Origin: Cordylochernes scorpioides | Lineage: Eukaryota; Arthropoda; Arachnida; Pseudoscorpiones; Chernetidae | Direction of reading: 5' to 3' | Length of the DNA: 64,000 bases | Assembly (NCBI GenBank): GCA_030710605.1 | Contig: CP092863.1 | Span: 62,642,508 to 62,706,507 of the forward strand | In this document: positions 1 through 64,000 of the stretch, piece by piece | How positions within the stretch are numbered: the first letter of the stretch is position 1 | Layout: every line of letters starts with the position of its first letter | Position numbers and translations under genes: made by a program | Notes under the pieces: generated by a model | Seen by the model: the letters and a program-made list of their open reading frames with translations, nothing else | What the model was told of the DNA's origin: nothing | Databases searched by the model: none

Positions 1-1183
1 AGTCACATGTAGGCAACGTACAAAACCGTTAGCAAAAATTCAATTAGAAAAACAATTAGGCATGCACAAAAGCAATTAGGAGACAGAGGAAGTAAGAATC
101 ATTTGAGACGCAGCGACAAAAGACCCCAGGGAGGGATCTTGTTTGTTCCTCCACGCCGCCCCCTCTTCCGGGTTTCTAATTACAGTGCGGCCCCTCATCT
201 AAATTGAGGTCAAGCTGGGAACTTCTCTGGATGTCATCCAGTTTTCATTCCCCATTCAAGCTACGTATAGACTTTTACAAAAAACATAGTTCAAATACCT
301 TCTCTTAATGAATTCACATTTCTATTCTTATTAATTCTTATTACTCTTTACAGACTTCCAACATTACGTCACACTCCACCCCATCCCACAAAGACGCTAA
401 TTTAAAAAAAAAAACATGTAGATCTCAAGGTCAATTACGAACAAAAGCACGCACATTTGCCACTTAAATTGTTAGGAATTTAGCTTTTCGAGCTTACGTT
501 TTCTCCCAAAAGGGATTAAACGACCTTTTAGAAGAATCGAGGATTCCCCTTCGAATCCTGTATTCAAGGTTTTGATTTAAGTACCGACACCCAATATAAT
601 AAAGTGGATATTGGGTGAGCACATCTTAAGTGCCCTAGGGAATCGCATAAAAACCCCTAGAACGCATTAAGGCTTGAGACATATTAACACCCAACATTCG
701 GTTTTGAGATCTCAAAATACAATATGACACAAGGACAAAAGGCACACGAAAAGGTTATTTAGATTTCCATGTCTCCTGTATACATAATATTAAATTCGCA
801 CTTGGGACAGGTCACGTTTCTACCCAAGTGTCGCAACAGAAGAGACAAAAAATCTATGGGGCATAATTAATCGATTGCGAAAACTAGATTATGGCATGTA
901 GATACAAAAATGGGTTACGAACCTCATTATACATTTTCTTTGTTACATATCACTCATTTACATTATTTTCTAATATTAAAATCAAAACACTTAATCCAAT
1001 TTATCAATTTTAATTGAATTTTCTTATCACCTATTTTAGCAATTATTTACCATTTTATTTAACACCTCTTTTATTTTGTCATATTTCCATTTTATCAACG
1101 AACACTCATTGGTTTTCGGTTAAATTTAGACATTAGATTATCCTTTAATTTACAAAAAACCTTTTTATTTTTCTTTTTTTTTT
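1..1183. other. AT-rich non-coding sequence
   Basis: No convincing gene. A short GC-richer patch lies around 125-235, the rest is AT-rich with homopolymer T tracts toward the right end. No terminal repeats, RNA gene or protein similarity was recognised. Confidence 0.5.
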
Positions 1184-1600
1184 ATGCAACCAAGCATTTT
1201 TCTTTCTTTTTCTCACCATACAACAAGACTTTTTCATTTTTCTTTTGTGCCACCCAGCCTTCACTTTGATTTCATTCAACTTCATTTTATATTTTTTATT
1301 TTTGATTTCTCAAAAGACCTCATGGAATTCCCTCGCTTTCCTTCCCAATCTCGAGCGAAATGGTAATTAGGCAATTCATTTCTTTTTTCACCAATGCAAC
1401 AAAGCATTTTTTCTTTTTTTTCTCACCACACAACAAGGCATTTTTCTTTTTTTGCAACCACGCCTTCACTTTGATTTCATTCAACTTTATTTTATTTTTA
1501 TTATATTTTTGATTTCTTCAAAAGACCTAATGACTTCCCTCGACTTCCATTCCCAATTTCGAGCAGTAATATAATTAGGCATTTCTCCTTTCACTATGTA
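1184..1600. repeat. Imperfect tandem duplication, unit about 209 bp
   Basis: Two diverged copies lie head to tail, about 1184-1392 and 1393-1600. Landmarks recur in the same order with an offset of 208-210 bases: a GCAACaAAGCATTTTT-like start, a CTTCACTTTGATTTCATTCA block, a CAAAAGACCT block, and an ATTAGGCA end. The copies differ by many substitutions and small indels, so the duplication is old. Short open frames across it are not credible genes. Confidence 0.75.
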
Positions 1601-1719
1601 CCATAGTATTCATTTTTTGTTTCACAAATACAATTTTTGATTTCTATTAATTATAAGCAAACTATATAGCATTAATACCATTCTTTTTTTTTTCTTATAT
1701 CCTTACCAATGCTTGTATA

Positions 1720-2045
1720 TGTTCTACCGTGTTAGGGTAAAGGTTCGAGCTGCAGTGAGAACTATCAATTAATAATTTATTTTAATAAGTCCAAAAATTA
1801 CATACAATTATAAGAGGCAGATGGAGCACAGTTTTTACTCCACCAGCGCCTAGAGTATTATATAATGGAAGGAACCACCGCTGGTTGTAGCGACGACGGT
1901 AAACAGCCAGCGAGATCAGGCGGTGTTCGAAAAGTGCGCGCGCAGCCCCTGGTGGCGACGTCACGGTCGGCGCGCATGCGCGGCGGCGGCGGTCACGTGG
2001 GAAGCACCGGCGTGGGACGTCGCCCGCTGGCTGCCTCTTATCTCA
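1720..2045 (-). repeat. 3' LTR of the Ty3/Gypsy element (326 bp)
   Basis: This is the downstream LTR of the minus-strand element. It carries a TATA-like TATATAAT stretch around 1858-1866 and an AATAAA-type signal near 1780. The U3 side is strikingly GC-rich and holds three motifs that match known animal transcription factor sites: CACGTG (1994-1999, E-box), GCGCATGCGC (1972-1981, NRF1-type palindrome) and GACGTCA (1957-1963, CRE-type). Factor binding is inference from motif only. Confidence 0.93.
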
Positions 2046-2062
2046 TGCCCCCCCTGGAGATT
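2046..2062 (-). promoter_or_regulatory. Polypurine tract
   Basis: Immediately upstream of the 3' LTR in element orientation lies a purine run containing seven consecutive G (plus-strand C at 2048-2054). Position and composition fit the plus-strand primer of reverse transcription. Confidence 0.8.
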
Positions 2063-2495
2063 GGGACTTGGGACCGATCCAACGTAGTTGCTATAACGCG
2101 GGTTCGGTTCTCGGGTTCGAGGGGATAAGGTCTGCTGATGTTGAGCTGAGTTGGGTGGGGTGGTGTACGGTGGAGGCACGAAAGGTCGTAAGAATCTGCG
2201 ATTACGGCGAAGAAGGCGTCCGGCGTCGGTCCGGATGAGGTAGCTGCGACCGCGTGGAAGTTGTTCGAGAACCTCAGCAAGGAGGGTCCAATGTTTTGTG
2301 CGGTGATCCTGGACACGGACTATTGCTCCCACTTCCAAATGTGAGAGTGGCTTGGCGTTGCGATTGTATCGCTTGAGGGCTTTCTGTCTTAAGTTCTGGG
2401 CTCGTTGATCGCATTCTGAAATCCTTGTTCTCCATTCCTTGGCAAACTGACTACGGTGAAGCGGTAGCTTGGTACGTGTCGGGGCACCAACACAA
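2046..2495 (-). pseudogene. Integrase C-terminal region, out of frame with the main pol frame
   Basis: The end of the polyprotein lies in another minus-strand frame. It carries the segment beginning TKLPLHRSQFAKEW and ending near RRNRRFLRPF, which is the usual chromodomain-free C-terminal tail of this Gypsy group, rich in basic residues. The main frame loses this similarity around 2487-2495, right after the GRSPAQI block, so a one-base indel there is the simplest explanation. Integrase lacking this tail would keep its core but lose DNA-binding surface. Confidence 0.8.
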
Positions 2496-5400
2496 TCTGC
2501 GCTGGACTTCGTCCCTCTGCTTTGGGCGTGTTTCGGAACTCCATCAAACTTTCTAAAAATGTGTCGGACTTGAGATTCCCATTGGTGGTGGTCTTGCTGA
2601 TTAGGTACTTTATCGCTTTTACGGCCGCTTCGGCAAGTCCATATGATTGAGGAAAGTGTGGAGATGAGGTGGAGTGCTCGATGTTCCAACGCTTTGTCCA
2701 ACTCCGAAACTCTTGAGAGGAGAATTGGGGACCATTGTCGGATGTGAGTATCTCTGGGATGCCGTAATCTGCCATCCACTTTTGAAGGTGACGGATGACC
2801 GTGGTGGACGTGGGGGCTCTGCCACATTGCGTCACGTTGATCCAACCTGAAAAGCGGTCGACCATAACGAGATATTGGTATCCAGCGTGCGAAAAAAGGT
2901 CGCAGGAAACATGTTGAAATGGGTAGCTAGGCGGCGGGTCGGAATAGAGTGGTTCTTTCTGTTGCGAGGGTAGATAGGCTGAACACTCGGCACACGTTTT
3001 TACTACGTTCCGGATGTCATTAGTGATGCTCGGCCAAAAGACAGATTGGCCAGCGCGTCGAAGAGTCCGGTCTTGGCCTTGATGCGAAGCATGGAGTATT
3101 TTTAGCACTTCTGAGCGTAATGGTGTTGGGATGAGTAGGCGAGAGCCTAAGAAAACGAGTTCTTCGCGTACGCTTAGTTGGTGCCATACTCTCCAGTAGG
3201 GGCGAAGATCTTCGTCGAGGTCTTCTTTACGTTGAATCTTTTGAGGGATGATATTGCGTATACGTTTGTATTCTCCATCATGCTCTGCGGCTGCTCTGAT
3301 TTGTCGTATTAACGAATCCTCCATTACCCTGGATCCGTCGACCGGGTCTACTACTGCAGCGGCAATGAGAGGAGCGGGATCAGAATCAGGATGATCATCG
3401 GTATCGTAAGCGTCGGGAACTGGGGATGGGTGGCGAGAGAGCACGTCGACAACGGTATGTTTCTTTCCCGGACGCCAAACTGCCGTAATGAGGTACGAAG
3501 TCAGCTTTTCCTTTAGCCGGAGGAGCCTTGGGTTTTCTATCTCGTCCAGAGTTTTGGAGTTCAGTATGGGAATAAGGGGACGGTGGTCGACTATAAGTTC
3601 GAAATGAGATCCCATAAGAAATAACTTGCATTTCTTGGCTGCCCACACGACAGCTAATAACTCAATTTCCGTGGCGCTATACCGGGACTCTGCAGGAGTC
3701 ACATGGCGGGATCCTACCTGGAGAAGTCTCCATTGACTATCAGGTTGTTGTTGATAAAGGGCATATCCTAGTCCCTGGGTCTGTGCTGCGTCCGTTTCTA
3801 GGCGGAGGGGTTGTCCTGGGGAGAACTGTGCTAGGATGCGTGAGCTGCAGAGTTCTTGAATGACTGCGTCAAAAGCTCGCTGGTGGGGGTTCTCCCAAAC
3901 GAAGGCGGCTTTGGCTGACAAAAGTGATCGGATTGGCGCGGATAGCTCGGTTAGATGATGGGAAAAGGCCTCAAACTGTTGAACAAGGCCGTTAAAGGAA
4001 CGCACGTCGGTCTTGTTGGTTGGTATCGGGAAATTCTTTAGAGCGGAGTACAAATGTGGAGAAGGTGTGTAACCGGAAGAATTTATACGGAAGCCGCACC
4101 AGTCGACTTCTGGCTGAGCGAATACGAACTTCTTCTGGTTGAGGGTGATTCCATGTTCCTGACACCGGGAAATGACCTGTCGAACACGTTGGACGTGTGT
4201 TTTGTAGTCTGAATCGAAGATAATGATGTCCTCTACCACTTTTTCTACGTTCTGGATTCCAAATAGGGCTTCGTTTCCACGACGGTTGTGCTCGTCTCCG
4301 GCGGAACACAATCCCATCACGTTGCGACAATAGCGGTAACTTCCCCATGGTGTGATGAAGGTGGTTAGTTTTTTACTCTTTTCATCGAGGGGGACTTGCC
4401 AATAACCGTGACGGGCATCTAGCGTGCTGAAAAACTGCATGCCTGGTGGGATGCGAGCAACAACCTCGCGGGGTACCCTGACTGGATAGGCGGGTCGTCG
4501 GACGTATTTGTTCAATCCGGTGAGGTCCACGGTTATGCGCGGTTCTGATGAGCCTTTTTTCGGGACGACTACCATAGGATGGCACCAATCGATGGCTTCG
4601 CCGACGGGTACCTGTTCGATTATCCCTTTCGCCAACATGGTATCGAGTTGAGTTTTGACAGGGTCTCTCCAGTGAAAGGGAACGTTGTATGCCCGGTAGC
4701 GTTTGCAAGGAACGGCATCTTTAACTAGTTCGATAGACATGGGGGGTCCTTGCATGGGTTTTAACACTGTGTCGTCGAACGCTCTAGCATAATGGGTAAG
4801 GATAGACTGCTTATCGATCTCATTGGCTCTCACCGGGGTCGGCGGGAACGTTAGAACTTGTCCGTTGGTTATGGCATTGACGATCATTGAATGGGGCCAG
4901 TTATCCGGCAGAAGTCCTAAGGCTTTGCATCCGCTCTTGCTCAAGAGAGGGGCGTTCAGGTGCTTGCAGACTCCAACGGTAGTACTGTAGGTTTTCCCGT
5001 TGAGATGCAGAGCCGCGACGAACGATCCACAAGGACTTAAGCTGATGCCGTTGGCTCCTACGCAAGGGACGTTCTTCGGGTTGAGTGCAGATCGGGTCTG
5101 CTCATCCAGTAACAGGAATTCTGATTCTGGGATTAGATCCAGATCTGACCCCGGGTCCGCCAGCCAACGGATTTGGTGTAACTTATAGTTGATATCGGTC
5201 GGAATGGTTATGAGTTCGTTGCGTACTCCAGCTGCAACAACTGTGTTTGAGGGTCCTGGTTGGGACTGATTGTTTCTGGTTGCGGGTGGCGGGATATTAG
5301 GTTTGGTTGTGGGTTTCCGTTTCAGTTGTCGGCAAACCCTTCCGTAATGCCCGGTGATGCCGCATTTGTTACACTCTATGTCTTTTGCTGGGCACTGGTC

Positions 5401-6369
5401 ACGGCGGTGTCTTGGGTTAGCCCCACATCCGGAGCAGGGGTCGTTAGGATCATAGGGTTTCTGAAAGAAACGGTTGGCCTTAGGTGAGGTTTCAGACGAG
5501 CTGGCTTGTTGATGCTTGTAGGTTGATGGTGCACGTCTGGTTGCAATGAAGGCTTCGGGGGAGGTGGTTGGGGAGGGTGAAAGAGTCGCGCCCACGGCGG
5601 TAGCACTCTCATGTGCGATACAAATTGAGAGGACTCGGTCCAGGGAGAGGTCGGAATTGTACTGCTCCGCCAGTACTTTTCGTTGGAGGTCTTCATCAAA
5701 CAGGCCACATATTAACCTGTCGCGGATACGGAGTTGCTGTTGATAACCAGCAAGGGCAAACGTTTTCCCACAAGCTCTTTTTGTGCATATTGTAATACAC
5801 GGGTCGCCGCATGTGCTGCACTTAAAATCCAGCTCATGTGCACACGAGTCATCAAGAGCTTTAAGGGCTGCGAAGTAGCGATCCACCGATTCTCCGGTTT
5901 GTTGGTCCCTACGATGAAAATCTTGCCGATCAAGGAGGGGGTTTCGCTTCTTGCGTAGGTAGGCCTCGAGAGCATTCACGGCTTCATCGAGGGTGGTGGT
6001 GGTAGAAATATGAAGGCGGCCTGATTGCCAAAGGATGGTCCATTCGGAATGGAGGGCGGCACGCAAAGTCACTTGCTGTGTGGATAGCGGTAAGGTGGCT
6101 ACTTGTTGGGCGTCCACGTAGTCGTTCCAACGTTGTTTCCAATCGCGGAAAAAAGACATCGTTAACTCCTCCGGGGAAGCCAGTTTAGGAAGCTGGATGA
6201 TTTTTGTGGCGTGGTGAGGAGGAGCTCCTAATGGGACTGTCGGTGTCGGATCCCGAGTAGCCATCTGCTGCAACAGTGCGGCTATGGACCTGAGGATGTC
6301 GGTGCTGGTCGGCGAGGCAGGGTTCTCTGGAGGGGTTTGGGATGGTCGGCGATTCCTTCTTGAGGGCAT
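2389..6369 (-). CDS. Gag-Pol polyprotein of Ty3/Gypsy element (1326 aa before the frameshift)
   Basis: Single frame fusing gag and pol. Gag fills about residues 1-370, with a CX2CX4HX4C zinc knuckle near 331-344. A protease-like DPGSD stands near 405, where families normally show DTG or DSG. Reverse transcriptase follows: a TVDLTGLNKYV-type block, LDARHGYWQVPL, then VVEDIIIF at about 711-718. The usual catalytic pair is D-D; here residue 713 is Glu (GAG at 4231-4233). RNase H motifs lie around 860-980. Integrase has an H-H-C-C finger near 1085-1130 and a complete D1157, D1211, E1247 core with 35 residues between the last two. The start ATG sits 70 bases from the primer site. The stop at 2389 follows a frameshift. 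Everything else is open, consistent with a young copy. Confidence 0.9.
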   Translation of the reverse strand: MPSRRNRRPSQTPPENPASPTSTDILRSIAALLQQMATRDPTPTVPLGAPPHHATKIIQLPKLASPEELTMSFFRDWKQRWNDYVDAQQVATLPLSTQQVTLRAALHSEWTILWQSGRLHISTTTTLDEAVNALEAYLRKKRNPLLDRQDFHRRDQQTGESVDRYFAALKALDDSCAHELDFKCSTCGDPCITICTKRACGKTFALAGYQQQLRIRDRLICGLFDEDLQRKVLAEQYNSDLSLDRVLSICIAHESATAVGATLSPSPTTSPEAFIATRRAPSTYKHQQASSSETSPKANRFFQKPYDPNDPCSGCGANPRHRRDQCPAKDIECNKCGITGHYGRVCRQLKRKPTTKPNIPPPATRNNQSQPGPSNTVVAAGVRNELITIPTDINYKLHQIRWLADPGSDLDLIPESEFLLLDEQTRSALNPKNVPCVGANGISLSPCGSFVAALHLNGKTYSTTVGVCKHLNAPLLSKSGCKALGLLPDNWPHSMIVNAITNGQVLTFPPTPVRANEIDKQSILTHYARAFDDTVLKPMQGPPMSIELVKDAVPCKRYRAYNVPFHWRDPVKTQLDTMLAKGIIEQVPVGEAIDWCHPMVVVPKKGSSEPRITVDLTGLNKYVRRPAYPVRVPREVVARIPPGMQFFSTLDARHGYWQVPLDEKSKKLTTFITPWGSYRYCRNVMGLCSAGDEHNRRGNEALFGIQNVEKVVEDIIIFDSDYKTHVQRVRQVISRCQEHGITLNQKKFVFAQPEVDWCGFRINSSGYTPSPHLYSALKNFPIPTNKTDVRSFNGLVQQFEAFSHHLTELSAPIRSLLSAKAAFVWENPHQRAFDAVIQELCSSRILAQFSPGQPLRLETDAAQTQGLGYALYQQQPDSQWRLLQVGSRHVTPAESRYSATEIELLAVVWAAKKCKLFLMGSHFELIVDHRPLIPILNSKTLDEIENPRLLRLKEKLTSYLITAVWRPGKKHTVVDVLSRHPSPVPDAYDTDDHPDSDPAPLIAAAVVDPVDGSRVMEDSLIRQIRAAAEHDGEYKRIRNIIPQKIQRKEDLDEDLRPYWRVWHQLSVREELVFLGSRLLIPTPLRSEVLKILHASHQGQDRTLRRAGQSVFWPSITNDIRNVVKTCAECSAYLPSQQKEPLYSDPPPSYPFQHVSCDLFSHAGYQYLVMVDRFSGWINVTQCGRAPTSTTVIRHLQKWMADYGIPEILTSDNGPQFSSQEFRSWTKRWNIEHSTSSPHFPQSYGLAEAAVKAIKYLISKTTTNGNLKSDTFLESLMEFRNTPKAEGRSPAQIVLVPRHVPSYRFTVVSLPRNGEQGFQNAINEPRT

Positions 6370-6426
6370 CTTGATTACTAATTGTCACTGAGCTGTCACT
6401 TAAAAACGGCTAAAATTAACCGAGTG

Positions 6427-6438
6427 TCGACTGCGCCA
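6427..6438 (-). promoter_or_regulatory. Primer binding site, tRNA-Ser type
   Basis: Directly adjoining the 5' LTR, the minus strand reads TGGCGCAGTCGA. This matches the complement of the CCA-ended 3' terminus of animal tRNA-Ser (CGACTGCG plus CCA), the same primer class used by the Drosophila 297 and 17.6 elements. The match then breaks down, so 11-12 bases are supported. Confidence 0.8.
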
Positions 6439-6764
6439 TGTTCTACCGTGTTAGGGTAAAGGTTCGAGCTGCAGTGAGAACTATCAATTAATAATTTATT
6501 TTAATAAGTCCAAAAATTACATACAATTATAAGAGGCAGATAGAGCACAGTTTTTACTCCACCAGCGCCTAGAGTATTATATAATGGAAGGAACCACCGC
6601 TGGTTGTAGCGACGACGGTAAACAGCCAGCGAGATCAGGCGGTGTTCGAAAAGTGCGCGCGCAGCCCCTGGTGGCGACGTCACGGTCGGCGCGCATGCGC
6701 GGCGGCGGCGGTCACGTGGGAAGCACCGGCGTGGGACGTCGCCCGCTGGCTGCCTCTTATCTCA
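6439..6764 (-). repeat. 5' LTR of the Ty3/Gypsy element (326 bp)
   Basis: Nearly identical partner of the LTR at 1720-2045, ending next to the right-hand GTATA duplication. It holds the same E-box, NRF1-like and CRE-like motifs, now in promoter position upstream of gag in element orientation. Confidence 0.93.
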
Positions 6765-6769
6765 GTATA

Positions 6770-7572
6770 TAACCTCTATAACCAATTAATTTTCACACAA
6801 AATTATTTTCTTTTCTTTTACAGAACTCACTCAGGCTAAAACCTCTTCGTAAATTCTTCACATGTAGGGGGCGCATCTGTCATAATTTGGACATAGCTAG
6901 ATGCAAACCCGACCCAATATGTATGAAATGTATGTTTCAAAGATTTAATAAAGAACAAGGCTTAACAAATCTGGAGAGAGAAGGCCTAAGAGAGGACGAT
7001 CATTAGCAGGTTTTTATTTTTCGAGTTCGAGTTCAAGAACCTGGCACTTCCTGGTCAAGTTAAAACAAGTCCAAAAAACAAAGAGTTGGTAAAAACCAAT
7101 CACAGAGCAGCTCATTTAGCGTCGAGCCTATAGCGAACTTCCACGTCACGCAGGTCAACCAATGAGAAGGAAGAAGAGCTTTCTTCCTAAATCGAGAACA
7201 CAAAATTGGCAGTGAGGAGCTGGACACTACCGAGTTAGCACAAGTTAGGAGCTGGACACCACCGAGTTAGCACCTACAGTAGGAACTTGGATCCCATCGA
7301 GCTAGCACCTGGCACTCTGGAGTCATTCTCACCCGCTCAATCCTTCAGATAAGTTAATCATAGCACTATGTGAACCGTTATAGCCACTAGTTCTCATCCG
7401 CTCAACCTCTCAAACCCTTCTCTCCTCTAATTAATTGCCTTTATTCAACCAATCAACCCTTTGTCCTCGCTATTTTTCCCCTGATGTGAACACCTGTCCA
7501 CTCAGCACCAACGACTGCGCCAACACCTCAACGAGTATCGATCAACTCACAACATTATTTCACCCGTAATAC
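6770..7572. other. Non-coding stretch with a short degenerate tandem repeat
   Basis: No gene recognised. Around 7216-7310 a ~34-base phrase recurs three times in diverging form (GGAGCTGGACAC, then ACCGAGTTAGCAC). The segment is otherwise of mixed composition with no terminal repeats that I could pair. Confidence 0.45.
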
Positions 7573-7840
7573 CACATGTATTTTGATAATTTGAAACTCG
7601 TAAATTTGAATCTCTCGATAAAGTGAACATTTTTTCCCGGTCCCTTGAAAAATACTCGATAAGTTGAATAAAATCAATATTAATTGGTTCCCTCGGTAAT
7701 TGGAAGTTAAAGGAATAGTATCTTTGCCTTGGAATTGTATCATTATTCTTGTCTCAAATAAATTGCCGCGATATCCTGAATTTTTGCTTTCATAGTTTTC
7801 TACATTACAAAATCATCATTTTATCTATTCTACCAATATA

Positions 7841-9126
7841 CCAGGTCTATTAGTATGAAACGCGAAAATTTTCAGAGAATTCAAAAGTTCACCAATTCCA
7901 TACAACAAACGATTTTTTATTCAAAGTAACTGCCCTGATTAGCTATAAACTCGGACCACTTTTCAGGCAATTTTCGAATTCCTTGTCTGAAAATTTCTAT
8001 TCCTTTTGAGTCGAACCAGTCAACAAGTCATTTTCGGAGTATGTCTGAGTTCGTGAATTCCTGGTTTTTTAGGGCGTGTCCTAAAGATGTGAAAAGGTGG
8101 TAGTTCGACGGCGCTAAGTCTGGTGAGTACGGCGGGTGGGGTTAGAGTTCCCAGCCCAAGTCTTTTATGGTGTTTTTGACCACCGTAGCGTTGTGGGCTG
8201 GAGCGTTGTCATACTGCAGTATCAGGTTGTTGTGCTTTTCACGCCATTCCGGTCTTTTTTCATATAACGCTTCTCTCAAACTGTGCATTTGTTGTTCGTA
8301 GCGACTAGTATTGACCATTTTGCCAGGTTTCGGGAGCTCGAAATATACTACGCCAGTCTGGTCCCACCATATGCAAAGCATTGCCTTTTTTCCGAAGCGA
8401 TTGGGCCTAGGCGTCTGTTTTGGATATTGGCCGGGCAGGCCCCACGACTTTTGGCGCGTAGGATTGCTGAAGTGGATCCATTTCTCATCAGAAGTTACAA
8501 TTCGGTACAAAAATGACTTCTTTTCATGCCTGGCGAGCAGCCCTCCGCAGGTTACCAGACGCCGTTATTGCTGCCTTTCGCTCAACTCGTGGGGGACCCA
8601 TCTGCAAAGCTTTTGGGTCATTCCGAGGCTGTTTAAACGTAGAGAAACAGCACCTTGAGACACCTGGAGCTGTTTTGCGAGTTTCTCCTGCATTTGGGTA
8701 CTGTCCTCATCCAACAAAGCTTGCAGTTCAGCGTCCTCGAACTTTTGGGGCGGTTTTCCACGTGGTTCATTATCAAGTTCAAAATCGCCACTTTGGAAAT
8801 TTTTAAACCACCTGTAACACTGCGATTTGCTCAGAGCGTGGTCGCTGTAAACTTCCTCGAGCATTCGGTGGGCTTCAGTGTCACTTTTCTTCCAGTTGAA
8901 GGCGAACAACAAAACTTCCCGCAAATGGACACTTTTTGGCTCGGAAAACGCCATTTTCCACAGGCTCCAGAAAATTTTCACGATTTGAATTTTTCTAAAA
9001 CTGCAAGCATGCTGATGCCACGTGAGTCAAAGAACAAAACGCCTACAACAGCGCCACCGTCGGCTCAAATAAAGTTGCACAGCGGCCTCTGGCGCCCATT
9101 TTCGCGTTTCATACTAATAGACCGGT
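7841..9126 (-). mobile_element. mariner transposon, inactive
   Basis: The element is 1286 bp, typical for mariner, with inverted ends around GGTCTATTAGTATGAAACGC (left 7844 onward, mirrored ending 9124) and a TA duplication (7839-7840 and 9127-9128). The first three bases of the two ends do not match each other. It sits inside an HL-B copy. Its transposase frame on the minus strand is broken by three in-frame stops. Confidence 0.92.
7917..8954 (-). pseudogene. mariner transposase pseudogene
   Basis: The frame starts at MAFSEPKSVHLREVLLF (8954) and can be followed without frameshift to a terminal TAA at 7917-7919, about 345 codons, the normal family length. The N-terminal helix-turn-helix region, the SDEKWIHF block with the first catalytic Asp, and YDNAPAH with the second are readable. 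Three in-frame stops interrupt it: TAA near 8562, TAA just after the KDLGWEL segment (near 8140), and TGA near 8018. The third catalytic position of the D,D34D triad reads Asn in PSNYHLF, where family members have Asp. The copy therefore cannot encode an active enzyme. Confidence 0.92.
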
Positions 9127-9564
9127 TATATTTTGTAGAAAAATTAAAACTAGCCTTGACTTTTGCGCAATTAATAGGTATAAAATCTTACTTTTGATAA
9201 ATAATCTTTAAGATAATAAACTCATAGATAAAAAAAAAACTTGTTATCATCATCGCAATGAGGGCGCTGCTTGCGAGTTAAATCTACAAATCTGCAAAAA
9301 ACTCTAAGGATATTCAAGATATTCAAGATATTATTTTTCAAAACCCTTCCCGGGGATATACTTAATAATATCCCAAAATTTCACGGCGATTGGATGTATG
9401 GTTTTTGAATCTATAGAGTACAGACAGACAGACAAACAGACAAATAGACAGACATTCAATTTTATATATATATAGATTTCACGGCGATTGGATGTATGGT
9501 TTTTGAATCTATAGAGTACAGACAGACAAACAAACAGACAGACATTCAATTTTATATATATAGA

Positions 9565-10459
9565 CTAGCGGATGTACCCGGCTTCGCCCGGGGTTTTACC
9601 CGAGTAAAGGTTTGTCTAACGAACATTTTTTAAAACAATTATCTATAAACTTATTTAAAAAAAAATAGATATATTTTGATAATTTGAAACTCGTAAATTT
9701 GAATCTCTCGATAAAGTGAAAATTTTTCCCGGTCCCTGTGTGCCATGTCATCCTGAATTTTGTCTTTCCTAATTTTCTACCTTACAAAATCATCGTTTTA
9801 TCTAGTGAACATTTTTCCCGGTCATTTGAAGAATACTCGATAAGTTGAATAAAATCAATATTAATTGGTTCCCTCGGTAATTGGAGAAGTTAAAGTAATA
9901 GTATCTTGCCTTGGAATTGTATCATTTTTCTTGTCACAAATAAATTGCCGTGTCATCCTGAATTTTGTCTTTTCTAATTTTCTATATTACAAAATCATCA
10001 TTTTATCTATTCTCCCAATATATATGTTGTAGATAAATGATAAAACTAACTTTGACTTTTGCGCAATTAATAGGTAGAAAATCTTACTTTTGATAAATAA
10101 TCTTTAAGATAATAAACTCATAGATAAAAAAAAACTTGTTATCATCATCGCAATGAGGGCGCTGCTTGCGAGTTAAATCTACAAATCTGCAAAAAACTCT
10201 AAGGATATTCAAGATATTCAAGATATTATTTTTCAAAACTCTTCCCGGGGATATACTTAATAATATCCCAAAATTTCACGGCGATTGGATGTATGGTTTT
10301 TGAATCTATAGAGTACAGACAGACAGACAAACAGACAAATAGACAGACATTCAATTTTATATATATATAGATTTCACGGCGATTGGATGTATGGTTTTTG
10401 AATCTATAGAGTACAGACAGACAAACAAATAGACAGACATTCAATTTTATATATATAGA
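9565..10459 (-). mobile_element. Helitron-like element HL-B, complete 895-bp unit in tandem
   Basis: Minus-strand reading starts TCTATATATATAAAATTG at 10459 and ends CCGCTAG at 9565. Just before the end is a GC hairpin (CCCGG, loop, CCGGG). Helitrons characteristically start TC, end CTRR after a short hairpin and insert between A and T, so the ends fit. Both borders are direct head-to-tail junctions CTAG then TC, at 9564/9565 and 10459/10460. The 5' end carries a TGTC/TTTG microsatellite and a ~106-bp internal duplication of the 5' segment. There is no coding capacity, so it is non-autonomous. Helitron identity is inferred from termini, not from a Rep/helicase gene. Confidence 0.75.
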
Positions 10460-11236
10460 CTAGCGGATGTACCCGGCTTCGCCCGGGGTTTTACCCGAGT
10501 AAAGGTTTGTCTAACGAACATTTTTTAAAACAATTATCTATAAACTTATTTTTAAAAAAATAGATATATTTTGATAATTTGAAACTCGTAAATTTGAATC
10601 TCTCGATAAAGTGAAAAATTTTCCCGGTCCCTGTGTGCCATGTCATCCTGAATTTTGTCTTTCCTAATTTTCTACCTTACAAAATCATCGTTTTATCTAG
10701 TGAACATTTTTCCCGGTCCCTTGAAGAATACTCGATAAGTTGAATAAAATCAATATTAATTGGTTCCCTCGGTAATTGGAGAAGTTAAAGTAATAGTATC
10801 TTGCCTTGGAATTGTATCATTTTTCTTGTCACAAATAAATTGCCGTGTCATCCTGAATTTTGTCTTTTCTAATTTTCTATATTACAAAATCATCATTTTA
10901 TCTATTCTCCAAATATATATGTTGTAGATAAATGATAAAACTAACTTTGACTTTTGCGCAATTAATAGGTAGAAATCTTACTTTTAATAAATAATTTTTA
11001 AGATAATAAACTCATAGATAAAAAAAAACTTGTTATCATCATCGCAATGAGGGCGCTGCTTGCGAGTTAAATCTACAAATCTGCAAATAACTCTAAGGAT
11101 ATTCAAGATATTAAAGATATTATTTTTCAAAAACTTTCCCGGGGATATACCTAATAATATCCCAAAATTTCACGGCGATTGGACGTATGGTTTTTGAATC
11201 TATAGAGTACAGACAGACAAACAGACAGACATTCAA
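10460..11236 (-). mobile_element. Helitron-like HL-B unit, third tandem copy
   Basis: Begins with the 3' CTAG end at 10460 and repeats the 895-bp unit up to 11236, where an oppositely oriented HL-A element starts within the 5' tract. Sequence is nearly identical to 9565-10459, with small differences such as the A-run lengths. Confidence 0.72.
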
Positions 11237-11728
11237 TCTATATATATAAAAATGAATGTATGTCTGTTTGTTTTTCCTTTATGCCTGACCAAACCACTCA
11301 TTGGATCGCCATGAAACTTTGGGAAGTTATTTAGTATAGTACTGGGAAGGTTTCTAGCAAATAAAATTTTTGAAATAACTTTTCGCCTAGATATAATCAA
11401 GATAAATATTCTAATTTATCTGTTATAATTCAACAATCTGCTCTAAATATTATCATGATGATACGATGATTTTGTAATGTAGAAAATTAGGAAAGACAAA
11501 ATTCAGGATGAAATGGCAATTTATTTGAGACAAGAATAATGATACAATTCAAAGGCAAGATACTATTCCTTTAACTTCCAATTACCGAGGGAACCAATTA
11601 ATATTGATTTTATTCAACTTATCGAGAATTTTTCAAGGGACCGGGAAAAAATGTTCACTTTATGGAGAGATTCGTTAAACAAACCTTTACTCGGGTAAAA
11701 CCCGGGCGAAGCCGGGAATATCCATTTC
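11237..11728 (+). mobile_element. Helitron-like HL-A copy, 3' end degenerate
   Basis: Starts TCTATATATATAAAAATG and carries the HL-A body (CTGACCAAACCACTCATTGG, ATCGCCATGAAACTTTGG, then the shared 3' half with TCAAGGGACCGGGAAAAAAT). The 3' hairpin is present, but the terminal CTAG is replaced by AATATCC. Confidence 0.7.
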
Positions 11729-11937
11729 GTAGCTTAACCCGTCTCTCCAAGAGGCAGTCTCTTATTAAAGGTGTATTAGAGATTCTTTAATAGCAATTAG
11801 AATCTTCAATGAGAGACCACCAACAGGAGAAACAAGTTGATTCATGTTTTTAGGTGGTCTTTCTTAAGAGACTCTATTTACATATATTAAAATATGAAAA
11901 AATTAAAATATTTTATCAAGATAAATATTCTAATTTA
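11729..11937. repeat. Fragment resembling a short inverted-repeat element
   Basis: Contains AGAGACCACC and its reverse form AGGTGGTCTTTC flanking about 60 bases. A similar block occurs at 27855-27950 (AGAGACCACCTAAAAA). It looks like a degraded MITE, but ends cannot be set. Confidence 0.4.
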
Positions 11938-12441
11938 TCTATATATATAAAAATGAATGTATGTGTGTCTGTTTGTTTGTTTGTTTGTCCTTTATGCCTG
12001 ACCAAACCACTCATTGGATCGCCATGAAACTTTGGGAAGTTATTTAGTATAGTACTGGGAAGGTTTCTAGCAAATAAAATTTTTGAAATAACTTTTCGCC
12101 TAGAAATAATCAAGATAAATATTCTAATTTATCTGTTATAATTCAACAATCTGCTCTAAATATTATCATGATGATACGATGATTTTGTAATGTAGAAAAT
12201 TAGGAAAGACAAAATTCAGGATGACACGGCAATTTATTTGAGACAAGAATAATGATACAATTCAAAGGCAAGATACTATTCCTTTAACTTCCAATTACCG
12301 AGGGAACCAATTAATATTGATTTTATTCAACTTATCGAGTAGTTTTCAAGGGACCGGGAAAAAATGTTAACTTTATCGAGAGATTCGTTAGACAAACCTT
12401 TACTCAGGTAAAACCCAGGCGAAGCCGGGCGGGTCCGCTAG
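11938..12441 (+). mobile_element. Helitron-like element HL-A, complete 504 bp
   Basis: Starts TCTATATATATAAAAATG after A and ends GTCCGCTAG before T, with the GC hairpin a few bases before the end. The 3' half is shared with HL-B, while the 5' third differs, so HL-A and HL-B are two families with a common 3' terminus. No protein is encoded. Confidence 0.78.
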
Positions 12442-12456
12442 TTTTATATACAGATA

Positions 12457-12907
12457 TCAACATATATAGTCACGACCGTCTTTCCTCAATTCCTCATGTC
12501 ACGGATGCGCGCGCATAATCATTATGATCATTATCATTATCTAATGATAATAATAATAATAATTATTATTATATTATTATTATTATTTTATCTATTCTAT
12601 CAACATATTAATATATATAGTCACGACCGTCACGGGCGGGCGGGCGGGCCGGACGGCCGGCCGGTTCTGTCACGGATGCGCGCGCATCATCATTATGATC
12701 ATTATCATTATCCAAATAATTTGGATTATAGATTAGAAGGTAATAAGACCAAATCTACTGATAAGGTACAATTTGGAATATAGATTAGAAGCAGAAGGTA
12801 ATAAGACCAAATCTAATGATAAGGTACAATTTGGATTACCAACATATATAGTCACGACCGTCTTTCCTCAATTCCTCATCGCTGTCACGGATGCGCGCGC
12901 ATCATCA
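12457..12907 (+). mobile_element. Nested partial copies of Helitron-like HL-C
   Basis: Three starts of the HL-C type (AACATATATAGTCACGACCG or close variants at about 12457, 12600 and 12838) are followed by GTCACGGATGCGCGCGCATC and an ATTATC-rich tract. A GC-rich insertion (GGGCGGGCGGGC, GGCCGGCCGG) lies at 12636-12664. A short direct repeat GGTAATAAGACCAAATCTA occurs twice at 12739 and 12798. None of the copies reaches a 3' hairpin. Confidence 0.6.
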
Positions 12908-13674
12908 TTAGTATAATATAAAAAGCCAACAATGAAGAATGAATGTAAGATAAAAAGCCAACAATGAAGAGTAAATATGATATAAAAAGCCAACAATAAA
13001 GATTGAATGTAAGATAAAAAGCCAACAATGAAGAGTGAATGTAATATAAAAAGCCAACAATGAAGAATAAATGTAAGATAAAAAGCCAACAATGAAGAAT
13101 GAATGTAAGATAAAAAGCCAACAATGAAGAGTAAATGTAATATAAAAGCCAACAATGAAGAATAAATGTAAGATAAAAAGCCAACAATGAAGAGTAAATA
13201 TAATATAAAAAGCCAACAATGAAGAATAAATGTAAGATAAAAAGCCAAAAATGAAGAGTAAATATAATATAAAAAGCCAACAATGAAGAATGAATGTAAG
13301 ATAAAAAGCCAACAATGAAGAGTAAATGTAATATAAAAAGCCAACAATGAAGAATAAATGTAAGATAAAAAGCCAACAATGAAGAGTAAATATAATATAA
13401 AAGCCAACAATGAAGAGTGAATGTAAGATAAAAAGCCAACAATGAAGAGTAAATGTAATATAAAAAGCCAACAGAGTGAATGTAAGATAAAAAGCCAACA
13501 ATGAATAGTAAATGTAATATAAAAAGCCAACAATGAAGAATGAATGTAAGATAAAAAGCCAACAATGAAGAGTAAATATAATATAAAAAGCCAACAATGA
13601 AGAGTGAATGTAAGATAAAAAGCCAACAATGGAGAGTAAATATAATATAAAAAGCCAACAATGAAGAGTAAATC
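12908..13674. repeat. 32-bp minisatellite array 1, about 24 units
   Basis: Head-to-tail units of the form ATAAAAAGCCAACAATGAAG plus GARTGAATGTAA alternate between GAT- and TAT-starting versions, giving a 64-bp dimer pattern. One unit (near 13467) is shortened to GCCAACAGAGTGAATG by loss of 8 bases. The minus strand has no stop codon in any frame over most of the array, so long hydrophobic open frames arise; these are repeat artefacts. The right edge abuts the 5' end of an HL-D element. Confidence 0.95.
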
Positions 13675-14181
13675 TCTATATATATAAAAATGAATGTTTG
13701 TATGTTTGTATGTTTGTTTGTATGTCCGGTATACAAATTCGCAGTAGTTCACTAATTCAAACCAAAATGTCCATACATAGGTAAAAAAATACGGGGAAGA
13801 CAATAGGCTATTTTAAAAAATATATAAATCAATTATCAAAACTATATATTATTAGTCAGAAAATGATGACGATATTGCTGTATCATGTTTGATTATCAGA
13901 TACAAAATTATATCGGGAAAAATTCCAAAAAGCAGAGACCACGGGTGAAACCAGTTCATTATTTTGTACGCAGGAACAAAATTCTAACAGAAAAACATTC
14001 ATTCGAGCAGAAAACAAAAGCCAGATCATCTTTCTATAAAAATATCGCTTCTCAGACACAAAGTTTGCAGTGGGACATTTCACAAGTGTGACATCCACGG
14101 CGCCAATTTATAATTGTAACGAATAGTATTTGAATAAAAACATTTAATCGGGTAAAACCCGGGCGTTGCCCAGGTCATTCA
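13675..14181 (+). mobile_element. Helitron-like element HL-D
   Basis: Starts TCTATATATATAAAAATG with a TGTTTGTATG tract. It matches the minus-strand copy at 37213-37719 along its length. The 3' hairpin is of the GTT-loop type (GGGCGTTGCCC) shared with HL-C. The final CTAG is missing here because an HL-C copy follows directly. Near 14042 it keeps TATCGCTTCTC, which equals the first bases of U2 snRNA. Confidence 0.7.
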
Positions 14182-14491
14182 TCATTAATATATAGTCACG
14201 ACTGTCTTTCCTCAATTCCTCATCGCTGTCACGGATGCGCGCGCATCATCATTATGATCATTATCTTCTATAGAAGCTTCTATCTTTATAATTATGTATA
14301 TTTACGAAAAGTCAATTCGCTCGCGCCTTTAGCGGTGAAAATGAGGGGTAATACCAGCTGACCTAATGAACATGTAAAGTTTGGAGCGGGACGTGACATC
14401 CACGGTTCCAATTTATAATTGTAACAAATAGTATTTGAATAAAAACATTCAATCGGGTAAAACAAGGGCGTTGCCCGGGTCATTCGTCTAG
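14182..14491 (+). mobile_element. Helitron-like element HL-C, 310 bp
   Basis: Starts TCATTAATATATAGTCACG and ends CATTCGTCTAG after a perfect hairpin CCCGGGC-GTT-GCCCGGG-type stem (here slightly altered). Body contains GGATGCGCGCGCATC and ATTCGCTCGCGCC. Non-coding. Confidence 0.7.
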
Positions 14492-15198
14492 TCTAGTCTA
14501 GTATATATATATAATATAAAAATGAATGTATGTGTGTCTGTTTGTTTGTCCTTTATGCCTGACCAAACCACTCATTGGATCGCCATGAAACTTAGAAGTT
14601 ATTTAGTATAGTACTGGGAAGGTTTCTAGCAAATAAAATTTTTGAAATAACTTTTCGCCTAGAAATAATCAAGATAAATATTCTAATTTATCTGTTATAA
14701 TTCATCAATCTGCTCTAAATATTATCATGATGATACGATGATTTTGTAATGTAGAAAATTAGGAAAGACAAAATTCAGGATGACACGGCAATTTATTTGA
14801 GACAAGAATAATGATACAATTCAAAGGCAAGATACTATTCCTTTAACTTCCAATTACCGAGGGAACCAATTAATATTGATTTTATTCAACTTATCGAGTA
14901 TTTTTCAAGGGACCGGGAAAAAATGTTCACTTTATCGAGAGATTCGTTAAACAAACCTTTACTCGGGTAAAACCCGTGCGAAGCCGGGTACATCCATACA
15001 AGAATAATGATACAATTCCAAGGCAAGATACTATTCCTTTAACTTCCAATTACCGAGGGAACCAATTAATATTGATTTTATTCAACTTATCGAGTATTTT
15101 TCAAGGGACCGGGAAAAAAAATGTTCACTTTATCGAGAGATTCGTTAGACAAACTTTTACTCGGGTAAAACCCGGGCGAAGCCGGGTACGTCCGCTAG
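14492..15198 (+). mobile_element. Helitron-like HL-A, long form with internal 3' duplication
   Basis: HL-A 5' end followed by the common body, a first hairpin that reads CCGGGTACATCCATACAAG, then a second copy of the last ~200 bp ending GTCCGCTAG before T. The minus-strand copy 59168-59864 has the same internal duplication, so this form itself has moved. Confidence 0.7.
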
Positions 15199-15519
15199 TT
15201 ATTAATATATAGTCACGACCGTCTTTCCTCAATTCCTCATCGCTGTCACGGATGCGCGCGCATCATCATTATGATCATTATCTTCTATAGAAGCTTCTAT
15301 CTTTATAATTATGTATATTTACAAAAAGTCAATTCGCTCGCGCCTCTAGCGGTGAAAATGAGGGGTAATACCAGCTGACCTAATGTACATGTAAAGTTTG
15401 GAGCGGGACGTTTCACAAGAGTGACATCCACGGCTCCAATTTATAATTCTAACAAATAGTATTGGAATAAAAACATTCAATCGGGTAAAACACGGGCGTT
15501 GCCCAGGTCATTTGTCTAG
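15199..15519 (+). mobile_element. Helitron-like element HL-C, 321 bp
   Basis: Follows the preceding CTAG directly and ends TTTGTCTAG before T. Very similar to 14182-14491, with the extra TTCACAAGAGTG segment retained. Confidence 0.7.
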
Positions 15520-15620
15520 TATAGATATATAGTTATAAATATATAACGTAAATAATATTATTATCATTATTATCATAATATTCTGTGTATTCCAGAATAT
15601 TATGATCAATTATCAATAAT

Positions 15621-15815
15621 TGTTGGAATAAGCGATCCAAAGATTGGCGTGGAGCCAATGGCGTGGGGGATCCACCAATCAACGGCCGTGGCGGCGCTGC
15701 GGTCGACGTCACTACCTACTTGCCTTTAAAATGTTGCTACTTTACCATCTTGTTTTAAGTTACTTTGTTTAATAAATAATCCTTTTATTCCTTGATTCAA
15801 TCTCAAACTTCAACA
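15621..15815 (+). repeat. 5' LTR of copia element (195 bp)
   Basis: Short LTR with a TTTAAAAT stretch as possible TATA region and AATAAA (about 15770) as polyadenylation signal. A GC-rich block (GGCGGCGCTGCGGTCGACG) lies in the first half. Confidence 0.94.
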
Positions 15816-15838
15816 GGTTATGGGCCCAGCACGCTTCC
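15816..15838 (+). promoter_or_regulatory. Primer binding site, internal initiator-tRNA-Met type
   Basis: The 23 bases directly after the LTR, starting GGTTATGGGCCCAGC, are the exact complement of the anticodon arm and preceding D-side bases of animal initiator tRNA-Met as I know it (GTGCTGGGCCCATAACC region). Drosophila copia is known to prime from such a cleaved half tRNA, so the same unusual priming is expected. Confidence 0.88.
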
Positions 15839-15963
15839 ACTGCGCCTAAAAGGATTTACCGCCAGCAGTGAGTAAGCCTTTGTTTTGCTCGAAGTTTTAG
15901 GCGTCAACCGCCAACCATAACCCTAGTTTCTTTTTGTCGTTGGCCGATTCCAAGACAAAGAAG

Positions 15964-18900
15964 ATGAGCGAAGATTGTCTTTCAAGGATTAAAGTTTTTA
16001 ATGGTGAAAACTTTTCACTATGGAAATTCCAATTCAGGCTTCTTATGGAACAACAAAAATTACTAGAATTATTGGAAGGCTTAGAAATAAAGCCGAATGT
16101 TGTTTCCTCCGACAGTAACTCTGAAAGTTCACTACAGAATTGGAAATCAAAGGACGTTAAGGCAAGGATGTTATTATCACAGGCAATCGAATTAAAGTTT
16201 CTTCAGCCCCTGATGAACTGTACTTCCGCTTCACAAATGTGGTAGAAATTACTTGCTATTCATGAACAAAAATCCGAATTTACTATTGGCCTACTTTGGC
16301 AACAATTCTTCGATGCACGATTGACATCGGAAACAATAAGTGATTACATAGCAAAAATTGAAAATATTTCTGCACAAATTTCACAAATGGGCGGAACCAT
16401 AACGGAAGATCAAAAGGTAGCAAAAATTTTAAATACTTTGCCTTCGAGTATGCGCTACTTTGTTGCAGCGTGGGAATCGTTAGATCCGAAAGCTCAAACT
16501 CTTAACAATTTAACTGCAAGACTTTTGATTGAAGAAACAAGTAATCAACAAAGCGGTTCTTCTAAACAAGATGAGGCCTTATTACACAGGCAAGCACGAG
16601 CGAAGCCTAAAGATACACAACGTTCTTTTCAAGATGCCAAGAAGAACACTAAATGCCACTATTGTCACAAAATTGGACATTGGAGCCGCGAATGTAGAAA
16701 AAGATTAGCTAATGAGAAAAATAAATCCAAAAATCTTCATGATTCAAAAGGAAGTTCAAGTGATTATGGACTTATTTTGTGCGATAATCAAGTAGAGCCC
16801 AATGATATTTGGTATGCTGACAGCGGTGCAAGCTGCAGCATGACATTTCGACGAGAGTGGTTCAAGACCTACATGCCGTTCACCAGTGATCATCCAATCT
16901 ACTTGGGAGACAACTCGACACTACTTGCAGAAGGCATGGGAGACATCGAGATTCAAGCCTACGTCGACGGTGGATGGTACAATACGTACATAAGAAATGT
17001 GCTCTACTCGCCGCAACTAAAGAAAAATTTGTATAGCCTTTCTACGTCCACAAGAAGAGGATTCAACGTCATTATCAAACATGACAAGCTACCGATCTTA
17101 ATGGATAATGACCTAAAAGCCGTAGGAGTGCGTCATGACGGCCTCTACAGGATGCTCTTCAAGGTTACGTCATCATCACAAGGATACATCACCAGCGAGA
17201 ACAAGCTTCAGTTGTGGCACGAGAGACTTGCACATCTTCCAGTTGCTACACTTCGAGAGATGGCGACCAAAGGATTGGTGGATGGTCTGCAGCCTCAAGA
17301 TTTAGAGGGAGAATTCTTCTTCTGTGAAGGATGCCAACTTGGAAAAGCCCATAGAAAGTCGTGCTATCCCTCAGATGGCAAAAATTACCAGCTAGGTGAG
17401 TTTATTTATGCTGATATTTGTGGCCCAATGCAGACTCAATCATTAAGTAAATATCTGTATTTCTGCTTATTTAAAGATTACTTTAGTGGTTATCGCCATA
17501 TTTATTTTATTAAAAACAAATCAGATGTGCTAGATATATTCAAAGAATATGCTACTCTAATCTATACTCAAACTGGAAATAAGATAAAAGTTCTTAGGAC
17601 TGATAATGCGCTAGAATTCAAAAGCGATAATTTTGCAGATTTATGTAAAAGATTTGGGATAATTCACGAGTTCACTGCACCTTATGTGCACGAACAGATA
17701 GGACGTATAGAAAGAGACAATCGTACGATTGTGGAAGCAGCCAGGTCCATGCTAAATTCACGAAATCTTCCAGGATATTTTTGGGCTGAGGCCTGTAACA
17801 CAGCAACCTATATTCTAAATAGAAGTGCGACTAAGCAAACCCCTGGAACGACACCTTATGAACTTTTCTTTGGCACAAAGCCTAATGTAGCTAACTATAA
17901 AATATTTGGCTGTAATGCTTATATGCATATTCCCAAAGAAAACCGTAAAAAGTGGGATAATAAATCGATAAAACTTATGTTTTTAGGTTATGAGAATACA
18001 AGCAAAAATTTTAGATTATGGGATTGGAAAACTAGAAAAATAAGAATTTCTAAAGATGTAACATTCGATGAGAAAGCTACTGCACATTCAGATAGAGAAT
18101 CTACCAAACCGAAGGAGATATTTTTCCAGATTGGCGGCGGTCCGGATGAATCACCAGTTGCGACACCAAACATTCCAGTGCAGGAAATGCCGCCAGTATC
18201 CGATATCAGTTCGCATCCAATGATAACACGCTCTAAAGTTTCGAATAGCAAATGTAACTTTGCGCTGCTCGCTGATGAGCCCAGTAGCTATGTGGATGCA
18301 ATGGCGAGTTCAGATTCAGAAAGATGGAAATTAGCCATGGATGAAGAGATTGATGCATTAAATAAAAATAAAACATGGACTTTAGAACGTTTGGCAGATG
18401 GTCATAAACCTATCGGTTGTAAATGGGTTTATAAAATTAAAACGGAGTCCGATGGTACAATTCAACGGTTCAAAGCCAGATTAGTTGCAAAAGGCTATTC
18501 TCAAATCAAAAATGTTGACTATTTCGATACATTTAGCCCAGTAGTCAGGTATGATTCGTTACGCATTCTTTTATCACACGCTGCTTCTGAAAGGATGTTT
18601 CTTAAGCAATTCGATGTAAAGACAGCTTTTCTCAATGGCGAATTAGAGGAACTTGTTTATCTTGAACAACCAGAAGGCTACAAGAGAGATGATAATAGCT
18701 GCTATAGATTACATAAAAGTCTGTATGGTCTTAAACAATCTTCTAGAAATTGGAATAAGAAATTTACCAATTTTTTGTATAGCCATAATTTCAAAACATC
18801 AGACGCCGACCCGTGCATTTTCATTGGAACACACAATGATTCAAATGTTATCTTAGCTCTCTATGTTGATGATGGAATTATTCTATCTAAAGATAAAGAG

Positions 18901-19836
18901 GCAATAGCTATTATAATGGATGAGTTAGAACACGCATTTGAAATTACATCTGGAAGTGTTAACTTTTTTGTTGGGCTACAAATAGAGCAGTCAGAAGATA
19001 GGGCAAGTATTTTCATTCACCAGTCATCATATATTGACAAAATTTTGAGTAAATTTAATATGGCTGACTGTATTCCTGCTTCGGTGCCTATGGATCCTTC
19101 TGTCATCTTAACAAAGCAGGACTGTCCTACTCCAGAACAAAAGGAAAAGATGCCTAAATTCCCTTTTCGAGAAGCTGTTGGATCCCTTATGTTTGCATCA
19201 TGTGTTTCACGTCCAGATATCACTTATGCAGTTTCACAAGTGAGTAAATTCCTAGAATATCCAGGACCTGCACATTGCACAACAGTGAAGAATATTTTCC
19301 GTTATCTGAAAGGCACTCCACACATGGGAATTCTCTTCACTGGACAAGACCAACTTGTTGGCTACTCTGACAGTGATTTTGCTCGTGATGTTGACTCCAG
19401 AAAAAGTACGACTGGTTATGCCTTCATGATGAACGGAGGAACTGTTTCTTGGGCAAGCCAACGACAACCAATTATCGCACTTTCAACCACCGAAAGTGAA
19501 TACATCGCTGCCTGCAGTGCTGCTAAGGAATTGATTTGGATCAGAAGACTTCTACAGGGCATCGGCTGTGATATTATTAAAGAAACTGAACTTTATATTT
19601 ACAACCGAGCAGCAATAAAACTTGTTGAAAATCCAGTATTCCACAAACGAACGAAACATATTGATGTTCGCTACCACTTCATTAGATCCAAACATGAAGA
19701 AGGTGAACTTAAAGTGCATCATGTTTGCAGCTCAGAACAGCTAGCTGATATAATGACTAAACCTCTTCCACGAAACCAATTCCACTACTTAAGAGGTCTA
19801 CTGAACATTTTGGATCGAGAGGGAGTGTTGGAATAA
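15964..19836 (+). pseudogene. copia Gag-Pol polyprotein with one premature TAG
   Basis: The ATG at 15964 precedes about 1290 codons ending at TAA 19834-19836, inside the 3' LTR. A single TAG at 16243-16245 interrupts gag; the frame is otherwise continuous. Gag has a CX2CX4HX4C knuckle at about residue 231. Protease DSG lies at 286-288. Integrase shows the H-H-C-C finger (LWHERLAHL to CEGCQLGKAHR) and D-D-E blocks (YADICGP, RTDNALEF, GRIERDNRTI). RT shows ARLVAKGYSQ, DVKTAFLNGELEE and YVDD at 967-970. RNase H shows YSDSDFA and STTESEYIA, but the third acidic position reads Tyr in IYNRAAIK where relatives have Asp-Asn. The TAG and this change suggest a recently disabled copy. Confidence 0.92.
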
Positions 19837-20020
19837 GCGATCCAAAGATTGGCGTGGAGCCAATGGCGTGGGGGATCCACCAATCAACGGCCGTGGCGGC
19901 GCTGCGGTCGACGTCACTACCTACTTGCCTTTAAAATGTTGCTACTTTAACATCTTGTTTTAAGTTACTTTGTTTAATAAATAATCCTTTTATTCCTTGA
20001 TTCAATCTCAAACTTCAACA
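19826..20020 (+). repeat. 3' LTR of copia element (195 bp)
   Basis: Partner of 15621-15815 with one mismatch. It is preceded by a short purine run (GAGAGGGAG) serving as polypurine tract, which also encodes the last codons of the polyprotein. Confidence 0.94.
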
Positions 20021-20104
20021 ATAATAAATATATTATCAATAATATTCGTTAGGCAAACTTCCACTCGGATTAAACCTGGGCGAAGCCGGGTACACATCCG
20101 CTTG

Positions 20105-20696
20105 TTATATATATAAAAATGAAATCCAAAATCGATGTTTGTTATCGCGTTGCGCAAAATCTACAGAATCAATCATTATGAAATTTTGCATGTAGGTAGC
20201 TGAAGATTTCGTTTAACATATAGGCTATTCAAAAAAAAACTAAAAAAGTTAATGTGCTTTTTTTTAAATAAAAACCAACAAGCGATAGTTCCAGCCTTTT
20301 ACCGCTTGGCGCAGCACTGGTCGCGACGATAAATTAATTTGATTGGTTAATAATTTTACACGTAGTTTGTTTACACGATGAATGTTAATTTATTTACACG
20401 ACGAATGTTTTTAAAAGGTAAGATTATCCAATCGCTGTGAAACTTTAGGAAGTTATATTTTCTATACTACTTGGAAGATTTCTGGTTTGAATTCGATTTG
20501 AAATAAATATTCTTTGCAAATTTTCTACTTTCACTCGCAAGCAGCGCCTCTCGCGGTTTCTGGTGAAATTACAATTATAAATTGTAAAGATGCTGAAATG
20601 TGTTCCAAGTATAATAAATTTAATTAGAAATATAGTAATATATAATATTCTAAAAACGTTGTAAAAAAACTTGGCATTTCAATAATAATATTATAT
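20105..20696 (+). mobile_element. Helitron-like 5' end (HL-F) and an unclassified repeat (G)
   Basis: A TATATATATAAAAATGAAATCC start opens a family distinct from HL-A to HL-E. From about 20385 a block beginning ACGACGAATGTTTTTAAAAG runs to 20635 and recurs at 21836-22085 with about 90% identity. Neither has coding capacity. Ends are unclear. Confidence 0.55.
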
Positions 20697-21742
20697 ATAT
20701 ATATATAATTGAATGTCTGTCTGTTTGTCTGTCTGTCTATACTCTATAGATTCAAAAACCATACATCCAATCGCCGTGAAATTTTGGGATATAATTAGGT
20801 ATATCCCCGGGAAGGTTTTTGAAAAATAATTTCTTGAATATCTTGAATATCCTTAGAGTTATTTGTAGATTTAACTAAATGATGATGATTATTTATCAAA
20901 AGTAAGATTTTCCACCTATTAATTGCGCACAAGTTAAGGTTAGTTTTATTATTTATCTACAGCATATATATTGGGAAGAATAGAAAAATGATGATTTTGT
21001 AATGTAGAAAATTAGGAAAGACAAAATTCAGGATGACACAGCAATTTATTTGAGACAAGAATAATGATACAATTCCAAGGTAAGATACTATTCCTTTAAC
21101 TTCTCCAATTACCGATGGAACCAATTAATATTGATTTTATTCAACTTATCGAGTATTTTTCAAGGGACCGGGAAAAAATGTTCACTTATAAAATGATGAT
21201 TTTGTAATGTAGAAAATTAGGAAAGACAAAATTCAGGATGACACGGCAATTTATTTGAGACAAGAATAATGATACTATTCCAGGGCAAGATACTATTCCT
21301 TTAACTTCCAAATACCGAGGGAACCAATTAATATTGATATTATTCAACTTATCGAGTATTTTTCAAGGGACCGGGAAAAATGTTCACTAGATAAAATGAT
21401 GATTTTGCAATGTAGAAAATTAGGAAAGACAAAATTCAGGATGACACAGCAATTTATTTGAGACAAGAATAATGATACAATTCCAAGGCAAGATACTATT
21501 CCTTTAACTTCCAATTACCGAGGGAACCAATTAATATTGATTTTATTCAAGTTATGGAGTATTTTTCAAGGGACCGGGAAAAAATGTTCACTAATCGAGA
21601 GATTCAAATTTACGAGTTTCAAATTATCAAAATATATCTTTTTTTTTATATATATAAGTTTAAAGAGAATTGTTTTAACAAATGTTCGTTAGACAAACCT
21701 TTACTCGGGTAAAACCCGGGCGAAGCCGGGTACATCCGCTAG
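20697..21742 (+). mobile_element. Helitron-like HL-B copy with threefold internal repeat
   Basis: TATATATAATTGAATGTCTG start, CTCTATAGATTCAAAAACC body, hairpin and CATCCGCTAG end. The internal ~204-bp segment starting ATGATGATTTTG is present three times in tandem (about 20988, 21193, 21396), explaining its greater length than the 669-bp copy at 61113-61781. Confidence 0.72.
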
Positions 21743-22259
21743 TATATATTTAAAGAAAATATTGTAACGTTTTGGTGTTAAATGTTAAAATTTAATGTTA
21801 AAATATATTTTTACATGAATTTCAGTTTATTTACTCGACGAATGTTTTTAAAAGGTAAGATTATCCAATCGCCGTGAAACTTTAGGAAGTTGTATATTTA
21901 CTATAGTACTGGAAAGGTTTCTGGTTTGAATTTGATTTGAAATAAATATTATTTGCAATTTTATTTGCAAATTTCCTACTTTCACTCACAAGCAGCGCCT
22001 CTCACGGTATCTGGTGAAATTACATTTATAAATTGTAAAAATGATAAAATGTGTTCCAAGTATAATAAATTTAATATTTAATTTGAGGATTAGTATATAT
22101 TTAAAGAAAATATTTTATTTTAAATTTAATAAATATTTTCAAAAAAATATTTGTTTCATAAATATATTTAAACGCATATAACAATATTCATATACGTTCA
22201 TAAATTTACATATAAAAAAGAAGAGATAATTTTTCCAGGAAACAATATAATATGCCATC
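21743..22259. repeat. Second copy of repeat G plus AT-rich sequence
   Basis: 21836-22085 repeats the block at 20385-20635, including AAGCAGCGCCTCTCRCGG. The remainder is AT-rich with no recognisable feature. Confidence 0.55.
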
Positions 22260-22844
22260 AGGAGAACAGTCCAAATATAAATACAGCAATAATTGTTAGA
22301 AACAATGCGTTATGCGTTACAAATTAAACTAATAAAAGAATTTACTAACTCCTTCGCCACAACCATTACTATTCAAACAGAAAGTAAGAAAATTGCTATA
22401 TCAAATATTTATATTCACCCCAATTCTATGATAAAGGAGCACGGAACATTCTTGAGAGCACTAACTGAAACATTTATAAACACGCCCCTAATTATAAATG
22501 GTGACTTTAACGCCAGATCGCCATTAAGGTATGATTCCACTAAAAATTTCAACGGGCATAGTTTGATCCCCATCATTGACGAAACGAACTTAATCATACA
22601 TAATAATAAATCCACTACATGTCGAAATGCTAGTGTGATTGATCTTACGCTGACTAACAAAAAAGCAATAGCAGCTGTCAGAGACTGGCACACAGAACAA
22701 ATATCGCAGATCTCTGATCATGTAGCAATAATCTATGAAGTACATAAACTGATAATTTCACCACAGCTACCAATTATTCTACAAGGAAATTCAGTGAAGA
22801 AAAGGCGAACTGGTCAAATTTTGGGCAGAATTTCAATAAAATAG
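22260..22844 (+). pseudogene. LINE endonuclease-domain fragment
   Basis: The frame from about 22299 to 22844 carries the landmarks of the apurinic-type endonuclease of non-LTR retrotransposons: IINGDFNARSPL, a central RNASVIDLTLTN block and ISDHVAIIYE. The preceding bases in another frame (NTAIIVRNN-like, near 22276) extend the similarity, so a frameshift lies close to 22300. No reverse transcriptase follows. It is a fragment of an R1/Jockey/I-type element, clade uncertain. Confidence 0.8.
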
Positions 22845-22876
22845 ATCAAAATAATATATAATAAGACGCTTAACAC

Positions 22877-23319
22877 ATGAAAAAACAATAGAAAAAAATA
22901 AAAGATAAGTGGGTCAGGTGTGGATATTAAAAATAAAAAAAGGCATCTCCTGACCACGAGCACATGTGCTTTTTAGCGTCTTTACGCAAATTTGGCCTTA
23001 AATACCCATTTTCTGATTTCTCAGGAAGCCATTGGGACCAAAAATATTTTTTGGTCGCAGTGGTTACAGCCTTCTCCACGCTGACGAGCGCCAACAGCGC
23101 GAAACGCGTTCGTGGATGGCTTTTCTTGATAAATCAAGAAATTGGGTTGGCCAAATATCACGAAGCAAGCTAAATAAACGTTTAGTTTATTTTTGCTCCA
23201 CTAGTTGGCGCTCTGCCATTTAAAAAGCACATGTGCTCGTGGTCAGGAGATGCCTTTTTTATTTTTAATATCAACACCTGACCCACTTATCTTTTATTTT
23301 TTCTCTATTGTTTTTTCAT
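22877..23319. mobile_element. Non-autonomous DNA transposon with ~100-bp inverted repeats
   Basis: Left end TGAAAAAACAATAGA and right end TCTATTGTTTTTTCA are inverted, and pairing continues through GATAAGTGGGTCAGGTG, GGCATCTCCTGACCACGAGC and ACATGTGCTTTTTA for about 100 bases with few mismatches. The middle (~240 bp) has no transposase. A diverged relative lies at 44720-45135. Target duplication is unclear because the right flank is a TA repeat, so the superfamily is unassigned. Confidence 0.8.
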
Positions 23320-23330
23320 ATATATATATA

Positions 23331-23973
23331 CTAGATGAATGGCCCGGGCAACGCCCGGGTTTTACCCGAGTGCGTATATATTTTAAAAATGTTTTAATTA
23401 AAATACTATTCGTTACAATTATAAATTGGCGCCGTGGATGTCTCTCTTGTGAAACGTCCCGCCCCCAAACTGTGTGTGTCTTGAAAATATAAAAATGTGA
23501 AAGGAAAAATATGTCCAGGGTAGCCTAGTGGTCATGGCATCTGCCCGGTAAGCGGAAGGTCGTGGGTTCGATTCCCATCCCTTGACACTTTTTTTATTTT
23601 ATCCATTCTGACCAAAATCTATCCGTGAACTTCACACAGAGAGAATAAGGCAATTATATAAGTAGATAATCCAAATTGTGCCTTATCACACACAATTTTT
23701 TTATTTGGCCGTATTACCTTGTGTTTATAATCTATGACGTAATGCCGGCGGCGCGCGCCCGTTGGCTGCCGGCGAGCACGTGACCTCCCTGTGCGCGCGC
23801 ATCCGTGACAGAACCGGCCGGCCCATGACGGTCGTGACTATATATATAATGGATGGATAATAATAATAATAATTATTATTATTATTATTATCATTAGATA
23901 ATGATATTGATCATAATGATGATGCGCGCGCATCCGTGACAGAACCCATGACGGTCGTGACTATATATGTTGA
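23331..23973 (-). mobile_element. Helitron-like HL-C unit 1 carrying a tRNA-like gene
   Basis: In minus orientation it starts TCAACATATATAGTCACG at 23973 and ends CATTCATCTAG at 23331 after the hairpin CCCGGGC-GTT-GCCCGGG. The 5' part has GATGCGCGCGCATC and an ATTATT tract. A 73-base tRNA-like sequence lies in the plus orientation at 23514-23586. It joins unit 2 head to tail at 23973/23974. Confidence 0.75.
23514..23586 (+). tRNA. tRNA-like sequence (probable pseudogene or SINE head), nominal anticodon GGT
   Basis: A cloverleaf can be drawn: acceptor TCCAGGG/CCCTTGA with one mismatch, D arm GCC/GGC with A box TAGCCTAGTGGTC, anticodon stem TCTGC/GCGGA with loop CCGGTAA, and T arm with a perfect B box GGTTCGATTCC. 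Position 33 is C rather than the invariant T, and GGT is not a usual eukaryotic anticodon, so a functional tRNA is doubtful. The internal Pol III promoter looks intact and a T7 run follows two bases after CAC. Confidence 0.6.
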
Positions 23974-24633
23974 CTAGACGAATGGCCCGGGCAAGGCCCG
24001 GGTTTTACCCGAGTGTGTATATATTTTTAAAATGTTTTAATTAAAATACTATTCGTTAAAATTATAAATTGGCGCCGTGGATGACTCTCTTGTGAAACGT
24101 CCCGCCCCAAACTGTGTGTGTCTTGAAAATATAAAAATAAAAATGTGAACGGAAAATATGTCCAGGGTAGCCTAGTGGTCATGGCATCTGCTCGGTAAGC
24201 GGAAGGTCGTGGGTTCGACTCCCATCCCTTGACACTTTTTTTATTTTATCCATTCTGACCAAAATCTATCCGTGAACTTCACACAGTGAACTTCACACAG
24301 AGAGAATAAGGCAATTATATAAGTAGATAATCCAAATTGTGCCTTATCACACACTATTTTTTTATTTGGCCGTATTACCTTGTGTTTATAATCTATGCGT
24401 AATGCCGGCGGCGCCCGCCCGTTGGCTGCCGGCGAGCACGTGACCTCCCTGTGCGCGCGCATCCGTGACAGAACCGGCCGGCCCATGACGGTCGTGACTA
24501 TATATATAATGGATGGATAATAATAATAATAATTATTATTATTATTATTATCATTAGATAATGATAATGATCATAATGATGATGCGCGCGCATCCGTGAC
24601 AGAACCCATGACGGTCGTGACTATATATGTTGA
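23974..24633 (-). mobile_element. Helitron-like HL-C unit 2 carrying a tRNA-like gene
   Basis: Tandem neighbour of 23331-23973, 660 bp, with the same start and end signals (TCAACATATATAG at 24633, CGTCTAG at 23974). The body is about 97% like unit 1, including the tRNA-like segment. Confidence 0.75.
24161..24233 (+). tRNA. tRNA-like sequence, second copy
   Basis: Differs from 23514-23586 by C to T in the anticodon loop (TCGGTAA) and T to C in the T loop (B box GGTTCGACTCC). Same flanks and same T-run after CAC. Both copies moved with, or were duplicated with, the host repeat. Confidence 0.6.
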
Positions 24634-24639
24634 TATATA

Positions 24640-24980
24640 CAGTGGACCCTCGGTTTACGAGCACCTTGGAGTACGAGCTTTTCGCAGTACGAGCAAAATT
24701 TTTTGAAAAATTTTACCTCGGATTACGAGTGAAATTTCGCATTACGAGCAACTCGTGATGGTTGCCCATAATCGTGATGGATTAAAATTCACTGGGATCC
24801 CTCCCTTCAGATCAGATTCGGTAAATATGTAAAATGTGGGAAACTGTGCAATTGTTCGTAGCAAGAAGAATTGCCCGAGTTTTAATTATTAAAAATAAGA
24901 AATTAGTTTCGCACTACGAGCGTTTTGGAGTACGAGCATGGCTCTGGAACGGATTATGCTCGCAAACCGAGGGTCCACTG
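24640..24980. mobile_element. MITE of Tigger/pogo-like type, 341 bp
   Basis: Inverted ends CAGTGGACCCTCGGTTTACG and its complement at 24961-24980 with one mismatch, flanked by TA. The sub-terminal TACGAGC motif recurs several times. No transposase. CAGTGG-type ends with TA duplication are typical of pogo/Tigger-derived MITEs. It sits at the TA-rich 5' end of an HL-E copy. Confidence 0.85.
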
Positions 24981-25365
24981 TATGTGTTTGTCGGCTATGC
25001 ATGCCCTCAATATGTAACTAATCTTGCTGAAATTTGAACAGGACAGAGTTAAATCTGGAAGATATTTTTTTCGCACTTTTACCCAAGAAAATTATAATTA
25101 ACCAAGTACTGAGCAACAATATTTTTTGGTCATAAATGATGATGACAATATTACTGAATCATGTTTGATTGACATAAACAAAATTATATAGGGGAATATT
25201 CACTAAAGCAGACCATGGGCGAAGCCAGATGATAATATTTAGTAGGCAGGAACAAAATTATACCAGCGAAACATTCACTCGAGCAGAAGACACACGAAGC
25301 CAGGTCATCTCTATATATAAAATATCGTTTCTCGGCCTTTTGGCTAAGATCGTGTAGTATATCTC

Positions 25366-25398
<33 letters not shown>

Positions 25399-25584
25399 TT
25401 AAATTCTATTCAGTAGAGAATGTGGATATGTTTGCTCTAAAAATATATTTTATATAAATATATAATGTAACGAATATTATTATCATAATATTCTGTGTGT
25501 TCCGGAATATTATTATCAATAATATTCGTTAGGCAAACTTTTACTCGGATAAAACCCGGGCGAAGCCGGGTACACATCCGCTAG
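24981..25584 (+). mobile_element. Helitron-like HL-E copy containing a U2 snRNA 5' fragment
   Basis: Runs from GTTTGTCGGCTATGCATGCC to the hairpin and CATCCGCTAG at 25581-25584, then T. A minus-strand relative covers 48967-49475. The U2-like segment lies in the middle of both. The 3' half (TTCGTTAGGCAAACTTTTAC) is shared with the copy split by copia. Confidence 0.7.
25324..25360 (+). ncRNA. U2 snRNA 5' fragment
   Basis: Begins ATCGTTTCTCGGCCTTTTGG and continues CTAAGATC, then TGTAGTAT. This is the start of spliceosomal U2, including the region next to the branch-point recognition sequence, with one substitution and a 2-base deletion (AA) after GATC. The rest of U2 is absent, so it is not a functional snRNA. 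Confidence 0.85.
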
Positions 25585-25595
25585 TATTTTATATA

Positions 25596-27016
25596 CACTG
25601 CGTGACATTGAAAATGGAACACCAAGAAATAGTGGCCAGAAAATTATGCAAATTTCAGGGTAGACGCGCTTAACCGAGTTATGCAAATAATGTAAAATGC
25701 GCAGCTCTCGTGCGCACATGGAGTAAGATATAAGGGAAGGAACATTTGCAGAAAGGACAGTATTCGTGTCGGTATTTTTTCAAGGAAAATCATTGTAGAA
25801 ATTTTGTTCTTGTGTCAAAAGACACGTGTAATAACAGAGAATGCCAGGTCATCGTAAACGGAGGCAGTTCAAGCAGACAGACGCTTTTACGAGGGGCATG
25901 GTGATCGGACTGAAAAGGGCAGGTTGGTCTATACGTCAAATCGCAGCTGATACACACCTTGGTGCGTCCACGGTGCACCGACTGTGGAGAAGATGGTTGG
26001 AACAAGGAAATGTGGCAATTTATAGGAATGTCGGTGCAACCAGAGTGACGTCAGCACGTGTGGATCGGCGTATCCTTCGACAAGCAGTGGCGGCCCCACA
26101 AGCCACTTGTACCGCCATCCTGCAACATGTGCAAGACACCCTAGATCATTCCATCTCGACCAGAACCATTTCCCGTCGATTGGTTGCTAATGGCTTGCAC
26201 TCATGCCGTCCGCTAAGAAGACTGCCATTGACCCCACCGAATAGGCGCCAACGTTTGAAATGGTGCCGGGCTAGATCGACGTGGATGACGGAATGGCACA
26301 GGCTCGTGTTCTCAGATGAGTCGCGTTTCTGCTTGTCCAGTGATAGTCGCCGTGTATGCGTGTGGCGTCGACGTGGAGAAAGGTCCAATCCGGCAGCAAT
26401 TGTGGAACGCCCCACCGTGCGACAACGTGGAATCATGGTTTGGGGCGCAATCGCGTATGATTCCAGGTCACCTTTACTTCGTATTCAGGGCACTATGACG
26501 GCCCAACGATACGTTGATGATGTGCTACGACCGGTGACACTCCCCTACCTTCAGGGGGTACCCAATGCCCTTTATCAGCAGGATAACGCCCGACCGCACA
26601 CTGCTCGCATTAGCCAACAAGCTCTGCAAGATGTACAGATGCTTCCCTGGCCACCGTACTCTCCTGATCTCTCACCAATCGAGCACGTCTGGGACATCAT
26701 TGGACGCCGTTTGCATGCCTTGCCACAGCCGCGTTCAGAAGACGAACTGTGGCAAATGGTTGAGAGGGAATGGAGAGCCATCCCTCAGGACGCCATCCGT
26801 ACTCTGATTGACTCTCTACCTAGACGTGCTGCTGCGTGCAATGCCGTCCGCGGTGGTCCTACTTGCTACTAAGCCGACACCGTTCTCGCTCTGTATTATG
26901 ACTATCATTTTGAAATAAAGATCACTTATTGTTCGTCCCTGTCTCTCTCTGTCTGCCGAGTTTCATCACTTTCTGGCCACTATTTCTTGGTGTTCCATTT
27001 TCAATGTCACGCAGTG
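25596..27016 (+). mobile_element. Tc1-like transposon, apparently intact
   Basis: 1421 bp, with 47-bp inverted repeats (25596-25642 and 26970-27016) beginning CACTGCGTGACATTGAAAAT that are identical in both ends, and TA on each side. One uninterrupted transposase frame fills the middle. Identical ends and an intact frame suggest recent movement. Inserted 12 bases after the end of an HL-E copy. Confidence 0.95.
25841..26872 (+). CDS. Tc1/mariner-superfamily transposase (343 aa)
   Basis: Catalyses cut-and-paste transposition of its own element at TA sites. The start MPGHRKRRQFKQTDAF is the first ATG with a paired helix-turn-helix region behind it (RGMVIGLKRAGWSIRQIAAD at about 19-38, then a second HTH with STVHRLWRRW). 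The catalytic triad is readable: D159 in VFSDESRF, D248 in QQDNARPH, E281 in SPDLSPIEHVWD. There are 32 residues between D248 and E281, two fewer than the 34 of classical Tc1. No stop or frameshift is present and length matches the family. Polyadenylation signal AATAAA lies about 45 bases after the stop. Confidence 0.95.
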   Translation: MPGHRKRRQFKQTDAFTRGMVIGLKRAGWSIRQIAADTHLGASTVHRLWRRWLEQGNVAIYRNVGATRVTSARVDRRILRQAVAAPQATCTAILQHVQDTLDHSISTRTISRRLVANGLHSCRPLRRLPLTPPNRRQRLKWCRARSTWMTEWHRLVFSDESRFCLSSDSRRVCVWRRRGERSNPAAIVERPTVRQRGIMVWGAIAYDSRSPLLRIQGTMTAQRYVDDVLRPVTLPYLQGVPNALYQQDNARPHTARISQQALQDVQMLPWPPYSPDLSPIEHVWDIIGRRLHALPQPRSEDELWQMVEREWRAIPQDAIRTLIDSLPRRAAACNAVRGGPTCY

Positions 27017-27018
27017 TA

Positions 27019-28006
27019 TGTCAATTTTCTATTTTAAATTTATTTATATATATATAGTACATTTTAAACTCTCTCTGTATAATAATGACACTTTTAGTAT
27101 ATGTCACATATCTTCCAATTAGTTAAAAACCGATACCTTAAAAGATCCTGCCCTTCTTTTGGAATGTACACCGTTTCTGTTTGCTGCCACCCCCATATTT
27201 TATATATAAACTAGTTGTATTTTAACCCCCTATTTGTATGTAACACTAAAAATGTTGACCTCAAAATAAAGATCCAAAGCGTGTTCGGTCAGCTGGTGGC
27301 AGGGACAGAGGGGAGGAAAAAGGCCAAAGCCCAGCCCATGTGGGGCCCCCAGGGACTCCTTATAGACGACCCCCCTGTAAACAGGACAGGTTTTGGGCGG
27401 AGGTCAGCAGCAGATGGTGCTAGTGGGAGGCTCTGCAGACGGCTTCTCTCTAACACACAGTCTCTCCTTCCAGGTCTCGGGGATAAGCATCCAAGTTTGT
27501 GTCATGGCCTCTACCTCTGTCCCGTGGGCTGTCCCCGATCACTCTCGGTGCTAACATCCAGCCCTGCCTCTGCTTCTTGTTGACCGCGTGTGGGAAGAAC
27601 ATCAACACTCGTCTCACGTACGCGACTGCCAGCCTATCCATACGTCGACATTTGCAACAATATTACATATATATTTATCCTTATTTAATATTATTTATTT
27701 AAATTTATTCAATTTTGTATTTAACCATATATAATCTTATATGAACTTCGAAATAAAGTAGTTTCAATCTCTCTCTCTCTCTCTTGAGATTCAATAAATA
27801 AAATGTGAAAATATATTTGTAAAATAAGGGTTTAAATTGACTTCGGTTTATACACAATAGAACCTTCTTTAAGAGACCACCTAAAAATGGATACACCCGG
27901 TTTTTCCTAGAGGCTATCTCTCATTGAAGGTTGGAGGAGTTAGGTTTAAACATTCTATGAAAAAGCTAATTCACCCTTTGACACAATGGTCAAAAAATGT
28001 ACCTAG
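27019..28006. other. Unassigned sequence with a GC-richer block
   Basis: 27270-27640 is markedly GC-richer than its surroundings and non-repetitive here, but no protein similarity or paired ends could be found. A TCTC tract lies at 27768-27783. At 27855-27950 is the AGAGACCACC block also seen at 11850. Confidence 0.4.
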
Positions 28007-28400
28007 CAATGTATACCAGCCCATGTTGGAATAGAGGGCAATGAACAGGCTGATGGCCTAGCGAAGGAGGGACGAAAACAGGCACTGGAAACCAATTCAA
28101 TAACATTAAAGACGCAAATACAAAAGCAAAACTCATTATAAAAACCAAAATACCCCAGCTCATATGTAACCTCAATATTAACAGAGAATTAACAACAACA
28201 ATTTCGAGAATCAGAACAGGACATTTTAAAGGAATGAAGATAAACCCAGATATGACTAGATCCTACAGGAAATGCAATAACTGTCACAACAACCAACTTA
28301 CTCCGGAACATATATACCCGGCTATCCTTGCAGCCCTCTATATGACAGACATCAATCCAGAAGAGGACATTCATATGGATAAGGCACCTCAGTTGGCCTG
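28007..28400 (+). pseudogene. LINE RNase H and C-terminal fragment
   Basis: CIPAHVGIEGNEQADGLAKE (from about 28010) is the last RNase H motif of non-LTR retrotransposons of the I or R1 type. After a frameshift near 28105 the RIRTGHFKG block, a C-X2-C pair (CNNCHN) and TPEHIYP follow, the usual zinc-knuckle tail after RNase H. Similarity ends near 28400. Downstream, an open frame runs to 28734 with no recognised domain. Confidence 0.75.
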
Positions 28401-28759
28401 GTATTGTGATCAGGGTGTACGGACCGATCTGATCTGCTCCATGGACAAGATACCACCATCACCCCTGAAGGCTTACAGAACTTCCCCAAGAGCCAAGACT
28501 AACCCAGATAGGTTGCAATTATTGTACGTGATTCCAATAATCTATATAACACATAAAAAAGAGAGAAAAATCACAAATCTTCCCAGTTGGTCTCGAGTAC
28601 CACGCCATCATCATCTCCTCAGCAGCGTAGCACGCGATCTACGTTTCCTTCGTAGACCTCGAAATACGTGGTGTCGCTGTAGACACGCTGGCGATCATTC
28701 ATCAAACTCTGCAGAGGTGGTAGAGGCGCTATGAACATATTCATTGTATATAACATATA

Positions 28760-28921
28760 CAGTAGAACCTTACTTCAAAATACGCCTAATTTCAGGGCCA
28801 AAGTGTCTTTTAGAGAGAGGTGTCTTCTTACCAGAGAGTTGCAAAATAGCAAAAAAGTTTATTTTGCAAATGAAAACTGTCCTTTGTAGAGAGGTGTCCT
28901 CTCTTGGAGGTTGTTCTACTG
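28760..28921. mobile_element. MITE, 162 bp, CAGTAGAACC ends
   Basis: CAGTAGAACCT at the left and GGTTGTTCTACTG at the right are inverted with a small offset, flanked by TA. Contains AGTGTCTTTTAGAGAGAGGTG. A related left end occurs at 42104. Probably pogo/Tigger-derived. Confidence 0.75.
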
Positions 28922-28939
28922 TAAATATATATATATATA

Positions 28940-29790
28940 TGGTAATTTAAAACAACAACCTCATATTGTGTAGATAACTTATAACAAGATTGTCATGTTG
29001 TATATAGAGACACATCTATAAATAATTATGCGCATGATTAATCTGTGTCATTGCATCACCTATGTAATGTAATTTGTACAAAGTGGATAAATAAATAAAA
29101 TCTGTAATAGATTTAAGAGTTGAGCTAAAGCAGAGATCGAGCATAGTATTACCAAAACAACAGTCTAAAGATGGAACTCATAAATCAGGTAGATTCACAA
29201 TTCCCACGACAGGCCACCCACACTGTCACATGTGGTGGAATGCAGAGACCCCTCTCACACCTGGACAGGTAAAGGCGCCCTTTCTCAAACGCCCCTGTCA
29301 CATAAGGTCACCCCGTCTTTAACCTATAAATCATCACCTTACAGGGACTTGACAGCTCAGTACAGTTCAGTCAGTTGAGTTTAGTTCACCCTTAGCGTCA
29401 GCTCACGTCGGTCGTACCTTATGTCGATCTCAACTATCATGTAGACGAGCAAGAAACTTCTATGTCTCCATCTTTCGCTCCTGGCTCAACTTTTATCTGT
29501 TAACGGAACTTTCTTAGTGCAACTGTGTCTTCGTTTTTTGTGTATGGATATCCCCAAGCTTTTCCACTCTGCCTCGACCACGACTGCCTGTATTTTGTGA
29601 GAACTTTTAAAGGTCTTCCAAGGTGCAGAGAGGTACTGGAAAACTCTACATCCTGACTGTTCCTCTTGGTCAACACAGTACAACAAGAGCTACCAGGACT
29701 TCAACCTTATTTCAGTAGTCGACAGGATACTACAAGTCGACATCAAACTCAACAAATCATTACAGTGAGTCGACAAGATCTCTTATTTCA
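28940..29790 (+). repeat. 5' LTR (851 bp)
   Basis: Starts TGGTAATTTAAAAC and ends CTTATTTCA. It contains a short GTCGACAGGATAC phrase near its end that is repeated just after the LTR. Near-identical to 36090-36940. Confidence 0.93.
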
Positions 29791-29870
29791 GTAGCCGACA
29801 GGATAACCAAAACGAAGGATACCAAACGAAGAAAGCTAGATAGTCCAGATAGAAGCGAGAAAGTGCAAAG

Positions 29871-30863
29871 ATGGAAGAGCAAACCGAACAGTCCAACGAT
29901 GCGACCGGGCTATCTGTTCCCCAACAAGATACGACATTTGAAGAGGAGGAAACGTCGCCGCCCCAAGGGACCTCCGCAGACCCGCTGACACAGATCGCCG
30001 ATGCCCTGAATAAGCTGCTGGTCGCCCGATCTCCGAGGGAGATAGATGTGAGTCCATACGATGGTACCTTTGAAGCCCAGAGCTTTTTCGACAACTTCGA
30101 TGCCCAAGCAGACCGAGCTAAACTGACCTACACGGACCGCCTACGCAAGTTACCCTGCTACCTGCAAGGTAAGCCCCTACAATATTTCCGAAACCTACGG
30201 TTAGATAGGTTATTTTATATTGATGTCCGCCAAACCTTGATAGATTTATTCCCAACAGCGACAGAAGCGTCGTTTTCACGCTTCCTAGCCATCAAATTGA
30301 CACCCCAAATGCCCCTAGAAGACTACTACCAAAACAAAACGGTAATGGGCATGAAATTAAACCTACCCGCCGACATATTAATAGATTCTCTGACCGAAGG
30401 ACTACCCGTCGCAGATCAGCGATTAATCGCCACGGTGCAGCCAAACACCATTAAAGAATGGTTCGACCTAGTGTCGAGAATAAGAAGAACCCAGTGTGCC
30501 ACCAGTGCAGTGTACCAGCGCTAAGTAGACAAGGCCCCACATCCAACCTACCACAACCCACCACCGCGGCACAACAACCAGCGGTCATCACGTGTAACGT
30601 ACCAAGTTGCACCCCCACCCTCGCCTTGCAAGTATTGCAATGTTATGCACTGGCACTCCCAGTGTGAACAACGGTTCCAACAGGACCGAACAAGCCAAGT
30701 CTACAGCGCCAGACCACGCACAACCACTGTACCAAAATCTGGTACCCGACCCAAGGTCCAATCTCGGAGCCCTGTTCCCCAAGTCCAAGCTGCAAGCCGA
30801 GACGACTCTACAAGCCCCGCGAGCAGCTCAACGGTAGGAAAACCTGAAACTTATTTTCGTTGA
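29871..30863 (+). pseudogene. Gag of the second Ty3/Gypsy element, one nonsense codon
   Basis: Starts MEEQTEQSNDATGL, has an acidic N-terminus and a capsid-like region (residues about 60-210, with YDGTFEAQSFFDNFD and GLPVADQRLIATV). A TAA at 30522-30524 interrupts; the same frame then continues through a proline-rich linker to a zinc knuckle CKYCNVMHWHSQC (about 30633) and a Ser/Arg-rich tail ending TGA at 30861-30863. Confidence 0.82.
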
Positions 30864-32592
30864 ACAGCTTATAATATGGACTGAATTGTCACCTAATGTA
30901 AATTTGCCCTTTTTAATAGACACGGGAGCATCTATAAACCTACTTAACTTAGATATTTTAAGAACCATAGAAAATAGGTTACCATATAAAATTATTATCC
31001 ATCAGTACAGTTTAACTATAAACGCAATAGCCCACAATGTAAATACCCTTGGATATATATTTTTAAAACTTAAAATAGGTAACCTCACCCAAAAACTAAA
31101 ATTTTTTATAGTAGAAGCTTCACTACCTTTTGGTATTTTATCTATTAATACCCTTAAAATATTTAAATTAATCATAGATTTTAATAATCTCCAAATTTAT
31201 CAAAATAATGATGCTCTCCCAACGAATGTCTATAAGTTCACCAAGTGCAAACAGGATTTATGTCCCACTCAACCGAGAAAAACGGATATTTTTACCACCT
31301 TCCCCTCGAACCAATCCTGTTTACACGTGGCGGACCCTACCCCAATTATATGTTCCCCCACTATTGTTTCACCCACTATATCTCCTACCCATGATATTGA
31401 GATTTCTATACCTTCTAATGCGACACCTCAGTTAGAACATTGTCCACACGAACTCCACCGAATTCTATATGAATTCTCGCATGTGTTCTCTACTAATAAA
31501 TACAATGTGCCCAAATTGAACATACCACCGGTAAAAATCAATACCACCACAGATAAAATAATAGCATTACGCCCATATAGAGTGCCACTACACGACCAAC
31601 AAGAAATACAAACCCAAATAGAGCAAATGCTCCAACATGGAATTATTGCCCCGTCAGTTTCACCTTATGCCAGTCCAATAACTCTTGTCACAAAACGTGA
31701 CAAAACGAAACGTTTCTGTATTGATTACAGAAAACTTAATGAAATCATCGCTCCAGACGTACATCCTTTACCTTTAATAGAAACCATTCTTGACAAATTG
31801 TCGAAAGCCAAATACTACTCTTCTGTAGATATAGCATCCGCATATTGGCAAGTGGAAGTAGAACCTAACTCACGTAATCTACTAGCTTTCGTGACGTTGG
31901 ATAGTCAGTACGAATTTTGTAGACTTCCTAACGGATTTAAAAATTCGCCACAGATATACCATCGTGCCATAAACCAGGTCATGCAAAAATATAAACTAAA
32001 TTTTGTTAGCCATTACTTCGACGATTTCATTATTTTTTCTGACACCTTAGAGGATCATCTACAACACCTACAACAATTTCTAACGGTATGTCAACACGAA
32101 AACATCAAACTCAATTATAACAAATGTTCGTTTTTTAAAACAAATATAGATTTCTTAGGATACACTGTTACCGCAGGTACTTATGCACCACAGACGCGCA
32201 ACCTTGATACCATAAGTGCAATCAAACCACCTACCAATCAAAAGACATTACAATCATTTTTAGGAGCAGTGAACGTGTATAATAAGTTTATACCAGATTA
32301 TGCCCGCTTACGTGCACCTTTAAATAAACTACTTAAAAAAGATGTGAAATGGAATTGGGACCCAGATTGTCAACAAGCTTTCACCACTCTCAAAGAGAGT
32401 TTAACCAGTAAACCAGTACTACACTTGTATCAAGTCGGTTTACCATGCCGCCTTTATTGCGACGCATCCACCCAAGGGATCGCAGGCATACTCAAACAGG
32501 TACATCCAGACGGACAAGTACATCCTGTACAATATTTCAGCCGCGCCCTTAGAGCACATGAGAGAAACTACACCGTTTCCGAACTCGAGTGA
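30838..32592 (+). CDS. Protease-RT-RNase H part of pol, ends at a premature TGA
   Basis: Open from 30838, overlapping gag by 26 bases in the +1 frame, so expression would need frameshifting. Counting from codon 30886: protease FLIDTGASINLL (D12), RT from about 225 with SPYASPITLVTKRD, SVDIASAYWQVE, LPNGFKNSP and YFDD at 377-380, then the connection and RNase H start YCDASTQGIAG. TGA at 32590-32592 cuts RNase H directly after SELE, one codon before the conserved LAIV. Confidence 0.9.
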   Translation, partial: ENLKLIFVEQLIIWTELSPNVNLPFLIDTGASINLLNLDILRTIENRLPYKIIIHQYSLTINAIAHNVNTLGYIFLKLKIGNLTQKLKFFIVEASLPFGILSINTLKIFKLIIDFNNLQIYQNNDALPTNVYKFTKCKQDLCPTQPRKTDIFTTFPSNQSCLHVADPTPIICSPTIVSPTISPTHDIEISIPSNATPQLEHCPHELHRILYEFSHVFSTNKYNVPKLNIPPVKINTTTDKIIALRPYRVPLHDQQEIQTQIEQMLQHGIIAPSVSPYASPITLVTKRDKTKRFCIDYRKLNEIIAPDVHPLPLIETILDKLSKAKYYSSVDIASAYWQVEVEPNSRNLLAFVTLDSQYEFCRLPNGFKNSPQIYHRAINQVMQKYKLNFVSHYFDDFIIFSDTLEDHLQHLQQFLTVCQHENIKLNYNKCSFFKTNIDFLGYTVTAGTYAPQTRNLDTISAIKPPTNQKTLQSFLGAVNVYNKFIPDYARLRAPLNKLLKKDVKWNWDPDCQQAFTTLKESLTSKPVLHLYQVGLPCRLYCDASTQGIAGILKQVHPDGQVHPVQYFSRALRAHERNYTVSELE

Positions 32593-34129
32593 CTCGCCAT
32601 CGTCGAAAGTGTAGACAAATTCCGAATATACCTCACCGGTATAAAATTCACCATATACACAGATCACCAAGCTTTACAATGGCTTAAAACTATAAAAAAA
32701 TCCGTCAGGACGACTCTTTAGATGGAGCCTGAGACTATCTACCTATAATTACGAAATTCACTACCTCAAAGGCAGCCAACAGTACGAAGCAGATTTGTTA
32801 TCGCGAAACCCCTTTGTAGGATTTGTCAGTGCTGATATTATCAAACAGCATCAACCAACAGCATCCCCCTTCAACATTGATACAAACGGCTTACATACCA
32901 TTACCCGAAAAGGTGTAATTAAAATAATAATTCCCGAAACCCTGCAACATACTCTAATGAATAAAGTTCACCAAGAATATAACCACCCAGGCATCTCTCA
33001 GATGACCCGCATAATTACTGCCCAGTACTACTGGAAAGGTATCTCTAAATCTATAGAAAAATTTGTCAAGTCGTGTCACACCTGCCAAATCATTAAAAGG
33101 CCCAAAGGTAAAACCTATGGTGCCCTTGGACAAATTCCACCACCTCAACAACCATTCGACTTAATCTCTATAGATACCATAGCTGGATTTTCGAAATATG
33201 GACACTCCAAGACATATCTACACGTAATAGTGGATCATTTAACGCGATATGCTTGGACCTTTCCATCGAAGTCCACCAGTACCCTAACATACATTCAAAC
33301 CCTCAAAACGGTACTACAGCAAGGATCTCCAAAACGTCTGTTATCTGACAGAGCGCCCGCTTTTACCTCAGAAAAATTCCGTAAATTTCTAATAACGCAT
33401 GGTATACAACCTCTACTAACTACCAGCAATAACCCACAGGCAAACGGTTTAATAGAACGCTTTAATGCGACCATTACAGGCAAGCTCAGACTAGCTTATC
33501 TAGAAAATCCGAAAGCTTCCTGGACTCAACTAGTTAAACGCGTCACTCAGACGTACAATAACACGCCCCATTCTGTCACAAGTTTTCCACCTACCTACTT
33601 AATGTTCAATGTTATCCCCCCAGATCTAAGAACTCATCTTGACCCATACCCCGAAATAAATATAGCTCGAGAGATAGCAAACTCTCGTACTCAAAATAAG
33701 CATAAAAAAGATAAAGAAACATTTGATAAGCAGCACAGAACACCACATTTCGAAGTGAATGATCTTGTTTTGGTAAAAAATTACAGACATCCAGACACAG
33801 GTAAATTAGCACCATATTTTACTGGACCATACAAAATAATTGAAATAATATCACCTAATGTCGTTCGAATAGATCGCCCCAATCAGCCTCTCAATAGAGA
33901 CAGTGACACCATACATGTCAATAAATTTAAATATTACACAGAGAATGTTCTGTACATTACACCTCCACAAACCCGATTTGCTCAAAACCCACAGCGATTG
34001 TCTCAAGATGTATATTTCAGTGAATTCAATCATTTGACTCCAGATATCTTCGAGACGCAACTAGTCCGAATTATACCGCCTACAAGCTCACAACCCTTTT
34101 TGCATTTAAACCCCAGTATTTTCAAATAG
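32593..34129 (+). pseudogene. RNase H end and integrase of the second Ty3/Gypsy element
   Basis: After the TGA the frame continues as LAIVESVDKFRIYLTG to YTDHQALQWL, then shifts by one base in the A-run near 32693-32702. From about 32705 the new frame gives the RNase H end and integrase: H-H-C-C finger (HQEYNHPG to CHTCQ), D-D-E core in ISIDTIAG, LLSDRAPAF and NGLIERFNA, and a C-terminal GPYKI box near 33828. Stop at 34127-34129. The integrase frame itself is unbroken. Confidence 0.88.
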
Positions 34130-36089
34130 GCAAGAAATATGCCAAACTCAACAAAAGAAGAGAGAGAGAGAAAGTCAGTTTCGAGTAAATCTCAAACATC
34201 CCCCATGATTGACCACCCACGGCGATACCGTGAAAAACAGGGAAGTGGACGCCCTTTTTGACGTCACTCCCTTGGTCACTACTATCTTTTGAGAATATCT
34301 TTGGACATGCCCTCTCTTCCCCCTCAAGGCAGATCTTCTTGACCGCTAGCTTCATGACGCCATTTTGAACACATGTGTCACACTACTCATTTAGATTTCC
34401 TCGAGAATCTCACAAATCTCACCAACGAGATATCACAACACAACATGCTTTAAACATTTTACATGTTAATTGATAACACCAATTAAAACAATTTGGTTGA
34501 ATCTCAGACTTTTTAACGCGAAAGAGAAATCATTCTCTACATACCAGCATTGAGGACAAACGAAAAGATCATTGCACATATTCCCAGTTTCAGAGTCATA
34601 GAAACACCGATGTTACCAAAGGGATATAATCTAGTCACACACCACAACTGTAACTTTTCGTCAAAAGAGACAATTTTTGTTCAATTTTACACTACTTAAA
34701 ATTTATCCAATCATTAATAACCTTCAATTATATTATAAATTTTGTATGAAATCTTGAATAATTATTCTTATTCTTACCTTTCAATTATATAAACAAATTT
34801 TTTAATCCAACATTTAAAAAAAAAAAAACCTTTAATCAAATTTACTTTTATTTTTCATGATATTATTCTAGTATTGTAAAACATCTAATTGTTTCAAAAA
34901 TTATTTTTATTTTATTATTTATTATATATTTTATATATTACAGGTTTAATTTTGTCCACTTACACTTTTTGTACCCGCAATCATATTTCTATATTTCTAT
35001 TCACTATATTTTATATTTGTTTAAATACCTTTATTATCTGACAATGTTTATCATCCACTATCGGGCATCTACAACAATCGTTTTCAACAATCATATTCTT
35101 TAACCAATCCCCTATATTTTTCATCACTATCTTTTCAGTCATTGCGTCACGTCAATGTAGAAAAACGACAGCACTGCTTGACAATTTATTTTTTGATTTC
35201 GTAATTCAACAAACGCCTTGAACACAGTTCCCCAGACTTACAAATCCAAACTTCTGGTCTGAACAAGCTTCAAGAGTTTATTTCATTTCATCCGCAGAGC
35301 AAATCACCAACGCATACACAAAGCGTTCACTTTTTTCAACTTTCAATTTTTTTTTTCAGCTCTAGCGGACCACATTCAACCTTTGATTTCGAGTCAAGTC
35401 AGATCACCTACTGTCGCTACAATTCTACTTATCGCATGGCTCTATTTCACTCCTTTCTCAATCATATTAATAAGCAACTTTTCTTCAACAACTTTTAACC
35501 CAATAATCCTAAAATTGTGACAAAACACTGTAACCCTTATATAGGATCGCAAGTGAAACATTGCCAAGGAAGACAGCTCAAGTCTATATCCTCGCTTTGC
35601 ACCTGGATCTGAGTATTTGGTTTACATGAGCACTTCTAACAATTACATATTCTTCAACAACTTTTCAACCCAATAACACTACAATTGTGACAAAGCACTG
35701 TTACCCTATACAGGATCACAGGTGAAACATTGCCTAGGAAGACGCTCAAGTCCATATCCTCGCTTTTCACCTGGACCTAAGTATTTGATTGCATGTGTAA
35801 ATCTCACAATTGCTTATTCTTTAACTACTAACCCTGTCCAACGCCCACCAATATTCTCTTAGAATGTGAATTTTTATGTCATCATTTTATTTTAATCATC
35901 TTTTTCGTTAATCAAACAAAATGTCATTTTTATTTCACTTTTATATATCCAACAAATATCATCTTGTTATAGTCCTTTTTAACCCTCACAGTTTAAATTA
36001 ATTAAAAGAAATTTTAATTACTTACCTGTGTTAGAGAGGCTTTACCCGCCTAAACCCGGATAAACCCTTTCACTCCCGGGGCCCATCTA
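34130..36089 (+). other. Long 3' non-coding region of the Ty3/Gypsy element
   Basis: Nearly 2 kb without a credible frame. It holds a ~175-bp tandem duplication at about 35475-35820 (CTTCAACAACTTTT, TTGTGACAAARCACTGT, CCTCGCTTTKCACCTGGA recur in order). No envelope-like gene or transmembrane segment was recognised. Confidence 0.7.
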
Positions 36090-36940
36090 TAGTAATTTAA
36101 AACAACAACCTCATATTGTGTAGATAACTTATAACAAGATTGTCATGTTGTATATAGAGACACATCTATAAATAATTATGCGCATGATTAATCTGTGTCA
36201 TTGCATCACCTATGTGATGTAATTTGTACAAAGTGGATAAATATATAAAATCTGTAATAGATTTAAGAGTTGAGCTAAAGCAGAGATCGAGCATAGTATT
36301 ACCAAAACAACAGTCTAAAGATGGAACTCATAAATCAGGTAGATTCACAATTCCCACGACAGGCCACCCACACTGTCACATGTGGTGGAATGCAGAGACC
36401 CCTCTCACACCTGGACAGGTAAAGGCGCCCTTTCTCAAACGCCCCTGTCACATAAGGTCACCCCGTCTTTAACCTATAAATCATCACCTTACAGGGACTT
36501 GACAGCTCAGTACAGTTCAGTCAGTTGAGTTTAGTTCACCCTTAGCGTCAGCTCACGTCGGTCGTACCTTATGTCGATCTCAACTATCATGTAGACGAGC
36601 AAGAAACTTCTATGTCTCCATCTTTCGCTCCTGGCTCAACTTTTATCTGTTAACGGAACTTTCTTAGTGCAACTGTGTCTTCGTTTTTTGTGTATGGATA
36701 TCCCCAAGCTTTTCCACTCTGCCTCGACCACGACTGCCTGTATTTTGTGAGAACTTTTAAAGGTCTTCCAAGGTGCAGAGAGGTACTGGAAAACTCTACA
36801 TCCTGACTGTTCCTCTTGGTCAACACAGTACAACAAGAGCTACCAGGACTTCAACCTTATTTCAGTAGTCGACAGGATACTACAAGTCGACATCAAACTC
36901 AACAAATCATTACAGTGAGTCGACAAGATCTCTTATTTCA
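36090..36940 (+). repeat. 3' LTR (851 bp)
   Basis: Starts TAGTAATTT where the 5' LTR has TGG, and ends CTTATTTCA. Other mismatches seen: A/G in TATGTRATG and A/T in AAATAWATAAAATC. It is followed by a TA microsatellite. Confidence 0.93.
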
Positions 36941-37212
36941 TATATATATATATAGCTAAATGTTCTAAAATAAACAATATCATCAAATTGTATTTTTTTT
37001 TTCATTATCATCCACTGATTTGTTCGGATTGTGCACCTTGACGTGTATTGACAAGATGTCAATAAAATTATGTTACTTGTCTCTAATGCCTCTAGCGTCA
37101 CCAATTAATTAAATGGCACTCTTCTTTATTGATTAACTGGACATCAATTTTCAAGGAGGCTTATTGGGGCATCTTTTTATATAATAGGACGATGACCCAT
37201 TTTATAAAAATA
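36941..37212. other. Unassigned AT-rich sequence
   Basis: TA microsatellite at the left edge, then 250 bases without coding or repeat similarity that I could establish. Confidence 0.4.
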
Positions 37213-37719
37213 CTAGCCGAATGACCCGGGCAATGCCCGGGTTTTACCCGATTAAATGTTTTTATTCAAATACTATTCGTTACAATTATAAATTGGCGCC
37301 GTGGATGTCACTCTTGTGAAACGTCCCGCTCCAAACTTTGTGTCTGAGAAGCGATATTTTTATAGAAAGATGATCTGGCTTTTGTTTTCTGCTTGAATGA
37401 ATGTTTTTCTGTTAGAATTTTGTTCCTGCGTACAAAATAATGAACTGGTTTCACCCGTGGTCTCTGCTTTTTGGAATTTTTCCAGATATAATTTTGTATC
37501 TGATAATCAAACATGATACAGCAATATCGTCATCATCATTTTCTGACTTAAAATATATAGTTTTTTAATAATTGATTTATATATTTTTAAAATAGCCTAT
37601 CGTCTTCCCGTAATTTTTTACCTATGTATGGGAATTTTGGTTTGAATTAATGTACTACTGCGAATTTGTATACCGGACATACAAACAAACATACAAACAT
37701 TCATTTTTATATATATAGA
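37213..37719 (-). mobile_element. Helitron-like element HL-D, complete 507 bp
   Basis: Minus strand starts TCTATATATATAAAAATG at 37719 preceded by A and ends TTCGGCTAG at 37213 followed by T, with a perfect CCCGGGC-ATT-GCCCGGG hairpin. It matches 13675-14181 closely, including the U2-like TATCGCTTCTC near 37349. Non-coding. Confidence 0.78.
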
Positions 37720-37760
37720 TGTAGAATTACTTGATAAGGGTAAAAGGCGACTATAATATA

Positions 37761-37961
37761 CACTCATGGACAAAACCTAAGGTGTGAAGTCTTTGATGCC
37801 GCCAATTGTCTGCTTTTTGAAGGAGACAGAGGCAATTTTGTTCACACTTGGTTATCTCGTGTGTCTTCAATAAAGGTCACTGTAATACCTTTCAGAGTTA
37901 TTGTCTGAATCCCGAAATACATGGTAAAAAGTACAACTTCCTTAAGTTTTGTCTATGAGTG
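37761..37961. mobile_element. Tc1-like MITE, 201 bp
   Basis: Inverted ends CACTCATGGACAAAACCTAA and its complement (two mismatches) with TA at both sides. No transposase. The internal sequence is unrelated to the 25596-27016 element. Confidence 0.87.
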
Positions 37962-37963
37962 TA

Positions 37964-39051
37964 TATGTCTTTTGAACCTTTCCTTTATATATATGTTGTA
38001 AACCCGGGTAAGCCAACAAGTGAGTTGGAAGCAGTCGGGGTTGAGTGGCAAGGCGTGCAGAGTGGGAAGTCCACACGGAACAGTAAAGACAAAGTTTGGG
38101 ATCAAAAGACGCTCTCCTAGTACGTCTCAAGTGGCACCAGGACCAGGGGAGAGTTGAGGATTAACTGAGGAAAGCTCGGCGTCCTGCATGAAGCCGCGGA
38201 GGCAAAGAGGAGCCAAAACGGCGTCCACGAGGGCCGCCGTGAGACCTAGCACTGAGCGGCTTCTCCGAAAATATCCACTGTAACCTAACTAACTGTCAAC
38301 ATCCAGACCAACGTCCTTTTTGTCCCTCTCTGGATCCCCCGGGTGTCCGGTAGCAAGCTAAGTGTCACTTTGAGACGACTAGAAAAGACGTCATACTTTA
38401 TTACTTACAAATAACATTGTTTAAATTACGATATATATATGTGATAAGATCCTGTCGACATTTTATGTTACAATATAATAATAATGTGGGGGAAGAGAAA
38501 TAATCACACCACAAATTGGAAGATGAACCCAGACAACCAGAGAGAGAGAGATGGGGGGGGGGGGGACAGCCGGCCTGCCCGCCGCTGAGCTTAATTAGTC
38601 CTGAGGTTCCAAGTAACGCCCCTGTGGTCGCCCCCTGGAATGTCGCTGGTGTCTCAAATGACTGGACTTTAGCTGCTGTCTCTCTCTGGGCTGACTCTAG
38701 GTTTACTTTATTATTCCTGGAAAAGTAATATTATGACATATATATGACTTGGCTTCGTCCATTTTCTGTTGGAATGAATGTTCGCCGAAAGAATCTTGTT
38801 TACAGCGACCAAACTTAATTAATGTAACAATATTAACAACTGTTTGTTGGTTGTTTGCTTAAAAAATACATAGCTACATCAACCAATTATTTATTTTAAA
38901 TCCAAACACAGAGGTTTCTTTCAAACATGTAACAAAAGTTTCCCCCCAAATCAAAAGTAAAGAGATATTTCAGTTAGGCTTTTGCTTAGGTCACCCCCCC
39001 CCCTCCTCCCCTCCGTGTACAAGGAATTAACCAATCCGCTGCGAGCAGACT
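37964..39051. other. Unassigned region with two GC-richer blocks and a G13 run
   Basis: 37994-38420 starts TGTTGTAAACCC and 38485-38740 starts TGTGGGG and ends ATGACA; both have retroelement-like base composition and could be solo LTRs, but no target duplication could be matched. A run of 13 G occupies 38553-38565. A pyrimidine tract with C9 lies near 38995. Confidence 0.4.
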
Positions 39052-39472
39052 AAAATTCGCGTTAAAATTCAGAAAGTTGTTTTTAAAGAAAGGACTCTAG
39101 TTGCTCCATCAGATTTATCTCCAAAATGCATCCACCCTTATCCTGAATTGAAGGCGTTTGTTATTCATAATTTGTAATGTAGTTGAATATTTGCATAGCT
39201 TGAAATCAAAGTGCTACGTTGATGAGACCTACGCCTGGCAAATCGATTATTATCGCCTTAACAATACTGGCATCCAGGCGCTGAGGAATGAACTGCACCT
39301 TCCTACAGAGGTCGTACCCTACGTTCTGGTGAAGTCAAAGTCTTCCTAGAATGCTCCACGTGGTTCTTCAGAAGTCAAACCTGATTCTGAAACTTGGCGC
39401 AAGGGAAGTGGACGTGATGACTACCGTTCTTCTGCTGGGTATCGTGGAGGAGTGGGACGTCATCCTCAGTAA
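39052..39472 (+). pseudogene. Ribosomal protein eS10 (RPS10) pseudogene, intronless
   Basis: Conceptual translation in two frames follows eS10: VKIQKVVFKE matches the N-terminal helix, PYPELKA follows, then after a frameshift near 39166-39172 LHSLKSKCYVDETYAWQIDY, NNTGIQALRNELHLPTEVVP and VLVKSKS, the most conserved part of the protein. An in-frame TAG (39346-39348) follows, then an Arg/Gly-rich tail RGGVGRHPQ and a stop at 39470-39472 in the position of the normal C-terminus, although the middle of the tail is shortened. Absence of introns suggests a retrocopy. No poly(A) tract remains. Too broken to make protein. Confidence 0.85.
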
Positions 39473-39493
39473 GCTTTTGTCTTATTTTACATA

Positions 39494-39705
39494 TAGTTAA
39501 ACCTGTCTATAGCGCCCCCTCTAAATAACGCCTTCCTCTCTATAGCGCCTTATTTTAAAGGTTATAATTTAGTTCGAGGAGCATGAACTCATGTAATTTA
39601 TTCTATCTGCTTATTTGGTTGCTTATTTGTTTAATTTATAGTTAAACCTGTCTATAGCCCCCCCCTCTTTATAGCGCCCGAGGGAGCTATAAACAGGTTT
39701 AACTG
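39494..39705. mobile_element. MITE with TAGTTAAACCTG ends
   Basis: Left end TAGTTAAACCTGTCTATAGC and right end GCTATAAACAGGTTTAACTG are inverted and flanked by TA. A second copy of the left end starts at 39641, so two copies may be fused. Same family as 41095-41271. Confidence 0.78.
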
Positions 39706-39707
39706 TA

Positions 39708-40394
39708 TAATAAGTTAAATTATATTCTTATAAATTATCTGACTTTATGTAGTAAATTTTTAAATGAAACTAAAAAAAAAAACATATTTTATATTACATA
39801 TTATATTACACAGATAGATTGTGTATTGCGTCATATTAAAATCTTATTGAGGAACTTGATATAAGCATATTTATTCCACTTCATGATCCAACAGCAGCAA
39901 TGATCCCATAAAGTCCCAGAGTCGGGATAGGATCAGGTTCAGTTACATCTCGAGAGAAAGCTGTGAGGTTCCTTTAGTTGAGCGTCGCCTTCCCACTCGA
40001 GCAGTAGGAACAGTGATCCCAGAGGTCCAGACATCGAGAGAAAATATTCATGGATCGTTTAGTTGGATTGAACATCATTAATTAAGATTGCAGGAGTGGC
40101 GATGTTCATTTATAAAATACGGCCATTAAAGACACATGGGCCAATAGACCACAACAGGCCACACAGCCAATAGAGTATACAGCAGGCTCCCATAGCCAAT
40201 ATAGGCAAAATAATTCTATAATTTAAAGACAACCTCAAAGGACTTCCAAAAACTCTATGATAGATTGTGTATAGTTTAAATTTTACAAGAGAAGGAAACG
40301 CCTGACATCATTTGAAGAATAAACAAAAGTTAACGGCGACGTGTTTCTTTTATTATAGTTGTTTTTTTTTTTTTACTTATCCTTTTAGTCTAAA
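39708..40394. other. No feature recognised
   Basis: AT-rich sequence with a few GC-richer phrases (for example 39915-40050). No coding, RNA or repeat assignment could be supported. Confidence 0.4.
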
Positions 40395-40793
40395 TTAGAC
40401 AAGATCTTGGAGGTCGTGCTCGTAAAGAAGCTCAAGAACTCTTCTTGGTTCACTGTACAGGGATCTTTTGTCCTTTCCAATGCAATTTAGTAAATGTTGG
40501 GGAGTGGCCTCTTCGGTTTTGCACCTAGTGCACATGGGGAAGCTTTTGGCTCCCTCTTTATAGACTAGAGGGCGCAGGTGACCAGATTTCCATCTGGCCA
40601 ACTGTGTCGATTCCCTTCTGTTTAGTTGGAGGGTCTGTTTTTTGGGGTTTTCTGCCTGGTACCAAGAATGATGGAAACTAACTATGGATTTAACTCCGCC
40701 ATTGTCGGTCCCAAGCCCGAATGTAAAAGGAGGAGGGGGAGCAGTAACAAGCTCGTTAAAAAACCTGGGTTCAGTTGGCCCGACTGATAGCAC
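40395..40793 (-). pseudogene. LINE C-terminal fragment (132 codons)
   Basis: On the minus strand ARWKSGHLRPL, then CTRCKTEEATPQHLLNCIG and YSEPRRVLELLYEHDLQDLV form the typical tail after RNase H in I/R1-type non-LTR retrotransposons: RLRSGH-like box, C-X2-C, H, C knuckle and a terminal DLV. The 5' part is missing. Confidence 0.8.
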
Positions 40794-41094
40794 CCTGTAA
40801 GGGCTCCTATTCTTGGGTTACAGGATATTCAGCAGCGTCTGTTCACCATGTTAGGAGCGGCTGCACAGGGCGTCTGTTCCTCATGTTAGAGGCGGCCATT
40901 TAATACCAGGTCAAAGTCCAAGTTACACCTCTCTGTAGGTGACCTCGGGGGAATGTTGGATAAAACCAGCGCTTTAACGTAACTGGCATATAACCTATAT
41001 GGAGTCGTGCACATTATAGTTATATATTCGGCAAGCTTTCGGGCTTTTACGTCCCTCGACAGGCAACTTTTCATGACATGTGACTAATAACATA

Positions 41095-41271
41095 TAGTTA
41101 AACTTGTCTATAGCGCACCCTCTTGGGATTCACTAAAATAGGGTGCTATAGAGAGGGGGTGCTATAGACAGGTCACCTTTAATGTAAAATTAATACATTT
41201 TAATTTTTAAAACATGGCGCTATAGAGAAGAAGGCGCTATTTAGAGGGAGCGCTATAAACAGATTTAACTG
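41095..41271. mobile_element. MITE with TAGTTAAAC ends, 177 bp
   Basis: Inverted ends TAGTTAAACTTGTCTATAGC and GCTATAAACAGATTTAACTG, flanked by TA. The interior alternates GGCGCTATAGAG and its complement, so the whole unit could fold into a hairpin. Related to 39494-39705. Confidence 0.8.
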
Positions 41272-41639
41272 TATATGCAAAATTTCCAAATATAAAAATT
41301 ATTATCAGAAGCTTATACCAATTTATTAAGCACTTTTATACATCTGTCGATTTACGTTCCAAGAAAATCTGGATTACCTCTCTCTGTTTAATAAATATAT
41401 TTATGAAAAATATTCTGTAAAACCTCTAACAAGCTACCACCTGTACAAAATCTAAATTATATTGACCCTATCTAATTCAATCTCTGATTAATGATCATCC
41501 TCCAGGAGAGACCAAAGAGCTGAATCTGCTTCACTTTCAAACTTGTACACTGTCTTTCACAATATTTCCAATAGCATTGTCCACAATAAAAAAAAAATAA
41601 ACTCACAGAATCTATGGACAAACCTATACATTATGGATT

Positions 41640-41832
41640 ACACAAGCAGCAATCTCAAAATTTATATTTTCATGTTTTCAAGAATCTCACATGAGTGCAC
41701 TTCAACAACCTTCTCAACTGGCCATTGCCATGTACAAGTGTACTCCGCGAAATTTTGAAAGAGGATTCAATTTACCCTAACTGTTAGAATGAAGACCAAA
41801 CAGTGGATCATATCCTCTTCATCTGTTCAGAT
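41640..41832 (+). pseudogene. LINE C-terminal zinc-knuckle remnant
   Basis: One frame reads FNNLLNWPLPCTSVLREILK and then NEDQTVDHILFICSDL, resembling the tail of non-LTR polymerases (E-D-Q-T-x-x-H-I-L-F-x-C-P). The first Cys of the knuckle is followed by a stop. A short relic; clade not determinable. Confidence 0.5.
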
Positions 41833-42103
41833 CTCTGATAACAAACGGCCACTCTCCTATGAATTATAAATCTCAACCTAGCATTGATTAAATATTTCTT
41901 CCTAGAAATAAATATGCTTGATACTTCCCCAATATTTTGAACTTCCACAGCAATTTTAAATAAAACCAAAAATACTTAAGTCTAACTACCCACACGAGTG
42001 GTCAGAGAGATCTTTTGAGTAACCTGTATTAATTATATATTTTATAAAAATATATTCTGATATCAAAGTGTATCAATAGTTGTATATATATACAGTATAT
42101 AAT

Positions 42104-42655
42104 ACAGTAGAACCTCCCTGTAAAGGACACCTAGTTGCAGAGCCAAAGTGTCCTTTAGAGAGAGATGTCTCCATACATTTCAATCACAGCAGTCGTAATG
42201 TTCTCTATCTTGGGTGTGTAAAGCTGCTGTTCTGGGCCCATGTCAATTTTCTGTTATTGTGTCCAATGAAGAACCTCAAATGTCTCCATACATCTTTATC
42301 ACAGCGATGTCCTCTATCTTGGGTGTGTAAAGCTGCTGTTCTGTGTCAATTTTCTGTTGTTGTTGTCATGTCCAAAGAAGAGCCTCAGATGTTCCATACA
42401 TCTCTATCATAGCAATGTTCCCTATCTTGGGTGTGTAAAGCTGCTGTTCTGGGTCCATGTCAATTTTCTGTTGATGTCATGTCCAATGAAGAAACTCATA
42501 TGTCTCCATACATCTCTATCACTGCAATGTCCTCTATCTTGGTGTATAAATGTTGTTGTCGTTGTCGTGTCCAATGAAGAACCTCAGATGTCTCCATACA
42601 TCTCTATCACAGTAATGTCCTCTATCTTGGGTGTGTAAAGCTGCTGTTAGTAAAT
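42104..42655. repeat. MITE-like end followed by ~110-bp tandem repeat
   Basis: 42104-42170 matches the left end of the 28760 MITE (CAGTAGAACCTCC, AAAGTGTCCTTTAGAGAGAG). It runs into about five head-to-tail units of roughly 110 bp, marked by CTCTATCTTGGGTGTGTAAA near 42202, 42312, 42420, 42532 and 42620. This looks like internal expansion of a MITE whose right end is lost. Confidence 0.75.
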
Positions 42656-43044
42656 AGGTATCGTTGCCATGTTAGTCACCTTGGACCAGAATGTGGTCGA
42701 TTATTCCAAGGGTCCAGAGAGGTCGGACTTTCAGCAATATCATTTCCTTTCATAATTCCTAGTATTAAACGAGAATTTCTTCTCGGATAGTCTGAAAACA
42801 TAACATTTCACAAAATCACATTTAATTTTAGGAATTTTTCGAATATTTAAAAATCATGAAATATAAATCAAGGTACTTGTTCTTTCGAATAAATAAAACA
42901 TCACTCGAATTGCTCATTTCTTTCCTGATCTACAGCCATGCAAATTCGTTCTTCTAAAATTTGAAAACCCTCTATACTTTTCCATTTATTCTCTAATAAA
43001 ATAACATGGTCTGTATTCATGATAAAATTGTAAAAAACATTTAA

Positions 43045-43243
43045 AATTACAAAATAATTTCTCACAATGAGTTTCTTTCTATTACAAAACGCTAGCTTTC
43101 AAGCGATAATCGTTCTTCAATGGGCTTAATAAAAATATCGACAAATCTTACAATAAATATTTATAAAAATATATAAATTATCGCTTGAAAGCTAGCATTT
43201 TAAAATAAAAATAAACTCATTGTGAAAACTATTTTGTAACATG
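43045..43243. mobile_element. Palindromic (foldback) element of about 200 bp
   Basis: Arms at 43047-43112 and 43172-43242 are inverted copies over about 65 bases: TTACAAAATA, CACAATGAGTTT and GCTAGCTTTCAAGCGATAAT appear in reverse complement on the right. The ~60-base centre is unrelated. No coding. Superfamily unknown. Confidence 0.8.
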
Positions 43244-44177
43244 ATCTGATTGACACACACACACACAGGGTCTATTCTCTTTCCCAATATATTCCAAACA
43301 CCAGAGTTGATTTTTTCATTAAAAAAGATTATTTAAAATTATAAAATAATGGGAAAAAAGTTAGTTTGTGTTCCACATGGATCACAAATATATATATAGC
43401 AATAATAACATTGAAGTCCTTGTAAGAAATATTTTCCATTTATAAAATATTTTTATATTTATAAAAGATAGTTTTATAATATCAAAAATATGTTTCTCCA
43501 GTAAAATATTAAACATTATGTGTGGTGGTAAATCATAAAGATAGAGGTTGGCTGGCCGGTATTCATAGTTCTTCGAATTAAAGATACTTCGCGGTCAGTA
43601 AATCTTTTTACTTAGAAATTTCTAACGTCTTGCCGAATGTTTCAATTTTTGTTCGTTTCTAACGAGGACCAAATATTTTTATCGAAACGTCGCGATAATA
43701 AAAAAAAGATTACTGGTCAAAGTATTTTAATTTGAAGAATAATGTGTGGTTATACACTCTTGGTAATACATTATCAAAACTATTTTAGACATGTATGATT
43801 ATTTTTTAAATTAAACAATTACTACTTGTTGACTTTGCTTAGAATTTTTAATGAAACTGATTCCAAGAATTATTAATTAAACATTATATTTATTGATTTA
43901 CAAGAAAGAGAACAAAATATAAAAGGGAAACTAATATTAAACAAAGGAACATTTTTCTTTTCGGTTAGCGCCTAATTACCTGTACGCTTACACACACTCT
44001 GTGGTAGCAATTATTCAATATATATACAACACTAGTGCGGTTTGGTGTTTATATTTTTATAATTAAGAATGATATTTGTAAAAATTGTTTATTAAACTTT
44101 ATACAGAACTTTTTACGTCATGTTGTTTACATTCTACTTCTTTATTGTTCTTGTTTATACAATGATGATATATGTTT
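43244..44177. other. No feature recognised
   Basis: AT-rich, with an AC microsatellite at about 43254-43266. Nothing else supportable. Confidence 0.4.
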
Positions 44178-44366
44178 GGCAAAATTGGTTCATCTGCATG
44201 CACTTGTGGAAACGAAAAACAAACCCCTGAACACCTTCTGATAAACTGTCCATTAACTTCTGATCTAAGGGAAGAAAACTAACTTTACCTGACAAATATA
44301 AAACAAGTTGTTTACAATAAAGACCAATACATTAAGTTTAATAGATTCTGCAGGCTGTATATTTAA
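44178..44366 (+). pseudogene. LINE C-terminal zinc-knuckle remnant
   Basis: GKIGSSACTCGNEKQTPEHL followed by LINCPLTSDLREE is a clear C-X-C, H, C tail of a non-LTR retrotransposon polymerase. A TAA interrupts after REEN; the same frame then continues to a stop at 44364-44366. Confidence 0.75.
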
Positions 44367-44475
44367 GGTGAAAGTGTTGACTGTATATATTTCAAGCTAC
44401 TATTTCTAATTACTATATGCAAAATTTGACATCGAATGCGTAATTTCCATGCTTCCCAATGTTCAATTATGTTGA

Positions 44476-44558
44476 TCTATATATATAAAAATGAATGTAT
44501 GTGTGTGTGTCTGTTTGTTTGTTTGTCCTCTATGCCTGACCAAACCACTCATTGGATC
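44476..44558 (+). mobile_element. 5' end of Helitron-like HL-A, cut by assembly gap
   Basis: TCTATATATATAAAAATG after A, a TGTG/TTTG tract and CTGACCAAACCACTCATTGG, then the sequence enters the N block. Confidence 0.8.
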
Positions 44559-44658
44559 NNNNNNNNNNNNNNNNNNNNNNNNNNNNNNNNNNNNNNNNNN
44601 NNNNNNNNNNNNNNNNNNNNNNNNNNNNNNNNNNNNNNNNNNNNNNNNNNNNNNNNNN
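44559..44658. other. Assembly gap, 100 N
   Basis: Exactly 100 N, the conventional size for a gap of unknown length. It begins inside a multi-copy repeat, which probably caused the break. Confidence 1.
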
Positions 44659-44719
44659 GGGCATTCCGTTTCCTTGAAAAAAAAAGAAAAACGAACCACG
44701 AACACGTTTCAGACTCTTA

Positions 44720-45135
44720 GCCCTTCTCAGCGTGGTGCAGGCTCATGTGAGAGAGTGACCAGTATATGCTTTATTTTTAATATCAACACATAACCTTTTA
44801 TATTTTTCTTTTTTTTACATTTTATTTTTCAGAATGATCAGCATATTCAGCATATATGTTAAGCATATTTACTTACCTAGGTTTGTCCTTGAATACCTCT
44901 TTTTTTTTCTCGGAAAACTCTGGGACCAAAAATAAAGTACATCCTGCACCACTGTGACGAGAACCAACAGCCTGAAGCGCGTTTATGGTTGGCCTTTCTT
45001 GATTTGTAAAGGAAATGGGTTGGCCAAATATCGGAAGAGGTTGCATCAACGCTTAGTTGATTTCTGTTCAACTAGATGGCGCTCTGCAATCCAAATTCTC
45101 ATGAGAGCGGTCAGGATATGCCTATTTTTGTTTTA
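44720..45135. mobile_element. Diverged relative of the long-inverted-repeat transposon at 22877
   Basis: Shares TTTTTAATATCAACAC near the left, GGGACCAAAAATA, TTGGCCAAATATC and GGCGCTCTGC in the middle, and GCGGTCAGGATATGCC at the right. Ends are degraded. A further small piece of the same family (TAAATACCCATT, ACGCGTTTCGCG) is at 45275-45335. Confidence 0.65.
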
Positions 45136-45419
45136 ATATTGTAGCAAAGTATTTATTTTATTGTATTAAGAAAAAGGCATCTACTTATCGTGCAACTGAA
45201 AGTTGCTAATGGCTTGTGCCATCTATCGGAATAAATATCTACAATTCTCGTTGATTTTTGATTATTCCAGAATTGGCTAAATACCCATTCTTGATTAATC
45301 AAGAAAAGCTAACCACGGACGCGTTTCGCGTTATGCACCTTATCCCAGTACAATCTCACATTTGTACTCTTTTTTCTTATTTTATTGTACATTCAGATTA
45401 TCTGGATTACAAGGGATTC

Positions 45420-46043
45420 GAGATGTCTAAACTTGCAAGACTACGAAATTCAAGAACAAAGGAGGAGCTCCCACTAATCCAGGTAACCCTTCCCAAGACT
45501 GCAAGGAATAAAGAAATTTACAATATCACAGATCTCTGCGACATGAAGTGCAACGTCGAGGCTTACAGGGCTCCCAAAGGCCCCGGACAATGCCATAGGT
45601 GCCAAAACTTTGGGCACTCTCAGTTTGAATGCAGGGAAACTCCCAAATATGTAAAATGTGGAGAAAATCATTTCACATCCGAATGCGCCAAAGAAAAAGA
45701 AGTCCCACCTAAATGTGCAAACTGCCAGGGTCAGCATACAGCAAGTTGGCGTGGTTGCCCACTATACAGAAAAATAAATAGAGTGCCCCAAACCCAAATT
45801 AATAAGAAACCAAACCCCAATACAGAAAAAGAAAAATCCAACCCTACAGGTCCAAACCCTTCTGAAATTCCCCAACCCACTCAAAACAAGAATAAAACTC
45901 CATATGTCAATAAAGAACGTCCCAATCCTCCTTCAGCCACTAAAGTCAACCAACTAGAGAGCGCTATCAAAAAGGCTCTCAGTGACCCCGCAATAATAGC
46001 CAACATCATGAAGAACGTTGTAGATATCTTTAGATGTAAATGA
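45420..46043 (+). CDS. LINE 1 ORF1 (Gag-like), 5'-truncated
   Basis: RNA-binding protein of Jockey-type elements. The readable part starts within the RRM-like/PRE_C2HC region (MSKLARLRNSRTKEELPLI, NKEIYNITDL) and continues into three zinc knuckles: CHRCQNFGHSQFEC, CGENHFTSEC preceded by VK instead of a normal first Cys pair, and CANCQGQHTASWRGC. A Pro/Asn/Lys-rich tail follows. The frame is open further upstream to 45258, but that stretch has no family similarity and probably precedes the truncation. The stop TGA overlaps the ORF2 start as ATGA. Confidence 0.8.
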   Translation, partial: EMSKLARLRNSRTKEELPLIQVTLPKTARNKEIYNITDLCDMKCNVEAYRAPKGPGQCHRCQNFGHSQFECRETPKYVKCGENHFTSECAKEKEVPPKCANCQGQHTASWRGCPLYRKINRVPQTQINKKPNPNTEKEKSNPTGPNPSEIPQPTQNKNKTPYVNKERPNPPSATKVNQLESAIKKALSDPAIIANIMKNVVDIFRCK

Positions 46044-48852
46044 ATAACAAAAATATGTATAAAAATAGCCTTCGAATCGTTCACTGGAACGCGTGTAGTC
46101 TCCGAAACAAAAAACAACAATTTTCAGAATTCCTGAACGACCACGACATCGACATCGCACTAGTGTCAGAAACCTGGCTTAAGCCGTGCCATAATATGAG
46201 GATTCAAAACTTCATCACCCTCCGCAACGACAGACTAACCCGACAAGGTGGTGGAACTGCCATTTTCATCCACAAGAAGTACAGCCATGCACCTATTCAT
46301 GCCACCACCTCAAGCCTGGAAACAACAGGAATTTCAATCAAAAACAAAAACGGGTTAAATATGAACCTGTATTCGTGCTACAAACCACCAAATACCTATC
46401 TAGATCAAACCGATATCTATAACATTTTTTCAACGGACACACCGACCATCATAGCAGGGGACCTAAACTGCAAACATCCTGCCTGGGGTTCCACCACCAC
46501 TAACCCAAGCGGGAGAAGGCTCCAAAACGCAATCAACGTTATGGACCTAGATGTGAGCTACCCCGACGAACCTACTCATGACTCACCTCCAGACATCATT
46601 GATATCGCCGTGCACAAAAACATCTCCCAAAGCGTATACTCTAAAGTCCTGCACGAACTAACCTCTGATCATCTCCCAGTGCTACTTGTGTTACAGGATT
46701 TCAAAATCTCCTACTCAAATACAAAAATAAAAATTACAGATTGGGCCCTATTTAAGTACAAAATGGAAATCGCTGAACCTCCTGAACTGATCCTAGATAC
46801 ATCTTCAAAAATAGACGAGGCCATTACACACATTGAAGAACAAATGGTGCAAAATTTGAAAGATTCAACAAAATATAAGGACCCGGAACTAGAACGAAGA
46901 TATCCACCTCACATTAAAGAAAAAATACGATCCACCAACAGACTAAGAAAAAAAATGAAAAATACTTGCGACCCCCGAGATAAATCAGCCTACATGACGG
47001 CCCGGAGAGAATCACAGAAACTTACAAGAGAGCACGATAACACCAGCTGGGACCACTTTATCGAAAACTTGAAAGTCACGGACCAAACCATATGGAAAGC
47101 CATCAAACGATTATCCAACTCTGAAAAACAAGAAATAACACTGAAGACAAACAATGGGCAGACACTAACCACAGAAGAAGCAGCTGAATCATTTGCCAAC
47201 AACTATGAAAAACAGTTCACCCCCAATCCCTATACATCCCACTCCAAACCTACTCGTACATACATCAAACGTGTGAATTCATACATGAAAAAAAATAAAG
47301 AAACAGGACTAGAACCAACAAACATTGGTGAAATAAAAGCGATTATTGAATATATACCAAATAAAAAAGCTCCCGGAATCGACGAATTACCTAATGAAGC
47401 TCTCAAACTGCTCCCTAATCATATACTAGCATCAATAACCGAAATATTTAACGCCTCACTGCAGCTTGCCCACTTCCCTGACAGATGGAAAACGTCCATT
47501 ATCTGTCCCATACTTAAAAAAGGAAAATCCATCCATGAACCAACAAGCTACAGGCCCATCTCACTGCTACCTGCCATCTCAAAACTATTCGAAAGAATTG
47601 TTTTAAGAAGACTCAGAAAATCCCTCGAAGAAAAGAATCCACTCAGACCCGAACAATTTGGCTACCAAGCCAAACACTCAACATTGCACCAGCTAGTAGT
47701 TGTCACTGAAAAAATAAGAAAAGCCATGGACCTAGGCCAAATAACAGGAGCCGTATTCTTCGATATCGCCAAAGCATTCGATAAAGTCTGGCACGAAGCC
47801 CTTCTCTACAAAATGTGCAAAAAGCACCTTCCTGGAGACATCATAAAAATAACGCAAAACTTCTTAACAAATAGAACATTCAAGGTACGAGTCAAAAATG
47901 AACTTTCAACAGCTAGGAACATCCTTGCCGGGGTCCCCCAAGGATCAGTCACAGGACCAACCTTATTTGACATATATATAGACGACTTCCCCTGTATTGA
48001 AGACACCTCTTTACACCTATTTGCCGATGATACCGCCATTTTAGCCTCAACATATAACTTCGACAATCTCCACATGAAACTCCAAGAGGCCTGCATCTTT
48101 TCCACGCTCTGGTGTAAGGAATGGCGAGTCACAATGAACCCCCAAAAAAGTGAAGCAATCATTTTTTCCAGAAAAAAAGACAAAATTAAGAAACCTTTAG
48201 ATGAAGTTTTGTCTTCGAAGACAATATTAAATGGAAAGAGAACATCCGATACCTAGGGATGACCCTAGACGAGCACCTAACCTTCAAAAAACACATCGAA
48301 AACAGAATTAATTTGGCGAAAGCTGCCCAACACCGACTATCCCTACTTCTAGGACCAAAAAGCAAATTATCCCTTCATTGCAAAAGAACCTTTTACACTT
48401 CAATAATAAGACCAATACTCATATACGGCCACCCAATTTTTATGACAGCACATAAGACCATCCTTAAAAAGCTAGAAGTATTTGAAAATAAAATGATCAG
48501 AAAAATCATGTCTCCACCCTGGTTCGTTCGGAACACAATCCTCAGGAACGATCTAAATATCGAAAACATCAATGACTACATTATTAGACAATCATTTAAA
48601 TTTTACGAAAAATCCGAAAAATTAGAAAATCCCACCTTTAAGGAAGCCACAAACTACAAATGCGGAAAAAGGAAAATAAGAAATTTGAAACCTAGACAAA
48701 TTCTCCATCAATTAAGCCAGAATGACGAAAAGTGGAAAAAAAGGAAAAACAAACCCACCTTGAATATCAAACAAGCCCGAAAAAACCTTCTCAAGAAAAA
48801 TATCCCCAAGGACCTGAGAAACCGGACCCAACGTCATCATTATAAATTATAA
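46040..48852 (+). pseudogene. LINE 1 ORF2, endonuclease and reverse transcriptase, one frameshift
   Basis: Starts at ATG 46040 inside ATGA. Endonuclease landmarks: VHWNACSLRNK, VSETWLKP, AGDLNCKHPAWGS and LTSDHLPVL (first ~230 residues). RT landmarks: KKAPGIDELPNEALK, YRPISLLPAISKLFERIV, GAVFFDIAKAFDKVWH, GVPQGSVTGP and FADD at 661-664. A frameshift lies near 48190-48205; the new frame resumes with YLGMTLDEHLTFKKHI and ends at 48852. Total about 937 codons, in the normal range for Jockey ORF2. Confidence 0.9.
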
Positions 48853-48966
48853 TTGTAAATGAACCCCTGTACATAACCACTCCACTCAGTTTATTGTAAA
48901 TATGATGATCTAGGTTGCTCTTTTTGAGCGGCACCTAATAAAGTTATTTGGAACTGGAACTGGAAC

Positions 48967-49475
48967 TACAAACATTGATTTATATATATATAGATATAAA
49001 ATATATTTTTCGAGCAAACATATCCACTCTCTCTACTGAATATATTTTTAAAAAGATATATATAAATAAAAAATATCTAGAGATAAACTACACGATCTTA
49101 GCCAAAAGGCCGAGAAACGATATTTTATATATTGAAATGACCTGGCTCCGTGTGTGTCTTCTGCTCGAGTGAATGTTTCGCAGGGAGAATTTTGTTCCTG
49201 CCTACTGAAAATTATTATCTGGCTTCGCCCGTGGTCTGTTTTAGTGAATATTCCCCTAAAGAATTTTCTTCATGTCAATCAAGCATGATACAGCAATATT
49301 GTCATCATCATTTCTGACTAAAAAAATAATGTTGCTCAGTACCTGGTTATTTATAATTTTTCTTGGTTAAAGCGCGACAAAAAATTCTTCCAGATTTAAC
49401 TCTCTGTCCTGTTCAAATTTCAGCGAGTTTAGTTACATATTGAGGGCGTGCATAGCCGACAAACATATATATATA
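48967..49475 (-). mobile_element. Helitron-like HL-E copy, 3'-truncated, with U2 fragment
   Basis: Reads in minus orientation from GTTTGTCGGCTATGCACGCC (49470) through the body to CGAGCAAACATATCC near 49011, where LINE 1 begins soon after. It aligns with 24981-25450. Confidence 0.68.
49088..49121 (-). ncRNA. U2 snRNA 5' fragment, second copy
   Basis: The minus strand begins ATCGTTTCTCGGCCTTTTGG and continues CTAAGATCGTGTAG. It carries the same substitution and 2-base deletion as 25324-25360, so both descend from one captured fragment. Confidence 0.85.
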
Positions 49476-49910
49476 TGTTCCCGGCTTCGCCGGTTTTATC
49501 CTAGTAAAGGTTGGCCAAAATCAATATTAATTGGTACACTCAGTAATTTGAAGTTGAAGGAATAGTATCTTGCCACAAACGAACATTTGTAAATAACTGT
49601 ATTCAGCGAATGTAGCCGGCTTCGCCCGGTTTTTACCCGAGTTAAAGTTTGCCTAGCGAACATTTGCTGAAACGATTCTAGAAAACATCCAATCCACCTA
49701 TATATAGATTTATAAACGTATATAAATATTGTTATATGCGTTTGAATATATTTTTGAAACATAATTTTTTTAAAAACTTTTATTAATTTTTAAATAAGAT
49801 ATTGTAACGCGTTTGTGGATTTTATAATTGTTTATTTATTGTTTTTCTCAATGAATTATGTATATTAATTTAAAAATTCATTTTTGTTATCATCATCACA
49901 TACAATGTAA
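49476..49910. repeat. Fragments of Helitron-like 3' ends
   Basis: CCCGGCTTCGCC-type hairpins occur near 49482 and 49617, each followed by GTAAAG or TTAAAGTTTGCC as in minus-strand HL copies, but without CTAG. The remainder is AT-rich and matches part of 22120-22210 in reverse (TATATTTAAACGCATATAAC). Confidence 0.55.
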
Positions 49911-49946
49911 TCTATATATATAAAATTGAATGTCTGTCTGTCTGTC
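49911..49946 (+). mobile_element. Left part of an HL-B element interrupted by a retroelement cluster
   Basis: TCTATATATATAAAATTGAA then TGTCTGTCTGTCTGTC. The element resumes at about 57166 with TACTCTATAGATTCAAAAAC. Compared with the uninterrupted copy at 61113, the 7.2 kb between lies within the TGTC tract. Confidence 0.85.
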
Positions 49947-50018
49947 TCCTCGGTAGTATAGTGGTCAGTATTCCCGCCTGTCACGCGGGCGACCGGGGTC
50001 CGATTCCCCGCCGGGGAG
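49947..50018 (+). tRNA. tRNA-Asp (GTC)
   Basis: 72 bases with acceptor TCCTCGG/CCGGGGA (one G-T pair), discriminator G, anticodon stem CCCGC/GCGGG, loop CTGTCAC with anticodon GTC, and T stem CGGGG/CCCCG. The T loop reads TCCGATT where TTCGATT is invariant, so the B box has one substitution. A T7 run follows. It is fused to a retroelement tail (50019-50096), so it is probably a SINE head or retrocopy, not a native gene. Confidence 0.9.
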
Positions 50019-50096
50019 TTTTTTTGGGGCTCAAAAATCATTCATTTTGGTTAGCAGCCCCGTAAAATAAAGATATTTTCTCTCTGTCTGTCTGTC
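49947..50096 (+). mobile_element. tRNA-Asp-derived SINE-like element, ~150 bp
   Basis: Head is the tRNA-Asp unit; after TTTTTTT comes a tail with stem-loop GGGGCT...AGCCCC (50026-50061), GTAAAATAAAGATATTTTCT and a CTGT tract. The same tail ends both ORF1-only elements (51578-51638, 57098-57165). Both flanks are TGTC/CTGT repeat, so the insertion target was the microsatellite. Retroposition is inferred from the shared tail. Confidence 0.8.
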
Positions 50097-50134
50097 ATAT
50101 ATATATATATATATATATATAGATCGCTCTTGAC

Positions 50135-51396
50135 ATGAATCCTGGCAAGAAGAAAAAGAAGGCCTACAAGCCTACAACCCGCATCGTGAACGTCGCCGAC
50201 CTGGAGAGGGAAGATGAGATGGTGATCTCACGCAACTGCAGCATCCTGAGCTCCATTGGCCATCCTGCCCTGAAATCCCTGCATGAGGACCTGATACGCT
50301 ACATCGCCTCGCGGACTGAATGATCAAGGCCCTCGCTACCAATGTAGAGAACCTCACTGACACCCTCGAGTCCTTCGCAGAGTTGGACGAAATTGAGGAG
50401 GCCAACAAGCCCAAGACTGCTTGCCGCGGCACTCAAACCTGCCCTGCTCCTTCCTGCAATGAAACCAGCTCCCAGACTGACCCAATCAAGCCCGCCACTC
50501 CTGCTCCTGCTGCTCTCCCTGCCAAGAAGCCTGCCTCCTCCCTGCCTGCTCCTGCTCCAACCAAAAGGAAGCAGTCTGAAGCTCCCAACCCGCCTGCAAA
50601 GAGGACAAACCTGAATGGTCCTTCAAAACCTGTGCCTTCCCACGTCTCCAAGCCTGCGGCCGCCCAAGTGATCCTTCATGGAGAAAAATCGGCGTCCCAC
50701 ACAGTGGTCATCTCAGATGACCCACAGGCTGACCCAAGGGAGATGCTGAAAACAGTCCGCGCTGCTCACACTCTCCCCCAAGGCGTTTGGGCCTCCCTGC
50801 GCACCAAGGGGAAGCTGGTCCTCCATTCCAGCAATCCTGACACCATCCCTGAAGTTACAACCTCCCTGGCCAGCAAGTTGAATGGAATGAAGGTCCGCCA
50901 GCAGAAGGAGATCCTGCCACGGATCTGCCTCTTCAAAGTGGATGAGGAGACATCCAACTCCACAATTGAGGAGACCTTCCTGGAAACCGCTGCTGTTAGA
51001 AAACTTCCTGGGGACAAGGTGGTGCGCGTGGCGCACCGTTCTGCACCCAGAAACGGGACCTGCACCGCCTTCATCGAGGTGGACCTCAAGACCTTTAGAG
51101 CCCTGGGCGTTCGCGGGAGGATCGTGGTGGATGGAGTAATCCTCAACTTCGAGGAGTCCATCCGCGCCCGCGTCTGCTTCCGCTGTTGTGGCTTCGGCCA
51201 CAACTCTGCCCAATGCACCAGAGCTCCTAAGTGCTTCCACTGCGGTGAAGACGGCCATGAAGGCCGAACCTGCCCATCCATTGCTGACCAGCGCACCTCC
51301 AAATGTGCCAACTGCTGCTCCCAGGGCCTTCCTGACAAGCACGAGGCGAGAGCCTCAAGCTGCCCCATCCTGAAGTCTAGGGCCCTCAAGTTCTAG
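50135..51396 (+). pseudogene. LINE-type ORF1 (Gag-like zinc-knuckle protein), copy 1, frameshifted
   Basis: Near-identical to the intact copy at 55654-56916. One A is lost in the run after CGGACTGAA, giving a TGA at about 50321 after 62 codons; the rest of the frame reopens at 50320 and runs to 51396. Domains are as described for copy 2. The GC-rich codon use contrasts sharply with the AT-rich neighbours. About 16 differences separate the copies over some 1.5 kb. Confidence 0.88.
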
Positions 51397-51638
51397 GCTT
51401 CAAGGACCTTCTGCCTCCATTATCATCTGCCACTTCTCCTGGATTCCTGGCCTATTCAACGCACCCGCCTCACTGCACCCTGGCGCTATTCCCCTGCTTG
51501 CCTAACGTTTCCACCACCCCTGCGAGACATCTCCTGCTTCCACATCCTAGGGTCCCTTGCCACCTGACATCGATTTTGGGCTCAAAAATCATAACTTTTG
51601 GTTAGTAGCCCGTAAATAAAGATATTTTCTCTGTCTGT
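51397..51638 (+). promoter_or_regulatory. 3' UTR and stem-loop tail of ORF1-only element, copy 1
   Basis: ~180-bp UTR, then hairpin GGGCT...AGCCC at 51578-51611, an AATAAAGATATTTTCT block and CTGTCTGTCTGTC. It matches the tail of the SINE at 50026-50096 nearly base for base. Such shared tails are how SINEs are recognised by a partner LINE reverse transcriptase. Confidence 0.8.
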
Positions 51639-51664
51639 CTGTCCCAAATAGAGTAAGTAATAAT

Positions 51665-52852
51665 ATGCCACCGATTGTAATTAAATCGACGATCGGACCA
51701 ACCGGCGAGAAACTATGCATAATCGAAGCCTCCTTAATAACGAAGATCCTAGACAAATGTGGAATCGAGTACAAACTTGAGGAAACGGTTCAATCAAAGA
51801 AGAGAACTCGCGGCTCCCAATCGGATGACTCAAGATCGCCAACTAGGAGCGAGCGTAAACTGAAGACGCCTAGAATGGACATCGACGAACAAAGTCCCGC
51901 CACTGAAATTTCTCAACAAATGAACGTAGCTCACCCACCGCAAGACGATGAAGAAAATAACGACAACGATGGCCCATGGACCACAGTCACTAACGTGAAA
52001 AAACCGAGAATTCCTCCTGTTATTGCAGAAAATGTAGCAGATTGGAAGCTTCTTTGCCAAGAACTAAAAGGCTTGTGCACGGAACCATTCCAAGTCACGA
52101 TTTCTGGCAAAAAGCACATAATTAAATCGAAAAACATAGGCGACTTCAAAAAAATCAGGGAGTATGTACAGAAAAATAATGGAGGATATTCCTACAGACT
52201 ACAGGAGGAAAAACCACTGAAAGTGGTATTGAAGGGGGTAACAACAGCCTTCAAAGAAGAAGACGTCGTAACTGAACTGGTCTCAATGGGCTTCACTGAG
52301 GTCATTGTCAAAAGACTCCATAGACAATCGACCAAAATACCGATGAATATAGTCCTAGTAGAGCTACCGAAAAATGAACACAATAAACGAATCTATGGAA
52401 TAACTGAAATACTTTACCAAAAAATAGTCGTGGAATCATTCAGGACTACAAAACGAGTGACCCAATGCTTTAACTGCCAGGGTTTTGGGCATGGCCAGCT
52501 AAACTGCTTTTTGAAGCCCAAATGCGTCAAGTGTGCTGAAGAACATCATTCGAAGGATTGTCCAAGAAAGTCGAAACAGCTCCCACCAAAGTGCGCTAAC
52601 TGTGGAGAGGCGCACACAGCCAATTACCGCGGATGCCCAAATTTTCCGAAGCCACAACAACAGCAGTTAAAGCCTCCCAGACAAAACTCCCCTAACACCA
52701 TACCTCAAGCAAGCTCCACTAAAACAGAAGAGGCAACTGTTGAAAAACAAAAGGCAAGTTACGCGGAAACTACAAAAAAGAAAACTACTCGTTCTGACAC
52801 CAGGGAACTGTGCGAAAAGTTATTAGAAATTATCAAAACTTACCTACAATGA
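51665..52852 (+). CDS. LINE 2 ORF1, Gag-like RNA-binding protein (395 aa)
   Basis: Intact frame. The N-terminal ~170 residues are charged and Ser/Pro-rich. A PRE_C2HC/RRM-like region follows (PLKVVLKGVTTAFKEEDVV to YGITEILY, about 180-255), then three knuckles: CFNCQGFGHGQLNC, CVKCAEEHHSKDC and CANCGEAHTANYRGC (about 268-325). The tail is Gln/Thr/Lys-rich. In Jockey-type elements this protein packages the RNA and targets it to the nucleus. The stop TGA overlaps the ORF2 ATG as ATGA. Confidence 0.92.
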   Translation: MPPIVIKSTIGPTGEKLCIIEASLITKILDKCGIEYKLEETVQSKKRTRGSQSDDSRSPTRSERKLKTPRMDIDEQSPATEISQQMNVAHPPQDDEENNDNDGPWTTVTNVKKPRIPPVIAENVADWKLLCQELKGLCTEPFQVTISGKKHIIKSKNIGDFKKIREYVQKNNGGYSYRLQEEKPLKVVLKGVTTAFKEEDVVTELVSMGFTEVIVKRLHRQSTKIPMNIVLVELPKNEHNKRIYGITEILYQKIVVESFRTTKRVTQCFNCQGFGHGQLNCFLKPKCVKCAEEHHSKDCPRKSKQLPPKCANCGEAHTANYRGCPNFPKPQQQQLKPPRQNSPNTIPQASSTKTEEATVEKQKASYAETTKKKTTRSDTRELCEKLLEIIKTYLQ

Positions 52853-55474
52853 AAGGCAAATTACCTTTAAAAATCGTTTTCTGGAATTGCAACGGAATCA
52901 AACTCAAAAAAGAAGAATTCCTACAGTTTTTAGAAGAAAACTCAATAGACATGGCACTGCTCAGTGAAACACACTTAAAACCATCTGTCGACCTCAAACT
53001 CACAAACTATCATACAATAAGAGACGATAGAATCGTTGGAAGGGGCGGTGGAACGGCAATAATTCTAAAAAACTATCTTAAATATAAAAAAGTGCTGATT
53101 CAAACATCTAACATGGAAAACACCACAATTCTAATGAAACCAGATGGAAGGGCAGTAGTGCAGATATCGTCAATCTATAAGAAACCCGATCTACCACTCC
53201 AGGAGGAAGATCTGAATCTCTTGTTAGAGAATAATCAATCAGTAATCGCTGCAGGAGACTGGAACTCCAAGCACCCTCTTTGGGGCTCAAGAACCTCCAA
53301 TAATAGTGGAACCGTGCTTCATAATTTTTCCGAAAAAGAAAACCTGGACATTGTTGCACCTTCTTCACCCACGCACTACAGTCCTTTGGGAAATCCAGAC
53401 TTTTTAGACATCGCAATTCTTAGAAACATTCCCTGGGCTTCGAGAATTAAGACCCTGGATGCCTTATCTTCAGATCACCTCCCAGTAATCCTAGAGCTGA
53501 CCTGCCCGAAGGATGAATTCACGACTAGGGCTTGCCGACTCACTAACTGGGTACACTTCCAACAAGACTTAATTTCCAGTACGCCTCCTAGAGTACCCTT
53601 GAAAACGGAAGCCAATATTGACTCAGCAGTGACCATACTAAATGATAAAATCTACAACAGCTACTCAAAAAACACAGTTATATCATCCTCTTCATCAAAA
53701 CAGAACCCCTCGACCAAGGCCTTGATAAAAGAAAAGAATAAAGCTCGTAAGAGATGGCAAGCAACCTGGGATCCAGCCCATAGAGCCATTTATTTAAACC
53801 TACAGGGAAAAGTTAACAAAGCCCTCAAATCCGACTCCACCGAGAACTGGAATCAATTCATACACAAGATTGAATCAAGCCCAAAGGACTTCTGGAGAAA
53901 AACAAAACCCATCAGGAAAAAAACGGAAAGGATCTCAAGTTTAGTAACGAACGGCAAAACCTTATTGACCGACAAAGAAATCGGAAATGAACTTGCAGAA
54001 CACTTCTCCAACCAGTTCTCCAAGGAAAAAGAAGAAGACCAACCAAATATAACTTATAATCACGAACAAGAAAAAATGCTCACAATGACGACACCAAATG
54101 AAGTCAAAGAAGTAATTAAATACTTAGCTAACCACAAAGCTCCTGGCCATGACAATATCACTCCGCAAATGGCCAAGAATCTTCCCATCAAATGGATTGT
54201 ATTTCTAGCTGGAGTATTCAACGCCGCACTGCACTTGTGTTACTACCCCAAAGTCTGGAAGCATGCTATCATAATTCCAATTCCAAAAAAATCCGCTAAA
54301 TCCCCTGAAGATCTAAGACCTATCAGCCTCCTCTCCACCATCGGCAAAATTTACGAAAGAATTATTCTACGTAGACTTCAGATGTACTTGGACAACTCTA
54401 ACTTCATCATCCCGCAGCAATTCGGATTTAGAAGGGGGCACTCAACAACTCACCAACTCATTGCAGTTCTGGACTATATCCTGATAAGAAGATCCCACAA
54501 GGAAGTGGTAGGTGCTGTCTTTCTAGATTTTGCGAAAGCATTTGATAAAGTTTGGCATAATGGCCTTATAAAGAAACTCACAAAACACCAGTTTCCAAGT
54601 GACATTATCAATTTTATGCAGAATTATCTACAGGGCAGGACATTTTCAGTCAAGCAAGGAAATTTTATAACTGAACCAAAGCCAATCCAGACTGGAGTAC
54701 CTCAAGGCTCTATCCTCGGACCCTACCTTTTCAATATTTACATTAATGACATCCCACTGCACTCTAAATGTAAACTTAAGCTCTTCGCAGATGACACAGC
54801 AATTTTATTCAACTCCAAATCAGTCAACCTATTGGTTACTCAGCTTCAGAATTACCTAAATGACATAATCAAATGGTGCGATGAGTGGAAACTAGACATT
54901 AACCCAACTAAGACTCAAGCAATAGTTTTTCCCCCAAGAGATAACAAAAAATTCAAGCCACAAACCAACTTGACAGTAAACTCAAGCACTATTAGTTGGG
55001 CCGACCATGCCAAGTATCTTGGTGTCACTTTGGATTCGAAATTTAAATTTAACCTACATGTCCAAAACACCATAAGAAAGGCAAAGATAGCCAAAATATC
55101 TCTATCAAGCCTGCTTAATTTTAAAAGTAATTTAACAACAAAGCAATACATTCACGTTGTACAAAACCTGCATTCTACCCATCATCACGTACGCACTACC
55201 AGTCTGGGGCAAATATATCACACCTACGGATAAAAAAAGAATAGATGCCTTCATGAGGATTTGCTTACGAACCACTATAGGAGCCCCATTCAATCTTTCA
55301 AACAAAATTCTCAAAGAAGATCTCAACCAGCCTAATATAGAAGAGATTTATCAAGACTCTGCGACAAGACTATTCTCGCAATTTCAAAAATCCTCAAATC
55401 CAACTATACAAGAAATTGTTCAAAACCAAGGTGACCTCAGCCACCAAATCCGACGACCTGGACCCAATGGCTAG
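52849..55474 (+). pseudogene. LINE 2 ORF2, endonuclease and reverse transcriptase, one late frameshift
   Basis: The start MKGKLPLKIVFWNCNG at 52849 lies in the ATGA overlap. Endonuclease motifs: NCNGIK, LSETHLKP, AGDWNSKHPLWGS, LSSDHLPVI. RT motifs: HKAPGHDNITPQMAK, LRPISLLSTIGKIYERII, GAVFLDFAKAFDKVWH, GVPQGSILGP and FADD at 646-649. The frame ends prematurely at 55233 after a shift near 55165; the second frame (from about 55160, TCILPIITYALPVWGKYI) carries the remaining thumb/C-terminal part to 55474. All catalytic motifs are upstream of the break. Confidence 0.92.
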
Positions 55475-55653
55475 CTGACAGCCAAACACCCAACAACTGC
55501 CCTCCTGTAAGGTTCGGGGGGCCACTCCAGCATCACAACTCGCCATGTGTAAATAATATGGACAAGGTGACTCGCGAGCTGTGCTCGAATGTAACACCTG
55601 AAATTGAGATGAAATAAATAAATAAATCTGTCCCAAATATCGAGTATTAAGTT

Positions 55654-56916
55654 ATGAATCCTGCCAAGAAGAAAAAGAAGGCCTACAAGCCTACAACCCG
55701 CATCGTGAACGTCGCCGACCTGGAGAGGGAAGATGAGATGGTGATCTCACGCAACTGCAGCATCCTGAGCTCCATTGGCCATCCTGCCCTGAAATCCCTG
55801 CATGAGGACCTGATCCGCTACATCGCCTCGCGGACTGAAATGATCAAGGCCCTCGCTACCAATGTAGAGAACCTCACTGACACCCTCGAGTCCTTCGCAG
55901 AGTTGGACGAAATTGAGGAGGCCAACAAGCCCAAGACTGCTTGCCGCGGCACTCAAACCTACCCTGCTCCTTCCTGCAATGAAACCAGCTCCCAGACTGA
56001 CCCAATCAAGCCCGCCACTCCTGCTCCTGCTGCTCTCCCTGCCAAGAAGCCTGCCTCCACCCTGCCTGCTCCTGCTCCAACCAAAAGGAAGCAGTCTGAA
56101 GCTCCCAACCCGCCTGCAAAGAGGAGAAACCTGAATGGTCCTTCAAAACCTGTGCCTTCCCACGTCTCCAAGCCTGCGGTCGCCCAAGTGATCCTTCATG
56201 GAGAAAAATCGGCGGCCCACACAGTGGTCATCTCAGATGACCCACAGGCTGACCCAAGGGAGATGCTGAAAACAGTCCGCGCTGCTCACACTCTCCCCCA
56301 AGGCGTTTGGGCCTCCCTGCGCACCAAGGGGAAGCTGGTCCTCCATTCCAGCAATCCTGACACCATCCCTGAGGTTACAACCTCCCTGGCCAGCAAGTTG
56401 AATGGAATGAAGGTCCGCCAGCAGAAGGAGATCCTGCCACGGATCTGCCTCTTCAAAGTGGATGAGGAGACATCCAACTCCACAATTGAGGAGACCTTCC
56501 TGGAAACCGCTGCTGTTAGAAAACTTCCTGGGGACAAGGTGGTGCGCGTGGCGCACCGTTCTGCACCCAGAAACGGGACCTGCACCGCCTTCATCGAGAT
56601 GGACCTCAAGACCTTTAAAGCCCTGGGCGTTCGCGGGAGGATCGTGGTGGATGGAGTAATCCTCAACTTCGAGGAGTCCATCCGCGCCCGCGTCTGCTTC
56701 CGCTGTTGTGGCTTCGGCCACAACTCTGCCCAATGCACCAGAGCTCCCAAGTGCTTCCACTGCGGTGAAGACGGCCATGAAGGCCGAACCTGCCCATCCA
56801 TTGCTGACCAGCGCACCTCCAAATGTGCCAACTGCTGCTCCCAGTGCCTTCCTGACAAGCACGAGGCGAGAGCCTCAAGCTGCCCCATCCTGAAGTCTAG
56901 GGCCCTCAAGTTCTAG
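55654..56916 (+). CDS. LINE-type ORF1 zinc-knuckle protein, intact ORF1-only element copy 2 (420 aa)
   Basis: Residues 1-20 are Lys-rich (NPAKKKKKAYK). About 35-100 are predicted helical/coiled (LHEDLIRYIASRTEMIKALA, LTDTLESFAELDEIEEA). Residues 105-175 form an Ala/Pro/Ser/Thr-rich linker. About 205-345 resemble the folded domain before the knuckles of R1/I-type ORF1 proteins. Three CCHC-type knuckles follow: CFRCCGFGHNSAQC, CFHCGEDGHEGRTC and a longer CANCCSQ with H and C downstream. No ORF2 follows; the 3' UTR and stem-loop begin directly. Similarity to copy 1 starts at the ATG itself. Function is inferred: RNA binding in retrotransposition, acting in trans with an absent RT. Confidence 0.9.
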   Translation: MNPAKKKKKAYKPTTRIVNVADLEREDEMVISRNCSILSSIGHPALKSLHEDLIRYIASRTEMIKALATNVENLTDTLESFAELDEIEEANKPKTACRGTQTYPAPSCNETSSQTDPIKPATPAPAALPAKKPASTLPAPAPTKRKQSEAPNPPAKRRNLNGPSKPVPSHVSKPAVAQVILHGEKSAAHTVVISDDPQADPREMLKTVRAAHTLPQGVWASLRTKGKLVLHSSNPDTIPEVTTSLASKLNGMKVRQQKEILPRICLFKVDEETSNSTIEETFLETAAVRKLPGDKVVRVAHRSAPRNGTCTAFIEMDLKTFKALGVRGRIVVDGVILNFEESIRARVCFRCCGFGHNSAQCTRAPKCFHCGEDGHEGRTCPSIADQRTSKCANCCSQCLPDKHEARASSCPILKSRALKF

Positions 56917-57165
56917 GCTTCAAGGACCTTCTGCCTCCATTTCCATCTGCCACTTCTCCTGGATTCCTGGCCTATTCAACGCACCCGCCTCACTGCACCC
57001 TGGCGCTATTCCCCTGCTTGCCCAACGTTTCCACCACCCCTGCGAGACATCTCCTGCTTCCAGATCCTAGGGTCCCTTGCCACCTGACATCGATTTTGGG
57101 CTCAAAAATCATAACTTTTGGTTAGTAGCCCGTAAATAAAGATATTTTCTCTGTCTGTCTGTCTG
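56917..57165 (+). promoter_or_regulatory. 3' UTR and stem-loop tail of ORF1-only element, copy 2
   Basis: Same UTR as copy 1 with a few substitutions; hairpin GGGCT...AGCCC at 57098-57131, AATAAAGATATTTTCT, then CTGT repeats merging into the microsatellite of the host HL-B element. Confidence 0.8.
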
Positions 57166-57478
57166 TTTGTTTGTTTGTTTGTACTCTATAGATTCAAAAA
57201 CCATACATCCAATCGCCGTGAAATTTTGGGATATTATTAAGTATATCACCGGGAAGGTTTTTGAAAAATAATTTCATGAATATTTTGAATAACCTTAGAG
57301 TTACTTGCAGATTTGTAGATTTAACTCGCAAGCAGCGCCCCCATTGTGACGATGTTAACAAGTTTTCTTATCACTAAGTTTGTTATCTTAAATATTATTT
57401 ATCAAAAGTAAGATTATCTCAGGATGACACGGCAATGTGACACGGGAAAAAATGTTCACTAGATAAAACTATGATTTT
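57166..57478 (+). mobile_element. Right part of the interrupted HL-B element, 3'-truncated
   Basis: Continues the HL-B sequence (ACTCTATAGATTCAAAAACC, ATCGCCGTGAAATTTTGG, AACTCGCAAGCAGCGCC) after the retroelement cluster and stops at the start of the 32-bp array without reaching its hairpin. Confidence 0.78.
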
Positions 57479-58397
57479 CTATATGATATAAAAAGCCAAC
57501 AATGAGGAGTGAATGCAATATAAAAAGCCAACAATGAAGAATGAATGTAAGATAAAAAGCCAACAATGAAGAGTGAATGTAATATAAAAAGCCAACAATG
57601 AAGAATGAATGTAAGATAAAAAGCCAACAATGAAGAGTGAGTGTAAGATAAAAAGCCAACAATGAATAGTAAATGTAATATAAAAAGCCAACAATGAAGA
57701 ATGAATGTAAGATAAAAAGCCAACAATGAAGAGTAAATATAATATAAAAAGCCAACAATGAAGAATGAATGTAAGATAAAAAGCCAACAATGAAGAGTAA
57801 ATATAATATGAAAGCCAACAATGAAGAGTGAATGTAAGATAAAAAGCCAACAATGAAGAGTAAATGTAATATAAAAAGCCAACAGAGTGAATGTAAGATA
57901 AAAAGCCAACAATGAAGAGTGAATGTAATATAAAAAGCCAACAATGAAGAATGAATGTAAGATAAAAAGCCAATAATGAAGAGTGAATGTAATATAAAAA
58001 GCCAACAATGAAGAATGAATGTAAGATAAAAAGCCAACAATAAGGAGTGAATGTAATATAAAAAGCCAACAATGAAGAATTAATGTAAGATAAAAAGCCA
58101 ACAATGAAGAGTGAATGTAAGATAAAAAGCCAACAATGAAGAGTAAATGTAATATAAAAAGCCAACAATGAAGAATGAATGTAAGATAAAAAGCCAACAA
58201 TGAAGAGTAAATATAATATAAAAAGCCAACAATGAAGAGTGAATGTAAGATAAAAAGAAAACAATGAAGAGTAAATGTAATATAAAAAGCCAACAGAGTG
58301 AATGTAAGATAAAAAGCCAACAATGAAGAGTGAATGTAATATAAAAACCAACAATGAAGAATGAATGTAAGATAAAAGGCCAACAATGAAGAGTAAA
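57479..58397. repeat. 32-bp minisatellite array 2, about 28 units
   Basis: Same unit and GAT/TAT alternation as array 1. The 8-base-shortened unit (GCCAACAGAGTGAATG) occurs twice, near 57879 and 58290, about 411 bases apart, which equals 13 units minus 8 bases. The array therefore has a higher-order repeat. The right edge meets a Helitron-like 5' end. Confidence 0.95.
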
Positions 58398-58634
58398 TCT
58401 CTATATATATATAAAAGTCAATTTCTGTATGTCTGTCTGTTTCGCGATAAACTCAAAAACTACTGAACCAATTGGTACCATATTTTGCATGTCGCTTTTT
58501 ATAAACCTGAGGAAAATTTTCGGCTGCATTTTGATTAGTATTTTTGGCTATTTCTTTTTTTTCATTTGAAGAACTTTTTTTTACGCGGACTAATCCGGAA
58601 TGGAATGAATACCTAAATATGGCCATTTTTTTAA
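58398..58634 (+). mobile_element. Helitron-like 5' end, family HL-H
   Basis: TCTATATATATATAAAAGTC and a TGTC tract, then TTCGCGATAAACTCAAAAAC. This differs from the other families after the first 20 bases. No 3' end was found before 59168. Confidence 0.55.
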
Positions 58635-58705
58635 GCATCGGTGGTTCAGTGGTAGAATGCTCGCCTGCCACGCGGGCGGCCCGGGTTCGATTCCCGGCCG
58701 ATGCA
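58635..58705 (+). tRNA. tRNA-Gly (GCC)
   Basis: 71 bases. Acceptor GCATCGG/CCGATGC pairs perfectly, discriminator A, anticodon stem CTCGC/GCGGG with loop CTGCCAC (anticodon GCC), T arm CCGGG/CCCGG with invariant TTCGATT. A and B boxes are intact and a T12 run follows, a strong Pol III terminator. It could be a functional gene, or a copy carried by the surrounding repeat. Confidence 0.93.
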
Positions 58706-59167
58706 TTTTTTTTTTTTACAATTTTTAAAACTCTTTTATATTATCTTATCTATATTAATAAAATGCAAATTTCATAAGAGGACATCACTAAAAACTTTCG
58801 TTACAATGCATCAATTTCAACCAAATTTTCAACATTTATGTAAAACGAGATGGAGCAGGTTTTGCTTAACATCAAAATATTTTTCCCTAACATTAACATG
58901 CGTAACTTAGCTGTTATCGATTAAATACAAAAAAAATCAACAGAGTCAATTTTATTTATATATAAATAAAAAAAAATTCAGCAATTCATTCAACTCAATC
59001 TAAAAAAAATATTCAAAACAAGCAATTTTAAGATAACACCATATGTAAAACAGTCGGCCAAGAAAACAACAACGATATTACATCTTTCTCACATATTCAC
59101 ACACAATCTTGATTAATAATTAAAACTAATCTTTAACATTGTTTATTATACTTCATAATATATAATA
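58706..59167. other. AT-rich sequence, no gene
   Basis: Begins with the T12 terminator run. The rest is AT-rich with no paired ends or coding similarity. Confidence 0.5.
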
Positions 59168-59864
59168 CTAGCGGACGTATATACCCGGCTTCGCCCGGGT
59201 TTTACCCGAGTAAAAGTTTGTCTAACGAATCTCTCGATAAAGTGAACATTTTTTTCCTGGTCCCTTGAAAAATACTCGATAAGTTGAATAAAATCAATAT
59301 AAATTGGTTCCCTCGGTAATTGGAAGTTAAAGGAATAGTATCTTGCCTTGGAATTGTATCATTATTCTTGTATGGATGTACCCGGCTTCGCCCGGGTTTT
59401 ACCTGAGTAAAGGTTTGTTTAACGAATCTCTCGATAAAGTGAACATTTTTTCCCGGTCCCTTGAAAAATACTCGATAAGGTGAATAAAATCAATATTAAT
59501 TGGTTCCCTCGGTAATTGGAAGTTAAAGGAATAGTATCTTGCCTTTGAATTGTATCATTATTCTTGTCTCAAATAAATTGGCTTGTCATCCTGAATTTTG
59601 TCTTTCCTAATTTTCTACATTACAAAATCATCGTATCATCATGATAATATTTAGAGCATATTGTTGAATTATAACAGATAAATTAGAATATTTATCTTGA
59701 TTATTTCTAGGCGAAAAGTTATTTCAAAAATTTTATTTGCTAGAAACCTTCCCAGAACTATACTAAATAACTTCCCAAAGTTTCATGGCGATCCAATGAG
59801 TGGTTTGGTCAGGCATAAAGGACAAACAAACAAACACACATACATTCATTTTTATATATATAGA
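59168..59864 (-). mobile_element. Helitron-like HL-A, long form with internal duplication
   Basis: Minus strand starts TCTATATATATAAAAATG at 59864 and ends GTCCGCTAG at 59168, preceded on that strand by an internal second hairpin near 59372. Same architecture as 14492-15198. Confidence 0.75.
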
Positions 59865-60685
59865 TTCGTTAGGCAAACTTTCACTCGGATAAATGTAATA
59901 TAAAAAGCCAACAATGAAGAATGAATGTAAGATAAAAATCCAACAATGAAGAGTAAATATAATATAAAAAGCCAACAATGAAGAATGAATGTAAGATAAA
60001 AAGCCAACAATGAAGAGTAAATATAATATAAAAAGCCAACAATGAAGAGTGAATGTAAGATAAAAATCCAACAATGAAGAGTAAATGCAATATAAAAAGC
60101 CAACAGAGTGAATGTAAGATAAAAAGCCAACAATGAAGAGTGAATGTAATATAAAAAGCCAACAATGAAGAATGAATGTAAGATAAAAAGCCAACAATGA
60201 AGAGTGAATGTAATATAAAAAGCCAACAATGAAGAATGAATGTAAGATAAAAAGCCAACAATGAAGAGTGAATGTAAGATAAAAAGCCAACAATGAATAG
60301 TAAATGTAATATAAAAAGCCAACAATGAAGAATGAATGTAAGATAAAAAGCCAACTATGAATAGTAAATATAATATAAAAAGCCAACAATGAAGAATGAA
60401 TGTAAGATGAAAAGCCAACAATGAAGAGTAAATATAATATAAAAAGCCAACAATGAAGAGTGAATGTAAGATAAAAAGCCAACAATGAAGAGTAAATGTA
60501 ATATAAAAAGCCAACAGAGTGAATGTAAGATAAAAAGCCAACAATGAAGAGTGAATGTAATATAAAAAGCCAACATTGAAGAATGAATGTAAGATAAAAA
60601 GCCAACAATGAAGAGGGAATGTAATATAAAAAGCCAACAATGAAGAATGAATGTAAGATAAAAAGCCAACAATGAAGAGTGAATC
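59865..60685. repeat. 32-bp minisatellite array 3, about 25 units, with a short Helitron-like remnant
   Basis: 59865-59890 is a piece of a Helitron-like 3' half (TTCGTTAGGCAAACTTTCAC). The array follows from about 59891. The shortened unit occurs near 60101 and 60510, again about 409 bases apart, matching the higher-order period of array 2. The right edge again meets a Helitron-like 5' end (HL-B). Confidence 0.95.
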
Positions 60686-60687
60686 TA

Positions 60688-61112
60688 TCTATATATATAA
60701 AATTGAATGTCTGTCTCTCTGTTTGTCTGCACTCTATAGATTCAAAAACCATACATCCAATCGCCGTGAAATTTTGGGATATTATTAGGTATATCACCGG
60801 GAAGGTTTTTGAAAAATAATTTCCTGAATATCTTGAATATCCTTAGAGTTATTTGCAGATTTGTAGATTTAACTCGCAAGCAGCTCCCCCATTGTGACGA
60901 TGATAACAATATATCGAGAGATTCAAATTTACGAGTTTCAAATTATCAAAATACATATATATTTTTTAAATAAGTTTTTAGAGAATTGTTTTAACAAATG
61001 TTCGCTAGACAAACCTTTACTCGGGTAAAACCCCGGGCGAAGCCGAGTACGTTTTATAAGTTTATAGAGAATTGTTTTAACAAATGTTAGTTAGACAAAC
61101 ATTCACTCGGGT
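60688..61112 (+). mobile_element. Helitron-like HL-B copy with degraded 3' end
   Basis: Starts TCTATATATATAAAATTG and has the HL-B body; an internal part is deleted after GATGATAACAA. A hairpin (CCCCGGGCGAAGCCGAG) is followed by GTACGTTTT in place of CTAG. A second partial 3' half follows to 61112. Confidence 0.65.
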
Positions 61113-61781
61113 AATATATATATAAAATTGAATGTCTGTCTGTCTGTACTCTATAGATTCAAAAACCATACATCCAATCGCCGTGAAATTTTGGGATATT
61201 ATTAGGTATATCACCGGGAAGGTTTTTGAAAAATAATTTCATGAATATTTTGAATATCCTCAGAGTTATTTGCAGATTTGTAGATTTAACTCGCAAGCAG
61301 CGCCCCCATTGTGACGATGATAACAAGTTTTCTTATCACTAAGTTTGTTATCTTAAATATTATTTATCAAAAGTAAAATTATCTCAGGATGACACGGCAA
61401 TTTATTTGCGACAAGAATAATGATACAATTCCAAGGCGAAGATACTATTCCTTTAACTTCCAATTACCGAGGGAACCAATTAATATTGATTTTATTCAAC
61501 TTATCGAGTATTTCTCAAGGGACCGGGGAAAAATGTTCACTAGATAAAACTATGATTTTCTAATGTAGAAAATTAGGAAAGACAAAATTCAGGATGACAA
61601 GGCACACAGGGACCGGGAAAAAATGTTCACTTTATCGAGAGATTCAAATTTACGAGTTTCAAATTATCAAAATATATCTTTTTTATTTTTTAATAAGTTT
61701 TTAGAGAATTGTTTTAACAAATGTTCGTTAGACAAACATTCACTCGGGTAAAACCCGGGCGAAGCCGGGCGGGTCCGCTAG
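61113..61781 (+). mobile_element. Helitron-like element HL-B, 669 bp
   Basis: Starts in ATATATATAAAATTGAATG with only three TGTC units, and ends GGTCCGCTAG before T after the hairpin. This is the most compact HL-B copy here and a good reference for the interrupted copy 49911/57166. Confidence 0.76.
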
Positions 61782-61811
61782 TTATTTCATAAATTAAGCT
61801 TAGTTTACAAT

Positions 61812-62859
61812 ACAATATATTTTTCTTTAATAGCAATTTTTATAAACAAACCAAGGGCTCCCCCATGGGAAGCCCTCTTTCTTCACCTTTAGCAGAAATT
61901 GTAATGAGAAAAATAGATAAAACGATAACCAACCTTTTCCCACAGACATTATCATCTGGCAAAGATACATAGATGATATATTTTGTATCTCCAATTCTAA
62001 CAAAATAGATTCCGTTTTTACCCAACTAAAGTCTATACATAATGACATTGATTTCACTATAGAAACTGAAAACAATAAGACCTTACCATTCTTAGATGTA
62101 CTCATATTAAAAACACAAAATCAATACACAACAGAAATATATCACAAGCTAAACTCCACTCCAAATTATATACATTTTTATTCTTATTGTCCCCTAAGTT
62201 ACAAAATCAATACTGTAAAAACCCTTTCCAAACGAATATTCACACATTGTTCCACCCAATCCTCAAAAGCTATAGAAACCCAACTTTTGATCAATAAACT
62301 CACTTCTAATGGTTATCCCAAGAACTTCATATTAAGACATTTCTATAATCCCTCCCTTATACGAAATAATCATGTTTATAAATCAATATGTATAATTCCC
62401 TATTCCCATAGTAGTACCTATATAGCCAGAATCTTAAGCAAACATGGTATAAGAACATATTATGAAAGCAACCCTAATGTAGCAACCATAATAAGAAACC
62501 CCATTACCAGAAACAGTTTTCCAATATCGAAACTATACAATAGCAAAGCCATATATTCCATATCATGCAACCAATGCAATAAGGTTTATGTAGGTGAAAC
62601 AGGTAGACATATAAAAGACAGAATGGACGAACATAGAAGAAACATTAAAAACAATGACCCCAAATCTCTAAAAGAACAACACATCAAAAATACAGATCAC
62701 GATTTCAATCTATCAAACCCTAATATTCATTACACAAACATAAATAGTAAATACAAAAGATTATTACTGGAAGCACTAATTTCATCAAAATACAATAGTA
62801 TAAATAGACACAACGATATCCCAGAGACATATGATAGGCTGGTCCATAAACTAAAATAG
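61812..62859 (+). pseudogene. Penelope-like element fragment: RT C-terminal part plus GIY-YIG endonuclease
   Basis: First frame (about 61812-61945) reads FFFNSNFYKQTKG then SPMGSPLSSPLAEIVM, the RT motif before the catalytic box in Penelope-like elements. After a frameshift near 61947 the second frame runs uninterrupted to 62859: IIWQRYIDDIFCIS with the catalytic YIDD, TLPFLDVLI, a thumb region, and a C-terminal GIY-YIG domain (AIYSISCNQCNKVYVGETGR, then DRMDEHRRNI). RT fused to GIY-YIG is specific to Penelope-like elements. The N-terminal half is missing. Confidence 0.9.
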
Positions 62860-63171
62860 AATAATTTGTTTTCTCTTCATTACAACATTTTATAATTTTG
62901 CATTTAATAATATTAGCAGATAGATTAATTTACATAGCAATAGTTATTACTCAATAAAAATTTTATAAATAATCCTAGGTATGCAAAAAATGTAGCTCAT
63001 ATAGATGTATATATACATGTCTGATTCACTTGTTTCCTTTTATTCCTGTAGAAGGGCTGCTTGCGCCCGAAAGCTCGAAACGGTTATTACCAATAAAGAA
63101 ACTCATCCTTTATGATTTTATTCGTATTATACTATTTTCTATGGATCCGTTAATGACTTGTAGAATATTAT
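62860..63171 (+). other. 3' flank of the Penelope-like fragment
   Basis: AT-rich, with TGCGCCCGAAAGCTCGAAAC near 63062, a phrase that may belong to the 3' UTR of the element. No further gene. Confidence 0.45.
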
Positions 63172-63668
63172 TCGAGTCAATCCGTCACCATGACGACAAC
63201 AATGGGAGCGATCAGTCAATCCGTCACCATGACGTCAACAATGGGAGCGATCGAGTCAATCCGTCCCCATGACGACAACAATGGGAGCGATCAGTCAATC
63301 CGTCACCATGACGTCAACAATAGGAGAAATCGAGTCAATCCGTCCCCATGACGACAACAATGGGGCGATCTAGTCAATCCGTCCCCATGACGTCAAAAAT
63401 GGGAGCGATCGAGTCAATCCGTCCCCATGACGACAACAATGGGAGCGATCAGTCAATCCGTCACCATGACGTCAACAATGGGAGCGATCAGTCAATCCGT
63501 CACCATGACGACAACAATGGGAGCGATCAGTCAATCCGTCACCATGACGTCAACAATGGGAGCGATCGAGTCAATCCGTCCCCATGACGACAACAATGGG
63601 AGCGATCGAGTCAATCCGTCCCCATGACGACAACAATGGGGCGATCGTGTCAATCCGTCAACAATGGC
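63172..63668. repeat. 39/40-bp minisatellite, about 12.5 units
   Basis: Units of the form GTCAATCCGTCMCCATGACG plus ACAACAATGGGAGCGATCGA. Alternate units read ATGACGACAAC or ATGACGTCAAC; the latter contain the CRE palindrome TGACGTCA, five times. Spacing is 39 when the unit ends GATCA and 40 when it ends GATCGA. Open frames over the array are repeat artefacts. Confidence 0.95.
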
Positions 63669-64000
63669 AGCTATTTATATTTGTCCTCGGATATGTTTTT
63701 TTTTCTAGGAATTTTCTTTTCATATTATTAGAATTTATGATCATATTTTTTGTGGAATTCCACGACACAAAGTACAAAGTAATCAAATGATGCCTTGTAT
63801 TTTTATCGCTCTAGTTTTAACATCCTCAAACCTTATTTTGAATGCATATCTAAAAGGGTTGGCAATATCTAAACAATTCCTTCTCTTAAAATAATTTTAT
63901 ACGTGCCGTACAATGCGAGGTACATGCATCCATGCTGCCACGTTAGCTTGGTATCTAGTATTTACTCTTGGTTTGTAAGAAATCTTAGAGAAGTAATTCC
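63669..64000. other. No feature recognised
   Basis: AT-rich sequence with no paired ends or coding similarity. Confidence 0.4.

Follow-up and report, generated by a model that had tools for sequence, protein, structure and literature searches.

The HeT-A element of Drosophila, which works together with TAHRE and TART, encodes only a zinc-knuckle ORF1/Gag protein, is served by reverse transcriptase (RT) in trans and forms stacks of elements. In mammals, HAL1 is an ORF1-only LINE derivative that descends from L1 and ends in poly(A). The R1-clade LINEs of microsatellites, such as Waldo, are target-specific and have CCHC motifs in ORF1. Dictyostelium TRE5-A and yeast Ty3 are led by Pol III factors to positions a set distance away from a promoter or start site, and the Drosophila elements 17.6 and 297 prefer TATATA.

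The window, the whole stretch of 64,000 nt that was analysed, covers positions 62,642,508-62,706,507 of the forward strand of contig CP092863.1 from Cordylochernes scorpioides (GCA_030710605.1). In it, one HL repeat (49911-57478) encloses a tRNA-Asp unit, two ORF1-only elements and a LINE, all on the plus strand; every part of the layout given in the original prediction was found, at the same coordinates or a few bases off. To the left of the insertions, the HL target repeat (49911-49946) contains a TATA run (49913-49924) followed by TGTC and breaks off 34 nt past the first TATA, with TATAWW at -34, -32, -30, and -28 relative to 49946. The following unit (49947-50083), originally taken for a SINE, consists of tRNA-Asp, a T7 run, and a hairpin tail, as identified by the tRNA call, Rfam, and tail comparison, and its stem-loop GGGGCT...AGCCCC was placed at 50026-50061 from the fold of the same tail type. 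ORF1-only element A (50121-51630) has a short 5' leader, ORF1, a 3' UTR, a stem-loop at about 51578-51611, and a tail, and is flanked by CTGTCTGTCTGTC on both sides. Next come the LINE (51651-55627), a 21-base filler (55633-55653), and ORF1-only element B (55654-57150), with its stem-loop at about 57098-57131 and a tail. The CTGT tract and the right part of the HL repeat (57151-57478) were compared with the HL relative at 60688, which is uninterrupted and shows the appearance of an empty site. Another LINE in the window, at about 46070-48860, was rejected as a partner, since it ends in GGAACT repeats and its tail is unlike the others.

Elements A and B are 99% identical, with 16 substitutions over approximately 1.5 kb (12 coding, 9 non-synonymous). 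ORF1 of element B is open over 420 aa (55654-56916), and that of element A, starting at 50135, is shifted in frame by one base at 50319. Because 24 of the 32 full-length ORF1-only copies were intact and nearly identical (mean pairwise difference, 0.6%), the idea that these elements arose by local deletion from a LINE was rejected. Judged from these sequences, the spreading unit is the ORF1-only element itself, about 1.5 kb long with nearly no 5' UTR. Its 5' end usually lies about 10-13 bases upstream of the ATG, at (A)TCGCTCTTGAC; this end is replaced by the 21-base filler in copy B, and an (AT)n filler stands upstream of it in copy A. The product is a putative RNA-binding protein. Cys/His clusters were seen in ORF1 by eye, as in the Cys-knuckle, RT-less coding of HeT-A, and Pfam returned no zinc-knuckle match. 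In protein searches with limited candidate length, in which the best 8000 or so candidates were scored, all 43 matches were C. scorpioides proteins and no L1 ORF1 was among them. Two apparent partners were discarded: in P0033, considered as a full LINE, the join of ORF1 to ORF2 crosses a foreign stretch and by eye resembles a predicted splice, and in P0024 the RNase H domain is separated from the ORF1 by about 30 residues that match a repeat present in many parts of the loci.

The tail block AATAAAGATATTTTCT was present in the window in three exact copies and one with two mismatches, whereas 0.28 were expected at up to two mismatches. Two tail types were folded into stem-loops, one of -11.7 kcal/mol with a weak z of -1.6 and the other of -15.7 kcal/mol with a z of -3.2. 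From 1065 tails listed at first look, the 40 with the highest scores were taken and 30 loci fetched, two of them the window's own; the sample is therefore small, young and biased to the query. The hairpin was retained across subfamilies and occurred behind the MNPAK ORF1, the MAPRK ORF1, a tRNA-Asp head, a tRNA-Glu head, and a head of 0.7-1.1 kb without a long ORF, a non-coding element whose single match in Rfam had an E of 0.56. These heads bear out the earlier view of a family of non-autonomous elements, coding for ORF1 alone or for nothing, with a common hairpin tail. At all 30 tail loci, ORF1 DNA and tail adjoined directly without an intervening RT, and an RT search with three query proteins showed none joined to the 26 tails in L031-L048. 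Among the best 40 of 1065 tails, the assembly-wide search gave the expected tRNA heads and ORF1-only units but neither the full LINE with a hairpin tail nor a location mostly in (TGTC)n. Viral contigs, from which records of this genome may have been excluded, gave no tail match.

The insertion sites were then compared. Target site duplications (TSDs) of at least 8 nt were found in 33 of 41 copies, the other 8 having no 8-nt TSD, and of at least 9 nt in 30 of 41. They were mostly 12-15 bp, a near-constant length as expected for a site-specific element, with 12-13 bp prevailing at the ORF1-only elements. TSDs of at least 10 nt bordered 21 of 30 copies, compared with 5% of 870 mismatched flank pairs. 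The TSD-bearing copies sit at internal contig positions, so that they do not represent TSD-less additions to chromosome ends. Of the 22 non-nested sites that could be scored, 21 had a TATAWW starting within -37 to -29 of the TSD 3' end; as background, 93 of 660 windows taken far upstream in 15 long flanks (14%) had one. Windows past the TSD are element sequence and hence an unfair control. The 26 non-nested sites fell into 10 sequence clusters, one accounting for 14 sites, and the box was present in eight of the nine scorable clusters. L024 is the scorable site with no TATA box in this interval, L011 and L017, with short flanks, had no TATAWW, and L013 was left out of the site analysis. The jockey-like LINE, its ORF2-less derivatives, the non-coding element, and the tRNA-headed units were found at the same kind of TATA site.

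The nested LINE carries PRE_C2HC in ORF1 (51665-52852), an endonuclease and RVT_1 in ORF2 (52852-55230), a further open stretch in another frame up to 55474, and an (AAAT)n end. An APE-type endonuclease, RT, and a PRE_C2HC ORF1 mark the jockey clade, and the element is accordingly called jockey-like, the clade name being a reading from domains. Its 12-bp TSD, CTGTCCCAAATA, lies at 51639-51650 and 55628-55639. Since part of the filler of element B (CCAAATA) is inside this TSD, the LINE arrived after B. Among 20 LINE 3' junctions, 9 were followed up for their 5' flank, which was recovered in 3, and all three copies lie behind TATA boxes at a similar distance: L050 (TATAWW at -34 and others), L084 (-36 and -34), and L078 (-32 and others; short TSD). 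Copy L051 is within a stack at an LTR-like TATA site, L056 and L069 are LINE 3' ends at the LTR-like site, and in L053/L073 ACAACAACAATTA stands on either side of a LINE that sits between two hairpin tails. At the 3' junctions, a shared site was recognised by eye in only 4 of the 20 fetched. L050 and L051 lack ORF2. The nested LINE belongs to the same insertion system, as its relatives share sites with the ORF1-only elements.

Successive elements are stacked at one site with copies of one TSD between them, and the fillers preceding elements vary from 0 to about 45 nt. In L011, L042, and L044 the fillers contain CCCCGTTGG/CCCCGTCGG of the LTR-like repeat, although their own targets are not that repeat. 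A stack order with the newest element next to the TATA box was dropped, because it was backed solely by the TSD of the window LINE; copies B and A differ from the majority by 9 and 7 substitutions, too few to decide.

The nested LINE is the best candidate enzyme donor for the ORF1-only elements. RT supply in trans is thus retained from the original prediction, which attributed it to an absent LINE and did not count the nested LINE that may provide it. The closest competitor, which we regard as a real if uncertain possibility, keeps the same targeting and assigns the driving role to an unseen autonomous LINE with a hairpin tail, the jockey-like LINE merely sharing its site preference, which could come from tethering of both by TBP. 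The hairpin kept across subfamilies speaks for it: the (AAAT)n end of the jockey-like LINE has no detectable similarity to the hairpin tails, certain LINE RTs need a 3' hairpin, and the searches scored only the best 8000 or so length-limited protein candidates and 40 of 1065 tails. On the other side, RT was missing from all of the tails inspected above, and the site and TSD length match those of the jockey-like LINE.

The tRNA-headed units look like template-switch chimeras rather than a SINE. The tRNA-Asp was called at 49946-50019 and scored 55.4 bits in Rfam at 49947-50018. Read side by side, its tail equals that of the MAPRK ORF1-only element of L032 and differs from the tails of A and B. 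That the unit is a propagating SINE and no one-off chimera is unlikely; the tRNA head, the shared tail, and TGTC on either side are consistent with it, but a T run after a tRNA should end Pol III transcription, here ahead of the tail. In addition, the tRNA-Glu unit of L028 joins the tail elsewhere (T7|ATTTTGG, compared with T7|GGGGCTC in the tRNA-Asp unit), as expected from template switches on the U-tails of pre-tRNAs. The T7 run and this different junction favour the chimera.

The ORF1-only family, the LINE, and the tRNA chimeras thus appear to share a site that tends to lie some 34 bases downstream of a TATA box. It is very improbable that the endonuclease simply prefers AT-rich DNA with T and C, the box being a by-product of AT-rich repeats: the targets are such repeats and the TSDs often start with CT, TCT, or TGTC, but the peak is narrow, with TATAWW at exactly -34 in 13 of 24 sites and 0-2 matches in the 9-nt windows immediately upstream and downstream. 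The original model of a CTGT-microsatellite-specific system with an absent LINE owning the hairpin tail is hardly credible, for although TGTC/TGTT/TGTA tracts surround the elements of the window and those of L003-L006, the flanks of the 30 tail loci argue against such a landing pad: a CT-repeat end was read in 23 of the 30 copies and a CTGT end in 7, two being the window's own and such copies being favoured because the query contained CTGT; some targets, such as those of L008, L010, L022, and L037, do not consist of simple repeats; and TGTC, supposed to be a family hallmark, is what follows the TATA box in HL repeats, a property of this one target, whereas other targets share the box.

In summary, these elements are probably a target-specific non-LTR community whose insertions go to the predicted start sites of promoters with a TATA box. 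The endonuclease, most likely that of the LINE, would nick about 21 nt past the start of the TATA box, guided by the TATA DNA or by bound TBP, and cDNA synthesis would begin on the (CT)n or (AAAT)n end of the RNA, often with microhomology. The TATA box and start site would stay in the 5' TSD copy, and hence the newcomer, which itself would have no promoter room upstream of its ATG, could use the captured promoter for its transcription immediately. Nearly leaderless members may therefore be transcribed from captured, predicted promoters; the variable fillers would be leaders copied from previous insertion sites, and the ORF1-only units would spread through RT supplied in trans. The wider proposal of a single TATA-promoter-recognising lineage that captures its promoter from its predecessor at each jump, with the nested LINE as donor for all, is offered tentatively; under it, even units with nothing but a tRNA would gain a promoter, and the stacks would record successive insertions.

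No non-LTR element targeting TATA boxes or start sites was found in the literature, as represented by open-licence papers. If the proposal is true, it provides a non-LTR counterpart to Pol III-guided integration, would account for the activity of ORF1-only elements despite almost no leader, and points to a natural RNA-templated machine whose insertions keep a set distance from a TATA box; it also raises the testable question of whether a LINE protein reads TATA DNA itself or follows TBP. The elements resemble HeT-A in coding for ORF1 only, in using RT in trans, and in stacking; however, HeT-A joins chromosome ends, whereas the C. scorpioides elements make TSDs at internal TATA sites. As an ORF1-only LINE derivative, HAL1 is similar, its nearest analogue being the ORF2-less LINE copies, but the present family differs in its Cys-rich ORF1, which gave no L1 ORF1 among its 43 protein matches, and in its hairpin, (CT)n, and target specificity. 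Target specificity and a CCHC-type ORF1 are shared with Waldo-like LINEs, although the target here is no microsatellite. The fixed distance to a promoter or start site recalls TRE5-A and Ty3, which act at Pol III genes and of which Ty3 is an LTR element, while the boxes here are of Pol II type. Finally, 17.6 and 297 are LTR elements that insert within the TATA sequence, in contrast to insertion 34 nt downstream of it in C. scorpioides.

The nested arrangement described in the original prediction holds. The Helitron-like target repeat (HL repeat) starts at 49911 with a TATA run, then a TGTC tract. Between this left part and the right one are, in order, a tRNA-Asp unit, a first ORF1-only element (A), a LINE that we read as jockey-like, and a second ORF1-only element (B); a relative of the HL repeat without interruption lies at 60688. 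The target-site duplication (TSD) of the nested LINE is 12 bp (CTGTCCCAAATA) and includes part of the filler (a variable short stretch) preceding B, indicating that the LINE was inserted later than B. Elsewhere in the window, three 32-bp tandem arrays (AAAGCCAACAATGAAGAGTGAAT...; 12914-13673, 57488-58398, and 59892-60684) each adjoin an HL repeat start, and a second LINE (about 46070-48860), with an ORF2 36% identical to that of the nested LINE, ends in GGAACT repeats. Genes for tRNA-Thr and tRNA-Gly, each followed by a T-run, were found within repeats (23513-23588, 24160-24235, and 58635-58705; also L005, 1606-1676 and 1781-1851). A minus-strand stretch at about 49090-49120, presumably resembling the start of U2 snRNA, had no Rfam match at the gathering score.

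The ORF1-only elements, which encode a putative RNA-binding protein, are a real family. A 73-bp tail query against the genome (2.62 Gb in 24 contigs, the window being C1:62642508-62706507) gave 1065 first-look candidates, of which 40 were scored and 30 fetched, including the window's own two; ORF1 DNA was continuous into the 3' hairpin tail in all 30, some copies being 5'-truncated or interrupted. The full-length copies (n = 32) differed pairwise by 0.6% on average and 1.3% at most, and the frame was intact in 24 by a strict length criterion. The leader before the ATG is only about (A)TCGCTCTTGAC. Three protein searches, each scoring only the approximately 8000 candidates with most words in common, yielded 43 distinct matches, all C. 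scorpioides proteins, and identities of the first 21 were 46 to 97%. Among 36 of the 43 protein models, which were read, 12 had the ALKF C-terminus of the window's ORF1, and the others were cut, fused to other sequence, or ended differently. The MAPRK variant, named for its N-terminal residues, represents a second subfamily (protein 73% identical), with separate copies and a tail of its own (L032, L049).

Flanks were compared for 41 copies, and a TSD of at least 8 nt was detected in 33 (at least 9 nt in 30). Leaving out L013 and six copies directly behind another element's tail or LINE end gave 26 non-nested sites, which fell into 10 clusters by sequence; the largest (14 sites) consists mostly of an LTR-like repeat in which TATAAAAACTCGTTGTTG precedes the site. 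TATAWW started between -37 and -29 of the TSD 3' end in 21 of the 22 sites with enough flank to be scored, the exception being L024, and at exactly -34 in 13 of 24 sites, compared with 93 of 660 far-upstream control windows from 15 long flanks. At the four short-flank sites, TATAWW was at -33 in L009 and L015 and absent in L011 and L017. Likewise, the window tRNA unit is at -34 relative to the TATA run of the HL repeat, and the L049 MAPRK element is at -32. Among the eight copies without a TSD of at least 8 nt, L012 and L040 nonetheless lie behind the LTR-like TATA, interruption or 5' truncation affects L006, L014, and L038, the 5' side of one further copy was unreadable, the nested LINE lies between B and its TSD, and L007 showed neither TSD nor TATA in the flank comparison. 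The proposal that CTGT microsatellites are the landing pad is replaced by a TATA/start-site rule. This best explanation is probable, and was rated slightly lower on checking because the L078 anchor was set by hand.

Three to five elements are stacked at single sites, with copies of one short TSD between them (L032, L051 plus L031, and L049). L051 plus L031 contains an ORF1 element at -34 of TATA, an ORF2-less LINE, another ORF1 element, a non-coding element, and a MAPSRK ORF1 element, separated by copies of TTCCCGTTGGC(A/C). L049 has three copies of TTATCGTTTGACC around MAPRK and MNPAK elements, followed by a jockey-like LINE for which no TSD of its own was seen.

Other heads also carry the tail. 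In L031-L048, 20 of 26 tail blocks stood directly behind ORF1; the remainder comprised two copies of a non-coding element without a long ORF (L043, L031), one tRNA-Glu unit, two stubs of tail alone (L047, L048), and one unclassed block (L031). The non-coding element starts with ATTCGACGGCGCGGG, and its TSD in L043 is TGAGTGAGAGTGG. The tRNA-Glu unit, at a place covered by both L036 and L028, is fused to half of a hairpin, and the tRNA-Asp unit has the MAPRK-subfamily tail by side-by-side reading. Each unit terminates in a T7 run, as a Pol III transcript would be expected to, and the two differ in where they are joined to the tail; they are probably template-switch chimeras.

The LINE family and the ORF1 elements use the same sites, since LINE copies occur at HL, LTR-like, and hairpin-tail sites. 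Within the window and L001-L048, the nested LINE's 3' end was found at only three places (beside B, L004, and L023/L031), each adjoining the TSD of an ORF1 element; L019 has a two-mismatch match in different surroundings. Copies lacking most of ORF2 lie near L004 and L031 (L050, 3383-4848; L051, 3541-5026), with different deletion joins (about 1289 to 3791 and about 1239 to 3737, respectively). The former is at -34 of an HL TATA, its two TSD copies differing by one base, and the latter is within the stack at an LTR-like TATA site. A genome search with the LINE 3' end gave at least 31 matches, including the window but not these two copies. By eye, 4 of 20 fetched 3' junctions showed a shared site. 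L056 and L069 are at the LTR-like target, L053 adjoins a hairpin tail, and L057 adjoins another LINE start. The 5' flank was sought for nine copies and obtained for three: L073 lies behind a hairpin tail, with the same TSD at its 3' end in L053; L078 lies behind an HL TATA (TATAWW from -32, with a TSD of 5 to 11 nt); and L084 lies behind an unrelated TATATAAAAG (-36, -34) with a 12-nt TSD. The spacing suggests that L078 and L084 lack ORF2. In L075, beside the L056 copy, a hairpin tail was present and no LINE start was found. The enzyme supplier, originally predicted to be an absent LINE, may be the LINE nested in the locus, although its 3' end has no detectable similarity to the ORF1-element tails.

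The simplest reading is that the ORF1 element would be transcribed from a captured promoter, for which the HL repeat is a putative source. Fillers are consistent with such transcription, because those of L011, L042, and L044 carry CCCCGTTGG or CCCCGTCGG of the LTR-like repeat and their own targets are not that repeat; similar pieces occur in L034 and L036, which are themselves located in such targets. TCGGGTA is common to the L004 and L047 fillers, and to that of L039 when the filler is taken to include part of the TSD. At Pol II promoters with a TATA box, transcription begins about 30 nt past the box, and the element junction therefore falls a few bases beyond the expected start site.
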